NCBI RefSeq assembly: GCF_014204415.1
Contig: NZ_JACHLE010000001.1
Coordinates: 1,426,001-1,490,000, forward strand
DNA length: 64,000 nt
Direction: 5' to 3'
Source of the DNA: Chryseobacterium defluvii
GTDB taxonomy: Bacteria; Bacteroidota; Bacteroidia; Flavobacteriales; Weeksellaceae
The translations under genes were made by a program, and so were the position numbers. The notes below the pieces were generated by a model. That model was not told the DNA's origin. It saw only the letters and a list, made by a program, of their open reading frames with translations, and did not search any database. This document shows positions 1 through 64,000 of the stretch, in pieces; the first letter of the stretch is position 1; each line of letters starts with the position of its first letter.

Positions 1-177
1 TGGAACATTCTTAAAAGGATTTTCTTTAAATCTTTTTACAGCTATAGATCCGGCAATCAAAATAAAAACAGACCACAGGATATACAAAGCTCAAATAAGA
101 ATATTGATCAGAAACTGAACTGGGATGCAGAAACTGTGGACTATGAAGAGGTGAAAGAAAATGATAATAAAAGGTAA
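1..177 (+). CDS. C-terminal fragment of a DUF4834-like small protein
   Basis: The frame is open from the first base to a TAA at 175-177, giving 58 visible residues. The gene starts before the window. The fragment has a basic stretch followed by a polar, Asn/Gln-rich tail ending in an acidic patch with DAETVDYEEV. That ending and the position just upstream of a YfhO gene recall the small DUF4834 proteins of flavobacteria, which usually begin with one membrane segment; that part would be outside the window. Only 32 bases separate it from the next gene, so the two are probably co-transcribed. The family name is from memory and moderate in certainty. Confidence 0.5.
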   Translation, partial: WNILKRIFFKSFYSYRSGNQNKNRPQDIQSSNKNIDQKLNWDAETVDYEEVKENDNKR

Positions 178-209
178 TAATTCCGGAAAACAAAAGATAA
201 ACAACCCGT

Positions 210-2750
210 ATGGCAAAAAATAAAAACTTAATTTATATTGCAATTTCTTTAGTTGTATTTATAGTTTTGGCATTTTTATACTCCACTCCCGTTTTTACAG
301 GGAAACAGCTTTTCCAGCACGACATCGTACAGTACAGAGGAGGCGCAAAAGAGCTTCTCGACTACAGAGCTGACACAGGAAAGGAAACCTATTGGAGCGA
401 CTCTATGTTTGGAGGGATGCCCACTTACCAGATGGGAAGCCAGTTCAAAGGAGATATTATCAAAAAAATTGACAGCTACCTGAATTTCCTTCCCAGGCCG
501 GTCAATTATCTTTTTTTACTTTTTGCCGGATTCTTCTTTTTGGGAATGGTCACAGTAAGGAATTGGAAGTATGCCTTACTGGGAGCCACTTTTTTTGGAC
601 TTTCCACCTATTTTTATATCATAATTGCAGCAGGACACAACGGTAAAGTCAATACCATTGAGTACTTTGCACCCCTTTTAGCAGGGATCTTACTGGTATA
701 TATCCGGAAACAATATATCTGGGGCTTCATTGTCACTACCCTTTTCATGGGGCTTCAGATAGCCGCGAACCACCCTCAGATGACCTATTACCTGTTCCTG
801 GCATTGGGATTCTTATTCCTGTCAGAACTTCTAAGGGCGATCCAGAAAAAAACGCCAATGAAGCATTTCCTTATTTCTTCGGCAATTATTGCCGCTTCAT
901 GCGCTATAGGGGTTGGGATGAATTCCCAGAGGATCATGGCCAATTCCGAATACGTGAAAGAAACAGTTCGTGGAAAACAGATTTTAAATAATGAAAGCCA
1001 CACCTCAGGAAAATCCGGAATGGATAAAGAAAGCATGCTGATGTGGAGCTACGGAAAACTGGAAACCTTAAATCTTTTCATTCCTAGATTAATGGGTGGA
1101 GGAAGCCAGGAACCGGAAGCAAAAGAGATCATGAACAGGGTTCAGGAAATGGTTCAGGAAAACGTTTCTTCTCAGGCTGAAATGGACAGGGTTTCAAAAG
1201 GCTTCAGCGGAGTAACCTACTGGGGCGACCAGCCGGGAACTTCCGGCCCTGCCTATCAGGGAGCTGTTGTTTGTTTTCTGGCCCTTTTAGGATTCTTTTT
1301 CGGATGGAAAAAATACCGTTACTGGATCTTAGGAGCTTCTATTCTGACAATTTTACTAGCCTGGGGAAGCAATTTTATGCCTTTATCAGATTTCTTTATA
1401 GATTTTGTTCCTTTTTATAATAAATTTAGGGCTCCTTCTTCCATTCTGGTCGTTGTGGAACTATTATTCCCGTTGATAGCCATTATCGGACTGTACCGGT
1501 TTTTCACAGATGAGAAACTTACAGAAGAATATAAAAAGAAAATCCTTCTGTATGTAAGCGCCGGAACTTTGGGGTTTGTGCTCATTCTTTTAATTTTCGG
1601 AAAATCTTTATTAGGTTTTGCCACAGATAATGAGAAGACCTATTTCCCTCCTTTCCTGCTGGATTATCTTGTGGATGAAAGATTCAAGCTGTTCAGAATA
1701 GATGCTATCAAAGCATTTATTTATGTAGCAATAACTGCAGCCGCTTTATTTATGAGTATGCAGAAAAAACTGAGTCAGAATATTGCCCTGATCATCATAG
1801 GAGTTGTAAGCTTATTCGACTTATGGACTGTAAACAAGCGCTATCTGAATGACGAAAATTATGTAGATAAAGTTTTTGCAGAAAGCCCTTTTCAAACCGA
1901 AAGCTCAGACCTTCTGGTCGAAAAAGTAGCAGGAAATCCGAATCTGGAATCCATTTTAGCCAATGTCCAGGTCAATAAAACACTGGAAACCATTGCTGAA
2001 AAAGACAAAACCCATTACAGAATCTTCAATAATATCTTAGGGACATTCAGTGAAACGAATACCTCTTATTATAAATCTTCCATCGGGGGTTACCATGCGG
2101 TAAAGCTGAGAAGATATGATGATGTGATCAACGAATATTTCCAGGTCATGGACTCTGTGAAAGTCCCTAACATACTCAACCTTCTGAATGCCAAATACTG
2201 GGTGGTGGGCGGCCCGGAGCAGCCACAGGCTATCCCTAATCCCAAAGCCAACGGAAATGCATGGTTTGTAAGTGATCTGAAGTTCGCGAACACACCTAAC
2301 GAAGAAATCAAATCAATCGGAATAATCAACAGCAAAACAACCGCTGTCATTGCATCATCCGATAAGTCATATTTCAGTGGCAAACCGGTTCAGGCAGATC
2401 CTTCGGCCTTCATTAATCTCACAAAATACCAGCCGAATGAACTGGAATTCAAGTCCCAGTCAAAAACACCTCAACTGGCCGTATTCTCCGAGATCTATTA
2501 TCCCCACGGATGGAAAATGTTTGTCGATGATAAAGAAGTTCCATACATTAAAGCAGATTATTTGCTTCGTGCAGTGCACGTTCCTGCCGGAAATCATAAC
2601 ATCAGAATGGTTTTTGAACCGGAAGTGATCAAAAAAGGCAAATGGATCTCCCTGTTTTGCTTCGGATTATTCGTTGCATTGAGTGCTTTCGGTATATTCC
2701 GGATGAATAAGAACAGGAAAAAAGAAGCCCTGGTTGAAGAAAAAGCTTAA
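210..2750 (+). CDS. YfhO-family polytopic membrane protein
   Basis: 846 residues. The N-terminal two thirds contains many hydrophobic segments (first at about residues 7-25, more at 95-145, 150-215, 350-470 and 500-545). A large hydrophilic domain follows (about 560-805), then a last membrane helix near 812-832. This is the layout of YfhO-type GT-C-like membrane proteins, some of which are thought to take part in glycosylation of envelope polymers. The early loop with charged residues (QHDIVQYRGG) fits the family. The next gene is a glycosyltransferase, which supports a cell-surface sugar role, but the substrate cannot be told from sequence. Family assignment is good; function is inference. 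Confidence 0.8.
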   Translation: MAKNKNLIYIAISLVVFIVLAFLYSTPVFTGKQLFQHDIVQYRGGAKELLDYRADTGKETYWSDSMFGGMPTYQMGSQFKGDIIKKIDSYLNFLPRPVNYLFLLFAGFFFLGMVTVRNWKYALLGATFFGLSTYFYIIIAAGHNGKVNTIEYFAPLLAGILLVYIRKQYIWGFIVTTLFMGLQIAANHPQMTYYLFLALGFLFLSELLRAIQKKTPMKHFLISSAIIAASCAIGVGMNSQRIMANSEYVKETVRGKQILNNESHTSGKSGMDKESMLMWSYGKLETLNLFIPRLMGGGSQEPEAKEIMNRVQEMVQENVSSQAEMDRVSKGFSGVTYWGDQPGTSGPAYQGAVVCFLALLGFFFGWKKYRYWILGASILTILLAWGSNFMPLSDFFIDFVPFYNKFRAPSSILVVVELLFPLIAIIGLYRFFTDEKLTEEYKKKILLYVSAGTLGFVLILLIFGKSLLGFATDNEKTYFPPFLLDYLVDERFKLFRIDAIKAFIYVAITAAALFMSMQKKLSQNIALIIIGVVSLFDLWTVNKRYLNDENYVDKVFAESPFQTESSDLLVEKVAGNPNLESILANVQVNKTLETIAEKDKTHYRIFNNILGTFSETNTSYYKSSIGGYHAVKLRRYDDVINEYFQVMDSVKVPNILNLLNAKYWVVGGPEQPQAIPNPKANGNAWFVSDLKFANTPNEEIKSIGIINSKTTAVIASSDKSYFSGKPVQADPSAFINLTKYQPNELEFKSQSKTPQLAVFSEIYYPHGWKMFVDDKEVPYIKADYLLRAVHVPAGNHNIRMVFEPEVIKKGKWISLFCFGLFVALSAFGIFRMNKNRKKEALVEEKA

Positions 2751-2761
2751 TAATATATAGG

Positions 2762-2808
2762 TTTTGTCACTCTGAACATACCTTTAGTCTGTGTTCAGAG
2801 TGACAAAA
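2762..2808. repeat. Perfect 17-bp inverted repeat (hairpin)
   Basis: Arms 2762-2778 and 2792-2808 are exact reverse complements (TTTTGTCACTCTGAACA) around a 13-nt loop. It sits between the YfhO gene and the glycosyltransferase and could act as a terminator or mRNA-stabilising hairpin. The TTTGTCA...TGACAAA ends recur in the palindromes at 41360-41414 and 61983-62038, so it looks like a member of a dispersed palindrome family. Confidence 0.8.
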
Positions 2809-2821
2809 AATCTAAATTTTA

Positions 2822-4198
2822 ATGGAACAAAAGAAAATTCTCATCATCACCTATTACTGGCCGCCTGCAGGAGGCCCGGGAGTACAGAGATGGCTGAAAT
2901 TTGCAAAATACCTTCCCGAATTTGGATGGAAGCCGGTGGTCTATACCCCGGAAAATCCGAATTATCCCTTATTGGACGAAAGTTTGCTGAAAGATGTCCC
3001 GGAAAACATTGAAATTGTTAAGACAAAAATCTGGGAGCCTTATCAGTTAGCTGAAAAACTTAATAAAAGTAATAAGAAATTCAAAGCCGGGCAATTTGAT
3101 GTCGGTAAAAATCAAAGCTGGAAATCTAAGCTGTCGATCTGGGTAAGAGGCAACTTCTTTATTCCTGACGCCCGGGTATTCTGGGTAAAGCCTTCCGTAC
3201 AGTTTTTAGAAAGGTATTTAAAGGAAAATAAAATAGAGGTTGTGGTCACTTCAGGCCCGCCGCATTCTTTGCACCTCATCGGCTTAAGCTTAAAAAAGAA
3301 GCTTCCCAACCTTAAATGGATCGCTGATTTCCGGGATCCGTGGACAGAGATCTCTTATTACAAGCATTTAAAGCTAACCAAAAGCTCTGACCGGAAGCAC
3401 CGTCAGTTGGAAGGCAATGTTTTTAAAAGTGCAGATATTACACTGGCAACCAGCTACACCGATGCTGAAAATTTCCGTAAAAAAGGAGCAAATGCCATTT
3501 GTATTACCAATGGTTTTGATGAAAGCGACTCAGGTAAAATCGCAGAATCGCAAAATTGTAAAATTGAAGAATTGCAAAATCGCGAAACCGGAGATCAGAA
3601 AAAAGCTTCTCAAGCCCTCAAACCCTCAAACCCCCAAACTCTCAAACCCAATTTCACCTTAAGCTATATCGGTGTTTTGGAACAGCTCCGTAATCCTGAA
3701 AATCTGTGGAAAGCCCTTGATGAATTAGTAAAGGATTATCCGGATTTTGCAGAAAGCTTTATCTTAAAATTCGCTGGCAGGGTTGATGATAAGATACTGG
3801 ATTCTATTGAAGATTCAGGATTGAAAAGCCACATTCTGAACCTAGGCTACCTTTCCCATGACAGGGCGATTGAAGAAATGCAGCACTCAGACCTGCTGCT
3901 GATCACTAATTTTCCCCACAAATCTTCCAAAGGCATTATTCCTGGAAAGATATTTGAATATCTGGCTACCGGAAAACAGATCATTTCATTTGGCCCGGAA
4001 GAAGCCGATGTTTCTAAAATATTGGAAGAAACCCGCGCTGGAAAGCATTTCGGTTATAATGATTTGGAAACGGTTAAAAGCTTTATTCTCGAAAAATTCA
4101 CACTCTGGAAAAACGGAGATCTTCTTGAAAACACTCAGAATATTGAGCAGTTTTCAAGAAAAAACCTGACTAAAAAGCTTGCTGAAATTTTAGGTTAA
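2822..4198 (+). CDS. Glycosyltransferase family 4 (GT4) protein
   Basis: 458 residues. The N-terminal Rossmann lobe opens with a beta strand and the donor/acceptor loop YYWPPAGGPGVQR (residues about 11-23), typical of bacterial GT4 enzymes. The C-terminal lobe contains GKIFEYLATGKQI near residue 377, the usual nucleotide-sugar binding region with its Glu. Such enzymes add a sugar from an activated donor to a growing surface polysaccharide or lipid on the cytoplasmic face. Residues about 238-276 are an unusual low-complexity insert encoded by 8-nt tandem repeats, placed between the two lobes. It ends 4 bp into the convergent lipoprotein gene. The sugar specificity is not predictable. Confidence 0.88.
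   Translation: MEQKKILIITYYWPPAGGPGVQRWLKFAKYLPEFGWKPVVYTPENPNYPLLDESLLKDVPENIEIVKTKIWEPYQLAEKLNKSNKKFKAGQFDVGKNQSWKSKLSIWVRGNFFIPDARVFWVKPSVQFLERYLKENKIEVVVTSGPPHSLHLIGLSLKKKLPNLKWIADFRDPWTEISYYKHLKLTKSSDRKHRQLEGNVFKSADITLATSYTDAENFRKKGANAICITNGFDESDSGKIAESQNCKIEELQNRETGDQKKASQALKPSNPQTLKPNFTLSYIGVLEQLRNPENLWKALDELVKDYPDFAESFILKFAGRVDDKILDSIEDSGLKSHILNLGYLSHDRAIEEMQHSDLLLITNFPHKSSKGIIPGKIFEYLATGKQIISFGPEEADVSKILEETRAGKHFGYNDLETVKSFILEKFTLWKNGDLLENTQNIEQFSRKNLTKKLAEILG
3535..3649 (+). repeat. 8-nt tandem repeat arrays inside the glycosyltransferase gene
   Basis: 3535-3590 is exactly seven 8-nt units (TAAAATCG, CAGAATCG, CAAAATTG, TAAAATTG, AAGAATTG, CAAAATCG, CGAAACCG). 3615-3646 is four units of a second octamer (CCCTCAAA twice, CCCCCAAA, CTCTCAAA). 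The first family recurs between genes at 47689-47901. Both arrays are translated in frame here. Confidence 0.9.
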
Positions 4199-4830
4199 AC
4201 CGTCCATTGATCGTTAATCACACCGATCAGATAATATTTCCCCTGAAATTCTTCGAATACAAAGCGAAGGGTTTTCCAATCCATTTCACCATATTTTTCA
4301 GTGCCCTTGATATAATTTTCCGTAAAATCGGCTTTAGGATAGATTTCTTTCAGATTGTTCAGAGAATTTCCGCTGCCCTGAAAAATATTGAAAGAATATT
4401 GGGATGCCGTAAAATCTTTAGAAAACACCCATTTTTCAAAATATTCATTAACTGTTGCCTTATAAGGGTCTCCTGAGCCATCCATCATTCCCCAGGTAAA
4501 AAGGGTTTTAGTAGGGAAATACCTCTGAAAATCAGCTCTTGAAAATTGCTTGTCTCCTTTTGGATCCACAAATGCATACATAGAAAATCTCACTCCTTTC
4601 TCAGGATGGATAAACTCTGAAAATTTCACATAGTTCTTATTTTTCAGAGCGTGCAGGATTTCATTGTTAGCCTGTTTTAAAACTTCTTTTTTGCTCATTT
4701 CAGGCTGAACCTGAGCTTTTTCCTCTGATTTATAATGAATAATAGAGTCTTTACGCTCAACAGGTTTATCGGGTGCCTTTTTACAGGCAAAAACAATCAA
4801 AACAAGTAATGGCAGGAATAATTTTCTCAT
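4195..4830 (-). CDS. Hypothetical lipoprotein
   Basis: 211 residues. The start gives a short basic N-terminus, a hydrophobic stretch and the lipobox LIVFAC with Cys16, so the mature protein should be lipid-anchored. The rest is hydrophilic, with a mixed alpha/beta composition and aromatic-rich segments (for example FTWGMMDGSGDPYKA), reminiscent of NTF2-like or similar small secreted folds, but I do not recognise a named family. The stop overlaps the end of the convergent glycosyltransferase gene by 4 bp, leaving no room for a separate terminator. The upstream side faces the ypdA-like gene, so the 120 bp between them must hold both promoters. Confidence 0.75.
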   Translation of the reverse strand: MRKLFLPLLVLIVFACKKAPDKPVERKDSIIHYKSEEKAQVQPEMSKKEVLKQANNEILHALKNKNYVKFSEFIHPEKGVRFSMYAFVDPKGDKQFSRADFQRYFPTKTLFTWGMMDGSGDPYKATVNEYFEKWVFSKDFTASQYSFNIFQGSGNSLNNLKEIYPKADFTENYIKGTEKYGEMDWKTLRFVFEEFQGKYYLIGVINDQWTV

Positions 4831-4938
4831 ATTTCCGATATTTATTTACCTGAAAAACCACCAAAACCGATGCCATACGTAATAGTGATCATAGACAAGT
4901 TCTTTGGTAAAATTTAAGTGTCTTATAAGGTTTTGAAC

Positions 4939-4946
4939 TAAATTTG
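4939..4946 (+). promoter_or_regulatory. Candidate -7 promoter element for the ypdA-like gene
   Basis: TAAATTTG matches the Bacteroidetes -7 consensus TAnnTTTG exactly. It ends only 4 bases before the ATG at 4951, which would make the transcript nearly leaderless. No well-spaced TTG -33 element is visible. Confidence 0.4.
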
Positions 4947-4950
4947 TGAG

Positions 4951-5922
4951 ATGGAAATTCTTGATATCCTCATTGTCGGAGGCGGGCCTATCGGTTTAAA
5001 CTGTGTTCTTGAAGCTCAGAAAAATGATCTGAACTATATGGTCATTGAAAAAGGAACCATCGTCAATTCATTATACAATTATCCTTTGCATATGAGATTT
5101 TTTTCCACAGCCGAAAAGCTGGAAATTGACGGCATTCCTTTTATCTCTACCGCTCCCAAACCCGGAAGACAGGAAGCTCTGGAATATTACCAGGGAATTG
5201 CAAGACAGAAAAACATCAATATCCGTCTATACGAAAAAGTTCTTAACCTTATAAAGAATAAAGATCTTTTTGAGATTGAAACTTCAAAATCCAAATATCT
5301 GGCTAAAAATGTGGTTATCTCAACCGGTTTTTATGATATTCCTAACCTGATGAATATTCCCGGAGAAAATCTTCCAAAAGTAAAGCATTATTATAAGGAA
5401 CCCTACCCCTATACCAGACAAAAAGTGGTAGTGGTAGGTTCTAGCAATTCCGCAGTGGATGCAGCTCTGGAAACTTACAGAAAAGGAGCTGAAGTCACTA
5501 TGCTCATCCGCCATTCGGAGATCTCAAAAAGTGTGAAATACTGGGTAAAACCTGACATTGAAAACAGGATCACGGAAGGGAGCATTACTGCTCATTTTAA
5601 TGCCGAACTGCTTGAAATCAAAGAAAATTCTGTTGTTTTTAAAGATAAAAATAACCAGATCAAAGAAATAGAAAACGATTTTGTCCTCGCCATGACCGGC
5701 TATCTTCCTGATTTCGATCTCCTGAGAAATTCGGGAATTGAATTGCAGGGAGAATGCTTAAATCCCGTCTACAATCCTGAAACCATGGAGACCAATATCC
5801 TGGGTTTATATCTAGCGGGTGTTGTCTGTGGCGGAAAAGATACCCATCTCTGGTTTATTGAAAACTCGAGGATCCATGCGGAGATGATTATGAGGAACAT
5901 TCTTGCTAAAATACCTCTTTAA
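4951..5922 (+). CDS. ypdA: YpdA-family FAD/NAD(P)-dependent bacillithiol disulfide reductase
   Basis: 323 residues, the usual YpdA length. The N-terminus has the FAD-binding GxGxxG motif (VGGGPIG, residues 9-15). A second dinucleotide-binding motif lies mid-protein (VVGSSNSAVDAALE, about 160-173), and an ATG-type motif, LAMTGYLPD, near residue 247. It lacks the CxxC redox centre of thioredoxin reductase, as YpdA proteins do. Known YpdA enzymes use NADPH to reduce bacillithiol disulfide, keeping the low-molecular-weight thiol pool reduced in the cytoplasm. The gene stands alone, divergent from a lipoprotein gene. The family call is strong; the exact substrate follows from family knowledge. Confidence 0.88.
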   Translation: MEILDILIVGGGPIGLNCVLEAQKNDLNYMVIEKGTIVNSLYNYPLHMRFFSTAEKLEIDGIPFISTAPKPGRQEALEYYQGIARQKNINIRLYEKVLNLIKNKDLFEIETSKSKYLAKNVVISTGFYDIPNLMNIPGENLPKVKHYYKEPYPYTRQKVVVVGSSNSAVDAALETYRKGAEVTMLIRHSEISKSVKYWVKPDIENRITEGSITAHFNAELLEIKENSVVFKDKNNQIKEIENDFVLAMTGYLPDFDLLRNSGIELQGECLNPVYNPETMETNILGLYLAGVVCGGKDTHLWFIENSRIHAEMIMRNILAKIPL

Positions 5923-6238
5923 TTGAACCACAAAAGTCGCAAAAGTTTTTAAACACTTTAGTTGTTTTAAAGTCAAATATTGATGCATACATGAGGACAC
6001 TTTAGTTTTTGGAAAATCTAATACTGAGATAAGCCGAATTATTCAGCTTATGTGAACTTTAAAGCAATCTTTTTTTTAACTTAAGTAACTAATGTGTTTA
6101 AAAAACTTTTGCGGTCAATTTAATAAAGTAAAATTGTTTAGATTAACCTCGTCGCTTCATTAGGCTTCCTACAAAATGACAAAGGTTTTGAAAATTAATC
6201 TTCATATAACAATATTAAAATTTCTCTTTACCAAAAGA
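5923..6238. other. Intergenic region with a dispersed repeat
   Basis: 316 bases without a credible gene, AT-rich. It contains AACCACAAAAGTCGCAAAAG (5927-5946) and ACACTTTAGTTTTTGG followed by AAAATCTA (from 5997). Close copies of both, in the same order, occur at 35709 and 35782 downstream of another gene. No clear promoter or strong terminator is seen. Confidence 0.6.
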
Positions 6239-7477
6239 TTATAAAACAATTTCCTCATCCGAAACCTTTTTTGGCAGCATCCACGGGATAATGAAGTAAA
6301 AAGCTATTGCAGTGATCGTGGTAATAATACCGGTCACAATCCATAAAACACTGAAACCGAATTTTTCCGCCATCATCGTTCCCAAATAAGGAGTAATGAT
6401 AAATGCCAGCGAGAACGCCATTCCGTTAAGCCCCATATAAGCTCCCTTATTATTTTTTCCCGAGCGCAATGCCGTAATGGTAGACATAAATGGTAATGTC
6501 CAGATCTCCCCGATGCAAAGCAATGTCATTGAAAGCACCAATGTAAACAGACTATGATCAAAAGCCATGATCGCATAAGAAAACCCGCAGAGAAATGTTC
6601 CTATAAGCATTGTAAAAGCCAGTTTGGAATACTTTTCTGCAATCTGCACCAGCGACATTTCCAATAATACGATAAGGAAACCGCTGTATCCTAAAATATA
6701 CCCTATATTCTGCTGGCTGAGACGCGCCGTATCCTTATAGAATATCGTTAATGTACTGAATAACTGGAAAAAGCATATGGAGAACAGCATACAAAAGAAA
6801 CAGTAAATCAGGAATTTAGTATCGCGATAAGGTGAATTTTCCTTTATAGTAGCTTTAGCTTCTTTCACTTTTTTTATCTCTCTGATCGCCGTTTTGTTTC
6901 GTTTTCCAAAGAACCAGACGTACAATAAACCTGCCAGCAAAGCTCCTATAGCATTACTGTAAAACAGAAATTCATAAGAGATTGCAGACAATATCCCGCC
7001 CAAAGCAGGCCCGATCGAGAACCCCAGGTTGATCGCCATACGGTTCAGGGAAAATGCTCTTGTAATATTTTCCGGTTTCGCATATTTGGTGATTGCCACT
7101 GAGTTAGCAGGACGGAAAGTCTCACTTACAATACTCTGAGCTAAAATAATCCCTGCCAGTCCGGCTTCTGTAGTGAAAAGCGGGATCAGGCAAAATAACG
7201 GTACACTAAGCAACAAACTTAGGCTCTGTACCCAATACTCACCGATACGGTCGGTGATCATCCCGCCGAGCCACGACCCGATCACGGATCCTATCCCGAA
7301 AAAGCTCAGGACGATCCCTGAATTCTCAATGCTGAAATGCAAATGTGCTGTCATATACACTCCTAAAAAAGGAAGTACCATAGACCCGGAACGATTGATA
7401 AGCATTACCAGAGCCAGCATCCAGCTTTCTTTGGTAAGCCCTTTAAATGAACTTGTATATAGATGTAATAATTTCAC
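6239..7477 (-). CDS. MFS transporter
   Basis: 412 residues with about twelve hydrophobic segments in two halves separated by a basic cytoplasmic loop near residues 195-215 (many Lys). The loop after helix 2 contains GSWLGGMITDRIGEYW, a form of the major facilitator signature GxxxDRxGRR. Proteins of this type are secondary transporters of the inner membrane and are often drug or metabolite exporters; the substrate is not evident. The start ATG at 7475-7477 gives a natural N-terminus (MKLLHLYTSSFKGL). It is transcribed in the same direction as glnS but separated by a terminator, so it is probably a separate unit. Confidence 0.88.
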   Translation of the reverse strand: MKLLHLYTSSFKGLTKESWMLALVMLINRSGSMVLPFLGVYMTAHLHFSIENSGIVLSFFGIGSVIGSWLGGMITDRIGEYWVQSLSLLLSVPLFCLIPLFTTEAGLAGIILAQSIVSETFRPANSVAITKYAKPENITRAFSLNRMAINLGFSIGPALGGILSAISYEFLFYSNAIGALLAGLLYVWFFGKRNKTAIREIKKVKEAKATIKENSPYRDTKFLIYCFFCMLFSICFFQLFSTLTIFYKDTARLSQQNIGYILGYSGFLIVLLEMSLVQIAEKYSKLAFTMLIGTFLCGFSYAIMAFDHSLFTLVLSMTLLCIGEIWTLPFMSTITALRSGKNNKGAYMGLNGMAFSLAFIITPYLGTMMAEKFGFSVLWIVTGIITTITAIAFYFIIPWMLPKKVSDEEIVL

Positions 7478-7636
7478 AATTTCTAAAGTTTAGTTTTAAT
7501 TTTTTTATTTAATACAAAAGCGGAAAAGATTTTATATCTCTTTAATCAGTTTACGCCTTTGCTTATCCTTAAACAGATATCATCTTTTTGGTCTGTTCTT
7601 GCGACTAAATTCAAAACGCAGTTACAAAAAATAAAA

Positions 7637-7662
7637 AACAGGGCCTGAAAATAAGCCCTGTT
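7637..7662 (-). terminator. Rho-independent terminator for glnS
   Basis: Stem AACAGGGC (7637-7644) pairs with GCCCTGTT (7655-7662). On the minus strand the stem is followed by a T-rich run (complement of the A tracts at 7624-7636). It lies 28 bases beyond the glnS stop. Confidence 0.85.
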
Positions 7663-7689
7663 CTCTTTTATAATGATATAAAATATTCT

Positions 7690-9363
7690 TTACTCCGGCT
7701 TATAAGAGTCTTTTAATGTTACAGTGCGGTTGAATACCAAACGGGTATCCGAAGAGTCCTGGTCTTTTGTAAAATATCCGATTCTCTGGAATTGAAGCGG
7801 TTCTCCTACTGCCACATCTTTCAGACCCGGCTCGGCAAATCCCTGTACAACTGTTACAGATTCGGGGTTGATATAGTTTAAAAAATCCACATCTTTTTCA
7901 GCATCCGGCTGTTCTACAGTGAATAGTTTATCATAAACCCTTACTTCCACAGGCAGTGCATGCTGAGCGGATACCCAATGTAAGGTTCCTTTTACTTTTC
8001 TTAAGCTTTCCTCGGTTCCGCTTCCTGACTTACTTTTCTCGTCATAGGTTGCATAAATGGTTGTGATCTCACCATTTTCATCCTTCTCTACTCTTTCCGC
8101 TTTGATGATATAGGCTGATTTTAAACGAACCTCACCTCCAAGCTTCAGTCTGAAGAATTTATTATTGGCTTCTTCTTTAAAGTCTTCACGCTCTATATAC
8201 AACTCTCTTGAAAAAGGCACTTCTCTTGTTCCTGCATCTTCCTGTTCCGGATTGTTTTCTGTTTCCAGCCATTCTTCTTTTCCTTCAGGATAGTTCTCGA
8301 TGACCAGCCTGACGGGATCTACCACAGTCATCACACGCTTGGCCACTTTATTCAGGTCTTCGCGGACGCAGAATTCCAGCAATTGAAGCTCGATCAGGTT
8401 TTCTCTTTTAGCGACGCCTACTTTTTCAATAAAATTCCTGATAGATACAGGTGTAAACCCTTTTCTTCTCATTCCGGAAATGGTGGGCATCCTCGGATCA
8501 TCCCATCCGGTCACTACATTTTCTGCAACCAGTCTCTGCAGCTTCCTTTTGGAAGTGATCATATAAGAAACATTCATCCGGGCAAATTCTCTCTGCTTCG
8601 GAGCTATTTTGGATTCATCATAAACCTGCTCCAGATACCAATTATAAAGCGGTCTGTGATTCTCAAATTCTAATGAACACAAAGAATGGGATACCTGCTC
8701 CAGATAGTCAGATTCTCCATGAGCCCAGTCATACATTGGATATATTTTCCATGCTGTTCCCGTTCTGTGGTGCGGTCTTTTTAAGATCCTGTACATCACA
8801 GGGTCACGCATGTTCATATTTGGAGAAACCATATCTATTTTGGCACGAAGAGACATTGCACCCTCTTCGAATTCACCATTTTTCATCCTTTCGAATAAGT
8901 CTAAAGACTCTTCAACAGGACGATTCCTGTGTGGAGATTCCACACCCGGCTCTGTAGGATTTTTTCTTTGCTCTGTGATCACTTCAGACGGCTGCTCATC
9001 TACATAAGCTTTTCCTTCTTTAATCAGCCGGACTGCCCATTCATAAAGCTGCTGGAAGTAGTCTGATGCATACAATTCTTTATCCCATCGGAAACCCAGC
9101 CATTCCACATCTTTTTTGATAGAGTCTACAAATTCCTGTTCTTCTTTTTCAGGGTTTGTATCATCGAAACGAAGGTTTACGGGAGCATTGTATTTTTCGC
9201 CCAAACCAAAATTGATGCAGATGGCTTTTGTATGCCCTACATGCAGGTACCCGTTCGGTTCGGGGGGAAAACGGAAACGGATCTGATCTTTTTTCAGACC
9301 GTTTGCCAGATCATCTTCTATAATTTGCTCAATAAAATTGAGCGGTTTTTTTTCTTCTTCCAT
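7690..9363 (-). CDS. glnS: Glutaminyl-tRNA synthetase
   Basis: 557 residues, close to the 554 of the E. coli enzyme. The class I synthetase HIGH motif is present as PPEPNGYLHVGHTKA (about residues 31-45), and the KMSKS loop appears as MITSKRKLQR (about 269-278). The C-terminal anticodon-binding beta-barrels follow, with typical LHWVSAQHALPVEVRVYD. The enzyme charges tRNA-Gln with glutamine in the cytoplasm; its presence means this organism does not depend on the GatCAB route for Gln-tRNA. It is a single-gene unit with its own promoter-like element upstream and a terminator downstream. Confidence 0.97.
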   Translation of the reverse strand: MEEEKKPLNFIEQIIEDDLANGLKKDQIRFRFPPEPNGYLHVGHTKAICINFGLGEKYNAPVNLRFDDTNPEKEEQEFVDSIKKDVEWLGFRWDKELYASDYFQQLYEWAVRLIKEGKAYVDEQPSEVITEQRKNPTEPGVESPHRNRPVEESLDLFERMKNGEFEEGAMSLRAKIDMVSPNMNMRDPVMYRILKRPHHRTGTAWKIYPMYDWAHGESDYLEQVSHSLCSLEFENHRPLYNWYLEQVYDESKIAPKQREFARMNVSYMITSKRKLQRLVAENVVTGWDDPRMPTISGMRRKGFTPVSIRNFIEKVGVAKRENLIELQLLEFCVREDLNKVAKRVMTVVDPVRLVIENYPEGKEEWLETENNPEQEDAGTREVPFSRELYIEREDFKEEANNKFFRLKLGGEVRLKSAYIIKAERVEKDENGEITTIYATYDEKSKSGSGTEESLRKVKGTLHWVSAQHALPVEVRVYDKLFTVEQPDAEKDVDFLNYINPESVTVVQGFAEPGLKDVAVGEPLQFQRIGYFTKDQDSSDTRLVFNRTVTLKDSYKPE

Positions 9364-9397
9364 TAAATCAGCTTTTATTTATGCAAAAAAAGTTTCA

Positions 9398-9405
9398 CAA
9401 AGTTA
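9398..9405 (-). promoter_or_regulatory. Candidate -7 promoter element for glnS
   Basis: On the minus strand the bases read TAACTTTG, an exact TAnnTTTG match, 34 bases upstream of the glnS start codon. Confidence 0.5.
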
Positions 9406-9517
9406 TGGAAAATTTGGGGTTTACGAAAATGATAATTCAGGAGTACAATTATTACCAATTCAATATTTTTTCCGAAATTTATAAAACCAACTTATCTCCT
9501 CATAAAGTATTTAAAAC

Positions 9518-10648
9518 ATGGCTGTCTATATTCTAAGTAATCGCAAGATCGTTCGCCACAAAGGTGAAAGAATAGATTCATTCTCGAATGATGAATACTC
9601 GATCCCTAATTTCAGGATTGCCAAATGTGATTTTGACAATTATAAGGAGCCTTCTGCCCAGGCCAAAAAGAAAAAAGACTATACCAACAGGAATATTCTA
9701 AACTATAAATTGTTTTCAGAGCCTGAAAAGCAAGGATATCAGGATGTCCTGGATGTTCTGTTAAATGAAAAAGGCATAAAGAAATCCGGCCTTACAGCCA
9801 ACCACTTGGGCGGAACCCAAAGAATGTTTTATGAGTTATACAAAAACATGTCTTCTACCAAGTCCAGAAGTGATGTCCTGATATTCATCCACGGATATGC
9901 TTATGATTTTGATGATGAATTAAAAGCCATCATCGATCTTAAAAAACTATTTATTGACAATCCGGAATCACCTGTAGAACACATCCTGTTTGTCAGCTGG
10001 CCGGCTTCTAGCAGCATTGTCCCTCTGACCTATTTTGATGATAAGGCGGCAAGCATCAATTCCGGAAATTCCCTGATGAGGCTTTTTTATTTTTATACCC
10101 AGTTCTTAAAAGATACTTTTTCCAACAGGGATCTTGTACCATGTAACCAGAGGATTCATATTATGGCCCACTCTATGGGTAACCGTGTGCTTCAAAGTAT
10201 GCTGTACAGCCTTAAAAGAGAGAATATTGTAAGGGTCATTGATCAGGTCCTGCTGCTGAACGCTGATGTGTCTTACAAGGTTTTTGAAGATTCGGAAGAT
10301 TCTTTTAACAAGCTTCCTTCATTAGCCAACAGGATATCCATTTATCTGAACAGGAAGGATTTTGTTTTAGGAATTTCACAGTTTACAAAAAATATCCTCA
10401 CTCCGAGGCTGGGTAAAAACGGGCCAAGCCATATTGAACCTTTTAAGGAGGTAATCTCCATTATTGACTGTACTTATATTGAGGATGATCTGCTGAATAC
10501 CCTGAAATTTGATGTAGGAAACCATTGGGGGTATTTGTCGAGCTCACAGGTTCAGAATGATATTTTTCAGAACCTGAATGGCATAGACCGAAATCTTATT
10601 TCTAACCGGTTAAAAAATAATGAGAATATTTTCACCATTGTAACCTAA
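9518..10648 (+). CDS. Alpha/beta hydrolase (DUF900-like)
   Basis: 376 residues, no signal peptide, so probably cytoplasmic. An oxyanion-hole strand reads DVLIFIHGYAYDF (about 126-138). The nucleophile elbow is IMAHSMGNR (about 214-222), the GxSxG-like AHSMG variant seen in DUF900 proteins. A late Asp (LLNADVS) and His (VGNHWGYL) complete a plausible Ser-Asp-His triad. The first 90 residues are a polar extension of unknown role. DUF900 proteins are esterase- or lipase-like, but their substrates are mostly unknown. The gene is divergent from glnS and stands alone. Confidence 0.82.
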   Translation: MAVYILSNRKIVRHKGERIDSFSNDEYSIPNFRIAKCDFDNYKEPSAQAKKKKDYTNRNILNYKLFSEPEKQGYQDVLDVLLNEKGIKKSGLTANHLGGTQRMFYELYKNMSSTKSRSDVLIFIHGYAYDFDDELKAIIDLKKLFIDNPESPVEHILFVSWPASSSIVPLTYFDDKAASINSGNSLMRLFYFYTQFLKDTFSNRDLVPCNQRIHIMAHSMGNRVLQSMLYSLKRENIVRVIDQVLLLNADVSYKVFEDSEDSFNKLPSLANRISIYLNRKDFVLGISQFTKNILTPRLGKNGPSHIEPFKEVISIIDCTYIEDDLLNTLKFDVGNHWGYLSSSQVQNDIFQNLNGIDRNLISNRLKNNENIFTIVT

Positions 10649-10763
10649 AAAATAAGTAAATTACTTGGCTGAATAATAATCTATATGTTAAATATTTAAA
10701 CTCCCAAAGGAATGGCACAAAGATTGTAAATCTACACACAGAGAAATACTAAATTTTTTTATC

Positions 10764-10841
10764 ATGGAAAAAGTTAAAAGAACGTTTTCTCATATATTAT
10801 TATATATCAAGAAAACAATTTTCGTAAAAGACGTGATTTAA
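10764..10841 (+). CDS. Possible 25-residue basic/hydrophobic peptide
   Basis: ATG at 10764 opens a 25-codon frame ending TAA at 10841. The product is a Lys-rich peptide with a hydrophobic middle (HILLYIKKTIFV), which could associate with membrane. There is no recognisable family, and random short frames are common in AT-rich DNA, so this is weak. It lies in the 230-bp gap between the hydrolase and the convergent menC. Confidence 0.25.
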   Translation: MEKVKRTFSHILLYIKKTIFVKDVI

Positions 10842-10877
10842 TTTAACTGAGTATCAACAAAAAAACACACAAAAAAA

Positions 10878-11900
10878 TTATTCGACCCTATCATTACTAT
10901 TCTTAAAAAACAACCTGTCTCCTTTTAAATCCAACTGACTTTCAAAGTTATTCGTGAAGAGGCCTCCCGTTCCTAAACCCTGTGGCATTATGCTGTTTTT
11001 GGTATAGGTATATTGGGATATTGCGTTCAGTCCTATATTGCTTTCCAGTGCGGAAGTGATCCACCATTTTACATTTTGTTGCTCAGCAAGGGAAATCCAT
11101 TCATCAGAACCTGAAAAACCTCCAATAAGAGAGGGTTTCAGGATCACATATTGTGGTTTTATTGTTTCTAAAAGCTTTTTCTTTTCATCCAGCTCAGTAA
11201 TACCAATAAGTTCTTCGTCCAATGCGATCGGAGTTGGTGTTATTGCACATAAGTCTGCCATCCCTTTCCGGTTACCGGCTTTGATCGGCTGCTCTATGGA
11301 ATGGATATGCAGATCGGCAAGCTGCTGCAAAACAGTTTTTGCTTCTTCCGTGGTAAATCCGCCGTTAGCATCTACCCTCAATTCCAATTGAGCTTTTGAA
11401 AATTTCCGCCTTAGCTCCTGAAGGATCTTATGTTCTGATTTCCAATCGACTCCAATTTTCAACTTGATACAATGAAAACCTTTCTTCAGCTTGTCCAGGA
11501 TCTGTTCTTCCATATAGCTGACGTCTCCCATCCAGATCAGGCCGTTAATAATGATCGGGGATTTATCTTTTGTAAATTCACTTGGAAAGTAGAGATTACT
11601 TCCGTTTTTTAAATTCAATACAGCCTGTTCATATCCGAACCAGATGGAAGGAAATTCTTTTAATTCTTCTTTTAAGAATTCAGGATCCTGACGGATGTTT
11701 TTGCAAAGCCATTGTAATTTTTCTTCATAATCAGGCCTGTCATCAAAACTCAGACCTCTGAAAACCGCACACTCCCCTGTTCCTTTCTTTCCCTGATCTG
11801 ATATTTCAAGAATAAAGGTCTCCTTTTCATGCAAAACGCCTCGGGATGTTCCACCCGGGCGTTTGAACTGTAATATATATCTGAAATATTCTGCTGTCAT
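10878..11900 (-). CDS. menC: o-Succinylbenzoate synthase-like enolase superfamily enzyme
   Basis: 340 residues with the enolase-superfamily barrel. The KxK motif is in HCIKLKIGVD (about 142-151). The metal ligands are Asp in LRVDANGGF, Glu in SIEQPI and Asp in IALDEELIG, and the last acid/base Lys is in YVILKPSLIGG. This set is that of the MLE subgroup, which includes OSBS (dehydration of SHCHC to o-succinylbenzoate in menaquinone synthesis) and dipeptide epimerases. The sequence looks most like flavobacterial MenC, and Bacteroidota rely on menaquinone, so MenC is preferred. Its ATG directly abuts the fbp stop, which suggests translational coupling. Confidence 0.82.
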   Translation of the reverse strand: MTAEYFRYILQFKRPGGTSRGVLHEKETFILEISDQGKKGTGECAVFRGLSFDDRPDYEEKLQWLCKNIRQDPEFLKEELKEFPSIWFGYEQAVLNLKNGSNLYFPSEFTKDKSPIIINGLIWMGDVSYMEEQILDKLKKGFHCIKLKIGVDWKSEHKILQELRRKFSKAQLELRVDANGGFTTEEAKTVLQQLADLHIHSIEQPIKAGNRKGMADLCAITPTPIALDEELIGITELDEKKKLLETIKPQYVILKPSLIGGFSGSDEWISLAEQQNVKWWITSALESNIGLNAISQYTYTKNSIMPQGLGTGGLFTNNFESQLDLKGDRLFFKNSNDRVE

Positions 11901-12917
11901 TTACTTTACGCTGTCGATTCGCATAAATTCTTCTGCTTTTTCCACCATATCGATACTTCCACAGAAAAAAGGGATCCTTTGATGAAGCTCCGTAGGTTCC
12001 ACTTCTAAAATTCTTCTGAAACCGTCTGTCGCTTTTCCTCCGGCCTGTTCCGCTAAGAACGCCATCGGATTGCATTCATATAATAACCTCAGTTTTCCGT
12101 GGGGTGCCTGAGAATAAGACGGATAGATATAAATTCCTCCTTTCAGCATATTCCTGTGAAAGTCGGCTACCAAAGACCCGATATACCTTGAAGTATATGG
12201 ACGGTCGCCTTCTTCCATCTGGCAATATTTAAGGTAGTTTTTAACTCCCTGTGGAAATTTGATGTAATTGCCTTCATTGATGGAGTAAATTTTACCGGTT
12301 TTCGGAAACTGCATGTTCGGATGAGAAAGATAATAAGTACCTAAAGAAGGATCAAGGGTAAACCCGTTTACACCATTCCCTGTTGTATAAACAATCATCG
12401 TTGACGAACCATAAATCACATAACCTGCTGCAATCTGGTTGATCCCTTTTTGCAAGAAATCTTCCAATTGAACCGGAGTTCCCGGTTCGGTAACTCTCCT
12501 GTAAATCGAGAAAATTGTTCCTACAGAAACGTTAACATCAATATTTGAAGAGCCGTCAAGCGGGTCGATCAGTACAACATATTTGCTCAAATGACCATTT
12601 TCTCCACATTTAATGTCAATAAAATCATCATTTTCTTCAGAAGCAATACCACAAACAACTTCTCTCTGTGACAAAGCGGTAATAAAAATATCATTGGCAA
12701 TCACATCCAGTTTCTGCTGCTCTTCACCCTGAATATTCTGGTTTCCCGCCGTTCCTGTAATATCTACAATTCCTGCTTTGTTTACCTCTCTGTTTACTAT
12801 TTTCGAAGCCAGTCTTATTGCACTCAGAAGACGTGAAAACTCACCCGTAGAATACTGAAAATCCTCCTGCTTATCAATAAGAAATTCTCCTAAAGTCTGT
12901 AATGATTGTTCTGACAT
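11901..12917 (-). CDS. fbp: Class 1 fructose-1,6-bisphosphatase
   Basis: 338 residues, typical for class 1 FBPases. The metal-binding signature [10 protein letters not shown] (about residues 117-126) is complete, and the family pattern [20 protein letters not shown] is present near residue 275. The enzyme removes the 1-phosphate from fructose-1,6-bisphosphate in gluconeogenesis, in the cytoplasm. The ATG at 12915-12917 gives the family-like start. The stop is immediately followed by the menC start, so the two are read from one mRNA; I know of no metabolic reason for that pairing. Confidence 0.96.
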
Positions 12918-13229
12918 GTTTTACTTTTTACGTTTTCTCCAAATTTCGTAAAATTTATTGCATTTTTAAAAATTAATTCACAAAACATATTAAACACTGA
13001 TTTTCAATACAATACATTAATTATTTGATAATATATACAGAAATATTTGTAAAAACCACTTCCAATATTTTGAAGCAATCCGAATATTTTGAGATAATTT
13101 TTAATTTTAATAAAATCTTAAGTCCATCCAGCAACCAGGTTATTTCATATCTCAGTGTAAATTTATAATTTTGATCTCCGTAAAAAACTCAAGTGATTTT
13201 TATCTAACCATTTTATTTTTAACAATTTA
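12918..13229 (+). promoter_or_regulatory. Divergent fbp/lysC promoter region
   Basis: 312 AT-rich bases between divergent genes. TAATTTTG at 13166-13173 matches the TAnnTTTG -7 element and would serve the aspartate kinase gene (start 13230). I see no convincing equivalent for fbp and no other gene. Confidence 0.45.
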
Positions 13230-14468
13230 ATGAAAATTTTCAAGTTTGGTGGAGCATCCGTAAAGGATGCGGAGAGTGTAAAAAACGTATCTATGGTCTT
13301 AAAAAGCCAGGGTTTTTCCAAATGTCTGCTGGTGATTTCAGCCATGGGAAAAACAACTAACGAATTGGAAAAGGTTGTGGAACTTTATTTCAAGAAGGAT
13401 AACTATCAAACAGAAATTGAAAATATAAAACAGAAGCACATTGAGATTGCAAAAGGGCTGTTCCCTGAAAATCATGCTGTTTTTGCCGAAATCAATGTAT
13501 TCTTTGATGATATTGATTCTTTTTTAAGAAGAAATAAATCTCCCAACTATAATTTTGTCTATGATCAGGTGGTGAGCTGCGGAGAAATGATCTCCACTAA
13601 AATCGTAAGCGAATATCTGAACGAAATACAATTCACCAACCAATGGCTGGATGCCAGAGACTACGTAAAAACAGACAATTCTTACAGGGAAGGTGTAGTA
13701 GACTGGGGAAAGACAGAAGAATTTATTTCTACTTTAAATCCTGAGGTATGCTATGTCACACAGGGTTTTATTGGCTCTGATGAGAACAATTTTACGGTAA
13801 CCCTGGGAAGAGAAGGTTCCGACTATTCTGCAGCTATTTTTGCATATTGTTTAAATGCCGAGGCCATGACAATCTGGAAGGATGTTCCGGGGGTGATGAC
13901 AGGAGATCCGAGAAAATTCAAGGATGTTACTCTACTTTCCAATATTTCATATGAGGAGGCCATTGAAATGGCTTATTACGGTGCCAGCGTAATTCACCCG
14001 AAAACATTACAGCCTTTACAGCAAAAGAGTATTCCTTTTTACGTAAAATCTTTTGTAGATCCTACGAAAGAGGGAACCAAGGTAGGGGCATCTGATAAAA
14101 ATCAACAGCAGGAGTCTTATATCCTGAAGGAAAGCCAAACTCTTTTAAAAATATCTACAAGGGATTTTTCTTTCATTGCCGAAGATCACATGAGTTTAAT
14201 TTTCGGATATTTGTCCAAGTATAAAATTAAGGTTTCCCTGATGCAGAATTCAGCAATTTCCTTAGCTTTATGCCTGGAAGATAAATTTAACCATATTGAC
14301 GAACTTAATGAGGAACTTCAGAAAATATTCAAGACTGAAGTGGTAAAAAATGTATCTTTATTCACCGTAAGAAATGCGAACATAGATAAGATTGATAAAT
14401 TTTACCAGCAAAAAAGTGTATTACTGGAACAGATCTCGAAAAATACACTTCAAATGGTAACACAATAA
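13230..14468 (+). CDS. lysC: Monofunctional aspartate kinase
   Basis: 412 residues. The N-terminal kinase motif KFGGASVKDAESVKNV (residues about 5-20) is characteristic. The catalytic domain also carries GREGSDYSAAIFAY (about 190-203) and the loop WKDVPGVMTGDPR. The C-terminal 110 residues form a short ACT-like regulatory region. The enzyme phosphorylates aspartate, the first step towards lysine, threonine and methionine. The next gene starts 22 bases downstream on the same strand and may be co-transcribed. No homoserine dehydrogenase domain is fused, unlike ThrA. The symbol is a functional guess among aspartokinase paralogues. Confidence 0.92.
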   Translation: MKIFKFGGASVKDAESVKNVSMVLKSQGFSKCLLVISAMGKTTNELEKVVELYFKKDNYQTEIENIKQKHIEIAKGLFPENHAVFAEINVFFDDIDSFLRRNKSPNYNFVYDQVVSCGEMISTKIVSEYLNEIQFTNQWLDARDYVKTDNSYREGVVDWGKTEEFISTLNPEVCYVTQGFIGSDENNFTVTLGREGSDYSAAIFAYCLNAEAMTIWKDVPGVMTGDPRKFKDVTLLSNISYEEAIEMAYYGASVIHPKTLQPLQQKSIPFYVKSFVDPTKEGTKVGASDKNQQQESYILKESQTLLKISTRDFSFIAEDHMSLIFGYLSKYKIKVSLMQNSAISLALCLEDKFNHIDELNEELQKIFKTEVVKNVSLFTVRNANIDKIDKFYQQKSVLLEQISKNTLQMVTQ

Positions 14469-14490
14469 AACTAATAGCGACTAAGCACAC

Positions 14491-16332
14491 ATGAGCCTAA
14501 TTTCGAAAAACGATCTAATTAAAGCTTCCGGCTTAAGTAAAATCGGATTCCTAAAGAATCCGGTAGCATCTGCTGTGATGAGCATTGCTAAAATAAATGA
14601 AGTAAACAGACTGTATGATACACTAAAAGATAAGGAAGGCAAAGACTTTTTCGACTCATTTGTAAGGGAAAGAAATTTAAGTTACATCGCTTTTGAAGAG
14701 GATCTGGCCAAGATTCCCAAAACAGGACCTTTTATTCTTGTTTCCAATCATCCGCTGGGTGCCATTGACGGGATCTTAATGTGCAAAATATTAACGGAAG
14801 TACGCCCGGATTTTAAGGTAATGGGAAATTTTCTCCTGGAAAAAATAAAACCCATGGAACCCTACGTTATTTCCGTGAATCCTTTTGAAGGCAGAAAAGA
14901 GGCGTACAACAGTTCCTCCGGGATGCGCGAAACTTTAAAACATCTTCAAGAGGGAGGCTGCGTGGGAATTTTCCCGGCAGGGGAAGTTTCCAACAAAAAT
15001 AATCTTTACGGGGAAATTTTAGATAAAGAATGGGAAAAACCTGCCCTTAAACTTATCAGAATGGCAAAAGTGCCGGTAGTTCCCATGTATTTCCATGCAA
15101 AAAACAGCCGCTTGTTTTATCAGGTAGCCAAACTTCATGCGAATTTACAGACCCTTATGCTTCCTGCAGAGATGATGAATGAAAGGGAAAAACCGATCCG
15201 CATCAGGATAGGAAGACCTATTGCGGTGAAAGCAATGGATGATATGGAAACCATTGAAGAACTGGGAGAATTCCTGAAACGTAAGGTTTATATGATGAAA
15301 TCTTATTATGAGAAAAGAAAATCTCTCGCCCAGACCATTAACCTTCAGAATTTATCTATAAAATTCCCTTTGCTTAGAGAGGAAAATATTGTCCAGAATA
15401 TTATTGATGAAACTCCGAAAGAAGATATCCTTAAAGATATCAGCAAACTGAAAGGTACTGATAAGATGCTTTTTAGCAATGGGAATTATGAAATATACTT
15501 TACTTCCTACGAAGAGATCCCTTCTGTAATGAGGGAAATCGGAAGGCAAAGGGAACTTACATTCCGTGCCGTAGGAGAAGGAAGCAATCTTCCTTTTGAC
15601 CTTGACGAGTATGATAAGCATTACCATCATCTTTTCCTTTGGGATAATGCCGAAGAAAAACTTGTAGGTGCCTACAGAATGGCTTTGGGTAAGGAGGTGA
15701 TGAAAAAATCCGGGATCAAAGGATTCTATACGAGTTCTCTTTTTGAATTTGAGCAGGACATCCACCCTTTCTTTAAAAAAGTAATCGAAATGGGCAGGGC
15801 CTATATCTGCCAGGAATACCAGCAGAAACCTCTTCCGCTTTTTCTTTTGTGGAGAGGGATCGTACATGTATGCTTAAGAAATCCTGATCACAAATTCCTG
15901 ATGGGTGGTGTGAGCATCTCCAATAAGTTTTCCGAGTTCTCAAAATCACTCATGATTGAGTTTATGCGTTCGAATTATTATGACTCGGCAGTGGCCCAAT
16001 ATATCACTCCTAAAAATGAGTACAAGGTAAAGCTCAGAGACCGTGATAAAAACCTGTTCTTTGATGAAATGGAATCTGATCTTAATAAACTGGACAAGAT
16101 CATTGATGATCTGGAGCCTGAATTAAGGCTGCCTGTCCTGATCAAAAAATACATCAAGCAAAACGCAAGGGTTATAGCCTTTAATGTAGACCCTAATTTC
16201 AATGATGCAATAGACGGGCTGATGTACATCCGCATCAGTGACCTTCCTGAAAGCACCATCAAGCCTGTTTTAGAGGAAATGAGCGAGCAGATCAGGAGTG
16301 AACAGGAAAATAATCCGGCTGAAAATCAATAA
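14491..16332 (+). CDS. olsF: OlsF-like bifunctional acyltransferase (PlsC-like plus GNAT N-acyltransferase)
   Basis: 613 residues in two domains. Residues about 60-280 are a PlsC-like O-acyltransferase with SNHPLGAIDG (note H-x5-D rather than the usual H-x4-D) and the FPxG motif in GIFPAGEVS. Residues about 320-530 resemble the OlsB/hemolysin GNAT N-acyltransferase fold, with LTFRAVGEGSNLP and a Gly-rich LMGGVSISN segment. This is the architecture of OlsF, the ornithine-lipid synthase described from Serratia and Flavobacterium, which acylates the amino acid on N and then on the hydroxyl. Related Bacteroidota enzymes make glycine lipids, so the head group is uncertain. It acts at the inner membrane face. 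Confidence 0.8.
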   Translation: MSLISKNDLIKASGLSKIGFLKNPVASAVMSIAKINEVNRLYDTLKDKEGKDFFDSFVRERNLSYIAFEEDLAKIPKTGPFILVSNHPLGAIDGILMCKILTEVRPDFKVMGNFLLEKIKPMEPYVISVNPFEGRKEAYNSSSGMRETLKHLQEGGCVGIFPAGEVSNKNNLYGEILDKEWEKPALKLIRMAKVPVVPMYFHAKNSRLFYQVAKLHANLQTLMLPAEMMNEREKPIRIRIGRPIAVKAMDDMETIEELGEFLKRKVYMMKSYYEKRKSLAQTINLQNLSIKFPLLREENIVQNIIDETPKEDILKDISKLKGTDKMLFSNGNYEIYFTSYEEIPSVMREIGRQRELTFRAVGEGSNLPFDLDEYDKHYHHLFLWDNAEEKLVGAYRMALGKEVMKKSGIKGFYTSSLFEFEQDIHPFFKKVIEMGRAYICQEYQQKPLPLFLLWRGIVHVCLRNPDHKFLMGGVSISNKFSEFSKSLMIEFMRSNYYDSAVAQYITPKNEYKVKLRDRDKNLFFDEMESDLNKLDKIIDDLEPELRLPVLIKKYIKQNARVIAFNVDPNFNDAIDGLMYIRISDLPESTIKPVLEEMSEQIRSEQENNPAENQ

Positions 16333-16390
16333 GTTTTATCCCGTCCTTAAAAAAGATTTGTTAATACTTGCTTCATATGCGAAAAGTTAC

Positions 16391-16398
16391 TACTTTTG
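16391..16398 (+). promoter_or_regulatory. Promoter of the first tRNA-Phe gene
   Basis: TACTTTTG matches the -7 consensus TAnnTTTG, and a TTG -33 element lies at 16368-16370 with 20-nt spacing, as expected for Bacteroidetes sigma factor promoters. Confidence 0.65.
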
Positions 16399-16434
16399 CA
16401 TCACTTTAAAACAACGAAGTAAAAAACAACAAAT

Positions 16435-16507
16435 GGTTTCTTAGCTCAGTTGGTAGAGCAATGGATTGAAAATCCATGTGTCCCTGGTTCGATTCCTGGA
16501 GAAACCA
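16435..16507 (+). tRNA. tRNA-Phe (GAA), copy 1
   Basis: 73 nt. Acceptor arms GGTTTCT and AGAAACC pair fully. The D arm, the anticodon stem (TGGAT/ATCCA) with GAA in the loop, and the TTCGATT T loop are all present. The T stem CCTGG/CCTGG has a central T-T mismatch, which is also in copy 2. The CCA end is not encoded. Confidence 0.97.
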
Positions 16508-16510
16508 CTA

Positions 16511-16540
16511 AAACCACCTTAAATAGGTGGTTTTTATTTT
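16511..16540 (+). terminator. Terminator after tRNA-Phe copy 1
   Basis: AAACCACC and GGTGGTTT form an 8-bp stem around a TTAAATA loop and are followed by TTTATTTT. It separates the two tRNA copies, so each has its own unit. Confidence 0.85.
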
Positions 16541-16569
16541 AAAGCTTGCAAAATATAGTATAATTTTAT

Positions 16570-16577
16570 TATTTTTG
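16570..16577 (+). promoter_or_regulatory. Candidate -7 element of the second tRNA-Phe gene
   Basis: TATTTTTG, an exact TAnnTTTG match, lies 35 bases before the tRNA. The same arrangement precedes copy 1, and about 30 bases of 5' flank are also similar between copies. Confidence 0.5.
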
Positions 16578-16611
16578 CCTTACCTCGAAACGATGAAGTA
16601 AAAACAACAAT

Positions 16612-16684
16612 GGTTTCTTAGCTCAGTTGGTAGAGCAATGGATTGAAAATCCATGTGTCCCTGGTTCGATTCCTGGAGAAACCA
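16612..16684 (+). tRNA. tRNA-Phe (GAA), copy 2
   Basis: Identical in all 73 nt to the copy 177 bases upstream. The similar 5' flanks (GAAGTAAAAA...ACAACAA) indicate a tandem duplication. The sequence downstream is a degraded integrase, so this copy probably marks an old integration point. Confidence 0.97.
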
Positions 16685-16883
16685 CAAAAGTTAAACACAA
16701 TTTAACTTAATCAATCAAGAAAATTCCTTTTAAACAATGTTTAGAAGGAATTTTTGTTTTAATGATGTTTAATAGTGTTTTATCAAATTTAGTCCTTTCT
16801 TGTCCCTTTATGTTGTCCCCGAGGACAATTTAAAAAGATTTTTGGTGGTATCACAGACTGATTTTGGAACAAAAAATAGAACT

Positions 16884-17274
16884 ATGAACATTGCATTTTT
16901 TTAAAAGAGCCTAAAAAGGCAACCGAAACAATGGTATATGTTTCAGCACCGTAAAAGGTCAGAGACTAAAACGCTCCACAGGGGTAAAAGTAAAACCCTC
17001 ACAATGGACAGGGACGAAAGTGAGACAACTCGCTCCCGAAGCAGTAACTAAAAATCTTAAAATCGAAAATACTATCAAAAGCCTAAAAGAGAAGAAAAAG
17101 GGAATCCTAATAGTCTTTGATAAATTTATAGAAGTTAGAAGACAAGAAAAGTCTGAAAATATAGTAAAGACCTATAGGACTTGTAAAAACCATTTAGAAA
17201 AATTTTCAAATGAAACAAAATTTAATTTATCGTTTGAAAATATCCCCTCAATTTTCATGATGAACTATAGTTAA
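16884..17274 (+). pseudogene. Broken tyrosine recombinase (integrase), N-terminal part only
   Basis: From the ATG at 16884 the reading must shift twice. MNIAFF runs into LKEPKKATETMVYVSAP after a 1-nt slip in a T run. The frame changes again to VKGQRLKRSTGVKVKPSQW and then stays open to the TAA at 17274. Together these make the arm-binding and SAM-like N-terminal domains of a Bacteroidetes phage-type integrase. The catalytic domain with its R-H-R-Y residues is missing. Its place directly 3' of a tRNA gene is the usual site for such integrases. It cannot be functional. Confidence 0.8.
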
Positions 17275-17313
17275 ATCATTATAATTCGTCATATAATTTT
17301 TATACTTTTAAAT

Positions 17314-17672
17314 ATGACGTGTTCAATAGACTTTCGCAAACAACTATTTAATATTAAGCATCAGGATGATCTTACTTTTGAAGAAACCAGTGAGAGATTT
17401 GGGGTTCCCATAAGAACATTGTTTCGATGGCAAAAGTGTATTGAACCTAAAATAAAACGTAACAAACCTTCAACAAAATTGGATATGGAAGCCTTACGAA
17501 AAGATGTTGAACAAAATCCTGACCGTTACCAATATGAGCGAGCCAGGAAATCTGGTGTAGGTTAGAGTAAGATATTTTATGCTCTGAAGCGTTTGGGGAT
17601 TAGTAATAAAAAACATCATTCTATCCCAAAGCCAATGAACTTCTCAAGGCTTATCTTTCAACTCAAATTGTA
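17314..17672 (+). pseudogene. Remnant of an IS630-type transposase (HTH part)
   Basis: ATG at 17314 opens 83 residues resembling the N-terminal helix-turn-helix of IS630 transposases: SIDFRKQLFNIKHQ, then ERFGVPIRTLFRWQK, then IEPKIKRNKPSTKLDMEA. A TAG at 17563 interrupts the match; after it the same frame continues SKIFYALKRLGISNKK. A further shift gives KTSFYPKANELLKAYLSTQI. The DDE catalytic half is absent. With the neighbouring integrase fragment this is decayed mobile DNA. No flanking terminal repeats were recognised. Confidence 0.75.
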
Positions 17673-17807
17673 AGCTACCCAATTTTGTCCCCATTCAAAA
17701 AGAATGAATTTACACTAAAATGCATCTACATTGTATGAGTTTCTAAGTTATTTATAGACATATGTATGTTACTTCTCTTTTAACCATTATATTAGTCAAA
17801 AAATCAA

Positions 17808-19490
17808 ATGAGAAAAAGAATATTTATATTAATACTATTCATGGTACTTACCTCTGTATCGTCTCAGACTAAAAAAGAAACAGAGCTCTATAAAAGTAAG
17901 TTCTTCCTATATCAAAAAATAGGGGTTGACAGTGCATTATCCTATTTAAATAAGGTTTTTTCTTCAAAGGATAATATTGACCTGGCATTTGCCTATACTG
18001 CAAAGAGATACCTGCTGACTATTACCGGTAAAAACCAGAATGACAAAAACTATCTTTTAAATATTAATTCTCTTTTAAAAAAAATTCCAGAAACCGAAGA
18101 AAATTATACAGACCTGTCCCATATCTATAATATTTTAGGGAATACGGATATGGCCAATCAACTGCCAAATGATGCATTAGGAAAGTTTATTAAAGCCGAT
18201 CTTTTTGCACAAAAAAATAATGATATTAAGCAGCACATAAAAATTAAAGGAAATATTGCTTACATAAAACTAAATGTAAAACAAACTGACGAGGCTATAT
18301 CGGAAATCCATGAAGTCCTCCGGCTTTTAAAAGAGAACAGGCACTTATATGAAAAAGAAAGCTTCGAAATTATTTATAATAATACGTTTTCAAACTTGGG
18401 ACACTTATATTCTGATAAATTCATTTCTGATGTTCAAAAAAATAAAAAGTACGCTGACAGTGCCCTACAGAACTTTTATCAATTGCTTAACATCACAAAA
18501 GATAAAAAATTGTTGGCCGGTACTTATCTGAAGCTGGGCACATTAAATAATAAAAAAAGAAATTATTCAAAAGCATCAGAATATTATGACAAAGGCATGA
18601 GTATCTATGATTCCCTGCAGCTTAAAGATGATATTCTGAATCTTAAATACAATATTGCAGTAAATCACTATGAGTCCAATGACTACAGAAGATCAAAAGC
18701 TATCTTCCTTGCATTATCCCGTTCGATGGAAAAAGATTCTATCATGAATATGGATTACATATTTGCACAGGATTATCTTTCCAAAATTTATACAAAAGAA
18801 CAAAAGACAGATTCTGCAGAATACTATAATAATAAATTCTTTGATCTGTATCAGGAAAACTCTGAGATAGAGAAAAAAAATATTGCTGATCTTTACAGGG
18901 CGATCAATTCCAAAAACCTGAACGATGAAATCCATAAAAACACAGATCTTCTAAAAACCCGTTTATTTTTAATAATTATATTGGTTTTGCTGGCCGGGTG
19001 CATCACAACCTATTTAATGTATCAGCTACGCAAAAAGAAAAAGACAGAGCAACGGCTGAATGAAAGATTATCCCAGATCAAAAGCAATAGTGTAGATACG
19101 GGCAGCCCTGTTAACAAGAGCTTTACAATCAGCAACGAAAAAGAAGCTGAAATTATGACCAAACTGCAGGAGCTGGAAGAAAAAAAACATTATCTGAAAA
19201 AAGAGTATAATCAGGTATATGTTGCCAAAAAACTTGGAACCAATACTACTTACCTATCACAGGCCATCAATAAGTATATGAAAAAATCTTTCAGCGAATA
19301 TAGTAATGAATTAAAGATCAACTATATCCTAAAGGAGTTATCAGAAAATAAAAAAATAAGAAGTTATACGACTCAGGCTCTGGCTGATATGATAGGGTAT
19401 AAAAGTGGGATTTCTTTCTCAAGGACATTTAAAGAAAAAACGGGTGTTACCCCGTTTCAGTATATCGAAAAATTAAATGCTGAAGAATAA
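17808..19490 (+). CDS. Membrane-anchored TPR-AraC transcriptional regulator
   Basis: 560 residues. An N-terminal signal-like segment (FILILFMVLTSVSSQ) leads into about 350 residues of helical TPR-like repeats that would lie outside the inner membrane. One transmembrane helix (LFLIIILVLLAGCITTYLMY, about 386-405) is followed by a linker and an AraC-type DNA-binding domain at the C-terminus (VAKKLGTNTTYLSQAINKYM and IGYKSGISFSRTFKEKTGVT). This layout is common in Chryseobacterium regulators next to small-peptide genes and suggests sensing outside the membrane coupled to transcription inside. It is probably the local regulator of the peptide cluster that follows; that role is inferred from position. 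Confidence 0.85.
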   Translation: MRKRIFILILFMVLTSVSSQTKKETELYKSKFFLYQKIGVDSALSYLNKVFSSKDNIDLAFAYTAKRYLLTITGKNQNDKNYLLNINSLLKKIPETEENYTDLSHIYNILGNTDMANQLPNDALGKFIKADLFAQKNNDIKQHIKIKGNIAYIKLNVKQTDEAISEIHEVLRLLKENRHLYEKESFEIIYNNTFSNLGHLYSDKFISDVQKNKKYADSALQNFYQLLNITKDKKLLAGTYLKLGTLNNKKRNYSKASEYYDKGMSIYDSLQLKDDILNLKYNIAVNHYESNDYRRSKAIFLALSRSMEKDSIMNMDYIFAQDYLSKIYTKEQKTDSAEYYNNKFFDLYQENSEIEKKNIADLYRAINSKNLNDEIHKNTDLLKTRLFLIIILVLLAGCITTYLMYQLRKKKKTEQRLNERLSQIKSNSVDTGSPVNKSFTISNEKEAEIMTKLQELEEKKHYLKKEYNQVYVAKKLGTNTTYLSQAINKYMKKSFSEYSNELKINYILKELSENKKIRSYTTQALADMIGYKSGISFSRTFKEKTGVTPFQYIEKLNAEE

Positions 19491-19633
19491 TCCTGCATAC
19501 TTTGCAGACCTTTCACCATATCCAGGCTATTATCAGCTCCCTTCCACTCCCCTGCCAATTTTTCATTTTCCTTTCCTATTTACCCCTTTAATAACTAAAC
19601 AGGTATGCTTCTAACGCATTCATGATACAATAA

Positions 19634-19831
19634 TTATAATAAAATATGCTCCGGGCAAATGTCGATACTTGGAAGCGAAAGTTTTTGCCTCTCAATACAA
19701 TCCACACTTATAGTCCCGTTACCCGATCCGTTATTAGTTCCTTTAGGTTTAGTCTCTCTCTCTCCACCCATAACCTTCGATTGCTCGCTTCTTGTTAATT
19801 TTTTCAATGCTGAGTTAAATTGTGCTTTCAT
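19634..19831 (-). CDS. Double-glycine leader peptide precursor (RiPP/bacteriocin-like)
   Basis: 65 residues. The leader LKKLTRSEQSKVMGG (residues about 9-23) is the Bacteroidetes form of the GG leader recognised by C39-type peptidase transporters. The 42-residue core is rich in Lys, Asn, Gly and Ser and includes a GTNNGSGNG stretch and two Cys. It is on the opposite strand to the regulator and to the mini-gene array. No C39 transporter is present in the window, so processing and export would need genes elsewhere. The family resemblance (TIGR04149-like natural product precursors) is from motif only. Confidence 0.7.
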   Translation of the reverse strand: MKAQFNSALKKLTRSEQSKVMGGERETKPKGTNNGSGNGTISVDCIERQKLSLPSIDICPEHILL

Positions 19832-19881
19832 ATTAAAGTTTTCTTTTTTGTCAATTTTTAATTCTGATTTATAATTAATGT

Positions 19882-20007
19882 TTATACAGTTTTTATATTT
19901 CCGCCGTTATTAGTACCTCCTCTGTTTTCATCTATTAAATATTGTTTTTTATAATAACCCTTAATAGCTTCTCTCAACAGTTTTTCGAATCTGATCTTTG
20001 CTCTCAT
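19882..20007 (-). CDS. Small basic peptide related to the GG-leader peptide
   Basis: Using the ATG at 20005-20007 gives 41 residues, MRAKIRFEKLLREAIKGYYK at the start and a Gly/Asn-rich end RGGTNNGGN. A longer frame from 20085 adds only low-complexity aromatic residues, so the internal ATG is preferred. The TNNG-GN tail resembles the core of the peptide 50 bp downstream on the same strand, which suggests a diverged second precursor. It has no GG leader. Evidence is limited to this tail match and the tandem position. Confidence 0.4.
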   Translation of the reverse strand: MRAKIRFEKLLREAIKGYYKKQYLIDENRGGTNNGGNIKTV

Positions 20008-20362
20008 TGCATGTATTTTTTGGTTTCTATAAAAATAGAAATTAATATTTCCGGAAAAGTAAAATAGAAATCCGGAATAAAACAAAATGAATTAAACAAT
20101 TAATAATCAATAATATACATTCTAATTTACAGTAAATTTTTTATAAAAAATTATACCTCTTTTCATAAAAAGTTTGTTCAAAAGCTTTTTTATCGGCTCA
20201 AATTAAATAAGATTTGTACCAATTATTCTTGTAAGGAATTTTATGTAAAAGTTTACACTATCTAAAATCCTTTTACCACAGATCCTGGCTAATATATTAA
20301 GCATAAGGAATAAACCGATGCCTGAAAAAGAAGGTCAAATGTTTAATTATAAAATCATTCCA
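20008..20362. promoter_or_regulatory. Divergent regulatory region upstream of the mini-gene array
   Basis: 355 very AT-rich bases between the minus-strand peptides and the first precursor gene. TAAGATTTG near 20208-20216 is an imperfect -7 candidate (one extra base). The last about 90 bases (from about 20290) resemble the sequences upstream of the second and fourth mini-genes, so they belong to the duplicated unit. No further gene is seen. Confidence 0.4.
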
Positions 20363-20473
20363 ATGAAAAAAGAAAATCAATTACTGGAGAACTTCCAGGT
20401 GGAAGAACTTGAAAAAAGGTATGAGATGGCATGGGTCACAGTGAGGCCTATAGATCCGCATCTTCCGAACTAA
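20363..20473 (+). CDS. Precursor peptide 1 (FQVEELEKRYEM leader, AWV core)
   Basis: 36 residues, too short for ordinary gene finding. The leader MKKENQLLENFQVEELEKR is followed by YEMAW and a variable tail VTVRPIDPHLPN without Cys. It is the first of six tandem genes with the same leader. An in-frame ATG 48 bases upstream (20315) exists, but the homologous upstream sequence of copy 2 has a stop right after the matching ATG, so the MKK start is chosen. It is probably the substrate of the cyclase/RRE-protease pair downstream. Confidence 0.8.
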   Translation: MKKENQLLENFQVEELEKRYEMAWVTVRPIDPHLPN

Positions 20474-20542
20474 TTCATTATCAAATGAGGAATATATCGA
20501 TGCCTTAAAAGAAGATCATGTAAAACAATAAAAACGACTACA

Positions 20543-20650
20543 ATGAAAAAACAAAATCAATTACTGGAAAACTTTCAGGTAGAAGAACTTGAAAAAAGGT
20601 ATGAAATGGCATGGGTAGAATATGTGCCTTGCCCTCAACAGCCTAATTAA
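20543..20650 (+). CDS. Precursor peptide 2 (AWVEYVPCP core)
   Basis: 35 residues. The leader differs from peptide 1 by one residue (MKKQNQ). The tail after the conserved Trp is VEYVPCPQQPN with one Cys. The region upstream repeats the flank of gene 1, including an ATGCC that is followed immediately by TAA, which shows that the upstream ATG is not the start in this family. The near-identical leader codons in copies 1, 2 and 6 point to recent duplication. Confidence 0.8.
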   Translation: MKKQNQLLENFQVEELEKRYEMAWVEYVPCPQQPN

Positions 20651-20667
20651 TCTTAAACCTTATTCAA

Positions 20668-20772
20668 ATGAGTACCCAACAAATGATAACAGATTTTCAG
20701 GTAGAAGAACTTGAAAAAAGATTCGAGATGGGCTGGGTGGAGTATAATCCATGCGAGTGCCAGCCGAAATAG
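20668..20772 (+). CDS. Precursor peptide 3 (GWVEYNPCECQPK core)
   Basis: 34 residues beginning MSTQQMITDFQVEELEKRF, so the first eight residues differ from copies 1 and 2 while FQVEELEKR is retained. The tail after EMGW is VEYNPCECQPK with two Cys. Only 17 bases separate it from the preceding gene, so it lacks the duplicated upstream region and must be read from the shared transcript. Confidence 0.78.
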   Translation: MSTQQMITDFQVEELEKRFEMGWVEYNPCECQPK

Positions 20773-20874
20773 CAATATCCGGCACGGATAATTCAGGACT
20801 TATATATTCCATTAAGAAAAGAAGGACAACCTATGCCGGTTAAAAAATTATTTAATCACAAAATTTTTATCATC

Positions 20875-21015
20875 ATGAAAAAAGAAAACCAAATTCTGGA
20901 TGTCTTTTATGTGGAAGAGCTTGAACAGAGATTTGAAATGGGCTGGTATACAGTGAGCAACGGCACTACGGAATGTAATATGCTTACAGGGGAATGCTAT
21001 ACAAATGCACAGTGA
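20875..21015 (+). CDS. Precursor peptide 4 (longest core)
   Basis: 46 residues from the ATG at 20875 (MKKENQILDVFYVEELEQRF). The leader shows Gln to Tyr and Lys to Gln changes. The 22-residue tail after EMGW is the longest of the set (YTVSNGTTECNMLTGECYTN and AQ) and has two Cys. A longer frame from 20833 exists, but by comparison with copy 2 it is upstream flank rather than protein. Confidence 0.78.
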   Translation: MKKENQILDVFYVEELEQRFEMGWYTVSNGTTECNMLTGECYTNAQ

Positions 21016-21089
21016 ATTATTCCAGAAACAAACCCGTATCAGGGTAAAACTTAAGATAAAAATATTTGTTTAACATTAATTCTAAAAAA

Positions 21090-21185
21090 ATGAATACAAA
21101 AAATGAACTATTAGATGTTTTTCAGGTTGATGAACTTGAAAAAAGATATGAAATGAATATTTGGGATTGTGTCCAGCCATGTTAA
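21090..21185 (+). CDS. Precursor peptide 5 (NIWDCVQPC core)
   Basis: 31 residues, the shortest of the six. The leader MNTKNELLDVFQVDELEKRY keeps the pattern with one Glu to Asp change. The residue before Trp is expanded (EMNIW rather than EMAW), and the tail is only DCVQPC with two Cys. Retention of Trp in the shortest and most divergent copy argues that it is the modified or recognised residue. Confidence 0.76.
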   Translation: MNTKNELLDVFQVDELEKRYEMNIWDCVQPC

Positions 21186-21258
21186 TTAAAAATTACATAA
21201 ATGATCCAAATTCATATTATTCCGAATAATAAATCATCAAATTAAAATAGTATTTACT

Positions 21259-21363
21259 ATGAAAAAAAGCAATCAATTACTAGAAAATTTTCAGGTAGAA
21301 GAACTTGAAAAAAGGTACGAAATGGGTGGCTGGCAACTAGAAATAGACGAACTCCCAAAGTAA
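21259..21363 (+). CDS. Precursor peptide 6 (GGWQLEIDELPK core)
   Basis: 34 residues. The leader MKKSNQLLENFQVEELEKR is almost identical to copies 1 and 2. The motif reads EMGGW, so a Gly-Gly precedes the Trp, and the tail QLEIDELPK is acidic and lacks Cys. It is the last copy before the hairpin at 21371 and the cyclase gene. Confidence 0.78.
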   Translation: MKKSNQLLENFQVEELEKRYEMGGWQLEIDELPK

Positions 21364-21370
21364 TGAGATC

Positions 21371-21405
21371 AGATTATATCCCGTAAGATATAATCTTGAT
21401 TTTTA
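21371..21405 (+). terminator. Hairpin with T-tail between precursors and enzymes (attenuator candidate)
   Basis: AGATTATATC (21371-21380) and GATATAATCT (21387-21396) form a perfect 10-bp stem with a CCGTAA loop, followed by TGATTTTTA. The stem is AT-rich and so a weak terminator. It could let the short precursors be transcribed in excess over the enzyme genes. Confidence 0.5.
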
Positions 21406-21437
21406 TAAACATATATATCACCACAATCACACTTAAT

Positions 21438-23324
21438 ATGATCAATACAGACCAGATAAAAAAAACAGACAAATCACCGGAATATTATCAGTACTATCCC
21501 CGGCTGTTCAGTGCTTATTATCCGAAAATCAATACCTCCTTTATAGAAGACCTTTCCAAAGCAGGATACATCTATTATCAGTCTGTATTATTTACAGATT
21601 CATTGATTGATGACAAAGATTTTTCAAAAATACCTTACATCCAGATCTATCAGGAAGAAACCATAAAAATCCTTACTTCCATCTATGGCAGAGAAAGCAT
21701 TTTCTGGAAATATTGGGGTAACAGGCGAAATGAATATTTTGAAGCTGTTGCCATTGAAAAAGGGCTATACATAAAAAATGAAATTGATATATCCGTTTAT
21801 GAAAACCTGGCAGATAAAAAATCAGCATTTGGAAAAGTGGCGATAGACTGCCTGCATGTTCTTGACAATGAATCCGGAACAGATGTATATGAAAAACTCA
21901 TTACATCTCACCACTATTTTTCGGTAGGGTTTCAATTGTATGATGACATAAAAGATTTTAAGGAAGATTTTACTAAAGATCAGTTCAACTGGGTGGTTTA
22001 TGAATTATCCAAAAAAGTAAACTTCAAAGACTACGATAATAATGTGCTGATCCTCAACAAACTTATCTATATAGAAGAAATTGCCCAGAATATTCTTTCA
22101 AGATCCATAGAAAATTTCAAAAAATCAATTTCTATTCTTGAAACGCTAAACATAGAAAGTGAATGGCTCAAAATAAACCGGGACATGCAAAAAACCATTG
22201 AAAGCTATTTGGATGTCACCGAAGGATATATAAAAACTTTAGAGAAAAAATTTGAAATAAAAAATTCAGGAAACCCTGCGTCAGGCTTCTTCAATTATTC
22301 CTCTGTTGAAAATGACAGTATAAAAAAAGGACTTCAATATATTGAAAATGACAGTAAAGAAAATTTTGCGGAACTCAAACACTATATGTATCTCAGTGAA
22401 CGGGAAGACTTTAACAATACCTCTCAGATCCATGCCTCCGATACCTTTCAAAGAGCAATGCTTAATGACTGTCTATGGGATGTTACCCGGAATTATAACT
22501 TAGACACGCAAATATTTTTTCATGCAGAATGTGATTACCTTGCCAACAGAACCAATAAAGATGAAGTGGGCGGATGGGCTTATTTCCCGACTGTTAAAGA
22601 AATTGCAGCGGATATAGACGATCTGGGGCAAATCATTCAGCTATTTATAAAATGTAACCGGCCGGATCTTATAGAAAATCTTTGTACAAAGCCTATCCTG
22701 ACTGCTTTGGAAAACAGAACGGATGCCGACGGAGGAATAGAAACCTGGATCATTCCCAGATATTCCCAAACGGATATTCAGAAACTACAGGAGTACTTTA
22801 ACGTAACAAAATGGGGAAAAGGACCTGATGTTGAAGTGGTTGCCAATTTTGTATATGCCCTGCAAAAATTACAGGATGATAAATACCGGGACTATATAGA
22901 AAATAGTATAAAATACATCCTGTCTCATCAGCACGAAAAAGGATATTGGGAAAGCAGATGGTATTATGGCAATTATTATGGCACCTATGTCTGCCTAAGG
23001 CTATTAAAAGAATTTGGCGATGTATATAAAGAAGACATCAATGAAGCTATAGATTATATTATAAATAGCCAACACGATGACGGCGGATTCTCTGTTTCAC
23101 CGGAAGCATCTACCGATCCTTTGAATACTGCTTTTGCATTACTTTCATTAAAATTGTGCTTCCCAAAAGACCATCTACCGGTTAAAAAAGCCGAAAACTA
23201 CCTGATAAATTCCCAGGCAGAATCCGGATTCTGGAAAGAGGTAGATTTCATTAAACCTAAAGCACAGGAACCTTATAAAAGTAAAACAATAACAACCGCT
23301 TTTGCACTGAAAGCCCTATGCTAG
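21438..23324 (+). CDS. Fused class I isoprenoid synthase / class II terpene cyclase-like protein
   Basis: 628 residues from the ATG at 21438; an earlier TTG at 21396 falls in the hairpin and is unlikely. Residues about 1-280 are all-helical with two Asp-rich motifs of class I isoprenoid synthases: DSLIDD (54-59), like the DxxxD of squalene/phytoene synthases, and FQLYDDIKDFKED (165-177). Residues about 330-628 resemble the alpha/alpha toroid of squalene-hopene cyclases: GGW (378-380) followed by DIDD (392-395), matching the catalytic DxDD, and QW-like repeats QHEKGYWESRW (498-508), QHDDGGF (545-551) and QAESGFW (593-599). Both active-site motif sets look intact. Position after six Trp-containing precursors suggests peptide prenylation and cyclisation. 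A stand-alone terpene synthase is the alternative. Confidence 0.75.
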   Translation: MINTDQIKKTDKSPEYYQYYPRLFSAYYPKINTSFIEDLSKAGYIYYQSVLFTDSLIDDKDFSKIPYIQIYQEETIKILTSIYGRESIFWKYWGNRRNEYFEAVAIEKGLYIKNEIDISVYENLADKKSAFGKVAIDCLHVLDNESGTDVYEKLITSHHYFSVGFQLYDDIKDFKEDFTKDQFNWVVYELSKKVNFKDYDNNVLILNKLIYIEEIAQNILSRSIENFKKSISILETLNIESEWLKINRDMQKTIESYLDVTEGYIKTLEKKFEIKNSGNPASGFFNYSSVENDSIKKGLQYIENDSKENFAELKHYMYLSEREDFNNTSQIHASDTFQRAMLNDCLWDVTRNYNLDTQIFFHAECDYLANRTNKDEVGGWAYFPTVKEIAADIDDLGQIIQLFIKCNRPDLIENLCTKPILTALENRTDADGGIETWIIPRYSQTDIQKLQEYFNVTKWGKGPDVEVVANFVYALQKLQDDKYRDYIENSIKYILSHQHEKGYWESRWYYGNYYGTYVCLRLLKEFGDVYKEDINEAIDYIINSQHDDGGFSVSPEASTDPLNTAFALLSLKLCFPKDHLPVKKAENYLINSQAESGFWKEVDFIKPKAQEPYKSKTITTAFALKALC

Positions 23325-24505
23325 AAGAAAAAACAAATAATAGGATCCCTGAACTTTCAGATAACCTGCACTTTAACAAATTATCTGAAAACGATTACAT
23401 ACTGTCCAATTCAGACCACAGGCATTATGTAAAAATCAATACGGAGGTGTATCACCTCCTGTCACTCATTAACGGTAAAAAATGCATAGAGGAAATCACT
23501 GATGAATATAATAAAAGCTATAATGCTGCACTGGATGCCGAAAAAGTATATCTTCTCCTGTATGAAAAACTGGTCGTGTACGGCATTCTAAAAGGGCATA
23601 ATGAGAAAATAAAGGAATATGAAAAACCATCTTATCTCACTTTAAGCTTCATTATCATCAATGAAAAATTACTTTCCCGGATTGTAAAAAAATTCTATTT
23701 CCTTTTTCATAAAAAGAAGGCATTTTATATCCTGTTTTTTTGCTTATTGGTGATGTCTGTCATTTTATATTTCAATTTTGACCTTTACAAATCATTCCAG
23801 TTAAACCAGAGCCTGATCTATTTCTTTATGATCATGACGATCAGCGTTACATTTCATGAGATCGGGCACGCCACTTCTGCCAGTTTCTTCGGGGCAAAAC
23901 ACGGCGGGATAGGCGGGGGATTTTATCTTCTGACACCAGTGTATTTTGCAGATGTAACAGATATCTGGAGATTGAATAAAACCCAACGGATCGTTGTCAA
24001 CTTATCCGGAATGTATTTTGAACTGGTGATATGCACATTATTTTCCATAATTTCTCTCATTTTTAACAATTATACCTTACTGATCATTTCTGTCATCGTT
24101 TGCCTTAAAACATTGTTTAACCTAAACCCTTTCCTGAGAAGTGACGGTTATTGGGTGGTATCAGACCTTACCAATAAACCAAATTTACTTTACCATTCAT
24201 CCGAAAAACTGAAAGATATTTTCAGGCTGATCTTTAAAGGAAAAAAAACGCAGTGGAAACGTACAGATTATATTTTATTATTATATGGGATGATAAGTTA
24301 TTCCTTCATAATCTTTTTTCTGTATTATGTATTAATTAAAAATCCTAATTCCATCATTCATTTTCCGGAAAACCTATATGGTTTTTTTGAAAATCTCTTT
24401 AAAAAAGATTCCCATATTTCACTCGTACAGTATGGAGAACTCATAGTCCCTATCATGTTTTTTTTATTATTATACAGGTTCATAAAATCCCTTTTAAAAA
24501 GATAG
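23318..24505 (+). CDS. PqqD-like (RRE) domain fused to M50 membrane metalloprotease
   Basis: 395 residues. Residues about 10-95 look like a PqqD-type winged helix, the leader-binding RRE of many RiPP enzymes (HYVKINTEVYHLLSLINGKK and following). The membrane part has about six hydrophobic segments. The zinc motif is HEIGH (180-184) and the second M50 motif is NPFLRSDGYW with Asp276 (270-279). Site-2-type proteases cut within or near the membrane, and PqqD-M50 fusions are known in other peptide clusters. The ATG overlaps the cyclase stop by 7 bp, so the two are translationally coupled. It probably removes the FQVEELEKR leader; that is inference. Confidence 0.85.
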   Translation: MLEEKTNNRIPELSDNLHFNKLSENDYILSNSDHRHYVKINTEVYHLLSLINGKKCIEEITDEYNKSYNAALDAEKVYLLLYEKLVVYGILKGHNEKIKEYEKPSYLTLSFIIINEKLLSRIVKKFYFLFHKKKAFYILFFCLLVMSVILYFNFDLYKSFQLNQSLIYFFMIMTISVTFHEIGHATSASFFGAKHGGIGGGFYLLTPVYFADVTDIWRLNKTQRIVVNLSGMYFELVICTLFSIISLIFNNYTLLIISVIVCLKTLFNLNPFLRSDGYWVVSDLTNKPNLLYHSSEKLKDIFRLIFKGKKTQWKRTDYILLLYGMISYSFIIFFLYYVLIKNPNSIIHFPENLYGFFENLFKKDSHISLVQYGELIVPIMFFLLLYRFIKSLLKR

Positions 24506-24596
24506 ATCATGGAGAAAACAATTTTCTTTATCCATAAAGCTTTTAGTATTAACACTATTTAGCACTTTCTTTATAATATTTCAAATTAAAATTAAT

Positions 24597-24604
24597 TATC
24601 TTCG
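24597..24604 (+). promoter_or_regulatory. Candidate -7 element for the thioredoxin-fold operon
   Basis: TATCTTCG differs from TAnnTTTG at one base and lies 21 bases before the ATG at 24626. Confidence 0.4.
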
Positions 24605-24625
24605 CCTATTAATTATCATTTGGAA

Positions 24626-25801
24626 ATGAAGAAGATTATCTCTGGATTATTTATTTTTTACTCCGTTATCATATGGGCGCAGGAAGCCATTGCCTTTCAG
24701 GATGTGCCGTTCAAAGACCTTATTGCCAAAGCTAAAAAAGAAAAGAAAATAGTTTTCATAGATGCCTACACTACATGGTGCGGGCCCTGCAAAATGATGG
24801 AAAAAAATGTTTTCACCAAAAAATCAGTTGGGGATTACTTTAATGCCAATTTCATCAATGGCCGGTTTGATATGGAAAAAGGAGAAGGAAGAGAAATTGC
24901 TGCCAGATACGGGGTACGTTCCTATCCTACCTATCTTTTCCTGAATGGTGACGGGGAATTGGTCTCACAGAATTATGGATATATGGAAGAAAGCATGTTC
25001 CTGTCAATGGCACAGGACGTCAACTCTCCCAATAATAAAAAAGGCTCTCTCAAAGAACGTTTTGCACAAGGCGAAAAAGACCCGGAATTCCTGATCAATG
25101 TAATGAAGCTGAATTCTTCTTCAGATTTTGATTTTGCCAAAAAAGCTTCCGAAAGATATTTCGAAAACAAAAAGAATACTGATGAGCTTTCAAAAGAAGA
25201 TGTAGGATATCTATTATATTTCTTAAAATCTACCGAAGATCCTAATTACAAAGTTTTCGCATCCAGAAAATCAGAGATCATCAAGTACTTTCCGGAAGAA
25301 ACCTATAAGCAATTTGATGACCAGATAAAGCTTTCCAAAATAGTTGAGGCATCCATAGACGAAAAGAACAAAAAGATCGACGAAGAATATTTCCTGAAAA
25401 ATGCAGTACCCTTGGTAGGAGAACATGAAGCAATGGCCAAACTGAACCAGACCAAGCTGGGCTATTATGAGCAGAACAGTAACTTTGCAGAATATGAAAA
25501 GGCAGCTTTGGACTATTATAAAAACCCGGATTCCTTTGAACCCAACGAATTGTTGAAAGCCGCATGGATATTTTCTGACAGTATAAAAAACAAAGCCTCT
25601 TTAAAAAAAGCCGTTGAATGGGCAGAAAAATCAGTAATGAGAGGCGAAACTTCTGAGAACACCTATATTCTGGCAAAACTCTATTTCCTTACGGGGAATA
25701 ATGAAATGGCTAAAACATATGCTGAAATGTCTAAAAATTTAGCCGTTGGAGCTAAAAAAGATGCTACCCTGTCAGAAGGATTGTTAAAGCAAATTAAATA
25801 G
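24626..25801 (+). CDS. Secreted thioredoxin-fold protein with helical C-terminal domain
   Basis: 391 residues from the ATG at 24626. A signal peptide (ISGLFIFYSVIIWAQ) is followed by a thioredoxin domain with the active site WCGPC (51-55) and a cis-Pro segment RSYPTYLF. The remaining 240 residues are Lys/Glu-rich helices of TPR-like character. It probably acts as a periplasmic thiol-disulfide protein. Two further genes follow at 6 and 2 bases, forming a three-gene operon. It lies just beyond the peptide cluster but has its own promoter-like element, so a link to the cluster is possible but not supported. Confidence 0.85.
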   Translation: MKKIISGLFIFYSVIIWAQEAIAFQDVPFKDLIAKAKKEKKIVFIDAYTTWCGPCKMMEKNVFTKKSVGDYFNANFINGRFDMEKGEGREIAARYGVRSYPTYLFLNGDGELVSQNYGYMEESMFLSMAQDVNSPNNKKGSLKERFAQGEKDPEFLINVMKLNSSSDFDFAKKASERYFENKKNTDELSKEDVGYLLYFLKSTEDPNYKVFASRKSEIIKYFPEETYKQFDDQIKLSKIVEASIDEKNKKIDEEYFLKNAVPLVGEHEAMAKLNQTKLGYYEQNSNFAEYEKAALDYYKNPDSFEPNELLKAAWIFSDSIKNKASLKKAVEWAEKSVMRGETSENTYILAKLYFLTGNNEMAKTYAEMSKNLAVGAKKDATLSEGLLKQIK

Positions 25802-25807
25802 AACCCG

Positions 25808-26392
25808 ATGTTGAAATATAAATTCCTTACCGGTTTTCTTACCTTATTTCTATTAGGGAGTCTAAAGGCACAGGAGCAGGAAAAAAGCCTGTATGTAAAA
25901 GCTAACGCATTATTTATTCCCATCGGAGTTTTCAATGCCGGTCTGGAATATCAGCTAAACTCCAAATATACTTTGCAGGGGGATGTATTTATTTCGCCGT
26001 GGAAATCCTTTGCCGGAAATCATGCCCAGATATATATGGGGCACCTGGAAGGGAGGTACTATTTTAAAGAAGCCTTTAAACATTGGTATATAGGGATCAA
26101 CGGCGGGTTAGGATTATTTGACCTTACCAAATGGAACTACAGAGGAACAGAAAAATTCCAGCGCGGATTCAATGTTATGGCCGGAGCTACCGTAGGCTAC
26201 CAGTTCCAATGGAAAGAAAGATGGAATATTGATGTTTACTTAGGAGGTGGTACTTCACAGGGTTTTTATCATGGTTACGAGAGCGTTCCTCCGGACAGCT
26301 TTATCAGATATGACGGTGCGGAAGGCTGGAACAGAAGCGGGGAACTTATTCCGTACAGAGGAGGTATAATGATTTCTTATAAACTAAAATAA
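25808..26392 (+). CDS. DUF3575-like outer-membrane beta-barrel protein
   Basis: 194 residues. A signal peptide (LTLFLLGSLKAQ) is followed by alternating strands with Gly and aromatic residues (NALFIPIGVFNAGLEYQL, YIGINGGLGLF, NIDVYLGGG), ending in a C-terminal strand GGIMISYKLK. The pattern fits DUF3575 proteins, predicted small outer-membrane barrels of Bacteroidota. It starts 6 bases after the thioredoxin-fold gene. The function of the family is unknown. Confidence 0.75.
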   Translation: MLKYKFLTGFLTLFLLGSLKAQEQEKSLYVKANALFIPIGVFNAGLEYQLNSKYTLQGDVFISPWKSFAGNHAQIYMGHLEGRYYFKEAFKHWYIGINGGLGLFDLTKWNYRGTEKFQRGFNVMAGATVGYQFQWKERWNIDVYLGGGTSQGFYHGYESVPPDSFIRYDGAEGWNRSGELIPYRGGIMISYKLK

Positions 26393-26394
26393 GT

Positions 26395-26601
26395 ATGAAG
26401 CTGTTTGGGAAAAACCATATCATCATTTCAGTGATTACCTTTGTGATCCTTTTTTCAATGAACTACATAGGAAACGATCTTCCGGATAAACTGCAAAGAG
26501 CCTTATTAACTGCTTTTTGTGGTGTTATCGGCTTATCGATCGGACTTTTCATCATGAATAAAGGGAAAAATGACAAGAATCCTCCCCAAAACTTTGATTA
26601 A
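26395..26601 (+). CDS. Small two-helix membrane protein
   Basis: 68 residues with two hydrophobic segments (IIISVITFVILFSM, residues 8-21, and ALLTAFCGVIGLSIGLFIM, about 36-54) joined by a polar loop, ending in a charged tail. It starts 2 bases after the preceding stop, so it belongs to the same operon. Its stop overlaps the convergent NamZ-like gene by 4 bp. No family recognised. Confidence 0.6.
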   Translation: MKLFGKNHIIISVITFVILFSMNYIGNDLPDKLQRALLTAFCGVIGLSIGLFIMNKGKNDKNPPQNFD

Positions 26602-27794
26602 TCCTCATAAATAACATATCGGGTCCTGATTTTTTCAAACTTATCAAGATCCGGTTTCCATGAAGCTTTGATCTCAGGAATTGATTTTCCTGCAATGATC
26701 TGTTTTCTCAGCTCATCATTTCCTACCAACGTATCAAACCATAAGTTCTTAAGGAAGAAGTCCTGATCAGGATTATTATAGTTCTTATAAGCCTTGATCA
26801 CCCACTCCAGATTCAGTTCACGCAGATCTGTCGCGTAATTGGATAAATTTTCACCATAGCATAATTTCCCGTTTAAGAACGGGTCTTTAGCCCCGAAATT
26901 CGGTTTTGGAGTAAACTGGTAAGGAAGCCCCTTCGTCCAGGGTGAACCATATACCTGAAAAGGAATATCCGTTCCTCTTCCAGCAGATACCTGCGTGCCT
27001 TCAAAAAAACATAAACTCGGATACAGGTTGATCGCTTTATCATTAGGTAAGTTCGGAGAAGGCTTATCTGAGATCGGGTAACGCTGCTTTTTATGATAGT
27101 TCTGCATCGGGATCAGGGTGTACTTTGCCTGTATCCCGTTCTTCAGCCATTTTTCACCATTCACCATTTTCCCGTATTCGCCGATTGTGAGTCCGTACAC
27201 TACAGGAACCTCATGCATTCCCACAAAGCTGGTCCATTTTTTCCTTAAAACCGGTCCGTCTGTATAACCGTCATGCGGATTCGGACGGTCAAGAACCATT
27301 ACTTCCACGGCATTTTCAGCCCCGGCTTCCATTAAGTAAGTCAATGTGGAAATATAGGTATAGAATCTCACTCCTACATCCTGAATATCAAAAAGAACAA
27401 TATCAATACCTTTCAACTGTTCCTGTGAAGGTTTTTTATTATTACCATACAGAGAAACAATAGGAATCCCTGTTTTGGCATCTACCCCGTTTTTCACGGT
27501 TTCCCCGGCATCAGCATTCCCTCTGAAACCATGTTCCGGAGCGAAAATTGCCTTTATTTTAATATTATTCTTAACCAGAAAGTCTACAAGATGAGTCCTG
27601 TTCTTCATAAGGCCGGTCTGGTTGGTAACTACACCAATCGTTTTGTCCTTCAGCAAAGGAAGATACAGTTCCGGGCGGTCTGCTCCGGTTTTGAAACAGT
27701 CTTTATCTTGGGTCTGAGAATAATATTGATTGAATACTCCTAAAAAAATTAGGCAAATAAAAAGTAAATTTTTAATTTTGAAATCTAAATTCAT
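26598..27794 (-). CDS. NamZ-like exo-beta-N-acetylmuramidase (DUF1343)
   Basis: 398 residues using the ATG at 27792-27794, which gives a good signal peptide (NLLFICLIFLGVFNQYYS). A longer upstream frame to 27992 runs antisense to the permease and is rejected. Family motifs include GVVTNQTGL, FAPEHGFRG, FDIQDVGVRFYTYISTL and VLDRPNPHDG. Characterised members, such as NamZ of Bacillus and a Tannerella enzyme, release terminal MurNAc from peptidoglycan fragments. Here it would act in the periplasm or outside in cell-wall recycling. Its start codon lies only 4 bases from the probable start of the divergent permease. Confidence 0.86.
   Translation of the reverse strand: MNLDFKIKNLLFICLIFLGVFNQYYSQTQDKDCFKTGADRPELYLPLLKDKTIGVVTNQTGLMKNRTHLVDFLVKNNIKIKAIFAPEHGFRGNADAGETVKNGVDAKTGIPIVSLYGNNKKPSQEQLKGIDIVLFDIQDVGVRFYTYISTLTYLMEAGAENAVEVMVLDRPNPHDGYTDGPVLRKKWTSFVGMHEVPVVYGLTIGEYGKMVNGEKWLKNGIQAKYTLIPMQNYHKKQRYPISDKPSPNLPNDKAINLYPSLCFFEGTQVSAGRGTDIPFQVYGSPWTKGLPYQFTPKPNFGAKDPFLNGKLCYGENLSNYATDLRELNLEWVIKAYKNYNNPDQDFFLKNLWFDTLVGNDELRKQIIAGKSIPEIKASWKPDLDKFEKIRTRYVIYED
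27773..27780 (+). promoter_or_regulatory. Candidate -7 element for the permease gene
   Basis: TAATTTTG matches TAnnTTTG. It lies downstream of the first possible ATG (27730) but 18 bases before a TTG codon at 27799, so it favours the TTG as the start. It falls inside the first codons of the divergent NamZ-like gene. Confidence 0.45.
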
Positions 27795-27798
27795 AAGC

Positions 27799-29028
27799 TT
27801 GAAATTTCCTTTATATTTCTCTAGAAAAATAGCATTTTCCAAAGATAACAAAAATAACCTTTCACGGGTTATTATCTTCATAGGCAGGCTTTCTGTGGCT
27901 TTAGGGATTATTGTTTCACTCATCACGGTAGCTACCGGATTCGGGTCAAAAAAAGCGATCAAAGAAAGGCTGGCAGATTTCAGCGGGCACATTACCGTAA
28001 AATCTACAAGATCAAACTCCTCCTATAATACTTCCGTTCTTGATAAACAAGGATTGAATATCCAGAAAATAAAGGAGCTTCCGGATGTGGAAAGCACACA
28101 GAAATATGCCATGATCACAGGGATCATGAGGAACGAGCACAGCTTTGCCGGGATCATCTTCAAAGGGGTCGGAAAGGATTTTGACAGCCTTCGGTTTAAA
28201 AAGTTCCTTCTGGCAGGTACCTCCCCGAAAGTAACCGAAATTGGCTACTATAACGGGGTTACCATTTCTCAGAAAATAGCCAATGACCTTCATTTAAAAG
28301 TAAAGGACAGCATCGTTACCGTATTTTCAAAAGCCGATCAAAAGCCAATCTACCGGAAGTTTGAAGTCGTAGGGATCTATAAAACGGATATCAAGATGAT
28401 TGATGACCAGTTTGTGATCGGAGGAATCAACCATGTAAGAAAAATTCAGGATATGAAACCTGACGAAGTGGGCGGTATCGATATTTTCCTGAAAAATGTA
28501 AATGATATCGACAAAGATTTTCCCGAGATCGAAAAACTGATCGGCTATAAGAACTATGCGGAAAAAGCCACTGAAAAATTCCCGCAGATCACCGACTGGA
28601 TAAGCATTTTTGACACCAATATTGCACTGATTATCATTATCATGTTAATTGTTGTGGTAATCAATATCATCATGGTTTTACTTATTCTTATCATCGAAAG
28701 GACCAATTCCATAGGATTATTAAAGACCCTGGGAGCCAGCAACTCACAGATCAGGGCTACATTTATCAATTATACCCTCATCATTATGATTCCCGGACTT
28801 TTGTATGGCAATGCTATAGGCCTGGGCCTGATCCTGATGCAGAAATTTTTCGGAATTATTAAACTTAACCCTGAAAACTACTATGTAAGTACGGTTCCTG
28901 TGGATTTAAATCCTATTGTAATTGTATCAATTTCACTAGGAATTCTTATCATTTCCGCATTCGCCCTGATCATTCCAAGTTATCTGATCAGTAAAATTTC
29001 TCCGGTTAAAGCAATTAAATATAACTAG
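27799..29028 (+). CDS. ABC transporter permease, LolC/LolE (FtsX-like) family
   Basis: About 409 residues from a TTG at 27799, which gives the family-like start KFPLYFSRKIAFS; an ATG at 27730 would add 23 Lys-rich residues. One membrane helix near the N-terminus (ALGIIVSLITVATGFG) is followed by a large periplasmic MacB-like domain of about 200 residues and three helices at the C-terminus (IALIIIIMLIVVVINIIMV, then LIIMIPGLLYGNAIGLGLIL, then IVIVSISLGILIISAFALII). This is the topology of LolC/E permeases that extract lipoproteins from the inner membrane. The ATPase partner is not in the window. Confidence 0.86.
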   Translation: MKFPLYFSRKIAFSKDNKNNLSRVIIFIGRLSVALGIIVSLITVATGFGSKKAIKERLADFSGHITVKSTRSNSSYNTSVLDKQGLNIQKIKELPDVESTQKYAMITGIMRNEHSFAGIIFKGVGKDFDSLRFKKFLLAGTSPKVTEIGYYNGVTISQKIANDLHLKVKDSIVTVFSKADQKPIYRKFEVVGIYKTDIKMIDDQFVIGGINHVRKIQDMKPDEVGGIDIFLKNVNDIDKDFPEIEKLIGYKNYAEKATEKFPQITDWISIFDTNIALIIIIMLIVVVINIIMVLLILIIERTNSIGLLKTLGASNSQIRATFINYTLIIMIPGLLYGNAIGLGLILMQKFFGIIKLNPENYYVSTVPVDLNPIVIVSISLGILIISAFALIIPSYLISKISPVKAIKYN

Positions 29029-29200
29029 TTTTAATAGTATTTCATACATCCGGACTGTCCTTCCATGTTTGCATCAGTGAGATTCCTGCGAAACGGCAAG
29101 AATATCGTTGATTGTTATGCATTGTATTCCGCATTCATAATAAGATCGTTCTATTTGAGCATTAATTCTTAATTATTCATTATTAATTACCCGAAAGCAC

Positions 29201-29208
29201 TATCTTTG
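29201..29208 (+). promoter_or_regulatory. Candidate -7 element for the cysteine synthase-like gene
   Basis: TATCTTTG matches TAnnTTTG and lies 20 bases before the ATG at 29229. Confidence 0.55.
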
Positions 29209-29228
29209 CACCGCTTATAAAACCATTT

Positions 29229-30212
29229 ATGAAATACGCAAAAAATATTCTCGAAACTATAGGAAATACTCCTCTTGTTAAGCTTAATAAGGTATTGGGT
29301 GAAGATTTTCCGGCATTAGTTTTAGCAAAAGTAGAGACTTTCAATCCCGGGAATTCCGTGAAGGACAGAATGGCTCTTAAAATGATCGAAGATGCTGAAA
29401 AAGACGGCAGATTAAAGCCCGGAGGAACCATTATTGAAGGGACTTCGGGGAATACAGGCATGGGACTGGCCCTTGCTGCGATCATTAAAGGTTATCGATG
29501 TATTTTTGTAACCAACTCCAAGCAATCTAAAGAAAAATGTGATATCCTTCGTGCGGTGGGTGCCGAGGTCATTGTATGCCCTACAGATGTGAAGCCTACC
29601 GATCCCCGTTCTTATTATTCAGTCTCAAAAAGGCTGGCCAAAGAAACAGAAAACGGATGGTACGTGAACCAATATGATAATTTATCCAACAGAGCCGCTC
29701 ATTATGAGTCTACTGCTCCTGAGATCTGGGAACAAACGGAAGGTAAACTAACCCACTTTGTAGTAGGTGCCGGCACCGGAGGTACCATTACCGGATGCGG
29801 AACCTTCTTTAAAGAAAAAAATCCAAATATTAAAGTAATTGGTGTGGACACTTACGGATCGATTCTTCAGGAATACCATCAAACGGGTGAAGTACACTTA
29901 GAGCATGCTTATACCTATATTACGGAAGGGATCGGGGAAGACATCATTCCTGAAAATTATGATATGTCCGTGATCGATCACTTCGAAAAAGTAACGGATA
30001 AAGACGGTGCAGTCTATGCGAGAAAACTGGCCAAAGAAGAAGGGATCTTCTGCGGATATTCAGCAGGTAGTGCCATTGCCTCTCTGGTACAGATGAAAGA
30101 CCAGTTCACCAAAGATGATATTATTGTTGTACTTCTTCACGACCACGGTTCAAGGTATGTCGCCAAGGTCTATAATGATGACTGGATGAAGGAAATGGGC
30201 TGGTTAGATTAA
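29229..30212 (+). CDS. PLP-dependent cysteine synthase / cystathionine beta-synthase family enzyme
   Basis: 327 residues. The PLP lysine is in NPGNSVKDRMA (about 37-47), the phosphate-binding loops are TSGNTGMGLA and GAGTGGTITGCG, and a C-terminal SAGS motif is present. The segment NQYDNLSNRAAHYESTAPEI resembles the catalytic core of cystathionine beta-synthase more than classical CysK, but the regulatory CBS domains are absent. It would make cysteine or cystathionine from an activated serine and a sulfur nucleophile. A monocistronic unit with its own promoter-like element and terminator. Confidence 0.88.
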   Translation: MKYAKNILETIGNTPLVKLNKVLGEDFPALVLAKVETFNPGNSVKDRMALKMIEDAEKDGRLKPGGTIIEGTSGNTGMGLALAAIIKGYRCIFVTNSKQSKEKCDILRAVGAEVIVCPTDVKPTDPRSYYSVSKRLAKETENGWYVNQYDNLSNRAAHYESTAPEIWEQTEGKLTHFVVGAGTGGTITGCGTFFKEKNPNIKVIGVDTYGSILQEYHQTGEVHLEHAYTYITEGIGEDIIPENYDMSVIDHFEKVTDKDGAVYARKLAKEEGIFCGYSAGSAIASLVQMKDQFTKDDIIVVLLHDHGSRYVAKVYNDDWMKEMGWLD

Positions 30213-30230
30213 TCCGGCTTTTCATAAAAT

Positions 30231-30266
30231 AAAAAATCAGGGTAAAGTTTTACCCTGATTTTTTAT
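30231..30266. terminator. Bidirectional terminator
   Basis: AATCAGGGTAAA and TTTACCCTGATT pair in a tight hairpin flanked by A and T runs. It serves both the upstream plus-strand gene and the convergent YcxB-like gene. Confidence 0.85.
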
Positions 30267-30790
30267 TCCTTAAAATTTTTTCTTATTGCCGCCGTAAGCA
30301 TAATATAATCGTCAGTGCTCATTGATTTTTTTGGAAACATATAATTGTATTTTCCTTCCAGGGAAACATAATCATCATTAATATCAGCCGTCTCAAAATC
30401 CTTCCATAAGCTTGATTCTTTCTGATCGTCCATATTTATTTCAAAAGATTCATTGTTAAATCTGATCTCATAGGACTTGCTGGCTTCTACAGATTTTAAG
30501 TACTGCTCTACTCCTTTCTTCCACCTCACTACATTATTTACACTTACTGAAAGAAAAATAACGCACAGAAGGAATAAAAAGCTCAAAAAATATAAGATCC
30601 CGAGGTTTTCCTCCCCCAGCCTGTTTTTTAAAATGAGTGCTGCCAGCAGAATGGCTCCGATGATCAGAGTGGTGGTCGTTTTTCCTTTTGTAGTAGGTGA
30701 TAACAACAGGCTGGCCTGATTACCATTGAAATAGATTTCTTCAAAAATTCTTCTGTCTGTTTTCAACTTAATGACTTTCTCTTCATTCAT
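30263..30790 (-). CDS. YcxB-like membrane protein
   Basis: 175 residues. A short cytoplasmic N-terminus is followed by two close hydrophobic segments (TTLIIGAILLAALIL, about 40-54, and ILYFLSFLFLLCVIFLSVSV, about 65-84). The C-terminal soluble domain has YEIRFNNESFEI and an MFPKKSM motif near residue 151, the conserved ...iPkr... pattern of YcxB-like proteins. The family is of unknown function, with a PH-like soluble domain. The gene stands alone. Confidence 0.7.
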   Translation of the reverse strand: MNEEKVIKLKTDRRIFEEIYFNGNQASLLLSPTTKGKTTTTLIIGAILLAALILKNRLGEENLGILYFLSFLFLLCVIFLSVSVNNVVRWKKGVEQYLKSVEASKSYEIRFNNESFEINMDDQKESSLWKDFETADINDDYVSLEGKYNYMFPKKSMSTDDYIMLTAAIRKNFKE

Positions 30791-31030
30791 ACTTATTTAA
30801 TCTAAAAAAATTAAGGTACAAAATAATAAAAAGCTTTTCTAAAAACTTAAGTTTATTGTAAAACACATAAGGACTAAGGATTATAATACGTTTGAATTAA
30901 CTTGTTGAAAAAATCTTTGATTTTCTTTCTTAGGTGAACTTCTTATTTTCAATATATTAGCCTTTGAAAAACTTACATGTAAGATATTTAAATAAAAGTT
31001 TAAGCAGTTTTTTGTTTAAAGTTTACAAAG

Positions 31031-31333
31031 CTAAATATCTTCATATCGGTCACCGATTGCCGAAAGCTTCTTCAATAATTCCTGATTGGCTTTCTTCAGT
31101 TCCTCCATTTTCTGGAGCATATCATGGATCACTTCCAGACCCGGAAGGTTGATTTCAAGATCGTAATGCCAGTTGGCAAACCTTTCAAAAGCCGGCAGGT
31201 CTTCATAAAGCAGATAGCGGATCTCATTTTCGGTCTGTATTTTCAGGAGGCCACAATCCACCAGTTCATCAAAAAAAGTGATCTCTATATTATATATTTT
31301 TACGAGTTCTTCCCGTGATATTCTTTCACTCAT
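31031..31333 (-). CDS. cbpM: Chaperone modulator CbpM
   Basis: 100 residues. MerR-like helices at the N-terminus (REELVKIYNIEITFFDELVD, then LLKIQTENEIRYLLYEDLPA) are followed by a C-terminal coiled coil (MLQKMEELKKANQELLKKL). CbpM binds the J-domain of CbpA and inhibits it. The gene is 3 bases downstream of cbpA, the standard arrangement. The 240 bp between it and the YcxB-like gene is AT-rich with no gene. Confidence 0.9.
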   Translation of the reverse strand: MSERISREELVKIYNIEITFFDELVDCGLLKIQTENEIRYLLYEDLPAFERFANWHYDLEINLPGLEVIHDMLQKMEELKKANQELLKKLSAIGDRYEDI

Positions 31334-31336
31334 GGC

Positions 31337-32245
31337 TCAGGTATTTTTAAGTTGTTCAAAAAGTTCTTTCTGCCTGTCTGTGAGATCAGTCGGCAACTTT
31401 ACTTCGTAAGTCACAAACAGATCACCAAATTGTCCCTCCTTTTTATATACAGGAAATCCTTTTCCTTTCAGTCTTACGGTTACTCCGTTCTGGATTCCGG
31501 GCTTTACCTTAAGATTCACACCTCCATCCATTGTATTGACTTTTACTTCCCCTCCTAACACCGCAGTGTAAAGGTCTACCATGACTTTTGTTTTCAGGTC
31601 ATTTCCTGTTCGTTCAAAATCAGGATCCGAAGGAATATGGAAGGTAATATAAAGGTCTCCGCCCGGCCCGGCATTGAAGCCGGGGTTTCCGTGTCCTTTC
31701 AGCTTGATCTGCTGGCCGTCATATACACCCGCAGGAATGGTGATTCTTACTTTTTTACCATTGATGTCAAAAGTCTGCGGATGTGTTTTTGCAGCATCCC
31801 TCAAACTTAAATTCAGTTCGGCGTGTATATCCTGGCCTTTAAATTTTCCCGAAGCACTTCCACGTGCATTTCTTCTTCCAAAACCGTCCGTTCCTCCGAA
31901 CATACTTTTGAAAAAATCTGAAAAATCCTCATCCTCACCAAAATCCCCGCCCGAAAATCCGCTGTAGTTCTGCTGCTGATACTGCCTTTGCTGCTGCTGA
32001 GCCTTCTCATATTCTTCACCATGTTTCCAGTGTTCCCCGTATTTATCATATTTGGCTCTGTTCTCAGGATCTCCCAGAACTTCATTGGCTTCATTCAGCT
32101 CTTTGAATTTCTCTTCGGCAGTTTTATTATCAGGGTTAAGATCAGGATGGTATTTTCTTGCCAGTTTTCGGTAAGCTTTCTTGATCTCATCCTGCGTTGC
32201 GCTTTTATCTACGCCTAAAATTTTATAGTAATCTATATAAGCCAT
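31337..32245 (-). CDS. cbpA: DnaJ-like co-chaperone CbpA
   Basis: 302 residues. An N-terminal J-domain with HPD in [10 protein letters not shown] (about 31-40) is followed by a Gln/Gly/Phe-rich linker with a run of Gln and Tyr (about 80-130) and a DnaJ C-terminal substrate-binding domain ([42 protein letters not shown]). There is no zinc-finger region, which separates CbpA from DnaJ. It stimulates DnaK in the cytoplasm and is controlled by CbpM encoded next to it. Confidence 0.93.
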
Positions 32246-32261
32246 AGAAACGATATTTACT

Positions 32262-32269
32262 CAAATTTA
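32262..32269 (-). promoter_or_regulatory. Candidate -7 element for cbpA-cbpM
   Basis: On the minus strand it reads TAAATTTG, an exact match to TAnnTTTG, 16 bases before the cbpA start codon. Confidence 0.5.
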
Positions 32270-32316
32270 GGCAATCTGCCCCTGAAAATAATATAATGGT
32301 ATGTTAAAAATAAGCC

Positions 32317-32324
32317 TATCTTTG
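32317..32324 (+). promoter_or_regulatory. Candidate -7 element for the symporter gene
   Basis: TATCTTTG matches TAnnTTTG and lies 14 bases before the ATG at 32339. Confidence 0.5.
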
Positions 32325-32338
32325 ATAAAAAGCATGGC

Positions 32339-33538
32339 ATGGGCGAGGTATTGAAAAACTACTCCGGAATTATATTTTTGTTATTGGGGATCACTATCGG
32401 AAGCATTATAGGGATCATGGCACCCGGCGTTGTAGAGTATATCAAGCCTTTAGGAGACATTTTCCTTAATCTGCTTTTTGTAAGTGTGGTTCCTCTGGTA
32501 TTTTTTGCGGTTTCCAATTCCATTGCGTCTCTGGAACAGCAATCTAAATTCGGGAGGATCATTCTGGTCATGTCTTTTACTTTTTTGCTCTTTATATTGA
32601 TTGCGGCCGTTTTCACCATCTGTGCCGTATACCTGTTCCCGGTTTCCTCCGTTTCAGGAAGCACTGAAATAGTGAATGAAAGTGCAAATAACGACAGCTG
32701 GGGAAACAGGATCGTAAGCTTTTTCACCGTTGGGGAATTCACTGAGTTGTTTTCCCGGAGAAATATGCTTGCCCTGCTGATATTTGCTTTTCTAACGGGT
32801 TTTGCAGCAAGAAAATCAGGGGAAAAAGGACAGCCGTTCAGGATTTTTATAGCCTCCGGGTATGAAGTAATGAAAGAATTGCTCTTGCTCATTATGAAAA
32901 TAGCCCCAATTGGGTTGGGAGCCTATTTTGCCTATCAGGTAGCTACTTTAGGACCTCAGCTTTTCGGGTTTTATGCCAAGCCCTTAGGATTATATTATAT
33001 CGCCGGAATTATTTATTTCCTGGTCTTCTTCTCTTTATATGCTTTTCTGGCCAATGGGCGGAATGGAATTAAAAGTTTCTGGACCAATGCCATTTATCCC
33101 ACTCTTACGGCCGTAAGCACCTGCAGCAGCTTTGCCACCATGCCTGCCAATCTGCAGGCGGCTTCCAAGATCGGTATCCCGGCTTCCATTGCCAATCTTG
33201 TGATCCCAATTGGGACTACTTTACATAAGAACGGCTCTGCCATGTCTTCCATTATTAAAATCTATGTTGCTTTTTTAATTATCGGGAGAGATTTTTTTGA
33301 TCTGTCCAATCTATTGCTGGCATTGGGAATTACAGTATTTGTAAGCATTGTTGCAGGCGGTATCCCCAATGGAGGCTATATTGGGGAAATGCTGATGATT
33401 TCTGTGTATAAACTGCCGCAGGAAGCTGTTCCGGCAGTGATCATTATTGGGACTCTGGTAGACCCTTTGGCTACGGTTCTGAATGCAGTAGGAGATATTG
33501 TGGCGGCAATGTTTGTGAATAGGTTTGTGAAGACCTGA
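32339..33538 (+). CDS. Dicarboxylate/amino acid:cation symporter (DAACS family)
   Basis: 399 residues with about eight membrane helices and two hairpin loops. The serine-rich re-entrant loop region is TAVSTCSSFATMPANLQAA (about 260-278), and the second signature IPIGTTLHKNGSAM (about 289-302) corresponds to the NMDGT substrate-binding motif region. A late GGIPNGGYIGE and DPLATVLNAVGD complete the family pattern. Homologues (GltP, DctA) import glutamate, aspartate or C4-dicarboxylates with protons or sodium. The changed NMDGT motif means the substrate could differ. Confidence 0.92.
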   Translation: MGEVLKNYSGIIFLLLGITIGSIIGIMAPGVVEYIKPLGDIFLNLLFVSVVPLVFFAVSNSIASLEQQSKFGRIILVMSFTFLLFILIAAVFTICAVYLFPVSSVSGSTEIVNESANNDSWGNRIVSFFTVGEFTELFSRRNMLALLIFAFLTGFAARKSGEKGQPFRIFIASGYEVMKELLLLIMKIAPIGLGAYFAYQVATLGPQLFGFYAKPLGLYYIAGIIYFLVFFSLYAFLANGRNGIKSFWTNAIYPTLTAVSTCSSFATMPANLQAASKIGIPASIANLVIPIGTTLHKNGSAMSSIIKIYVAFLIIGRDFFDLSNLLLALGITVFVSIVAGGIPNGGYIGEMLMISVYKLPQEAVPAVIIIGTLVDPLATVLNAVGDIVAAMFVNRFVKT

Positions 33539-33747
33539 TGCTTTAGTCTATACAAAAAATAAAAGTCTAAACCATTTTAATAGTAAAAATTTTATTTTTT
33601 GAACCATTAAGAATATTAAGATAAGCTTTGCTTTAAACTTAAAAATCAGAATGATTGACCTTAATGATCCTTTATTTCTTAAATTCTCCTTAATAGTTTA
33701 AAAATACCGGATACTTTTTGATAAGTCTAAACACGTTAAATTAAAAA

Positions 33748-34284
33748 ATGTTCATGAATACTTCTTTTTTTAAGAAAATTGGTTTGTATGATTTTCTGAA
33801 TATTGAAACTGAGATGAGTAAGCCCGAACTCATTCAAAAATTAAAGAAAATGAGCTATGAGAGCAGTCTCGACATCTTTTCAGTAGCAGATTATGCAATC
33901 CCCAACAGATTTGAATACAAAGGATTAATAAATGAAAATAATTTTATACTCAGACGAAGAAAACATTTTTTTGATTCGAAAAACCCAAACCCTAATATAA
34001 CGGGAATCATTGATGAAAAAAATGGAAAAACATTTATAAAAACTGAATTTATGCCTGCAAAATATCTTGTTCTGATTCATATTTTGCTAAGCCTCCTTTT
34101 TCTGGCAATATCTTTCGCTGTAAATGAAACAGGTATTAAAATTTTTATACTGGTGATGTTGCTGATAGTAAATTCCAGCCATTACTTCGCAATGAAAACC
34201 GCCATTAAAAAAAACAAATATGACTTTGAAAGAGAATTAAATTACATCATTCAGAAAAACAATTATTTTAAAGGTTATCAATAA
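33748..34284 (+). CDS. Hypothetical membrane protein
   Basis: 178 residues. The first 110 residues are soluble and charged. Two adjacent hydrophobic segments follow (YLVLIHILLSLLFLAISFAV, about 111-130, and IFILVMLLIVNSSHYF), then a basic tail. The layout resembles small stress or PH-like membrane proteins, but no family is recognised. It is preceded by about 200 bp of AT-rich sequence that includes a flavobacterial-type intergenic stretch (GAACCATTAAGAATATTAAG near 33600). A weak hairpin with arms CACCTC/GAGGTG follows the stop. Confidence 0.65.
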   Translation: MFMNTSFFKKIGLYDFLNIETEMSKPELIQKLKKMSYESSLDIFSVADYAIPNRFEYKGLINENNFILRRRKHFFDSKNPNPNITGIIDEKNGKTFIKTEFMPAKYLVLIHILLSLLFLAISFAVNETGIKIFILVMLLIVNSSHYFAMKTAIKKNKYDFERELNYIIQKNNYFKGYQ

Positions 34285-34326
34285 AAAACACCTCAAATAA
34301 GAGGTGCCTGGTTATTATATGATCAA

Positions 34327-35652
34327 TTATGAATATTCATAATACCTCGCCCCCTTCAGAACCGGATTTTCCATTTCTACAGAGTTTAATCCAAACCCTT
34401 TGTAATTTGGATTGATCGACTGATTCACCTGTTTTCTGTGCAGTTTTTCATAGGTATCAAAATCAATAGCAGTCCTGTTATTCAGGTTGTCAAATAAATT
34501 CCATTTGGAAACTGCATTTTTCCAGTTCCTGGAAACCTTACCTGCAAAAACTTTGGATTTCGAACCGCTTCCGTATCCTAAAAAGCCTATCTCAGTGCCC
34601 GATAATTCTTCATTTTCGTTATAAGAGGTCTGCAATGCGGAAAGCAGTGCCATAAAAACGGATGCCGTATACATATTGCCTATTTCAGAGGATGCACGCT
34701 GGGATTTTTCTATCTTATCGCTGATAAACTGTAGATACCCTTCGGATTTTGCAACTGTTTTTTGTTCTTCGGTAGTTCCGTAAGGAAGATTGTTTTCTAA
34801 GGAATAGATCTCTGTAAATACCCTCTTACCGTGAAAGGCGTAAGGAAGATGGAAAATCAGGTATTTCCAGCTTTCATAAGGCTTATTCTTACCGGAGATT
34901 TCTTTATAATGAGCATAGGCCTCCCTTATCCTGTCCTGATAGCATTGATTGGAATACTGCCCGTCAAACACCGGCTCATCTGTAAAAATTTCTATTTTAT
35001 CCGGAAATGTTTCCGGAGCATGAGCTAAGTTTTCTTTGGTATAATGACGTCTTGGTTTGAAGAAATCAAAAACACTTTCGGTAGCCACTCCCCAATGGTT
35101 TTCAATTTCCAGCAGATCAGGCCTTGAAGAAACCAATAGAGCCACAGCTCCACCTCCCTGGGTATATTCCCCGGAAGAAGCCAGCTCATATTTTGCATAA
35201 TCACTGGCAATGACAATTGCTTTTTTATCGGGATTTGCTCTCACAAAATCAAGGGAATTGTGAAGGGCATCCACTGCCCCGATGCATGCGAAGGTCATAT
35301 CCACCACATCACAGTTTTTAAAGCATCTTTCCCCGAATTCCTTTTCCAGCACTTTTTCCACCATCTGCATAGCATAGGAAGCAGTAGGTTTTGCCGCGTC
35401 CAGCGCACTTTCGGTTCCCAGATAAATCCTTGATATCTCTTTCGGGTCAATAGAATAATCCTGTATCAGTCTTAATAATGCCTCTGCTGCAAAGGTGGCA
35501 GCGTCTTCATGAACATCGGGAAAGCCCATTTTGTTCAATCCCAATCCTTTTTCCAGTTTTGCCGGATCAATTCCTCTTTTCTCCGCCAGATCTTTAATTT
35601 CCAAATACAAAGAAGGTACATAGTAACTCGCCGCTTCAATTCCAAAACTCAT
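34327..35652 (-). CDS. mvaS: Hydroxymethylglutaryl-CoA synthase
   Basis: 441 residues. The catalytic acid is Glu81 in GTESALDAAKP, the acyl-binding nucleophile Cys123 in DMTFACIGAVDAL, and a catalytic His is in FHLPYAFHGKR. These are the signature elements of HMG-CoA synthase. The enzyme condenses acetyl-CoA with acetoacetyl-CoA in the mevalonate pathway, the route to isoprenoids in flavobacteria. That pathway would also feed any prenyl donor used by the terpene-cyclase-like protein at 21.4 kb. A candidate -7 element, TAAATTCG, lies on the minus strand at 35672-35679. Confidence 0.94.
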   Translation of the reverse strand: MSFGIEAASYYVPSLYLEIKDLAEKRGIDPAKLEKGLGLNKMGFPDVHEDAATFAAEALLRLIQDYSIDPKEISRIYLGTESALDAAKPTASYAMQMVEKVLEKEFGERCFKNCDVVDMTFACIGAVDALHNSLDFVRANPDKKAIVIASDYAKYELASSGEYTQGGGAVALLVSSRPDLLEIENHWGVATESVFDFFKPRRHYTKENLAHAPETFPDKIEIFTDEPVFDGQYSNQCYQDRIREAYAHYKEISGKNKPYESWKYLIFHLPYAFHGKRVFTEIYSLENNLPYGTTEEQKTVAKSEGYLQFISDKIEKSQRASSEIGNMYTASVFMALLSALQTSYNENEELSGTEIGFLGYGSGSKSKVFAGKVSRNWKNAVSKWNLFDNLNNRTAIDFDTYEKLHRKQVNQSINPNYKGFGLNSVEMENPVLKGARYYEYS

Positions 35653-35888
35653 AATTGTTCTAATTTTTATACGAATTTAAAAAACTGTTTAAACTTATCA
35701 AAAGAATTCAACCACAAAGTCGGCAAAGCTTATTCGGATATTTAAGTTTATGACAAGACTCTTTTAAGAAGTATAATAAACACACTTTAGTTTTTGAAAA
35801 TCTATTATAGGGCTCAATTGAAATATTCATCTTATCTGAAGTTTTTACCCAAAAATAAAAAAGCACTCCGTTAAGAAGTGCTTTGCAT
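35653..35888. repeat. Intergenic region with dispersed repeat and terminator
   Basis: AACCACAAAGTCGGCAAAG (from 35709) and ACACTTTAGTTTTTG followed by AAAATCTA (35782-35804) repeat the pair found at 5927 and 5997. AAAGCACT/AGTGCTTT at 35860-35884 is a hairpin with T/A runs, probably the terminator of the M1 peptidase gene. Confidence 0.65.
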
Positions 35889-38399
35889 TTATTTAAAATC
35901 TTCGATTGATTTATTCAGGGCGTCTATCTGTTTATTGATGCTTGCTGCATTCTGGGGATTCTGCTTCAGGAATTCCATTTTTTTGCTTAATCCGTCTTTC
36001 AGCATTTGGACAACCATCATTTTCACCTGCGGATTATCTCCCATCTGACTTTTAGCCTGTCCCAAAATTTTGGTAATGCTTTCAGTAGCTTTTAAATTAT
36101 CTGAGGTCATGATCCAGTTGAACCCATCTTCTGCTGCTTTCCCCAACTCCGGATTCTGGAATTTCACAAAAGGATAAAAAGCCGCAATAGGAGCAATATG
36201 AGCCATTTGGGAAGTCACTTTATTTTTGACCACAACAGGCAGTAATTGTGTCAACAGATCCTCTGAGGCTCCCTCCAGGTCAATTTTATCTGCCAGTGAA
36301 CTAACTCTTGAAGGACCGATCGCAACAATGGCTCCTAAAGAGTTTCCTTTTACGGAATTGGAAACGGCATTCATTCCCTTTTCAAAGACCGGAAGGTATT
36401 TCTTATCTTTAGTTTTTGCAAGAGCAGCAAGAGCAGCTGCCTGAACCAGTGTTTTCGGGTCATTGGAAGCCAGTTTTTCAACATCTGCTCCCAAAGCTTT
36501 CATTTGTTCCGGATTGGTAAGGTCTATCAATTCCAGAGCTTTCATTCTTACTCTGAAATACGGGTCTTTCAATGCAGCTGCCAGCAATTTTACTGCTGCA
36601 GGGTTTTTCCCGACCTGATCTTTTATTCCGTCCAGTGCATTGTATCTGCTCTTAAATTCTTTAGAGTTGGTATACTGCATCAGGTATTGCTCAGGGGTTT
36701 TGCTGTCCGTAATATCCGATAAAAGAACACCGTCTGCATTAATGTTTACCAGATCCGGGTTTTTGGAGACTTCAAAATTGAATGCATTTTTAGAATCTGC
36801 TTTTACCCAGACATTATATCTTTTCGGCTTTCCGTTATCGTAGACATCAATAGCGAGAGGAAATTCAAACGGCTGCTCCTGAGTCTGGTTAATGGTTACG
36901 GAAACCTGTTTTTTTACCGGCTCGAAGGTGTATGAGTAGTTCAATTTCGGGTTGCCGTTTCCGTAATACCATTGGTTGAAGAACCAGTTCAGGTCTTTTC
37001 CTGAAACTTTTTCAAACGATAACCTTAACTGGTGTGCTTCAGCATTCTGGTATTCATTGGTTTTCAGGTAATCATTCATTCCGGCGAAAAAAGCATCATC
37101 TCCAAGGTAATTTCTCAGCATATGAAGGATTCCGCCGCCTTTCTGATAGGTTACCAGGTCAAAAACATCTTCACGGGAATTATAATTAAATCTCACCAGA
37201 TTCTTCTTAAAATCTCCGGGGTTATGGATATACCTGTCCACATCTGTCATCTGATGATAATCTGCCTGGTCTTTACCGTATTTGTATTCATTCCACAGGT
37301 ATTCCGAGTAGTTGGCAAAAGATTCATTCACCGTCAGGTTACTCCAGCTTTCTGCCGTTACCAGATCTCCGAACCAGTGGTGGAATAATTCGTGGGCAAT
37401 GGTATCTTCCCATGTATTTTCATCAATCAGTTGTCCCGGCTTTTGCAAAATATCGCTTCCATGAAGGGTTGCCGTGGTATTCTCCATCGCACCGCTCACA
37501 TAATCCCTTCCTGAGATCTGAGCATATTTTGCCCAAGGGTAATCGTAGCCTAGCTTTTTGGAGAAAAATTCCATCATTTCCGGGGTATTTCCGTAGATCT
37601 GTTTTGCATAAGGCTCATATTCTTTTTCAATATAATAATCGATAGGGATATTTTTCCATTTGTCCTTAACAACAGCATACTCTCCCACTCCCATAAAGAA
37701 AAGATAGGTGGAATGCCTTTTATCCATTACCCAATGATCTGTTCTCATGTTATTTGCCTCTTTTTGCGAAGCTTTCAGGATACCGTTGGAAAGCGTGACA
37801 TACTGATCAGGAACCGTCATATAGATCTCCTGCGTCGTTTTCTGATTAGGCTTATCAATGGTAGGGAACCATGCGGATGAAGACTCGGTCTCACCCTGTG
37901 TCCAGATCTGGGTAGGCTTACCTGATTCTGTACCTTGAGCATTGATAAAATAGAGCCCTTTTGCACTATTAATGGCTGCACTTCCCTGCTGTTTCACTTC
38001 GTTAGGACGGGAAGTATATTTGATATACACCGTATAGTCCTGATTTTTCAGGTAGGTCTTATCCAAGCTGATCTTTAAGATATCATCCTTGTATTCATAC
38101 TTAAGGGGAGATCTTTTACCATTGTTATCTAAAGCCACTTCGTGGATCAGCATACTTTTCGCATCGAGGATCAGTTCGTTTGAAGGGTAGAAATAAGGTG
38201 AGGCTGTCAGCCATTCTTCCCCGTTCATCTGTTCCTTCTGATAATCAAAATTGACCTTAAGTTTGGTATGTTTCAGTTCCGTTACTTTGTTGTGAGTGGC
38301 TCTGTATACTTTTTCCCTGCCGGAAGTTTCGGTTTGTGCCGATATATTTGCGGAAAACAGGAGTCCCAGTATAGCGATGGATAAAATGGCCTTTTTCAT
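35889..38399 (-). CDS. Secreted M1-family aminopeptidase
   Basis: 836 residues. A signal peptide (ILSIAILGLLFSANISAQ) is followed by the M1 N-terminal beta domain, then GAMEN at 303-307 and the zinc site HELFH (336-340) with the third ligand Glu359 in VNESFANY. The C-terminal third is helical with HEAT-like repeats. M1 enzymes remove N-terminal residues from peptides; the signal peptide places this one in the periplasm or outside. It is last in a run of three minus-strand genes (serine hydrolase, small protein, M1) with gaps of 6 and 11 bp, which suggests an operon. Confidence 0.95.
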   Translation of the reverse strand: MKKAILSIAILGLLFSANISAQTETSGREKVYRATHNKVTELKHTKLKVNFDYQKEQMNGEEWLTASPYFYPSNELILDAKSMLIHEVALDNNGKRSPLKYEYKDDILKISLDKTYLKNQDYTVYIKYTSRPNEVKQQGSAAINSAKGLYFINAQGTESGKPTQIWTQGETESSSAWFPTIDKPNQKTTQEIYMTVPDQYVTLSNGILKASQKEANNMRTDHWVMDKRHSTYLFFMGVGEYAVVKDKWKNIPIDYYIEKEYEPYAKQIYGNTPEMMEFFSKKLGYDYPWAKYAQISGRDYVSGAMENTTATLHGSDILQKPGQLIDENTWEDTIAHELFHHWFGDLVTAESWSNLTVNESFANYSEYLWNEYKYGKDQADYHQMTDVDRYIHNPGDFKKNLVRFNYNSREDVFDLVTYQKGGGILHMLRNYLGDDAFFAGMNDYLKTNEYQNAEAHQLRLSFEKVSGKDLNWFFNQWYYGNGNPKLNYSYTFEPVKKQVSVTINQTQEQPFEFPLAIDVYDNGKPKRYNVWVKADSKNAFNFEVSKNPDLVNINADGVLLSDITDSKTPEQYLMQYTNSKEFKSRYNALDGIKDQVGKNPAAVKLLAAALKDPYFRVRMKALELIDLTNPEQMKALGADVEKLASNDPKTLVQAAALAALAKTKDKKYLPVFEKGMNAVSNSVKGNSLGAIVAIGPSRVSSLADKIDLEGASEDLLTQLLPVVVKNKVTSQMAHIAPIAAFYPFVKFQNPELGKAAEDGFNWIMTSDNLKATESITKILGQAKSQMGDNPQVKMMVVQMLKDGLSKKMEFLKQNPQNAASINKQIDALNKSIEDFK

Positions 38400-38410
38400 T
38401 TGAATATTTA

Positions 38411-38641
38411 TTATTTTTTAGAATTGTCTTTTGTCAGAATATCGAAAATATCATTGACTAATGTTTCATAATCTCCTTTTTTCAGCTGTTCTTTGGTTTT
38501 TGCAAAGGCTTTTTTCAGCTCGCTTTCGGGATTTTCTTCGTCGATGATCTCTATGGATTTTACTCCTTTTAATTGAAGAAGCGCATTTTTCAATGCTTCC
38601 ATGTCTGCTCCTTCTTCGGTAATTATTTTTAAATATTTCAT
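38411..38641 (-). CDS. Small hypothetical protein in M1 peptidase operon
   Basis: 76 residues, no signal peptide. The first half has a beta-alpha-beta flavour (MKYLKIITEEGADMEALKNA then LKGVKSIEIIDEE), the second is helical and charged. This resembles small ribbon or ferredoxin-like regulatory proteins, but I recognise no family. It sits between the serine hydrolase and the M1 peptidase genes with gaps of 6 and 11 bp, so it is almost certainly translated. Confidence 0.65.
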   Translation of the reverse strand: MKYLKIITEEGADMEALKNALLQLKGVKSIEIIDEENPESELKKAFAKTKEQLKKGDYETLVNDIFDILTKDNSKK

Positions 38642-38647
38642 GATGGT

Positions 38648-39973
38648 CTATTCTTTTTTAAAGGTAGTTGCATGTGAATTCTGGGTGATCACAAATTGTT
38701 TTTCCCCAAGGTTGAAATCTACGGTAATTCCTGCCCCATCAAATTTAAAGCTGGTCTTTGAAGTAGCTTCCAAAGGGAAAGCGCTCTGTCCCGTAGCCTG
38801 TGCCATCAATGTTTTATCTTTGATAAAAATGTTGAATTTCACTGGCATTCCGGCAGTTGAATATGTTCCTGCAAATTCTTTAAGTTCATCTTCTGACAAT
38901 ACAATCCCTTTAAAATCAGGCATTTTAAAATCTCTGCCCAAAGCAGCTTCCATCATCCTGCTGAAAATATTTTCACTTTTATAATCTGACTGATTGGTTA
39001 CAAAACTGACTGCAGTTTTCAATTCAGGGAAATAATAAAGAACTGAGCTGAATCCATCAATCCCACCTGTATGCCCAAATCCTGAATATTTTTCAAAGGG
39101 TACTTTTACCAGCCCGTAACCATAATCATCAACAAATATTTTCATTTGTTTAAGACTTGTTTTTGTAATTAACTTACCATTTTCAAGACCCGTAATGAAT
39201 TTTAAAAGCTCTGTGGGTGTGGAGATAATATTCCCTGCCCCGATCGGAATACTCATGTCTGTTTCCGGCAAAGGCTGATAGTTTCCGTTCATATACTGGT
39301 AAGAAAGGGCCTGGTTTTCAGAGGTATTTATTTTCCCGCCTACCTTTGTTAAAGTTAATTTGAGCGACCGGGCTATTTTATCCTGAACCAGCTGTGCATA
39401 CTCTTTCTTGTAGACCTTTTCCAGAATAAGGCCTAATAAAATATAATTTGAATTGCTATACTCATGCTTTATCCCGGGCAAAAAATCACTTTTATATTTC
39501 TGGATAATAGAAACCAGCTGTGCTTCTGACTGAGGCTGTGTATAATAATTCCAAAATTCTCCTTCATCGGTCAGGCTGTGAATACCGCTTCTATGCTGCA
39601 GGAGATGTTCAATGGTAATCTTTTTTGCATTTTCTATTCCCGGGTAAAATTCGGAGAGTTTTGTATCGGTTGAGAGCTTTTTATCTTCAACTGCTTTCAT
39701 GACCAGTACGGCCGTGAATGTTTTGGAGATAGAGCCGATCCTGTATTGGGTATTCATATTAGCTTTCTGCTGTTTAGCTGCATCTGCAAATCCCGTAACT
39801 TTTAAAAATGCCGGCTGGTCTTTCTCTGCAAAAGCAAAGCTTCCCATCACTTTATGATGAACAAATAAAGAGTCCAGATAACTTCCTAGTTTTTCTCTTA
39901 TGTTATTTTGAGAGAAAACAAGGGATGAAACATTTAAAGCAACAAGAAAGCAGATCTTTTTAATCATAAACAA
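38648..39973 (-). CDS. Secreted serine hydrolase (class C beta-lactamase fold)
   Basis: 441 residues with a signal peptide (FLVALNVSSLVFSQ). The catalytic SxxK is S81-I-S-K84 in RIGSISKTFTAVL, YxN is in YSNSNYILLG, and the third motif HTG is in GFGHTGGIDG. This is the penicillin-binding/beta-lactamase class C fold. A C-terminal domain of about 90 residues resembles the lipocalin-like extension often fused to such peptidases. Substrates may be D-amino acid peptides or esters; real beta-lactam resistance is not implied. It is first in the run of three genes reading towards the M1 peptidase. Confidence 0.9.
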   Translation of the reverse strand: MFMIKKICFLVALNVSSLVFSQNNIREKLGSYLDSLFVHHKVMGSFAFAEKDQPAFLKVTGFADAAKQQKANMNTQYRIGSISKTFTAVLVMKAVEDKKLSTDTKLSEFYPGIENAKKITIEHLLQHRSGIHSLTDEGEFWNYYTQPQSEAQLVSIIQKYKSDFLPGIKHEYSNSNYILLGLILEKVYKKEYAQLVQDKIARSLKLTLTKVGGKINTSENQALSYQYMNGNYQPLPETDMSIPIGAGNIISTPTELLKFITGLENGKLITKTSLKQMKIFVDDYGYGLVKVPFEKYSGFGHTGGIDGFSSVLYYFPELKTAVSFVTNQSDYKSENIFSRMMEAALGRDFKMPDFKGIVLSEDELKEFAGTYSTAGMPVKFNIFIKDKTLMAQATGQSAFPLEATSKTSFKFDGAGITVDFNLGEKQFVITQNSHATTFKKE

Positions 39974-40010
39974 GGTTTAGCGATAGGTTGAAATATCCTG
40001 ATAAAAGTTA

Positions 40011-40038
40011 CAAAAAAAGTGAAGTTTTAAGCTTCACT
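40011..40038 (-). terminator. Terminator downstream of thyA
   Basis: AGTGAAG (40018-40024) and CTTCACT (40032-40038) form the stem. On the minus strand it is followed by a run of T (complement of the A7 at 40012-40018). Confidence 0.75.
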
Positions 40039-40060
40039 CCTATATCTGTAAAAATAATTA

Positions 40061-40855
40061 TTAAATGGCAACAGGCGCTTTGATGCCCGGATGCGGATCA
40101 TAGTTCTCCAGTATAAAGTCTTCAAAATTAAAATCGAAAATATTTTTGATCCCGGGATTTAATTTCATTACCGGAAGTGGTTTCGGTTCTCTTGAAAGCT
40201 GCTTTTTGACCTGTTCAAAATGATTGTTGTAAATATGAACGTCCCCAAAGCTGTGAACATAGTCCCCCACTTCCAGATCACAGACCTGCGCAACCATCAT
40301 CAACAGTAGTGCATAGCTCGCAATGTTAAAGGGAACACCAAGGAAAACATCTGCACTTCTCTGATATAACTGAAGCGACAGCTTTCCGTCTGCCACATAG
40401 AACTGAAATAATGCGTGACACGGTGCTAAAGCCATATTCGCGATCTCAGCCACATTCCATGCGGAAACGATCAACCTTCTGGAATCCGGATTTTTCTTAA
40501 TCTGGTCTATTACTTCCGTGATCTGGTCCACCATTTTATGATCAGCCCCTTTCCAGCTTCTCCATTGTGCCCCGTAAACAGGCCCCAGGTCACCATTCTC
40601 GTCCGCCCATTCATCCCAGATAGTTACTCCATTGTCATTCAGATATTGGATATTGGTATCGCCTTTTAAGAACCAGAGCAATTCATAGATGATGGATTTC
40701 AAATGCACTTTCTTAGTAGTCACCAAAGGAAAACCCTTCGAAAGGTCATATCTCAGCTGATACCCGAAAACACTTCTTGTCCCCGTCCCGGTTCTGTCTG
40801 TCTTATCTGTCCCGTTATCTAAGATATACTGTAAAAGGTCTAAGTAATTTTGCAT
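40061..40855 (-). CDS. thyA: Thymidylate synthase
   Basis: 264 residues, the same length as E. coli ThyA. The nucleophile is Cys146 in [11 protein letters not shown], preceded by the phosphate-binding RRLIVSAWN, and followed by [20 protein letters not shown]. It methylates dUMP to dTMP using methylenetetrahydrofolate. An XRE-type regulator is encoded 12 bases upstream on the same strand and is probably in the same transcript. Confidence 0.97.
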
Positions 40856-40867
40856 GATCAGGTAAGA

Positions 40868-41254
40868 TTATTTTTTTAAGGCTTCGATTTCTTGCTTCAA
40901 ATATTCTATCATTTCATCTTTCTGCTTTAGCAGCTCGGTGTATAGATTTTTTATTTCTGTTAAAGCTTCATTATTTGTATATAGATTCTCAACATATCCA
41001 TTCCCGCTACCAGAGGAATAATCTCCACTAATATTAAAAATATTTCCTTTATCTATTTCCAATAAATCCAATATTTCCTCTGCTTTTATTCCCAAAGTTT
41101 CCGGTAGAAGTTTCAGCTTATCTATTTCAAGATCTCTTTTCCCGGACTCTACTCTTCCATAAGTGGTAACGTCCATCCCCAACAGATCAGCCACTTCCTG
41201 CTTGGAAAGTTTTTTAGCTGTGCGGGTAGTAAATAATTTATCTGAGAGGTTCAT
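40868..41254 (-). CDS. XRE-family transcriptional regulator with coiled-coil tail
   Basis: 128 residues. A helix-turn-helix of the Cro/C1 type occupies residues about 5-60 (KLSKQEVADLLGMDVTTYGR, then VESGKRDLEIDKL). A short Gly/Ser-rich linker is followed by a C-terminal coiled coil (about 95-128) likely to dimerise. It starts the transcript that continues into thyA. Many flavobacteria have stand-alone XRE proteins of this size with unknown targets; autoregulation is plausible. Confidence 0.85.
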   Translation of the reverse strand: MNLSDKLFTTRTAKKLSKQEVADLLGMDVTTYGRVESGKRDLEIDKLKLLPETLGIKAEEILDLLEIDKGNIFNISGDYSSGSGNGYVENLYTNNEALTEIKNLYTELLKQKDEMIEYLKQEIEALKK

Positions 41255-41267
41255 TATTTTTTTATTA

Positions 41268-41275
41268 CAAATATA
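41268..41275 (-). promoter_or_regulatory. Candidate -7 element for the XRE-thyA operon
   Basis: Reads TATATTTG on the minus strand, an exact TAnnTTTG match, 13 bases before the start codon. Confidence 0.5.
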
Positions 41276-41359
41276 GTTTTTTAATATTGTTAAAAAAATT
41301 GAGAATTCGTTTAAATTAATGATTCTTATTTTTTTACAAAAGGAGCATTATGATTCTCC

Positions 41360-41414
41360 GTTTGTCATTCCGGAGGCATCTAAATGCTGTTAAGATGCTT
41401 CCAGCATGACAAAC
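41360..41414. repeat. Imperfect palindrome with TTTGTCAT...ATGACAAA ends
   Basis: Arms of 22 bp with three mismatches (41360-41381 and 41393-41414). It lies in the 315-bp gap between the XRE gene and the small secreted peptide gene. Similar palindromes occur at 61983-62038 and, with shorter similarity, at 2762-2808. The rest of the gap is AT-rich and holds only the two promoter elements. Confidence 0.75.
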
Positions 41415-41534
41415 TGAATGTTTAAATGAATATCGGTAATAATAAAAGCAATGAAGAATCGAGTATTCTAAAATTTATTCAGCATTGATTGAAATTTATT
41501 CACATTTGAATGATAAATCCAATCCCTAATTGTA

Positions 41535-41542
41535 TATATTTG
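41535..41542 (+). promoter_or_regulatory. Candidate -7 element for the small secreted peptide gene
   Basis: TATATTTG matches TAnnTTTG and lies 27 bases before the ATG at 41570. Confidence 0.5.
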
Positions 41543-41569
41543 TAATACAAACAAATAAAAAATTACACA

Positions 41570-41782
41570 ATGAAAAAATTATTCATTATCGGTGCTGTAA
41601 CTATTGGAACTATTGTGAGTGCTTTTCCTTTCAGAAGTTCTTGTGGTCTTGTTCTTCAAATCAGTGATAGTTTTGCTGCTAATGCTACATCAGAAACCTT
41701 GATTAGTACTTTAAAACAACTCAATTTTAATGCTTGCGGAACATTTCCGTCTGGTATTACTATTTACACTTCTCCAAAATAG
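41570..41782 (+). CDS. Small secreted peptide, unknown function
   Basis: 70 residues. MKKLFIIGAVTIGTIVSAFP is a plausible signal peptide; the mature part of about 50 residues is uncharged-rich with two Cys (SSCGLVLQ and NACGTFPSG) that could form a disulfide. No family recognised. It has a good -7 promoter element and is followed 68 bases later by a GLPGLI-family gene, so they may be expressed together. Confidence 0.6.
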   Translation: MKKLFIIGAVTIGTIVSAFPFRSSCGLVLQISDSFAANATSETLISTLKQLNFNACGTFPSGITIYTSPK

Positions 41783-41850
41783 AGAATTTATAAAGGCTAA
41801 CCTATCGTAGCTATTTTGAGATTCAATCAAAATAGCTATTTCTAAACATT

Positions 41851-42657
41851 ATGAAAAAAAGAATTTTATTTTTGATCCTCACCCTTTTTATTCCCTTAGC
41901 AAAAGCTCAAAAAAGCTTTTATTCAGAATATGAGGCAGGATATACTTTAGATTATAAGAGTATGAAGCGTCCCAATGCGAAGAGTGAACTTACTACCTTC
42001 ATCCTGCTAATGAATGATAAAGAATCTTATTTTAAAAGTATGAATGTTCATGTAAAGGATTCTTTGATATTTTATAAAAAAATTAAAAACACAGAAGGTC
42101 CTAATATAGATGTAAACACTCTTTTTAAATACTCAAGTGAATATCCAGAAAATATTGGAACTACCGCCGGAAAAATATATGTTACTACTCCTATTTCCAC
42201 CGCCTATGTTTCGTATGATGAACCCAACAATATAGAGTGGAAATTGATTAACGAATTCAAAACCATTGGAAATGCAAGGTGCCAAAAAGCCGTTACTACC
42301 AAATACGGAAGAAACTGGATTGCTTATTTCAATCCTAAAATCCCGTTAAATTTCGGGCCTTATAAGTTCAATAAACTTCCGGGCCTTATTGTGGAACTGT
42401 ATGATGATAAAGATGACTTTCATTACAAATTGTACAGCTTCAAAAAACGAAAAGGGACTTGCCAGTTTGCCAATTCTTACAAAAATGTAAAGCCTGCAAA
42501 AAAAGAAAAAGTCTATCAATGGAGGAAAAATTATTACCTAGAGATTGATTTTTCGGAAGTTTTGGAAAATGCAGATCCGGAAACCATAAGACGGCTCAAT
42601 AGAAATAGCAGGAAATCATATGAGCTATATAATCCTATTGAGCTTAAGCCCAATTAA
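41851..42657 (+). CDS. GLPGLI-family secreted protein
   Basis: 268 residues with a signal peptide (RILFLILTLFIPLAKAQ). The family signature appears as FNKLPGLIVELYDD (about 172-185), where the canonical GLPGLI is partly changed to KLPGLI. The N-terminal half has the usual YSMEYxxxx-type strand pattern (YSEYEAGYTLDYKSMK). GLPGLI proteins are restricted to Bacteroidota and have no known function, though they are predicted to lie in the periplasm. A terminator follows. Confidence 0.82.
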   Translation: MKKRILFLILTLFIPLAKAQKSFYSEYEAGYTLDYKSMKRPNAKSELTTFILLMNDKESYFKSMNVHVKDSLIFYKKIKNTEGPNIDVNTLFKYSSEYPENIGTTAGKIYVTTPISTAYVSYDEPNNIEWKLINEFKTIGNARCQKAVTTKYGRNWIAYFNPKIPLNFGPYKFNKLPGLIVELYDDKDDFHYKLYSFKKRKGTCQFANSYKNVKPAKKEKVYQWRKNYYLEIDFSEVLENADPETIRRLNRNSRKSYELYNPIELKPN

Positions 42658-42690
42658 TTTCATCTACAATATTTTTATAAATCATCATAG

Positions 42691-42717
42691 AACTCCTACA
42701 AAATTGTGGGAGTTTTT
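42691..42717 (+). terminator. Terminator after the GLPGLI gene
   Basis: AACTCCTACA (42691-42700) pairs with TGTGGGAGTT (42705-42714, one G-T pair), followed by TTT. Confidence 0.8.
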
Positions 42718-42882
42718 CGTTCTTTATTTTTCCTCAGATACAAAAAAACCAGATAAAATCCATAATTCTATTTGATAAAAAAGCATTCATTTTCATGAAT
42801 GCTTAACTGTATTCCTCTAAAGCCACGGCAGTGAGCCTATTTCAGGTTTTGATCAGAAGATGGCAGAAAGTATAGTTGATAA

Positions 42883-43626
42883 TTAATGCTGAAATTCTAT
42901 GGACCATCCTGTCAGTGTACCCGTATCCTGCGCAGCATCATCCACTACCTTCAATGTCCAGTTCCCGTTGATATTCTGCCCGTTGAACGTACTGAACGGC
43001 ACTTCCGGCAGGAAGCTTCCCGTAAAAGGGGCCGCTCCTGATAAAATTGACATTCCCGCCACCGGCTTAAAGCAGGTATTCGTATAATTGTTCCCGTCAT
43101 CCCCGTTATCGTCTGATAAAGTGATGAACGTAGTTCCGTCCGGGGCAATAAGGGTGATATCCAGATCTGCATCGTAAGTATGGGTAATATTCAGACAAAC
43201 CTGAGAAATTTTGGGATAATCCGTCAAAGAAAGGGTTTTAGGAATACCGGTTACATTAATGGCATGGCTAATTCCGGTAGCATTATTATTTGGAATGGCC
43301 AGCGAAAGCGTTCCTGAAGAAAATGATGATGTGGTGGCAGCACTCTTTAATGTGGTGCTTACTTCTACCCAACGCGGAACGGCCGACGTACCGGTATTGA
43401 TCCAGATAAGCCTGCTTGAAGAGTTTATCACCATAAGACCCGTGGCAGGGTTTGAAATGGCGTTAATCTGTGCAGTCGTTAAAAGGGGAATTAAAACTCC
43501 TTTATTATTCAGAGGTGCCTTCACATCCAATACAGCGGACGGATCAGGCGTTGCGGTTTGTATTCCGACTTGTCCATTATAAAGACAACAATACAACATA
43601 CAGGAAATAAATGTTTTTCTTTTCAT
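42883..43626 (-). CDS. Secreted P-domain (proprotein convertase-like) protein
   Basis: 247 residues from the MKRKTF start (an ATG two codons earlier also exists). After a short signal-like start comes VGIQTATPDPSAVLDV and a GVLIPLLTT segment shared with the protein at 44378. The C-terminal 130 residues form a P/Homo B domain: the strand VCLNITHTYDADLDITLIAP, a polar DDNGDDGNN loop, and the end NINGNWTLKVVDDA with GTLTGWSIEF. P-domains usually accompany subtilases or T9SS cargo; here no protease is attached. It probably acts as a surface or extracellular binding protein. Confidence 0.8.
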   Translation of the reverse strand: MKRKTFISCMLYCCLYNGQVGIQTATPDPSAVLDVKAPLNNKGVLIPLLTTAQINAISNPATGLMVINSSSRLIWINTGTSAVPRWVEVSTTLKSAATTSSFSSGTLSLAIPNNNATGISHAINVTGIPKTLSLTDYPKISQVCLNITHTYDADLDITLIAPDGTTFITLSDDNGDDGNNYTNTCFKPVAGMSILSGAAPFTGSFLPEVPFSTFNGQNINGNWTLKVVDDAAQDTGTLTGWSIEFQH

Positions 43627-43739
43627 GGTCATTATTGTTTTTTTACTAATATATGACCTTTCTGACTAAAAGTTTATTAACATAAAAAAATACATACCCC
43701 AAGTAGGGATTGACACTCAACTACTTACGTGATATTTAC

Positions 43740-44180
43740 CTACCAAATCTCCTTTATAATCTGATGTGTACTATTAACAGAAAATGTTTGCCCAGGCTTC
43801 ATTCCCATCATTGCTTTTGCTAATGGGGCTTCCCCTGAAATAGTCATAATATGATTGCTATCCCATACGATTTCTCCCACAGAAGCTGAGATATAAAACA
43901 AACCTTTATCCGTTTTGATGAGTGCTCCGTTTTGAACTTTAGTGCATGGTTCGGAGGATAACTTCTGCATCAGCGACTGCTGGTGTAAGATTTCGTTAAG
44001 TTGCCGCTGAAGATTATTGATCTCCTGCTGAAGCATTTCCCGGCCTGTTTCGTATTTATCTCCCATTGAGCTTTTTGTATCATTGTTGGAAGCACGGGTT
44101 TCGGCAATAAGGTGTTCAAGGTTTTGAACCTTTTCAAGGATTTTGGTTCTGACCGTAGCCAGGACTTCAGCTTTATTCAT
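43740..44180 (-). CDS. GreA/GreB-like transcription factor
   Basis: 146 residues. The N-terminal half is a helical coiled coil (ILEKVQNLEHLIAETRASNN then EMLQQEINNLQRQLNEILHQ), and the C-terminal half an FKBP-like domain (ISGEAPLAKAMMGMKPGQTF). This matches Gre-family elongation factors, which insert a coiled coil into the RNA polymerase channel. The acidic tip residues needed for RNA cleavage in GreA are not clearly present (tip near NNDTKSSMGDKYE has D and E), so it may modulate polymerase rather than rescue it. In many flavobacterial genomes this gene is misnamed 3-oxoacyl-ACP synthase. Confidence 0.78.
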   Translation of the reverse strand: MNKAEVLATVRTKILEKVQNLEHLIAETRASNNDTKSSMGDKYETGREMLQQEINNLQRQLNEILHQQSLMQKLSSEPCTKVQNGALIKTDKGLFYISASVGEIVWDSNHIMTISGEAPLAKAMMGMKPGQTFSVNSTHQIIKEIW

Positions 44181-44377
44181 TGTTTAATTTAATCACAACA
44201 AAAGTACATTAAACCTGATAAAAATGTACCCTCCCTTTAAGTGTTTATTTTAATCAGAGAAGCTCATTTAACATAATATTGAACATTTATTAATTTTTAT
44301 TCATATTTTTTAATAATTTAATAACAAAATATCAAAATACTTATATTTACATCTTAATTTTTCAAAAAAAAACAGTC

Positions 44378-46213
44378 ATGAGAAAAAAATTAATGATTTT
44401 TGTGTTTGCCTGTATGTACGGCCTGGCTTTATCGCAGGTCGGTATCAATACGCAGACCCCGCATCCATCGTCGGTACTGGATGTAAATTCTGATACCAAA
44501 GGGGTCCTTGTCCCCAGGCTTACTACCACTGCAGTGAACGATCTTTCTGCTACAGCAAGTGAAGGATTGATCGTTTTCGACAAGGAAAAGAAGACCTTTA
44601 TGGGTTGGGACGGTTCTAAATGGCAAAATTTAGGATATGAAGAAAATAATACAGCTCCCAATGCCAGTAACGTGAATGTTACCGGAAATTACCATCCGGG
44701 GGAAACTTTAACGGCCAATTATTCTTATGCAGATGCTCAGGGAAATCCTGATGATACCAGCACATTTATCTGGAAAAAAGCCGATAACGGATCAGGAGCC
44801 AATGCAGCGGATATTCCGTCTGCCAATGCGCTAAACTATCTTTTAACGTCTGCAGAACTGGGTAAATATATCCAGTTTTGTGTAACTCCCGGTTCTTCTG
44901 TAGGTGCGTCTCCGGGAATTCAAAAATGTTCATCATGGTCGGGACCTGTAGCAGCAGTTGCTAATCAGGCTCCTACCGCTTCTGCGGTAAGTATTACCGG
45001 AACTAATACGCAAGGACAGACGCTTACCGGGAATTATACTTATAATGATACTGAAGGAGATGTACAGGGATCTTCCACTTTCCGATGGACAAGATCTGAT
45101 GATGCATCCGGGCTAAATGAGGCTACAATTTCCGGAGCCAGTGCTTCCGGATATACCCTGACGGCAGCAGACATTAACAAGTATATTAAGTTCTATGTAA
45201 CCCCAATAGCTTCCACAGGGACAACTACAGGTACAGAAACAGGCTCCGGCTTTGTAGGGCCAATCGCCTCTCTGCCGCAAACAAGTGTACAGTTTGTATC
45301 ATCTTCTTCATCAGTATCTGAAGGTGTAGGCACTACTTCGGTTGTCTTGTCTATCACCAATCCAAGTGCTGCCACGGCAACTTCGGTAGATGTGTATATT
45401 TCAGGAGGAACAGGCAGTACAGCTGATATTAACAATTATACGACCCAAACAGTAACCTTCCCGGCCGGATCATCCGCCAACCAAACGGTAACGATTACCG
45501 TAACGGATGATTCTACAATAGAAAGTGATGAAACCATTATATTCGGATTGCAGAATGTAACAGGCGGAAATAACAACAGTGCTGATATTTCCGGAAATAC
45601 TTCACATACCCTGACTATTACCAATAATGATGTTATAACACCTATTGCTTTAGGAACCTGGGATACTACCGGTTTGCCTGGTGGAACGGGAAATTTTGGA
45701 CCAAGTCCATGGACAGGGACTCCGGGTACAGGTGTAAGTACAGCCAGAGTTATCAGAGAAGCAGGTGCGACTCAAACAGGTTCGGGTTCTGCCAATTCAT
45801 GGGGTTCTGACGGGTTGAATGCAACTTCTCAATCAGCTGCTGAAACGGCTAATGATGCCTGGACATTTGAGTTTGTCCCTCAATCAGGAAAAAGTTTATC
45901 CCTATCCTCTATTGAGGGGTACAGCTTCAGAAAATCAGGAAGCGGGCCTAAAAACGGACAGTATCAGTATAAGATAGGAGCCGGTACCTGGACAGATATA
46001 CCTGGAGCTACAATTACCGGCATATCGGGAGGTACCACCATAGTAGTAGCTCAAACAGCGATTGATTTGTCGGGTATTTCTGCATTGCAGAATGTCACTG
46101 CAGACACCACTATATCCATAAGATTGGTATTATGGGGGGCTACTGCCTCTACAGGTACTGCTAATATGGGATATCAAAACCAACCAATTATTATTAAGGG
46201 AATATCCCAGTAA
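44378..46213 (+). CDS. Large secreted Calx-beta repeat protein
   Basis: 611 residues. A signal peptide (MIFVFACMYGLALSQ) is followed by a module shared with the 42883 gene (VGINTQTPHPSSVLDV and GVLVPRLTTT). Two tandem repeats of about 95 residues (about 90-190 and 196-300) share the pattern GETLTANYSYADAQG / GQTLTGNYTYNDTEG with an aromatic FIWKK/FRWTR strand. A Calx-beta domain follows (about 305-415, VSEGVGTTSVVLSI then DDSTIESDETIIFGL), then a C-terminal beta-rich domain. No T9SS sorting signal is visible at the end. Probably a surface adhesin or shell protein; function unknown. Confidence 0.8.
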   Translation: MRKKLMIFVFACMYGLALSQVGINTQTPHPSSVLDVNSDTKGVLVPRLTTTAVNDLSATASEGLIVFDKEKKTFMGWDGSKWQNLGYEENNTAPNASNVNVTGNYHPGETLTANYSYADAQGNPDDTSTFIWKKADNGSGANAADIPSANALNYLLTSAELGKYIQFCVTPGSSVGASPGIQKCSSWSGPVAAVANQAPTASAVSITGTNTQGQTLTGNYTYNDTEGDVQGSSTFRWTRSDDASGLNEATISGASASGYTLTAADINKYIKFYVTPIASTGTTTGTETGSGFVGPIASLPQTSVQFVSSSSSVSEGVGTTSVVLSITNPSAATATSVDVYISGGTGSTADINNYTTQTVTFPAGSSANQTVTITVTDDSTIESDETIIFGLQNVTGGNNNSADISGNTSHTLTITNNDVITPIALGTWDTTGLPGGTGNFGPSPWTGTPGTGVSTARVIREAGATQTGSGSANSWGSDGLNATSQSAAETANDAWTFEFVPQSGKSLSLSSIEGYSFRKSGSGPKNGQYQYKIGAGTWTDIPGATITGISGGTTIVVAQTAIDLSGISALQNVTADTTISIRLVLWGATASTGTANMGYQNQPIIIKGISQ

Positions 46214-46238
46214 TAATTAAAATCAACTATAAAAAAAC

Positions 46239-46266
46239 AGGCTGTCTTTTCAGACAGCCTATTTTA
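46239..46266. terminator. Bidirectional terminator
   Basis: AGGCTGTC (46239-46246) and GACAGCCT (46253-46260) form an 8-bp stem with A and T runs on the two sides, between convergent genes. Confidence 0.88.
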
Positions 46267-46284
46267 TATTGACCAATGCTTTAT

Positions 46285-47634
46285 TTATTTCTCAAAAACC
46301 GCATAATCAGAAACTTTAAAGCTGAAATCTTTTCCGTTATTAAAGTCTCTTTTTGTACCGTCAAATATATTTTTAAACGCTCCTGATAACTGCTCATCCT
46401 GAATGCTGAAATTCACAGGCTCTTTTGACATGTTCAATACGACCAGTACCTCATCTTTTCCATTTTTTCTTACATAGGCCAGGATCTTATCGTTGGCTGT
46501 TGTATTAAGCAGATATGTAGTAACACTGGGATCTCCTCCCCGCAAAGCAGGATTTGAAGATTTTAAATTCAGTAATGTCTTATAGAAAGCTGCCATCTGG
46601 TAAGTATTGGTCCATTTAATGACATCTTTCTCAAAGAATTCCAGTCTTTTCATATTAGGAAGCTCCTGTCCTGAATAGAGTAAAGGAACACCGTTCCATG
46701 TGGTAGAAAATACAGCCATTGGTTTTGTAATTGATCCGTATTTTTCATATTCTGTCCCATTCCAGGAATTTTCATCATGATTGGTAGTAAACCAGGCTCT
46801 CATGGAAGCATCTCCTATACCTGAATATTTCGTCAAAAGGTCTTTTAGGTCCTGCAACGGAAGGTTTTTCTTATAATAATCCTCAGATTTGTGCATCCAG
46901 CTCCAGGAATAGCTTGCATCGAACACTTTTCCGTATTCGGGTGTTTCCAGCTCATCAAATTCTCCCAGCCAGAAAAGGGGCTTTACGGTTTCCACTTCAG
47001 GACGGGCCTGCTCCCAGAAATCCACTTCAACCCAAGAAGCGAGATCACATCTAAAGCCATCGATATTCGTTTCTTTCACCCAGAATTTCATAGCATCAAT
47101 CATGGCTTTACGCATTTCCGGGTTTTTATAATCAAGTTCAATAATATCATCCATACCGGAAGCAATGTGGAATTTCCCGTCCGGGTCCTTTAAATAGAAT
47201 TCCGGGTGGGTCTTCGTCCAGATATGATCCCAGCCGGTATGGTTCGCGACCCAGTCGATAATTACCTTGAATCCCAATCTGTGAGCTTCATTCACCATAT
47301 GTTTGAAATCATCCATAGTTCCGAATTCCGGGTTGATGGAGGTATAATCTGCCGCTGCATAAGGACTTCCAAGGCTTCCTTTCTTGTTCTGTTGAGCAAT
47401 CGGGGTAATGGGCATAAACCACAAGGTCTTTACTCCCATAGATTTCAGGCGAGGCATTTCTTTTTCAAATGCTTTAAAAGTTCCTTCTTTTGTATATTGT
47501 CTTACGTTTACTTCATAGATATTTGTAGTATGCTTCCATTCTTTCGGCAAATCCATAGTCTTCTTATTTGTATTTTGAGTGGCACAGGAAATAATTCCCA
47601 AACCAATTACTGCGAGTAGAATTAATTTTCTCAT
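46285..47634 (-). CDS. GH13 alpha-amylase-family lipoprotein
   Basis: 449 residues with a lipobox ending LGIISC (Cys17), so it is lipid-anchored. The barrel contains the GH13 regions VIIDWVANHTGWD, GFRCDLASWVEV (nucleophile Asp), LFWLGEFDE (acid/base Glu) and FTTNHDENSW (third Asp). A C-terminal beta-sandwich follows (ILAYVRKNGKDEVLVVLNMS). Such enzymes cleave or transfer alpha-glucans; whether this one is an amylase or another GH13 subfamily is not clear. It may use starch or glycogen-like chains at the outer membrane. The gene stands alone. Confidence 0.92.
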   Translation of the reverse strand: MRKLILLAVIGLGIISCATQNTNKKTMDLPKEWKHTTNIYEVNVRQYTKEGTFKAFEKEMPRLKSMGVKTLWFMPITPIAQQNKKGSLGSPYAAADYTSINPEFGTMDDFKHMVNEAHRLGFKVIIDWVANHTGWDHIWTKTHPEFYLKDPDGKFHIASGMDDIIELDYKNPEMRKAMIDAMKFWVKETNIDGFRCDLASWVEVDFWEQARPEVETVKPLFWLGEFDELETPEYGKVFDASYSWSWMHKSEDYYKKNLPLQDLKDLLTKYSGIGDASMRAWFTTNHDENSWNGTEYEKYGSITKPMAVFSTTWNGVPLLYSGQELPNMKRLEFFEKDVIKWTNTYQMAAFYKTLLNLKSSNPALRGGDPSVTTYLLNTTANDKILAYVRKNGKDEVLVVLNMSKEPVNFSIQDEQLSGAFKNIFDGTKRDFNNGKDFSFKVSDYAVFEK

Positions 47635-47688
47635 TAATTAAATTTTAGCAAAAGTAAGGATTGTTTTTAAAACGAAAAGATGGAAAGG

Positions 47689-47901
47689 TAAAATCGCGGA
47701 ATCGTAAAATTGTAAAATCGCATAATTGCAAAACTGTAAAATTGTGAAAAAGAGAAACAACTATTGGGAAAGGTTGGATTTGTGGTTTTAAAATTTTGTG
47801 ATTCTGTCTTTAGGTAAAATTGCGAAACTGTAAAATCGTAAAACTGTAAAACAGCTAAAGTAAAAAGTTTGAATTTACGATTTTACAGTTTTGCCTTTTT
47901 A
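47689..47901. repeat. 8-nt tandem repeat arrays, direct and inverted, between genes
   Basis: 47689-47744 is seven 8-nt units (TAAAATCG, CGGAATCG, TAAAATTG, TAAAATCG, CATAATTG, CAAAACTG, TAAAATTG). 47815-47854 holds five more (TAAAATTG, CGAAACTG, TAAAATCG, TAAAACTG, TAAAACAG). 47874-47901 carries the same units inverted, which would fold back on the second array. These occupy most of the 326-bp gap between the amylase and the pRiA4b-like gene; no gene lies there. Confidence 0.9.
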
Positions 47902-47960
47902 CAAAAATATGAGCATAAAAAAGCCCCGGATAAAAAAAACAGGGCGCTATATTTTAAATA

Positions 47961-48560
47961 CTATCTTTCGTCATCGTTGTCATCCTCTTCATCAAAGATA
48001 TCATCGTTGTAGTCTTCTTCCTCTTCGTCATCAAAACTCTCATCATCTTCGTCTGCGAAATTATTGCTGCCTCCAAAATCCTCTTCAAAACTAAAATCAT
48101 CCTCCATCAAAGGCATCACTGATCTCTTTTTTGATCCGCCTGCACTTCCGTTTTTACCGGGAGCTTTCAGAGGCACATTTCCAAATCTGTAAACTGTAAT
48201 CGGGTAGTTAACCCCTTTTGTTTCTTCAATGATCTCCACGAGCTCACAAAAGAACTCCCAAAGGTCAAGAAGACCATACTGGAACTGGGCTTTATCTCCT
48301 ATACCTGCAAATGCCTCATCTATATAAACATCCGACATGATCTCGCCGTCTCCGTCATCACTCATATCTTCCAAAGGAACACTCTTTACTATCGTCCCGT
48401 CATCTTCAAGTAAATTAAAAGTAGAAAGTTCATCTCCCTGAAGGCTGAACGCACTTTTAATTCCCAAATGTAAGTTCCATAGTGTCTGTTTTCCTTTAAT
48501 TTCGATATCGCGGAAAATATCTTCTTTTGCATCTAATATTACACGGATCTTGTAAACCAT
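47961..48560 (-). CDS. pRiA4b ORF-3-like / IS1096 TnpR-type passenger protein
   Basis: 199 residues. The first 135 residues match the plasmid pRiA4b ORF-3 fold: VYKIRVILDAKEDIFRDIEI, then TLWNLHLGIKSAF, and LLDLWEFFCELVEI. The C-terminal 50 residues are extremely acidic (a run of Asp/Glu with EDDNDDER at the end) after a basic GKNGSAGGSKKRS linker. Family members occur on mobile elements and chromosomes, with unknown function. No transposase is adjacent, so it is probably a chromosomal housekeeping version. Confidence 0.75.
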   Translation of the reverse strand: MVYKIRVILDAKEDIFRDIEIKGKQTLWNLHLGIKSAFSLQGDELSTFNLLEDDGTIVKSVPLEDMSDDGDGEIMSDVYIDEAFAGIGDKAQFQYGLLDLWEFFCELVEIIEETKGVNYPITVYRFGNVPLKAPGKNGSAGGSKKRSVMPLMEDDFSFEEDFGGSNNFADEDDESFDDEEEEDYNDDIFDEEDDNDDER

Positions 48561-48690
48561 ACCAGTTTTATATTTTCTTTTTGCCTTTTATTATGATAAA
48601 TTTCTGTTGCAAATATATAATAAATGATAGGTCACAAAAAAATATTTCAGAATTTTTTAAAATATTTTTTTTTCTTACATTTTGCCGGAG

Positions 48691-49722
48691 TTATTTACTT
48701 TTTTCAAGAACAAAACTGAACTTTGTTCCTTCCAGATATACGCTTTCTACCGTAATATTTTCATTATGAGCTTCAAGGATATGTTTTACGATAGCCAATC
48801 CTAACCCGGAACCTCCTTCACGCCTGCTTCTGCTGGTTTCCACACGGTAAAACCGTTCAAAGATCCTGGGCAGTATTTCCGGTTTTATTCCCATTCCGTT
48901 ATCTATAATCTCAATCAGGACTTTATTTTTCAGAACACTCGTCTTTACCACTACTTTTGCCTCCTGTCTGTTGGCATAATGAATCGCATTCGAAATTAAA
49001 TTAATAAAAACCTGTGAGATCTTTTGCTTATCTGCATCTACAAATATCTGGGGATGCAAGGTCTGGATCTGTAATGTGGCATTGTTCTTCTCTGCTTCCA
49101 GGTCCAGCAGATCAAAGACTTCTTTTATTAAAAGGTTGACATCAAACCTTGAAATGGTAAGATTAATCTCTCCTGCTTCCAGCCGGTTGATCATATCCAG
49201 ATCTGTAACGATCGCGATGAGCCTTTCCACAGAAATACCGATCCTTTCCAGATATTTATCCCTGATCATAAGGTTTTCAACACCTCCTTCCCTGAGGGTT
49301 TCCACATATCCCTGAATGGAAAACAAGGGTGTTTTAAGCTCATGGGATACATTCCCGATATATTCTTTACGGTAGCCTTCCATTTCCTTCATCATATCGA
49401 TCTGGGAAACCTTCTGCTGGTTGAGGTCTGAGAATCTTTCGCCCAGTTCTTTAATTGTGATATTTTCATCATGATCATGAACGATTTCCTGGGGCAAAAT
49501 CTCAGAAATATTACGCACCTGTTTTTTACCGTAATAGTTGAAAAGCAGTTCTAGTACCACATAATTAATGATAAAAATAAGGATAATGCATATGAAAAGC
49601 CCTATTTTAAAGAATGGAGTCTGGTAATATACATCCTTCAGCGAATCAAAAATGATCACCAGAAGGAACATCACCAGTGTCAGAAGACATGCAGCGACGA
49701 GGGTAAGCCTGTAAAATTTCAA
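48691..49722 (-). CDS. Sensor histidine kinase (PhoR-like)
   Basis: 343 residues. Two N-terminal membrane helices (LVAACLLTLVMFLLVIIF, about 8-25, and IGLFICIILIFIINYVVLEL, about 40-59) are followed directly by the dimerisation domain with His127 in GNVSHELKTPLFSI. The ATPase domain has DNGMGIKPEIL (G1) and GGSGLGLAIVKHI (G2). There is only a short periplasmic loop and no PAS domain, so sensing is probably through a partner or the membrane. The cognate response regulator is encoded 50 bases upstream on the same strand. PhoR likeness comes from domain layout and pairing. Confidence 0.9.
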   Translation of the reverse strand: MKFYRLTLVAACLLTLVMFLLVIIFDSLKDVYYQTPFFKIGLFICIILIFIINYVVLELLFNYYGKKQVRNISEILPQEIVHDHDENITIKELGERFSDLNQQKVSQIDMMKEMEGYRKEYIGNVSHELKTPLFSIQGYVETLREGGVENLMIRDKYLERIGISVERLIAIVTDLDMINRLEAGEINLTISRFDVNLLIKEVFDLLDLEAEKNNATLQIQTLHPQIFVDADKQKISQVFINLISNAIHYANRQEAKVVVKTSVLKNKVLIEIIDNGMGIKPEILPRIFERFYRVETSRSRREGGSGLGLAIVKHILEAHNENITVESVYLEGTKFSFVLEKSK

Positions 49723-49772
49723 TTTTACAACGTTTTTATGGTTGGATGATAAAGGTAAGACTTTTTAAACTG

Positions 49773-50450
49773 TTAAACGATAAGCTTGTAGCCGATTCCT
49801 TTTAAGGTCTGGATGGTATTGATCCCCAGCTTTTCTCTTAGCCTTCTGATGTGGACATCTATGGTTCTCTCTCCTACGATCACGTCATTCCCCCATACTT
49901 TTTCCAGGATCTCTTCTCTTTTGAAAACTTTTTCCGTATTGGAAGCCAAAAGATAAAGCAGGTCGAATTCTTTTTTAGGAAGTAAAAACTGCTGCCCGCT
50001 CTTGGATACCCTGAAGTTATCCTTATCAATGACCAGATCACCTATCTCAATAAGCTTGGCATGGTCTGAAACCTGAGAAGTAAGCTGTAATAATGCGTTT
50101 ACCTTGGAAATAAGAATCTTTGGCTTGATGAGTTTTACCACATAATCATTGGCTCCTGCCTGAAAACCTGCTAACTGCGAGAACTCTTCACTCCTTGCGG
50201 AAAGGAAAACAATAAGGGTTTTCTGAAGTTCTTTTACTCTGCGAAGTTCCTGGCAGGTTTCAATGCCGTCCTTTTCCGGCATCATTACATCCAGTAAGAT
50301 AAGATCGGGAATAATTTCTTTGGCTTTTTCTATTCCTTCGTTACCGTTTGTAGCGGTATAAATATCATAGCCTTCTTTTTCTAAATTGTAAGACAGAATC
50401 TCTAAAATATCCAGTTCGTCGTCTATTAAGAGTATTTTCTTTTGGTTCAT
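49773..50450 (-). CDS. OmpR/PhoB-family response regulator
   Basis: 225 residues. The receiver domain has Asp9-Asp11 acidic residues in LLIDDELD, the phosphorylated Asp54 in LILLDVMMPEKDG and the Lys in VKLIKPKI. The C-terminal winged helix reads LPKKEFDLLYLLASNTEKVF, VWGNDVIVGERTIDVHIRRL and LREKLG, typical of PhoB. It would control the kinase operon itself and possibly the TonB receptor gene that starts 198 bp away in the opposite direction. Confidence 0.92.
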   Translation of the reverse strand: MNQKKILLIDDELDILEILSYNLEKEGYDIYTATNGNEGIEKAKEIIPDLILLDVMMPEKDGIETCQELRRVKELQKTLIVFLSARSEEFSQLAGFQAGANDYVVKLIKPKILISKVNALLQLTSQVSDHAKLIEIGDLVIDKDNFRVSKSGQQFLLPKKEFDLLYLLASNTEKVFKREEILEKVWGNDVIVGERTIDVHIRRLREKLGINTIQTLKGIGYKLIV

Positions 50451-50469
50451 TTTTAATTTTTACTGAGTC

Positions 50470-50532
50470 AAAGTTAACAATTTTTGAATGACAGATTAAG
50501 AAATCAGTTATCGTTTACATAAAGTTAACAAT
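50470..50532. promoter_or_regulatory. Pho-box-like direct repeats between the regulator and TonB receptor genes
   Basis: The 12-mer AAAGTTAACAAT occurs twice (50470-50481 and 50521-50532). The second copy is part of TTTACA (50514-50519) and TTAACA (50525-50530) spaced 5 bp apart, an 11-bp period matching the TT(A/T/C)ACA N5 TT(A/T/C)ACA pattern of Bacillus PhoP boxes. The site lies between divergent genes, one of which encodes a PhoB-type regulator. Confidence 0.5.
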
Positions 50533-50647
50533 AATGTTATTTTGTTAATATATACTTAAGGAAAAATTAAATTTTGCTAAACCGTTTACACCATTAATCT
50601 TTTATTCCTTTGCACCGAAAGAATCTAAGTGTAAATAAAAGTAAGTA

Positions 50648-53251
50648 ATGAAAATTAATAAACTTAGCATTGCCGTTTTGTTTTTATCCGGATCTGTATT
50701 TTATGCCCAGGAGACCAGGCAGGATACTGTGAGAAAGGAGAAAAAAATAGAAGGAGTAATCATCCAGGGAAACAGTAACAAGAAAACAGAAACTGCTGTT
50801 TTGGGAGAACAGAAGAAAGCTATCATTCAAAAACAGGCTGTAAGTGCCGAAGAAATTTCCAGAAAGGGAATATCCAATGTAGAACAGGGGCTTACGAAAG
50901 TAACCGGGATCACTACTGTAGAAGGAAGGGGTCTTTTCGTAAGGGGATTGGAAGAAAGGTACAATTACCTGCTAATTAACGGTCTTGGTTCGCCATCCAA
51001 TAATCCTTTCCAAAAAATCATCGCTTTAAAGCAGTTTCCGACAGACGTTGTAGGTAAACTTAATATCTATAAAACATTCAATTCCAATCTTTACGGGGAT
51101 TTTGCCGGAGCGACTTTCGATATTGAAACGCTGACTATTGACAAGTCTTTTTCTAAAGTTGAATTCAGTGTAGGATTTAATACATTAAGTACATTCAGAG
51201 ATAATTTTAAGGTAGCCGAAGGAGCAAATGGTATTGAAGGATATTTGGGCTTAAACTCAAGAAACCGAAGATTACCCGACGAGGTAAGAGATTCCAGGCC
51301 TAACGGATATGTATTCTCAAGAGAACAGTCTTTATCCTCTTTCAAAGATTCATGGAATGTAGACAATATAAAGACCTTACCGAATACAAGCATTGGTTTT
51401 ACTACTGTCCAAAAAATGAAAACAGGAGAAACAGGCAGTTTAGGGCTACTATTTTCATTAAATCAAGGATCAAAATATTCTTATCGTGAAGGCGAAAACA
51501 ATCAATTCAGAGATAATGGAAAACAGATTGAAGCAAGTAACCGCCTTAACAGAAAAGTTTACGAATATGAATTAGAATCATCCGTTTTATTAGGATTAGG
51601 GTATAAAAACAGAGGAACAAATATCAATTTAAATGCAATCTATCTTCAAAACTCAAACAATATAATTGAAGATAATATTGGATTTAAAAACTTTTCTGTT
51701 CAGGATATCCGGTTTTTCAGAACAAATCAGCAGGATATTTCAAGATTTTTAGATTTGCAGCTAACCGCGTATCAGAAAATAGGTGAAAGACATCAGATTA
51801 AAGCAGGAGTTAGCTATGTTATGAATAACTACAGTCAGCCTGATCGAAAAATATTTGAACTTACACTTCCTGAGAATTTTAATAATGCTCTTATTTCTTA
51901 TGGAGGAAATAGCTTTATCAGACAATATCTGGATGTTGACGGCAGATTTTACGGATCAGCTTATGGTGAGTACTCAGTATTTTTAGGAGAAAAGGGTGAT
52001 CGTAAGGACTATCCTTTGCAATTGGCTGTAGGCTATAATGGTTTTTCAGATGTCAGAAAAAATTCTTACCGTTTTATTTTTGGAAATCCGGGAGCTGGGG
52101 GAAGCACACAAGCCTATATTAATATAGACCAGCCCCAATCTGTTTTGGATTCATCTATAAATAGCGGCAATTTATATTATAATGAGGGAAGTGATGCTTA
52201 CGGGTATCTGTCAAATATCTACCAGTTTGTAAATGCAGGATATGCTAATATAGATTATAAGCCTAATGACAGCTGGGACATTTTATTGGGTGGCAGATTT
52301 GAAAATGATATGAGGATAATCAGATTTAATAGAATTGGTGTTTCTAACACAGAAAGCTTAACACCTAATAAAAACTATTTTTTACCTTCCCTATCCATCA
52401 AAAAATCACTTAACTCTAAGAATAATTTAAGATTATCCCTAAGTAAAACAATTACCAGACCTGTTCTTATTGAATCAATGCCTATTGAATACATTAACCC
52501 TGATAATTCATCGGTTGTAGGTAATAAAGATATTGAGAATAGTGAAAACTACAATATAGATCTAAAATGGGAATACTTCCCTACCAATAAAGAAATGTTT
52601 GCTGTCAATTTATTTGCTAAAAGAATTGACAAAGCTATAGAAAGATCTATAGCAAACTCCGGGAATGCAAGTGGTCTCGTAATCACTTTCTATAATGCCC
52701 AAAAGGCTGATATAGCGGGGATAGAATTGGAAGGAATTTTAAATTTAGGCAGAATTTCCGAGGCATTAAGCAAGTTTACTTTGGGAGCCAATGCCACTTT
52801 TATGTATTCCAATGTTGAGAGAAGTGAGAAACAATTGGAACTTGAAAGACCAGATGGTTATACTAATGATCAACTTCATAAAAGAGGTTTGCAGGGGGCC
52901 GCACCATATACCATCAATGCAGATTTAAAATATGAGTATAAAAACTCACAAAACCTGAGCAAGACTTTCTCACTTGTATATAATGTTTCAGGATCTAAAA
53001 TATTTGCAGTCGGATCTTCAGGTTCACGTGAATATTTTGAGAGGCCATTCCATCAATTAGACTTTGTATATCAAAACCAACTCACCAAAAACTGGAACGT
53101 AAAATTTGGTGTTCAAAATATATTAAATTCCAAATATCGCATAGAGTTGGGAGACGAAAACTATTACCCGGTAAAAATTGATGACAATTATACTTTTGTC
53201 AACTTTTACAGAGGAACAACGTTCAATCTTACCGTAGGATACACTTTTTAA
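50648..53251 (+). CDS. TonB-dependent outer membrane receptor
   Basis: 867 residues. A signal peptide (LSIAVLFLSGSVFYAQ) precedes a plug domain: AEEISRKGISNVEQGLTKVT, GLFVRGLEERYNYLLINGLG and VVGKLNIYKTFNSNL. The remaining 700 residues show the strand pattern of a 22-stranded barrel and end in an aromatic residue (TVGYTF), as outer-membrane proteins do. There is no N-terminal carboxypeptidase-like domain, so it is not SusC-type. The next gene encodes a secreted beta-helix lipoprotein 32 bases downstream, probably a surface partner. The ligand is unknown; the Pho-box-like repeats upstream raise phosphate or a phosphorylated compound as a possibility. Confidence 0.9.
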   Translation: MKINKLSIAVLFLSGSVFYAQETRQDTVRKEKKIEGVIIQGNSNKKTETAVLGEQKKAIIQKQAVSAEEISRKGISNVEQGLTKVTGITTVEGRGLFVRGLEERYNYLLINGLGSPSNNPFQKIIALKQFPTDVVGKLNIYKTFNSNLYGDFAGATFDIETLTIDKSFSKVEFSVGFNTLSTFRDNFKVAEGANGIEGYLGLNSRNRRLPDEVRDSRPNGYVFSREQSLSSFKDSWNVDNIKTLPNTSIGFTTVQKMKTGETGSLGLLFSLNQGSKYSYREGENNQFRDNGKQIEASNRLNRKVYEYELESSVLLGLGYKNRGTNINLNAIYLQNSNNIIEDNIGFKNFSVQDIRFFRTNQQDISRFLDLQLTAYQKIGERHQIKAGVSYVMNNYSQPDRKIFELTLPENFNNALISYGGNSFIRQYLDVDGRFYGSAYGEYSVFLGEKGDRKDYPLQLAVGYNGFSDVRKNSYRFIFGNPGAGGSTQAYINIDQPQSVLDSSINSGNLYYNEGSDAYGYLSNIYQFVNAGYANIDYKPNDSWDILLGGRFENDMRIIRFNRIGVSNTESLTPNKNYFLPSLSIKKSLNSKNNLRLSLSKTITRPVLIESMPIEYINPDNSSVVGNKDIENSENYNIDLKWEYFPTNKEMFAVNLFAKRIDKAIERSIANSGNASGLVITFYNAQKADIAGIELEGILNLGRISEALSKFTLGANATFMYSNVERSEKQLELERPDGYTNDQLHKRGLQGAAPYTINADLKYEYKNSQNLSKTFSLVYNVSGSKIFAVGSSGSREYFERPFHQLDFVYQNQLTKNWNVKFGVQNILNSKYRIELGDENYYPVKIDDNYTFVNFYRGTTFNLTVGYTF

Positions 53252-53283
53252 AATTAGCTTATAAAATAAAATCTTAATATAGA

Positions 53284-54501
53284 ATGAAAAGAAATCTTTT
53301 AACCCTATTATCATTAACATTACTTTTGAGCCTTTCTTCATGTACTATTGAAGTAAATGAAGATGGTGGTAATGGTACTACTGCAAATCCGGGAACAAAT
53401 GCAGGTGTTTTACCTGACGGAGCAAAATTATCCGGTGATATCACTTCTAATTTGACAATAAAAAAAGGTAATTATACATTAGAAGGTATTGTAAAGGTAG
53501 CTGACGGAGCAACCCTTACCATTGAAGCAGGGGCAACATTCACTGTATCTACAGCTGTTACGTCAAGTTTAGTTGTTTTACAAGGAGGAAAAATAATTGC
53601 CTTAGGATCTGCAAGTGAGCCAATTGTTTTCACAACTACAGCTAAAATCCCTGGTGGATGGGGCGGAATAACGCTTTACGGAAGAGCTCCCATTAAAGCG
53701 GTGAACGGAAATCCTTCTGCAGTATCTGAAGATGGCAATGCTATCACATATGGTGGAAATGACGCTAACTTCAGCTCAGGCATCTTAAAATATGTAAGAG
53801 TAGAATACGCCGGTAAAAAAATCAGTGACGGAACTTCTGAAACCAATACCTTCACATTTTACGCGGTAGGTGATGGTACTATTTTAGAAAACTTAGTAGC
53901 TTATAAGGGTACGGATGACGGTTATGAATTTTTCGGCGGAACCGTGAGTGCAAAAAATTTAGTTGCTTATGGTAACTACGATGATTCTTTCGACTGGCAG
54001 GACGCCTGGAGCGGACAAAACAATAGTAACTGGTTTGCTTTCCAGACAGTGACAGGTAATTTCGGAATGGAAATTGAAGCTTCTGCAAACATAGACAATA
54101 CGGCTCCGAAAATTTCTAATATCACTTTGATCAGAGACGCAAATACAAATCCGGAAGTTGCGGGATCGGTAGAAATCTCTGCAATTCAATTTAAAAGACA
54201 AGGTACCGGTATTTTCTCAAATGTATATATCAGCGGGTATAAAAATACAGGTGGTAAAAATGCTTACGCAGTTTTAATTCAGGATGATGCAACGAATACT
54301 AACCAGGTAAATGCAAACCCTAGCAAAGTTACTGTATCTCCATTAAATTATGTAAATTCCGACAATGCCGATGTTTGGGGATATGCTCAAACTAATGGTG
54401 GAAAAACTTTTACAAACACAGCTTCAGTTACCAAAGTTTCTCTAACTACCGGAGCATGGGCTACCGTAGACGGAGTAAACCTTTTAGCAGCGCTACAATA
54501 A
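53284..54501 (+). CDS. Secreted beta-helix lipoprotein, partner of the TonB receptor
   Basis: 405 residues. The lipobox SLSSC places Cys20 at the mature N-terminus, followed by a Gly/Asn/Thr-rich linker. The core looks like a right-handed beta helix: GATLTIEAGATFTVS, IIALGSASEPIVFTT, GGWGGITLYGRAPIK, and a GTDDGYEFFGGTVSAKNLVA segment. Proteins with this sequence are sometimes misnamed multidrug transporters in databases; it has no transport helices. Its position 32 bases after the TonB receptor gene suggests a substrate-binding surface lipoprotein of the same uptake unit. Confidence 0.8.
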   Translation: MKRNLLTLLSLTLLLSLSSCTIEVNEDGGNGTTANPGTNAGVLPDGAKLSGDITSNLTIKKGNYTLEGIVKVADGATLTIEAGATFTVSTAVTSSLVVLQGGKIIALGSASEPIVFTTTAKIPGGWGGITLYGRAPIKAVNGNPSAVSEDGNAITYGGNDANFSSGILKYVRVEYAGKKISDGTSETNTFTFYAVGDGTILENLVAYKGTDDGYEFFGGTVSAKNLVAYGNYDDSFDWQDAWSGQNNSNWFAFQTVTGNFGMEIEASANIDNTAPKISNITLIRDANTNPEVAGSVEISAIQFKRQGTGIFSNVYISGYKNTGGKNAYAVLIQDDATNTNQVNANPSKVTVSPLNYVNSDNADVWGYAQTNGGKTFTNTASVTKVSLTTGAWATVDGVNLLAALQ

Positions 54502-54533
54502 TCAGATAATAGTTAGTTTTTTCATCTCAACTA

Positions 54534-54570
54534 AAAATCCGTCAGAAATAACTTCTGACGGATTTTATTT
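54534..54570. terminator. Bidirectional terminator
   Basis: AAAATCCGTCAGAA and TTCTGACGGATTTT form a 14-bp stem with a short loop, flanked by A and T runs, between convergent genes. Confidence 0.9.
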
Positions 54571-54589
54571 TTTATTTAAAACAAAAACA

Positions 54590-55876
54590 TTAAGAATAAT
54601 ACTCAAATTTTCGCACAGCTTCCAGTGTCATATCAATTTCTTTATCCTTAATGGCATCACTGATGAAATACGTCTCATAGCCGCTTGGCGGAAGATATAT
54701 CCCATGGGTCAGCATTTGGTGGAAGAAATTATTGAATAATGCATGATTAGCCTCCTGTGCCTCATCAAAATTGGATACGCTGCTGATATGGAAGAAAACG
54801 GACATCATAGATCCCTTTCTGTTGATCCTGTGGGCGATTCCTTTTTCATTCAGTATTTTAGCAATCTCAAAGTCTAAGGTTTCCGTTGTTTTATTGATCC
54901 TGTTAAAGAAATTCTCATCATTTCTGATGATCTGAAGCGTTTTTAATCCGGCTCTCATCGCAAGAGGATTACCGCTTAAGGTTCCTGCCTGGTAAACCCC
55001 GCCTTTCGGAGCCAGATGATCCATGATCTCGTTTCTTCCTGCAAAGGCCCCTACCGGAAGCCCGCCGCCGATCACTTTTCCATAAGTTACCAGATCCGCT
55101 TTTACATTGTAAAGCTCCTGAGCACCTCCAAAAGCCAGCCTAAAACCGGTCATTACCTCATCAAAGATCAGTAAAGCTCCGTTTTCATCACAGATCTTCC
55201 TTAAATTCTGTAAGAAATTGTTTTCAGGAAGCACACAGCCCATATTTCCGGCAACCGGTTCAATAATCACTGCGGCAATTTCGCCCTGATTATGACGGAA
55301 GAGGTCTTCTACCTGCTCAAAGTCGTTATAACGGGCCAAAAGGGTATCCTTAGCCGTTCCCTGGGTTACTCCCGGAGAATTCGGGTTCCCGAAAGTCGCA
55401 GCACCACTCCCCGCCTTGATCAGAAATGAATCTGAATGGCCATGATAGCAGCCTTCAAATTTGATGATCTTATCTCTTTTCGTATATCCCCTTGCCAGTC
55501 TTATCGCACTCATACAGGCTTCTGTCCCGGAGGACACCATCCTGATCTGATCGATATTCGGGACGTTTTCTATGATAAATTTTGCAATTTCGGTTTCCAG
55601 CTCTGTGGGAGCCCCGAAAGAAAAGCCTTTTTCCGCCTGAATTTTCAGTTCTTCCAGGACTTCCGGGTGCGTATGTCCCAGAATAGCCGGCCCCCAGGAA
55701 TTAATATAATCAATGTAAGTATGACCATCCGCATCGGTAAGATAAGCCCCTTTTGCAGATTTCATGAAAACAGGAATTCCTCCTACGGATTTGAATGCGC
55801 GAACCGGAGAATTTACACCTCCGGGAATGTATTGGTAGGCCTCATCAAATAAAGCCGAACTTCTTTGGTATCTCAT
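54590..55876 (-). CDS. hemL: Glutamate-1-semialdehyde 2,1-aminomutase
   Basis: 428 residues. The PLP-binding Lys is in [16 protein letters not shown] (about 262-277), preceded by [12 protein letters not shown] with the cofactor-binding Asp. GVNSPVRAF near the N-terminus and [17 protein letters not shown] are specific signatures of this enzyme within class III aminotransferases. It converts glutamate-1-semialdehyde to 5-aminolevulinate, the C5 route into haem. The gene is preceded by a heptamer-repeat region rather than a clear promoter. Confidence 0.97.
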
Positions 55877-55881
55877 ATTTA

Positions 55882-55960
55882 GTTGTCAGTTGACAGTTGA
55901 TGGTTGAGAGTTTTAATCAAAAGCTGTTAACTATTAACTGACAACTCTCAACCATCAACT
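55882..55960. repeat. 7-nt repeat arrays arranged as an inverted repeat
   Basis: 55882-55912 reads GTTGTCA, GTTGACA, GTTGATG, GTTGAGA, GTT in tandem. The other side (about 55926-55960) carries the same type of units inverted. The 18-mer AGTTGATGGTTGAGAGTT (55895-55912) has an exact reverse complement at 55943-55960. It fills the gap between hemL and the LysM gene. Confidence 0.85.
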
Positions 55961-55961
55961 A

Positions 55962-57014
55962 TTAATCCTTGGGTTTTTTATCTATCAGGTAAATCAGCTG
56001 TCCTGCAGATGGCTTCTGTCCTTCATCCATCCTGTTTTTTGCATACAGCTTATTTAATTTAATGCCGAACTTTTGGGCAATATCATGCATATCTTCGCCC
56101 GATTCAGCTTTATAGGTAGGCTTGTTGCCATCGGAATTCTTGGATTCAAGGAAGATGATATCATTTTTCTTTAAAACATCACTATCAAGCTCATTCCACT
56201 TCATCAGTTTGCTTTCGCTGATCCTGAATTTATTTGCAATAAACTGCAGATCAGTTTCTTCGGGGATAACAATATACTTCAAACCTTCGTTAGGGTGGCT
56301 TTTAATCAGGATAGAATTAAGGATCTCCGCTTTTGTTTTAATTTTTTCGACTCTTTTCTGCTGCTGTACGTAAGATGTCTGTTTATAGGGAACAGTAACG
56401 GTCACAGGTTCCTTTTTTACTACCTTGGCCGGTTCAAGTTTTGCCATGAAGATCCTGTCGTCTTTCAGGTCAGGATACATTTTAAGGACTGCATACAGAG
56501 CCTCTTTAGAGGTAGTATTATCGAATTCATACAGTTTATATTTTTCAATCTTACCGATCAGAATGGATGCATATCGCGGATTGGTAGCATAGCCCGCTTT
56601 TTTAAGGCCATGAGCCCATGCTTTGTAATCTTTCATATCCAGCTTGAAAAGATTGGCGTAATATTTCCTGGTGGATAAGAATATCGAGTGGTCTTCGTAC
56701 GACTGTCTCGGGTCGTCATATACACGGAAGCACTCATTAGGAGCATCATCGGTATGTTTCATAGTCTTCCCTGTCCAGTCTTCCTTACATTTTATTCCGA
56801 AGTGGTTTTTGCCTTCCTGAGCCAGCCTGCTCTGCCCGCCACCGGTTTCTAAAAGTCCCTGGGCAAGGGTAATAGAAGCGGGAATTTTATATTTTTCCAT
56901 TTCTTCTACTGCATATTGGGCAAATTTCTGGATATACTGATCTTCGGTAGCCCAGGTCTGAGCTGAGAATTTTGATAAAACTAAAAGGCTTACAAGTAAG
57001 AAAAGTCTTTTCAT
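55962..57014 (-). CDS. Secreted glucosaminidase with LysM repeats
   Basis: 350 residues with a signal peptide (FLLVSLLVLSKFSAQ). Residues about 25-165 form a GH73-type glucosaminidase: ASITLAQGLLETGGGQSRLA with the catalytic Glu, HFGIKCKEDWTG and YATNPRYASIL. A basic linker is followed by two LysM modules (about 243-292 and 300-346; YIVIPEETDLQFIANKFRIS and YKAESGEDMHDIAQKFGIKL) that bind peptidoglycan. It would cleave the glycan strand of the cell wall during growth or separation. Confidence 0.92.
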   Translation of the reverse strand: MKRLFLLVSLLVLSKFSAQTWATEDQYIQKFAQYAVEEMEKYKIPASITLAQGLLETGGGQSRLAQEGKNHFGIKCKEDWTGKTMKHTDDAPNECFRVYDDPRQSYEDHSIFLSTRKYYANLFKLDMKDYKAWAHGLKKAGYATNPRYASILIGKIEKYKLYEFDNTTSKEALYAVLKMYPDLKDDRIFMAKLEPAKVVKKEPVTVTVPYKQTSYVQQQKRVEKIKTKAEILNSILIKSHPNEGLKYIVIPEETDLQFIANKFRISESKLMKWNELDSDVLKKNDIIFLESKNSDGNKPTYKAESGEDMHDIAQKFGIKLNKLYAKNRMDEGQKPSAGQLIYLIDKKPKD

Positions 57015-57081
57015 CTTATAATTTTTATTGTTTTAAAATGAAAGATGGAACACTTAGTGTTTCATGTCTTTCAATTTTACT

Positions 57082-57984
57082 TTATATAATTAAATTTCTG
57101 TTCTGTTTTTCCAAAAGCAGATTGGCTCCCTCTATCCCCTGCAATCCTCCGGTATGGAAGCACAGAATCCTGCTGTTTTCAGGAAAATACCCTTCTTCAA
57201 TCAGTTCAAAAACCTTCTGCATCATCTTTCCTGTATAAATCGGTTCTAAAGGGATTTCGTATTTTTCTTTGAAATCATTGATAAAACGGATGTTCTCATC
57301 CTTTATTTTACCATATCCTCCCAAACCTGAATCTATTAGATCAAAATTTTTATTCAGGGTTAATTCAAAGATTCTGTTTTTCAAAGAAGAATCGTCCACT
57401 ACCTTAAAGCCTATAACTTTCTGATTGTCTTCACAAAATTTTGAAATCCCCGCAATGGTTCCTCCGGTTCCGACTGCTGTGCAAAGATAATCAAAATCTT
57501 TTGTTTCATTATTCAGCATCATTTTTACCCCTTCTACAGCATCTCCATTGGTTCCGCCCTCCGGAATGACCAGAGCGTCAGGAAATTCCTGCTGTAAAAA
57601 AACCGTTAGCTTTTCCTTGTGGCGGTATTCTTCACGGGTAACAAATTTTAAATTCATGCCATTCCTTCTGGCAAAAAGCAAGGTAGGATTATCACGCCAT
57701 TTATCCTGCAACTCTTCTCCTCTTATAATTCCCAGCGTTGGAATGCCGGATAATTTTCCTATGGCAGAAACCGCAGCAATATGATTTGAAAATGCTCCGC
57801 CAAAAGTAATAATGTACGGTCTTTTGCAGTTTTTATCCAGATAATGATTGATATTATAGAAAAGTTTCCAGTATTTATTGCCTGAGATCTCGGGATGAAC
57901 AAGGTCTTCCCTTTTTATAAAGAGTTTCACATTTTTCCCGACCAGGACTTCAGTGATGGGGATATGGATCTCCGGAAGTTTCAT
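57082..57984 (-). CDS. D-cysteine desulfhydrase / ACC deaminase family PLP enzyme
   Basis: 300 residues. The PLP Lys is in HPEISGNKYWKLFYNI (about 31-46), the phosphate loop is AVGTGGTIAGISKF, and FGGAFSNHIAAVSAIG is the family's substrate-binding segment. Family members either degrade D-cysteine to pyruvate, H2S and ammonia or open the ring of 1-aminocyclopropane-1-carboxylate. The specificity-setting residues cannot be judged securely here, so both remain possible; desulfhydrase activity is more common in bacteria of this type. The gene stands alone. Confidence 0.86.
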   Translation of the reverse strand: MKLPEIHIPITEVLVGKNVKLFIKREDLVHPEISGNKYWKLFYNINHYLDKNCKRPYIITFGGAFSNHIAAVSAIGKLSGIPTLGIIRGEELQDKWRDNPTLLFARRNGMNLKFVTREEYRHKEKLTVFLQQEFPDALVIPEGGTNGDAVEGVKMMLNNETKDFDYLCTAVGTGGTIAGISKFCEDNQKVIGFKVVDDSSLKNRIFELTLNKNFDLIDSGLGGYGKIKDENIRFINDFKEKYEIPLEPIYTGKMMQKVFELIEEGYFPENSRILCFHTGGLQGIEGANLLLEKQNRNLII

Positions 57985-58057
57985 TGCTACAAATTTCCTG
58001 AATTTATTTTAAATAGAAAATCTTAAATTAGTTAAACAAAACCTAAAAAATAAAGCC

Positions 58058-58669
58058 ATGAAAAAACCGGTGGCCACTCTCATATCTGCTCTGATCGTCA
58101 TTGTCTTTATAGCCGTATTAGCTTATGCCTTCATGGGAGACCTGTTCACACCCCGCTCCGAATTTGATGTCCCAAACAAGCAGAATGATAAGATCATCAG
58201 TATGTTCAACAGCCAAATCGAGCGGGAAATCGAGGATCATACCCAAAGTGTCATGCATCCCGGCTATATCCCTGAAAGCAGGCAGAATACCATTGATTAT
58301 TTAAAAAGCATCAGAAGTATTGAAAGCTATTCCCGACACGGTGTGAAGTCTACCCAGCCGAGAAATTACATTGAATTAAAGATTTCCTTTAATAACGGAA
58401 CCATTGCTGAAAAGGTATATACCAGCCATCCATGCTCCGGGTATATGGAACCATGCCTACTAATGAAGGTCGAAATGAAAGACGGAAAAGCAGTGAGAAT
58501 TTTCACGAACGGACAGGAGAAAAAAGGCTCTCCGGACTGGATTACTCCCGATCTGAATATCCTTATTGACAGGGCTATATCTTATGATATTGGTAGAAAC
58601 CATGACCGGTATTTTGCACCCAAAAAGACCCAAAGGGATTTTGACAAAGAATGGGAAGATCAGAAATAA
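58058..58669 (+). CDS. Hypothetical membrane-anchored protein
   Basis: 203 residues. One N-terminal membrane segment (TLISALIVIVFIAVLAYAFM, about 6-25) is followed by a polar domain of mixed composition. The conserved-looking part includes YTSHPCSGYMEPCLLMK with two Cys. No family recognised. It converges on the small HExxH protein gene with a 3-base gap. Confidence 0.65.
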   Translation: MKKPVATLISALIVIVFIAVLAYAFMGDLFTPRSEFDVPNKQNDKIISMFNSQIEREIEDHTQSVMHPGYIPESRQNTIDYLKSIRSIESYSRHGVKSTQPRNYIELKISFNNGTIAEKVYTSHPCSGYMEPCLLMKVEMKDGKAVRIFTNGQEKKGSPDWITPDLNILIDRAISYDIGRNHDRYFAPKKTQRDFDKEWEDQK

Positions 58670-58672
58670 GGT

Positions 58673-59008
58673 TTAAGAATTACCCAGATATTTCCAAAAG
58701 CTCCAGAATTTTCTTTTTTTGAGATAGGTGAGATCCCTTTCTTTAGCATAAGCTTCTCTTTCAAATGAGATATAGCGATAGGCCAGAAAACTGTCTTTCA
58801 GCTTAAAAAGCCAGTAATAATATTCGATAACATAAAAAATGTAAAAGAAAATCACGAGTAACTCCAATTGCTGCCTCAGATGGATCTTCTCATGATTGAT
58901 AAGTACTTTATTTTCCTTATCTTCGGGTTTCCTAATGAAGATAAAGGGAAAAAGAGCAATGCCGTTAATTTTTAATTTTTTTAATGGCTTTTGGCATACA
59001 ATTATCAT
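58673..59008 (-). CDS. Small membrane protein with an HExxH motif
   Basis: 111 residues. HEKIH (near residue 39) in NHEKIHLRQQLELL fits the zincin HExxH pattern and is followed by a hydrophobic segment (LVIFFYIFYVIEYYYWLF) and then SFEREAYAKE with two candidate Glu ligands. This is much shorter than M48 or M56 proteases. Similar short proteins are common in flavobacteria as hypotheticals. It may be a minimal metallopeptidase or merely resemble one. It is divergent from the DUF5522 gene. Confidence 0.65.
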   Translation of the reverse strand: MIIVCQKPLKKLKINGIALFPFIFIRKPEDKENKVLINHEKIHLRQQLELLVIFFYIFYVIEYYYWLFKLKDSFLAYRYISFEREAYAKERDLTYLKKRKFWSFWKYLGNS

Positions 59009-59043
59009 AATAACAAATATAAAAGTTTTTGATCAAGATTTAA

Positions 59044-59229
<186 letters not shown>

Positions 59230-59275
59230 AATGAAATCAATGATTCGCGAATTCCATAAACTAAATATCAATGTG

Positions 59276-59809
59276 ATGAGCAAAAAATATATTTTTATTT
59301 TGTTAGTTTCGGCTGCTTTGGGTTTAACATCCTGCAGTCCTTTCCAGATACGTTCGGATTATGCTGAAACAGCTAATTTCAATTCCTATAAGACCTATAA
59401 ATTGAGAATTGATGACCTGAAGTTAAATGATATCGATAAAGACCGGGTTCTGAATGAACTTTCAAGACAGTTACAAAGCAAAGGCCTTCAATCGGGTGAA
59501 AATCCGGACCTAATCGTCAACGTAAAAGCCAATCATAAGAAAGTGACCGATATTACCAATAATTCCCCTTACGGAATGTATGGCTGGGGCGGATCTTTCG
59601 GCTGGGGTATCGGAATGAGCAGAACATGGACGAGCAACTACAACCAGGGAGCTTTAATTGTTGACCTTATTGATGCTAAAAACAATAAATTGGTATGGCA
59701 GGGGATCGGAAGCGGGATTTCCGTAGATTCTCCAAGAGCCAAGCAAAAGCAGATCCCTGAGATCATGGCTGAGATTATGGCCAACTATCCTCCACAAAGG
59801 GGTAAATAA
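59276..59809 (+). CDS. DUF4136 lipoprotein
   Basis: 177 residues from the ATG at 59276, chosen because it gives a clean lipoprotein signal (YIFILLVSAALGLTSC); an ATG at 59231 would add 15 polar residues. The mature part has the DUF4136 pattern DYAETANFNSYKTYKL near the start, a Gly/Trp-rich YGWGGSFGWGIG segment and VDLIDAKNNKLVWQGIGSG. Function unknown; predicted to be an outer- or inner-membrane-anchored periplasmic protein. A terminator follows. Confidence 0.82.
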   Translation: MSKKYIFILLVSAALGLTSCSPFQIRSDYAETANFNSYKTYKLRIDDLKLNDIDKDRVLNELSRQLQSKGLQSGENPDLIVNVKANHKKVTDITNNSPYGMYGWGGSFGWGIGMSRTWTSNYNQGALIVDLIDAKNNKLVWQGIGSGISVDSPRAKQKQIPEIMAEIMANYPPQRGK

Positions 59810-59833
59810 GATTTTAAATCAATCATTATAATA

Positions 59834-59870
59834 AAGAGTCAATACACATTGTATTGGCTCTTTTAATTTT
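59834..59870 (+). terminator. Terminator after the DUF4136 gene
   Basis: AAGAGTCAATACA (59834-59846) pairs with TGTATTGGCTCTT (59850-59862, one G-T pair), followed by TTAATTTT. Confidence 0.88.
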
Positions 59871-60059
59871 AATATGTTAAATAAAAGGTCTGCCCGATAT
59901 TTTATTCTTAAACTAATTACACTTTACGTGTTTTAACTGAGGTACACAACAATATCATAATCATCTGATTTAAAATCAAATGCGCTACATTTTAAAATTA
60001 ACGGTAATGTAATTTTTTATTCAAAAAAATGTAGTATTCTTACTGAAAAATTATATTCT

Positions 60060-61862
60060 ATGAAAAAAATTATTCTACTCCTTGTCTTAGGCGGTTTAGC
60101 CAATGCCCAGGCTCCGGCAGGATATTACAATTCTGCAAACGGGCTGACCGGGGCTTCCCTGAAAACCGCTTTAAGCAACATTATTACCAGCGGGCATCAG
60201 GATAAAGGTTACGGCGGACTTTGGAACGGATACAAAACCACCGACATCGATAAGAACTATGAAAATGACGGCTCCATATTAGACATCTATTCTGAAAATC
60301 CCTCGGGAACAGACCCTTATAAATATACGCCCGTAACCAACCAGTGCGGAACTTATTCAGTGGAGGGAAACTGCTATAACCGCGAACATATTATTCCTCA
60401 AAGCTTATTCAATGAGGCAGCTCCTATGGTCTCAGATATCCATTTCATCAGGGCTACTGACGGGAAGGTAAATGGTATGCGGTCCAATTATCCTTTCGGA
60501 AAGGTAGGAACCTCTACTTTCACTTCCCAAAACGGATCAAAACTCGGAAATTCCGTTTCGTCAGGGTATTCGGGAACTGTTTTCGAGCCCATCGATGCAT
60601 TCAAAGGGGATGTTGCGAGAATGATCTTTTATTTCGTAACACGTTACCAAAGCAAGCTCTCTACGTTCACTTCAGGGAACATATTGGGAAGCTCGGCTTA
60701 TCCGGGATTACAGACATGGGAACTGAATGTCCTGATGGCATGGCATACCCAGGATCCTGTTTCTCAGGCAGAGATCAACAGAAATAATGCTTCTTATACT
60801 TTTCAGGGAAACAGAAACCCATTCATAGACAATCCGAATTATGCGGATCTTATCTGGGGCTCACAACAGCCTCCTGCTGATACCCAGGCTCCAACTACCG
60901 TTACAGGACTGAATGTTTCCGGAACAACTTCCAGCAGCATTTCTCTGGCATGGAATACATCAACAGATAATGTAGGAGTCACTTCCTATGCCATTTATAT
61001 GAACGGAAGCTTAAAAACTACAGTAAGCTCCACTTCTGCAACGATTACGGGATTAAATCCTTCTACAACCTACAATTTCTATGTGGTGGCGAAAGATGCA
61101 GCCGGAAATTCTTCTTCCAACAGTTCAACGGTTTCAGGAACTACTGCCGCAATAGTTACCCCACCAACCAATTGCGGAAATGAAACTTTTGAGACTATTC
61201 CTACAAGCAGCACTGCCAGCTACCTGACAAGAACATGGACCAACGGAGGAATCACCTGGACGGCCACTGATGCAAGAACAGACCAAACGATCTCCAATAA
61301 AGCCATTACGGTAAGAACCGGTTCACTAAGCTCAAACACTTCTGCCAACGGCATCGGGTCTTTAACAGTAACCACACAATTGAAGTTTTCGGGAAGCAAC
61401 GGGACTTTTGACGTCAAGGTAAACGGGGTGAAAGTCGGAAGTGTACCTTACAGCACCACTGCTGCTACCACAACTATCAGCAATATTAATATTACAGGAA
61501 ATGTAGTGATATCATTAGTGAACACGGATACTACCGGAAACAGGGCGGCGCTGGATAATTTAAGCTGGACGTGCTATTCGGGAAGTGCAAAGCAAAGCAA
61601 TATCATTGCTTCTGAAATAAAAACAACAGAATCTGAAGTTTTACAGGTATATCCTAACCCGGTTTTGAACCAGGAGATCTTTATTAAAGGAGATACCAAA
61701 GGAGTTAAAAAGGCAGAGATCTATAATTTGCAGGGTAAAGTACTGCAAACTATCGAAAATCCTTTTAAAGATAATAGAAATTCAATTAAAATTAAGGATC
61801 TTGAGCAGGGTGTTTACATCTTAAAACTGGATCATTCAAGTCTGAAGTTTATTATTAAGTAA
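60060..61862 (+). CDS. Secreted endonuclease I with FN3 and T9SS sorting domain
   Basis: 600 residues. A signal peptide (IILLLVLGGLANAQ) is followed by an endonuclease I domain (about 25-270) with the catalytic segment REHIIPQS (108-115) and the signature SDIHFIRATDGKVNGMRSNY. A fibronectin type III module (about 278-362; VTGLNVSGTTSSSISLAWNT) and a beta-sandwich domain follow. The last 75 residues are a type A T9SS sorting domain (VYPNPVLNQ start, GVYILKLDHSSLKFIIK end). It is a secreted nuclease that digests extracellular DNA or RNA, exported by the type IX system. Confidence 0.93.
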   Translation: MKKIILLLVLGGLANAQAPAGYYNSANGLTGASLKTALSNIITSGHQDKGYGGLWNGYKTTDIDKNYENDGSILDIYSENPSGTDPYKYTPVTNQCGTYSVEGNCYNREHIIPQSLFNEAAPMVSDIHFIRATDGKVNGMRSNYPFGKVGTSTFTSQNGSKLGNSVSSGYSGTVFEPIDAFKGDVARMIFYFVTRYQSKLSTFTSGNILGSSAYPGLQTWELNVLMAWHTQDPVSQAEINRNNASYTFQGNRNPFIDNPNYADLIWGSQQPPADTQAPTTVTGLNVSGTTSSSISLAWNTSTDNVGVTSYAIYMNGSLKTTVSSTSATITGLNPSTTYNFYVVAKDAAGNSSSNSSTVSGTTAAIVTPPTNCGNETFETIPTSSTASYLTRTWTNGGITWTATDARTDQTISNKAITVRTGSLSSNTSANGIGSLTVTTQLKFSGSNGTFDVKVNGVKVGSVPYSTTAATTTISNINITGNVVISLVNTDTTGNRAALDNLSWTCYSGSAKQSNIIASEIKTTESEVLQVYPNPVLNQEIFIKGDTKGVKKAEIYNLQGKVLQTIENPFKDNRNSIKIKDLEQGVYILKLDHSSLKFIIK

Positions 61863-61880
61863 GCTTCGAAATCTATATCA

Positions 61881-61915
61881 AAAAAGACTTCTCTTATTTA
61901 AGGGAAGTCTTTTTG
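61881..61915 (+). terminator. Terminator after the endonuclease gene
   Basis: AAAAAGACTTCTCTTA (61881-61896) pairs with TAAGGGAAGTCTTTTT (61899-61914, one mismatch), ending in a T run. Confidence 0.88.
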
Positions 61916-61948
61916 TATGATTAGAAATTAATATTGTTTATCATTTAG

Positions 61949-62093
61949 AGCCTGTTTAAATTTTTATTATTTTCTAGAATTCAGTTTGCCATTCCTGAAG
62001 GTCTACATTGTATAGATATGCTTCTAGCATGACAAACTTCCTATTTAATTTAACAGTAAAAAATTAAAGGTAGAAATAAAATTTAAACAGGTT
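61949..62093. repeat. MITE-like element with terminal inverted repeats and internal palindrome
   Basis: CCTGTTTAAATTTTTATT (61951-61968) and its near reverse complement AATAAAATTTAAACAGG (62075-62091) bracket about 140 bp. Inside, 61983-62038 is a palindrome with AGTTTG/CAAACT ends that resembles the one at 41360-41414. There is no coding potential. It sits in the 329-bp gap between the endonuclease terminator and a small minus-strand gene; no gene lies in that gap. Confidence 0.6.
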
Positions 62094-62191
62094 TTTAGAT
62101 TCTTCATTTCACTCAGCTACATTCAGGATGACATTATAGAATGGTGTAGTTTGTAGGATTTCAAGTGATTATAATTCCAAAAATTTAGTCT

Positions 62192-62377
62192 TTAAAAGTT
62201 ATTCTTTTCTTTGCAGATGTGTTTTTCGGTCTTTATTTTTGCTCCATCTTTACCCGTTGAATATATCACCTCTTTCCCACATTCTATATGGTTATTATTT
62301 TTTTTCATGAGTATTATAATTCCGGCCGTTAAAAATAAAAGGCACAAACTAAAAGCAATAAAAGCTGTATGTTTCAT
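62192..62377 (-). CDS. Small membrane protein, hypothetical
   Basis: 61 residues with one N-terminal membrane helix (FIAFSLCLLFLTAGIIIL, about 5-22) and a polar tail with two Cys (IECGKEVIY and KHICKEKN). The tail is probably outside the membrane. No family recognised; the reading frame has the composition of a real gene but no other support. Confidence 0.4.
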   Translation of the reverse strand: MKHTAFIAFSLCLLFLTAGIIILMKKNNNHIECGKEVIYSTGKDGAKIKTEKHICKEKNNF

Positions 62378-62444
62378 AATCTATATTTTTCCAAATATAT
62401 GCATTTCAAATTTCTCTATAACTTCAACATTTATTATGTATACA

Positions 62445-62470
62445 AAAAAGACCGTAAGCACGGTCTTTTT
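62445..62470 (-). terminator. Terminator after the CCC-motif gene
   Basis: AAAAAGACCGT (62445-62455) and ACGGTCTTTTT (62460-62470) form an 11-bp stem with a 4-nt loop and flanking T/A runs, 24 bases beyond the stop of the minus-strand gene. Confidence 0.88.
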
Positions 62471-62493
62471 ATTATCATTATTTAATCAAATAA

Positions 62494-62826
62494 TTACTGT
62501 CCTGTTAATTCTCTCATTCTTTCCTTCATCACTTCCGGATCTGTAAGGGCATCCCAGCCTAATGTAGAGATCATTACAACCAGATAGATCAGATACAGAA
62601 CACTTAATACAATACCAATAATACAAAGTATCCTACCTGTTTTCAAATTGCTATAATCGGAGTAAAGACCCGGATTCTGCTGGTACAATGCATTATCTTT
62701 ACTGTATAGGGAAAGACCGATAACCCCGGTAATAATCCCCACTATTCCATAGCAGCAGCATGTTACAATAGATACAATTCCTAAAACCAGTACAGCCGTT
62801 GCGTTAGGTAATTTTTGTTGATTCAT
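62494..62826 (-). CDS. CCC-motif membrane protein
   Basis: 110 residues. The first helix contains the motif IVSIVTCCCYGIVGIITGVI with three consecutive Cys (23-25), followed by a polar loop (SKDNALYQQNPGLYSD) and a second helix (ILCIIGIVLSVLYLIYLVVM). Bacteroidota proteins of this form are named CCC-motif membrane proteins and are of unknown function. A DUF2752 gene lies 33 bases upstream on the same strand, a frequent pairing, so they are probably co-transcribed. Confidence 0.88.
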   Translation of the reverse strand: MNQQKLPNATAVLVLGIVSIVTCCCYGIVGIITGVIGLSLYSKDNALYQQNPGLYSDYSNLKTGRILCIIGIVLSVLYLIYLVVMISTLGWDALTDPEVMKERMRELTGQ

Positions 62827-62859
62827 AGTTTATAATTTTAATGTTTAATTGGGTTGATT

Positions 62860-63141
62860 TTAAAAGAAATGTTTATAAAAGTAAGCAATTACCATTATAA
62901 TTGAATTAATTATTGCTAAAAATATTAAAATATTCCCATAACTCCTTTTTTTATCAATAAAATTTAATCCTGCCATAAATAAAAAAAGTAATAAGGTATA
63001 TACCGCAGGAAACATATGGAATGCTTCTGAAAACCTTCCTTCAAAAACCATGACAATGGCCCGCTGGGCCCCACAGCCAAAACATTCTATCCCTAAGAAT
63101 TTTTTGCTTGGGCACGGCAGCATGAAGTCTTCAATTTTCAT
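62860..63141 (-). CDS. DUF2752 membrane protein
   Basis: 93 residues. PCPSKKFLGIECFGCGAQRA (9-28) is the DUF2752 signature with CPxxxxxGxxCPGCGxxRA-like Cys spacing, followed by membrane helices (MFPAVYTLLLFLFMAGLNFI and ILIFLAIINSIIMVIAYFY). The family's function is unknown. It is the first gene of the two-gene unit with the CCC-motif protein. Confidence 0.88.
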   Translation of the reverse strand: MKIEDFMLPCPSKKFLGIECFGCGAQRAIVMVFEGRFSEAFHMFPAVYTLLLFLFMAGLNFIDKKRSYGNILIFLAIINSIIMVIAYFYKHFF

Positions 63142-63169
63142 ATGGATATTCTTGTAATTTTTTATAAAG

Positions 63170-64000
63170 TTATGAAGAAATTTTTGCTCGTAGGTATTGA
63201 TGCGGAAAAAAGCATTCTTCCTTCATTTCAAACGAACCTTGAACCGCAATATACGGGTTCCTCAGAATTTCCCGGGCCACGAATATCAGATCGGCATCTC
63301 CTTTTTGTAAGATCTCTTCTGCCTGCTCCATCTTGGTGATCAGGCCTACAGCTCCGGTCTTTACACCTGCCTCATTCCTGACCCGTGATGAAAATGGTAC
63401 CTGATACCCTTCAAAAACAGGGATCTTTGCTCCATGAATATTTCCACCACTTGAAACATCTACCAGATCTACATCATGTGTCTTTAATTCTTTCGCCAAT
63501 TCTATACTGTCTTCAAGACTCCAGCCATTCTCCGCATATTCTGTTCCTGAGATTCTTACGAAAAGGGCCGTATTTTCATTTAACTCTTCATTTACGGCAT
63601 CTACAATTTCCAGCAGAAAGCGGATCCTGTTTTCAAAGCTTCCACCATATTCATCTGTCCTGATATTGGATAACGGGGATAAAAACTGATGGATCAGGTA
63701 TCCGTGCGCTCCATGAATTTCAATAATATCAAAGCCTGCCTTTACTGCTCTTCCGGCAGCATCTTTAAAATTTTGGATCAGATCTCTGATCTCTTCTTCC
63801 GTAAGTTCATGTGGGATCCTTTCGTTCGGATGATAAGGAACGGGGCTTGGAGCGACGGTCTCCCAGCCTTCTTCCACAGAGATCTGGATATTATTCCATG
63901 TTGAACCTTTTCTTCCTGAATGAGCCAATTGAATTCCCGCTTTACTTTCAGAGTTCGTATGGATAAATTCAACAATTTTCTGAAGTTTTTCAGCCTGCTC
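63170..64000 (-). CDS. Old Yellow Enzyme-family NADH:flavin oxidoreductase (partial)
   Basis: 277 visible residues; the N-terminus lies beyond the window end (the frame is open to 64000). The FMN barrel shows AGIQLAHSGRKGS near the visible start, the active-site signature DIIEIHGAHGYLIHQFLSPL, the following NIRTDEYGGSFENRIRFLLE, and VRISGTEYAENGW. The end carries the FMN phosphate-binding GLITKMEQAEEIL and ADLIFVAREILRNPYIAV. It resembles the YqjM/NamA class, which reduces activated C=C bonds with NADPH in the cytoplasm. The physiological substrate of such enzymes is generally unknown. Confidence 0.93.
   Translation of the reverse strand, partial: EQAEKLQKIVEFIHTNSESKAGIQLAHSGRKGSTWNNIQISVEEGWETVAPSPVPYHPNERIPHELTEEEIRDLIQNFKDAAGRAVKAGFDIIEIHGAHGYLIHQFLSPLSNIRTDEYGGSFENRIRFLLEIVDAVNEELNENTALFVRISGTEYAENGWSLEDSIELAKELKTHDVDLVDVSSGGNIHGAKIPVFEGYQVPFSSRVRNEAGVKTGAVGLITKMEQAEEILQKGDADLIFVAREILRNPYIAVQGSFEMKEECFFPHQYLRAKISS

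Follow-up and report, generated by a model that had tools for sequence, protein, structure and literature searches.

What does a cluster make in which six small tandem genes are followed by a fused enzyme and a membrane metalloprotease? The locus (Table 1) lies in a 64,000-nucleotide stretch of Chryseobacterium defluvii DNA, the whole of which we call the window. Judged from sequence comparison, it probably encodes six RiPP precursors and one fused enzyme that would prenylate their Trp and likely cyclise the attached chain; the M50 protease would then cut off the leader.

Table 1. Features of the locus, in window coordinates.
Feature	Position	Strand	Remarks
Precursor peptide 1	20363..20473	+	36 aa; further in-frame ATG at 20318
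Precursor peptide 2	20543..20650	+	35 aa
Precursor peptide 3	20668..20772	+	34 aa
Precursor peptide 4	20875..21015	+	46 aa
Precursor peptide 5	21090..21185	+	31 aa
Precursor peptide 6	21259..21363	+	34 aa
RNA hairpin	21365..21403	+	between array and enzyme gene; perfect 10-base arms, U-rich 3' side
Fused enzyme	21438..23324	+	628 aa; isoprenyl-synthase-like domain in the N-terminal half, class II terpene-cyclase domain in the C-terminal half
M50 membrane metalloprotease	23318..24505	+	395 aa; N-terminus putatively PqqD-like (RRE); predicted role in leader removal

The tandem array at 20363-21363 consists of six open reading frames of 31-46 amino acids with a common leader and divergent tails, as an earlier note on this DNA had described it: mean pairwise identity among the six is 72% in the leaders versus 34% in the tails. 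At the codon level, the last 18 leader codons carry 61 synonymous and 69 non-synonymous differences (270 codons compared), and the tails carry 11 synonymous and 145 non-synonymous differences (172 compared). Each leader ends in EM, followed two residues later (peptides 1-4) or three residues later (peptides 5 and 6) by a Trp that is internal in all six precursors. When the whole genome was searched with a precursor profile whose members include these six peptides, six matches came back, every one within the array.

The N-terminal domain of the enzyme contains the FARM (D54/D58), Q166 and the SARM (D169/D170, together with D173 and D177), and its C-terminal domain contains the DxDD motif as D392xD394D395. 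In a 45-member alignment, D54, D58, D169, D170, D177, D392 and D394 are invariant and D173 and D395 are at least 90% conserved. This alignment confirms the earlier reading of intact class I and class II (DxDD) motifs in a single protein; loss of the Asp-rich motifs, which was to have spoken against the proposed system, is not seen among the DxDD-fusion group. Among the homologues listed, the SARM pattern with its upstream Gln is present in 120/120 and the DxDD pattern in 118/120; this Gln (Q166) is also found in 45/45 members of the alignment and in 38 of the 39 rows of a wider one. The window enzyme itself matches the isoprenyl-synthase model weakly (E 0.0044, below cut-off), polyprenyl_synt is matched by 19 of the 45 family members in a Pfam scan, and in the PDB the family profile hits both squalene-hopene cyclase and MstE. 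With these features the enzyme qualifies, by sequence, as a putative fusion of a terpene-cyclase domain to a prenyltransferase domain of the trans-IDS-like type. A plasmid search returned 23 matching records, none of them covering more than 80% of the enzyme. Among the 20 plasmid matches listed, 19 correspond to the C-terminal part only (residue 259 onward), several being annotated as squalene-hopene cyclases, and one, from Hymenobacter, corresponds to the N-terminal part at 20% identity.

A fusion of this kind has been described. According to a 2026 review (PMC13290415), ChrPC (Hubrich et al. 2024, Chem 10:3224) joins a trans-IDS-like Trp prenyltransferase to a prenyl cyclase, with a P domain that prenylates an internal Trp using C10-C20 donors and a C domain that cyclises the prenyl group. 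Compared by that description, the window enzyme is alike as a predicted trans-IDS-like Trp prenyltransferase and cyclase fusion acting on a ribosomal peptide, and in the Gln before the SARM, which the review gives as a Trp-recognition feature; the ChrPC-type set of FARM, SARM and Gln just upstream (D54/D58, D169/D170, Q166) is invariant in 45/45 members. The proposed mechanism has good support yet is of a kind already described, and with ChrPC as published precedent two claims of the earlier note are not supported, namely that this is a candidate new system and that no known RiPP class accounts for the cluster. ChrPC and NctPC are the only enzymes making cyclised-terpene peptides named in the part of PMC13290415 used here. 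NctPC is also a prenyltransferase-cyclase fusion, which geranylgeranylates Trp and then cyclises the chain; its C domain is compared to MstE in the same review, and the window family profile matches MstE as well. Its P domain, however, has the ABBA fold, whereas the window N-terminal domain matches polyprenyl synthases, and we set aside the NctPC type because the ABBA family is absent from the nine families listed in the Pfam scan of the 45 members.

ComQ, which acts on ComX, and PalQ are likewise isoprenyl-synthase-type enzymes that prenylate a Trp of a ribosomal peptide (PMC13290415, PMC10853753). ComQ had been named in the earlier note as a known case; the comparison remains apt for Trp prenylation of a ribosomal peptide but not as a close analogy, since ComQ is without the second Asp-rich motif, the SARM (PMC10853753), which is intact here. 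A cyclase domain is not described for ComQ or PalQ in the parts of PMC13290415 and PMC10853753 used here, whereas the window enzyme is a fusion, and PalQ requires a C-terminal (or N-terminal) Trp (PMC13290415), unlike the internal Trp of the window peptides. The fusion and the intact SARM rule out a ComQ-type (IPR033965) stand-alone prenyltransferase.

The association of peptides, enzyme and protease extends well beyond the window. A leader profile built from the six window peptides only matched 12 further distinct loci, all with a family enzyme, and no others. Across 20 distinct DxDD-fusion loci, a precursor is present in 18 and a protease in 19. By contrast, neither a leader nor a protease match turned up at the 43 control loci, most of which span about 3.4 kb and some of which overlap; they include loci of weak cyclase-half matches treated as non-members. 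Homologues of the enzyme are therefore not widespread without such peptides; had they been, the earlier note would have counted its proposal as refuted. Shorter or second cuts of one place were counted once, and the 20 exclude L110, L108 and L032, copies of the L024 block that are broken or nearly identical to it, as well as L038, an internally deleted Capnocytophaga copy where protease and precursor were not found. At one DxDD fusion, L107, no precursor was found in the 4.1 kb upstream. Fusions without DxDD, counted separately, have a protease in 4/5 and a precursor in 3/5 cases (6 precursors, all with Trp). Enzyme, precursor and protease co-occur, with conserved leaders, in Bacteroidota and Balneolota, and the features that define a RiPP cluster (conserved leader, variable core, adjacent enzyme and protease, retention across lineages) are all found. 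Known bifunctional terpene synthases combine class I and class II domains, and a class I-like plus class II fusion resembles them, so the fused protein might instead make a free terpenoid next to unrelated peptides; the counts against the controls, the leaders conserved across both phyla and the ChrPC precedent (PMC13290415) render this very improbable.

These comparisons indicate that enzymes of the predicted trans-IDS-like type occur in both Bacteroidota and Balneolota, in most cases next to a precursor and a protease, and that one enzyme can serve as many as six peptides. The next highest number of precursors per enzyme among the loci compared is four, and a count of six is what is unusual at the window locus. 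Neighbouring genes vary: IPP isomerase adjoins L095 and L020 and, by resemblance, also L021; radical SAM/SPASM maturases adjoin L028 and L098; and some sister loci additionally hold a peptide exporter or a P450, an exporter gene not being found inside the window cluster. The L110 copy of the L024 block is missing its 5' part and has no precursor. An upstream integrase fragment shows no clear relation to the integrase that the mobile L024 block encodes (E 0.003 over 47 residues).

Returning to the peptide-modifying reading, the predicted prenyltransferase is the N-terminal isoprenyl-synthase-like domain, with the Trp that closely follows the leader as its target. Of the earlier claim that the cyclase protein prenylates an invariant Trp, the part that stands is Trp as the likely acceptor, present in 6/6 window peptides and, after the leader, in 26/26 precursors of DxDD-fusion loci. 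Another core residue, Cys or Tyr, could be modified instead: Cys occurs in window peptides 2-5, and precursors of sister enzymes without the cyclase domain contain Cys in 13/13 and Trp in 2/13 cases. Yet window peptides 1 and 6 have no Cys, only 10 of the 26 DxDD-fusion precursors have one, and the characterised trans-IDS-like peptide prenyltransferases in PMC13290415 all target Trp, which leaves a non-Trp acceptor at this locus very unlikely. The Gln before the SARM is by itself no proof of a Trp acceptor, since it is retained in the cyclase-less sisters, whose precursors are mostly without Trp.

Once on Trp, the prenyl chain would likely be cyclised by the C-terminal DxDD domain. Cyclisation leaves the mass of a prenyl group unchanged, so the mass-gain assay proposed in the earlier note cannot reveal it. 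The enzyme may alternatively only prenylate Trp and leave the chain linear, its cyclase-like domain being a remnant or serving to bind substrate. The cyclase-less sisters share the precursor-plus-protease layout of the fusions, which suggests that the first domain can stand alone, and in a wider set 5/25 fusions, more distant ones, have lost the canonical DxDD; the conservation of D392, D394 and D395 among the 45 homologues and the cyclisation reported for the ChrPC C domain (PMC13290415) nevertheless make prenylation alone unlikely.

Leader removal is assigned to the M50 protease, which would act after prenylation and cyclisation. Its gene overlaps the enzyme gene by 7 bases, and the protein carries the motifs HEIGH and NPFLRSDGYW. 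Matches to the NCBIfam models daptide_HExxH (8e-35, 120.6 bits, cut-off 300) and YydH/LiaK (9e-20, 71.4 bits, cut-off 225) liken it to the daptide protease MpaP and the epipeptide proteases YydH/LiaK, all RiPP-associated HExxH membrane proteases, although it scores under both equivalog cut-offs. It is related to RiPP leader peptidases and predicted to be one itself, with a cut expected near where the conserved leader ends. The earlier assignment of a PqqD-like domain fused to an M50 protease is thus supported for its M50, RiPP-type part and weakly for the PqqD-like N-terminus (E 0.07). Daptide enzymes besides the MpaP-type protease include MpaD (transamination) and MpaM (methylation), according to a daptide paper. 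Apart from the protease, nothing within 20363-24505 was found to encode a daptide or epipeptide enzyme, and a daptide cluster is ruled out, the protease being the sole daptide-like gene. The main text of two RRE genome-mining papers (PMC7470986, PMC12710340) contains none of the word stems terpen, prenyl, isopren, squalene, M50 and Bacteroid.

Peptides bearing cyclised terpenes link two natural-product worlds, and the window locus with its relatives offers natural sets for leader dependence, core tolerance and acceptor choice. A membrane-active antagonist or a signal are guesses at the biological role. The cyclase-less family with mostly Trp-free precursors is a more novel lead than the window locus. 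We tentatively consider a wider scheme, somewhat less probable than an even chance, in which loci that combine one isoprenyl-synthase-like module with an ELExRxE leader and an M50 protease of the RRE type form a superfamily with diversified chemistry: a class II cyclase would add polycyclic terpenes on Trp (in the window as a small six-peptide combinatorial library made by one enzyme), a radical SAM enzyme would add a second modification, and forms without cyclase would prenylate non-Trp residues (Cys or Tyr). If true, Cys or Tyr would be an acceptor not reported for the trans-IDS-like enzyme class in the part of PMC13290415 used here.

Regulatory signals were also searched. A sigma-70 promoter scan found 26 sites versus a mean of 24.1 expected from shuffles, which is not above chance; a Bacteroidota-type promoter pattern gave 3 matches versus 5.5 expected, none in the cluster; and an Rfam scan of 14000-30000 returned two tRNA genes and nothing else. 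The hairpin behind the array is not among the calls of the terminator scan. Its folding energy is -14.3 kcal/mol (z -4.26), with equally stable structures in 0/200 shuffles, and it is possibly an attenuator favouring precursor over enzyme.

The tandem array of six peptide genes, the gene for the fused enzyme and the protease gene that overlaps it, all described in the earlier note, were found where it had placed them. The six peptides have a common leader of the form F-x-V-x-E-L-E-x-R-x-E-M and diverge beyond it, with a mean pairwise identity of 72% in the leaders versus 34% in the tails. Codon differences in the tails are almost wholly non-synonymous (145 non-synonymous and 11 synonymous; 172 compared), in contrast to the leader (69 and 61, respectively; 270 compared). 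In every peptide, the leader's EM is followed by one or two residues and then by Trp. A precursor profile that included these same six peptides gave 6 matches in the whole window genome, every one in the array. This is the highest number of precursors among the loci examined, followed by four in L094 and three in L152. A hairpin (z -4.26) lies between the array and the enzyme gene. Upstream, a TPR/AraC-type protein is a possible regulator, and the opposite strand carries a small ORF with a double-glycine-type leader (SEQSKVMGG), whose sole match, to bactofencin, is non-significant (E 0.027).

The C-terminal part of the enzyme matched squalene-hopene cyclase models (Pfam, E 1e-16), and against PDB the family profile recovered squalene-hopene cyclase (2e-24) and MstE (1.5e-6). 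The N-terminal part scored below the cut-off against polyprenyl_synt (E 0.0044), a model matched by 19 of 45 homologues (E up to 0.01; best 3e-6); judged by sequence, it is a divergent isoprenyl-synthase-like domain. The Asp-rich motifs, whose loss an alignment might have revealed, are retained: D54, D58, Q166, D169, D170, D177, D392 and D394 are invariant across the 45 members, and D173 and D395 are at least 90% conserved. At E up to 0.001 the enzyme has 265 homologues (7996 candidates scored), and among the 120 listed the SARM pattern is present in 120 and the DxDD pattern in 118. For donor supply, the window genome encodes two standard polyprenyl synthases.

Passages of a recent review (PMC13290415, citing Hubrich et al., Chem 2024, for ChrPC) state that in ChrPC an internal Trp is prenylated by the P domain, which takes C10-C20 donors, and that cyclisation of the prenyl group falls to the C domain. 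According to the same passages, Trp is the target of all trans-IDS-like peptide prenyltransferases characterised so far, and a Gln before the SARM is common to these enzymes. Since the window enzyme agrees with this description of ChrPC, the comparison being by description only, this kind of enzyme is already known and the proposal of a new system is unsupported. The mechanism put forward for the locus, with predicted Trp prenylation, cyclisation and release by the protease, is likely right. A literature search, with most subscription journals outside its coverage, returned no title or abstract start on the locus, the leader, the precursor array or the sister enzymes lacking a cyclase half; the six-precursor array, the array-enzyme hairpin and this cyclase-less family may be new.

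The suggested co-occurrence of leader and both enzymes was borne out. A profile of the six window leaders alone, searched in 9085 ORFs of all loci then gathered, matched (E below 0.05) only loci with a family enzyme: these were the window, 12 other distinct loci and copies, and several more distant loci were missed. A second profile, built from 31 precursors that had been picked by eye from the same loci and thus partly circular as a count, gave a precursor in 18 of 20 distinct DxDD-fusion loci; an M50 protease was present in 19. In L018, without a precursor, the contig begins 76 bases before the enzyme; for L107, the 4.1 kb upstream contains no precursor, and the protease is missing too, the contig stopping 135 bases downstream. 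Trp follows the leader in all 26 precursors of DxDD-fusion loci, and in 120 of 120 database precursors listed (3 being the window's own), all of which also show the leader motif; these were found with a profile that itself contained Trp. Leader and protease matches were both zero in 43 control loci (159,057 bases) matching other toroid or synthase proteins, a control weaker than its number implies because most are only ~3.4 kb; some also overlap one another.

Of the proposed fusion of a PqqD-like domain to an M50 protease, the protease half stands. It matched daptide_HExxH (8e-35) and YydH/LiaK (9e-20) in NCBIfam, both under cut-off; the former was matched by 21/21 aligned relatives (E up to 0.1), and zinc-site motifs are retained in 38/38. 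The PqqD-like region is weak, with E 0.07 to TIGR03859 (relatives 3/21), one of 21 relatives matching Pfam PqqD, and E 0.14 to a PQQ synthesis C/D chain in PDB. A passage of the daptide paper (PMC10036551) describes MpaP as an RRE-dependent intramembrane peptidase.

Of the 296 genomes of the window's family, 15 have an enzyme match, as do 7 of its 33 genera; both counts take in weak matches to cyclase-less relatives, and occurrence is sporadic. All but one of these 15 genomes also carry the protease, the other (G003) being cut by a contig end. Protease matches extend to 36 of the 296 genomes (14 with an enzyme match, 12 with a match to the cyclase-less query only and 10 with neither); the protease is a more general part. 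Class-wide and phylum-wide samples each gave enzyme matches in 26 of 395 genomes, most of them covering just the toroid half. A 39-row tree built on the N-terminal domain puts the window enzyme in a 13-row DxDD-fusion clade (support 99/99), and a single branch (100/98) has 13 of the 14 cyclase-less enzymes on one side. Five fusions lacking DxDD, with DxDS or DxDT in its place, form no single group. One fusion without DxDD, in L094 from the window's genus, adjoins Gly-rich precursors whose leader is followed by a GSW motif.

Tandem tRNA-Phe genes lie on one side of the window cluster and a thioredoxin-like gene on the other. In four relatives (from 30), the same interval is empty (L165, L166) or holds other genes (L163, L164), and the site looks like an insertion hotspot. 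Elsewhere, Epilithonimonas lactis and Chryseobacterium ureilyticum share a ~13.4 kb block with a related cluster at 99.87% identity, and E. tenax has 12.9 kb of it at 99.84%. Besides the cyclase-protease-precursor cluster, the block holds genes for a tyrosine recombinase (integrase), a Toprim protein and a relaxase, and is apparently a mobile element common to two genera. Clusters with broken enzyme genes decay in place.

Coordinates of features in the window and at related loci (L-numbers, loci in other genomes)
Feature	Locus	Position	Remark
Variable region, 8.3 kb	window	tRNA-Phe region 16435-16685 to 24626	
Tyrosine integrase fragment	window	17020-17274	PF13102, 1e-5; between tRNA-Phe and cluster
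IS630-type transposase fragment	window	17314-17565	PF01710, 2e-9; between tRNA-Phe and cluster
TPR/AraC-type regulator	window	17808-19490	HTH_18, 5e-11
65 aa ORF	window	19634-19831 (-)	
Near-identical block (99.8-99.9%)	L024; L027; L026	775-14174; 775-14174; 176-13123	two Epilithonimonas and one Chryseobacterium species
Enzyme gene interrupted by 305 aa ORF	L032	8169-11098	Chryseobacterium mucoviscidosis
Enzyme gene split into two frames	L108	8634-10555	
Enzyme gene internally deleted	L038	10001-10938	
Fusion without DxDD, four precursors	L094	6578-12178	
Protein-kinase-like protein	L020	514-1734	Symbiothrix genome; PknB 1e-23, below cut-off
Cyclase-less enzymes with M50 protease and own precursors	L092, L151-L162, L101		

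The cyclase-less sister family, found in the window's genus and family, has an enzyme, precursor and protease of its own, and the enzyme retains the FARM, the SARM and the Gln before the SARM. Its precursors combine a leader ending in KLEERKEF with a core in which Cys, Pro and Gly are abundant. Thirteen were profile-matched, in 11 of 15 loci; every one contains Cys, but just two contain Trp. Below the profile threshold, precursors of L156-L158 end in GGGW, as does that of L159; counting both kinds, 9 of the 14 loci that have a precursor show no Trp in the precursors seen. This mostly Trp-free family represents a greater upside than the window locus.

Sister loci also carry accessory genes. L028 and L098 have radical SAM/SPASM maturases ahead of the precursor, with the SPASM model scoring above cut-off, as do L033, L035, L036 and L099 by resemblance; L096 contains a cytochrome P450. 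A secreted protein (~280-400 aa) is repeatedly encoded between the precursor and enzyme genes, with a CarboxypepD_reg-like domain in 5 of 7 tested; one, searched against the window genome without a positive control, gave no match. An IPP isomerase adjoins L095 (above both cut-offs), L020 (just above the TIGR02150 and below the PRK03759 cut-off) and, by resemblance, L021. Downstream, L020 encodes an HlyD protein and an ABC protein of the peptide-exporter type, which scored slightly under the TIGR01193 cut-off (E 6e-154). Its protein-kinase-like gene adjoins the IPP isomerase and precursors, and a similar ORF was seen by eye in L021.
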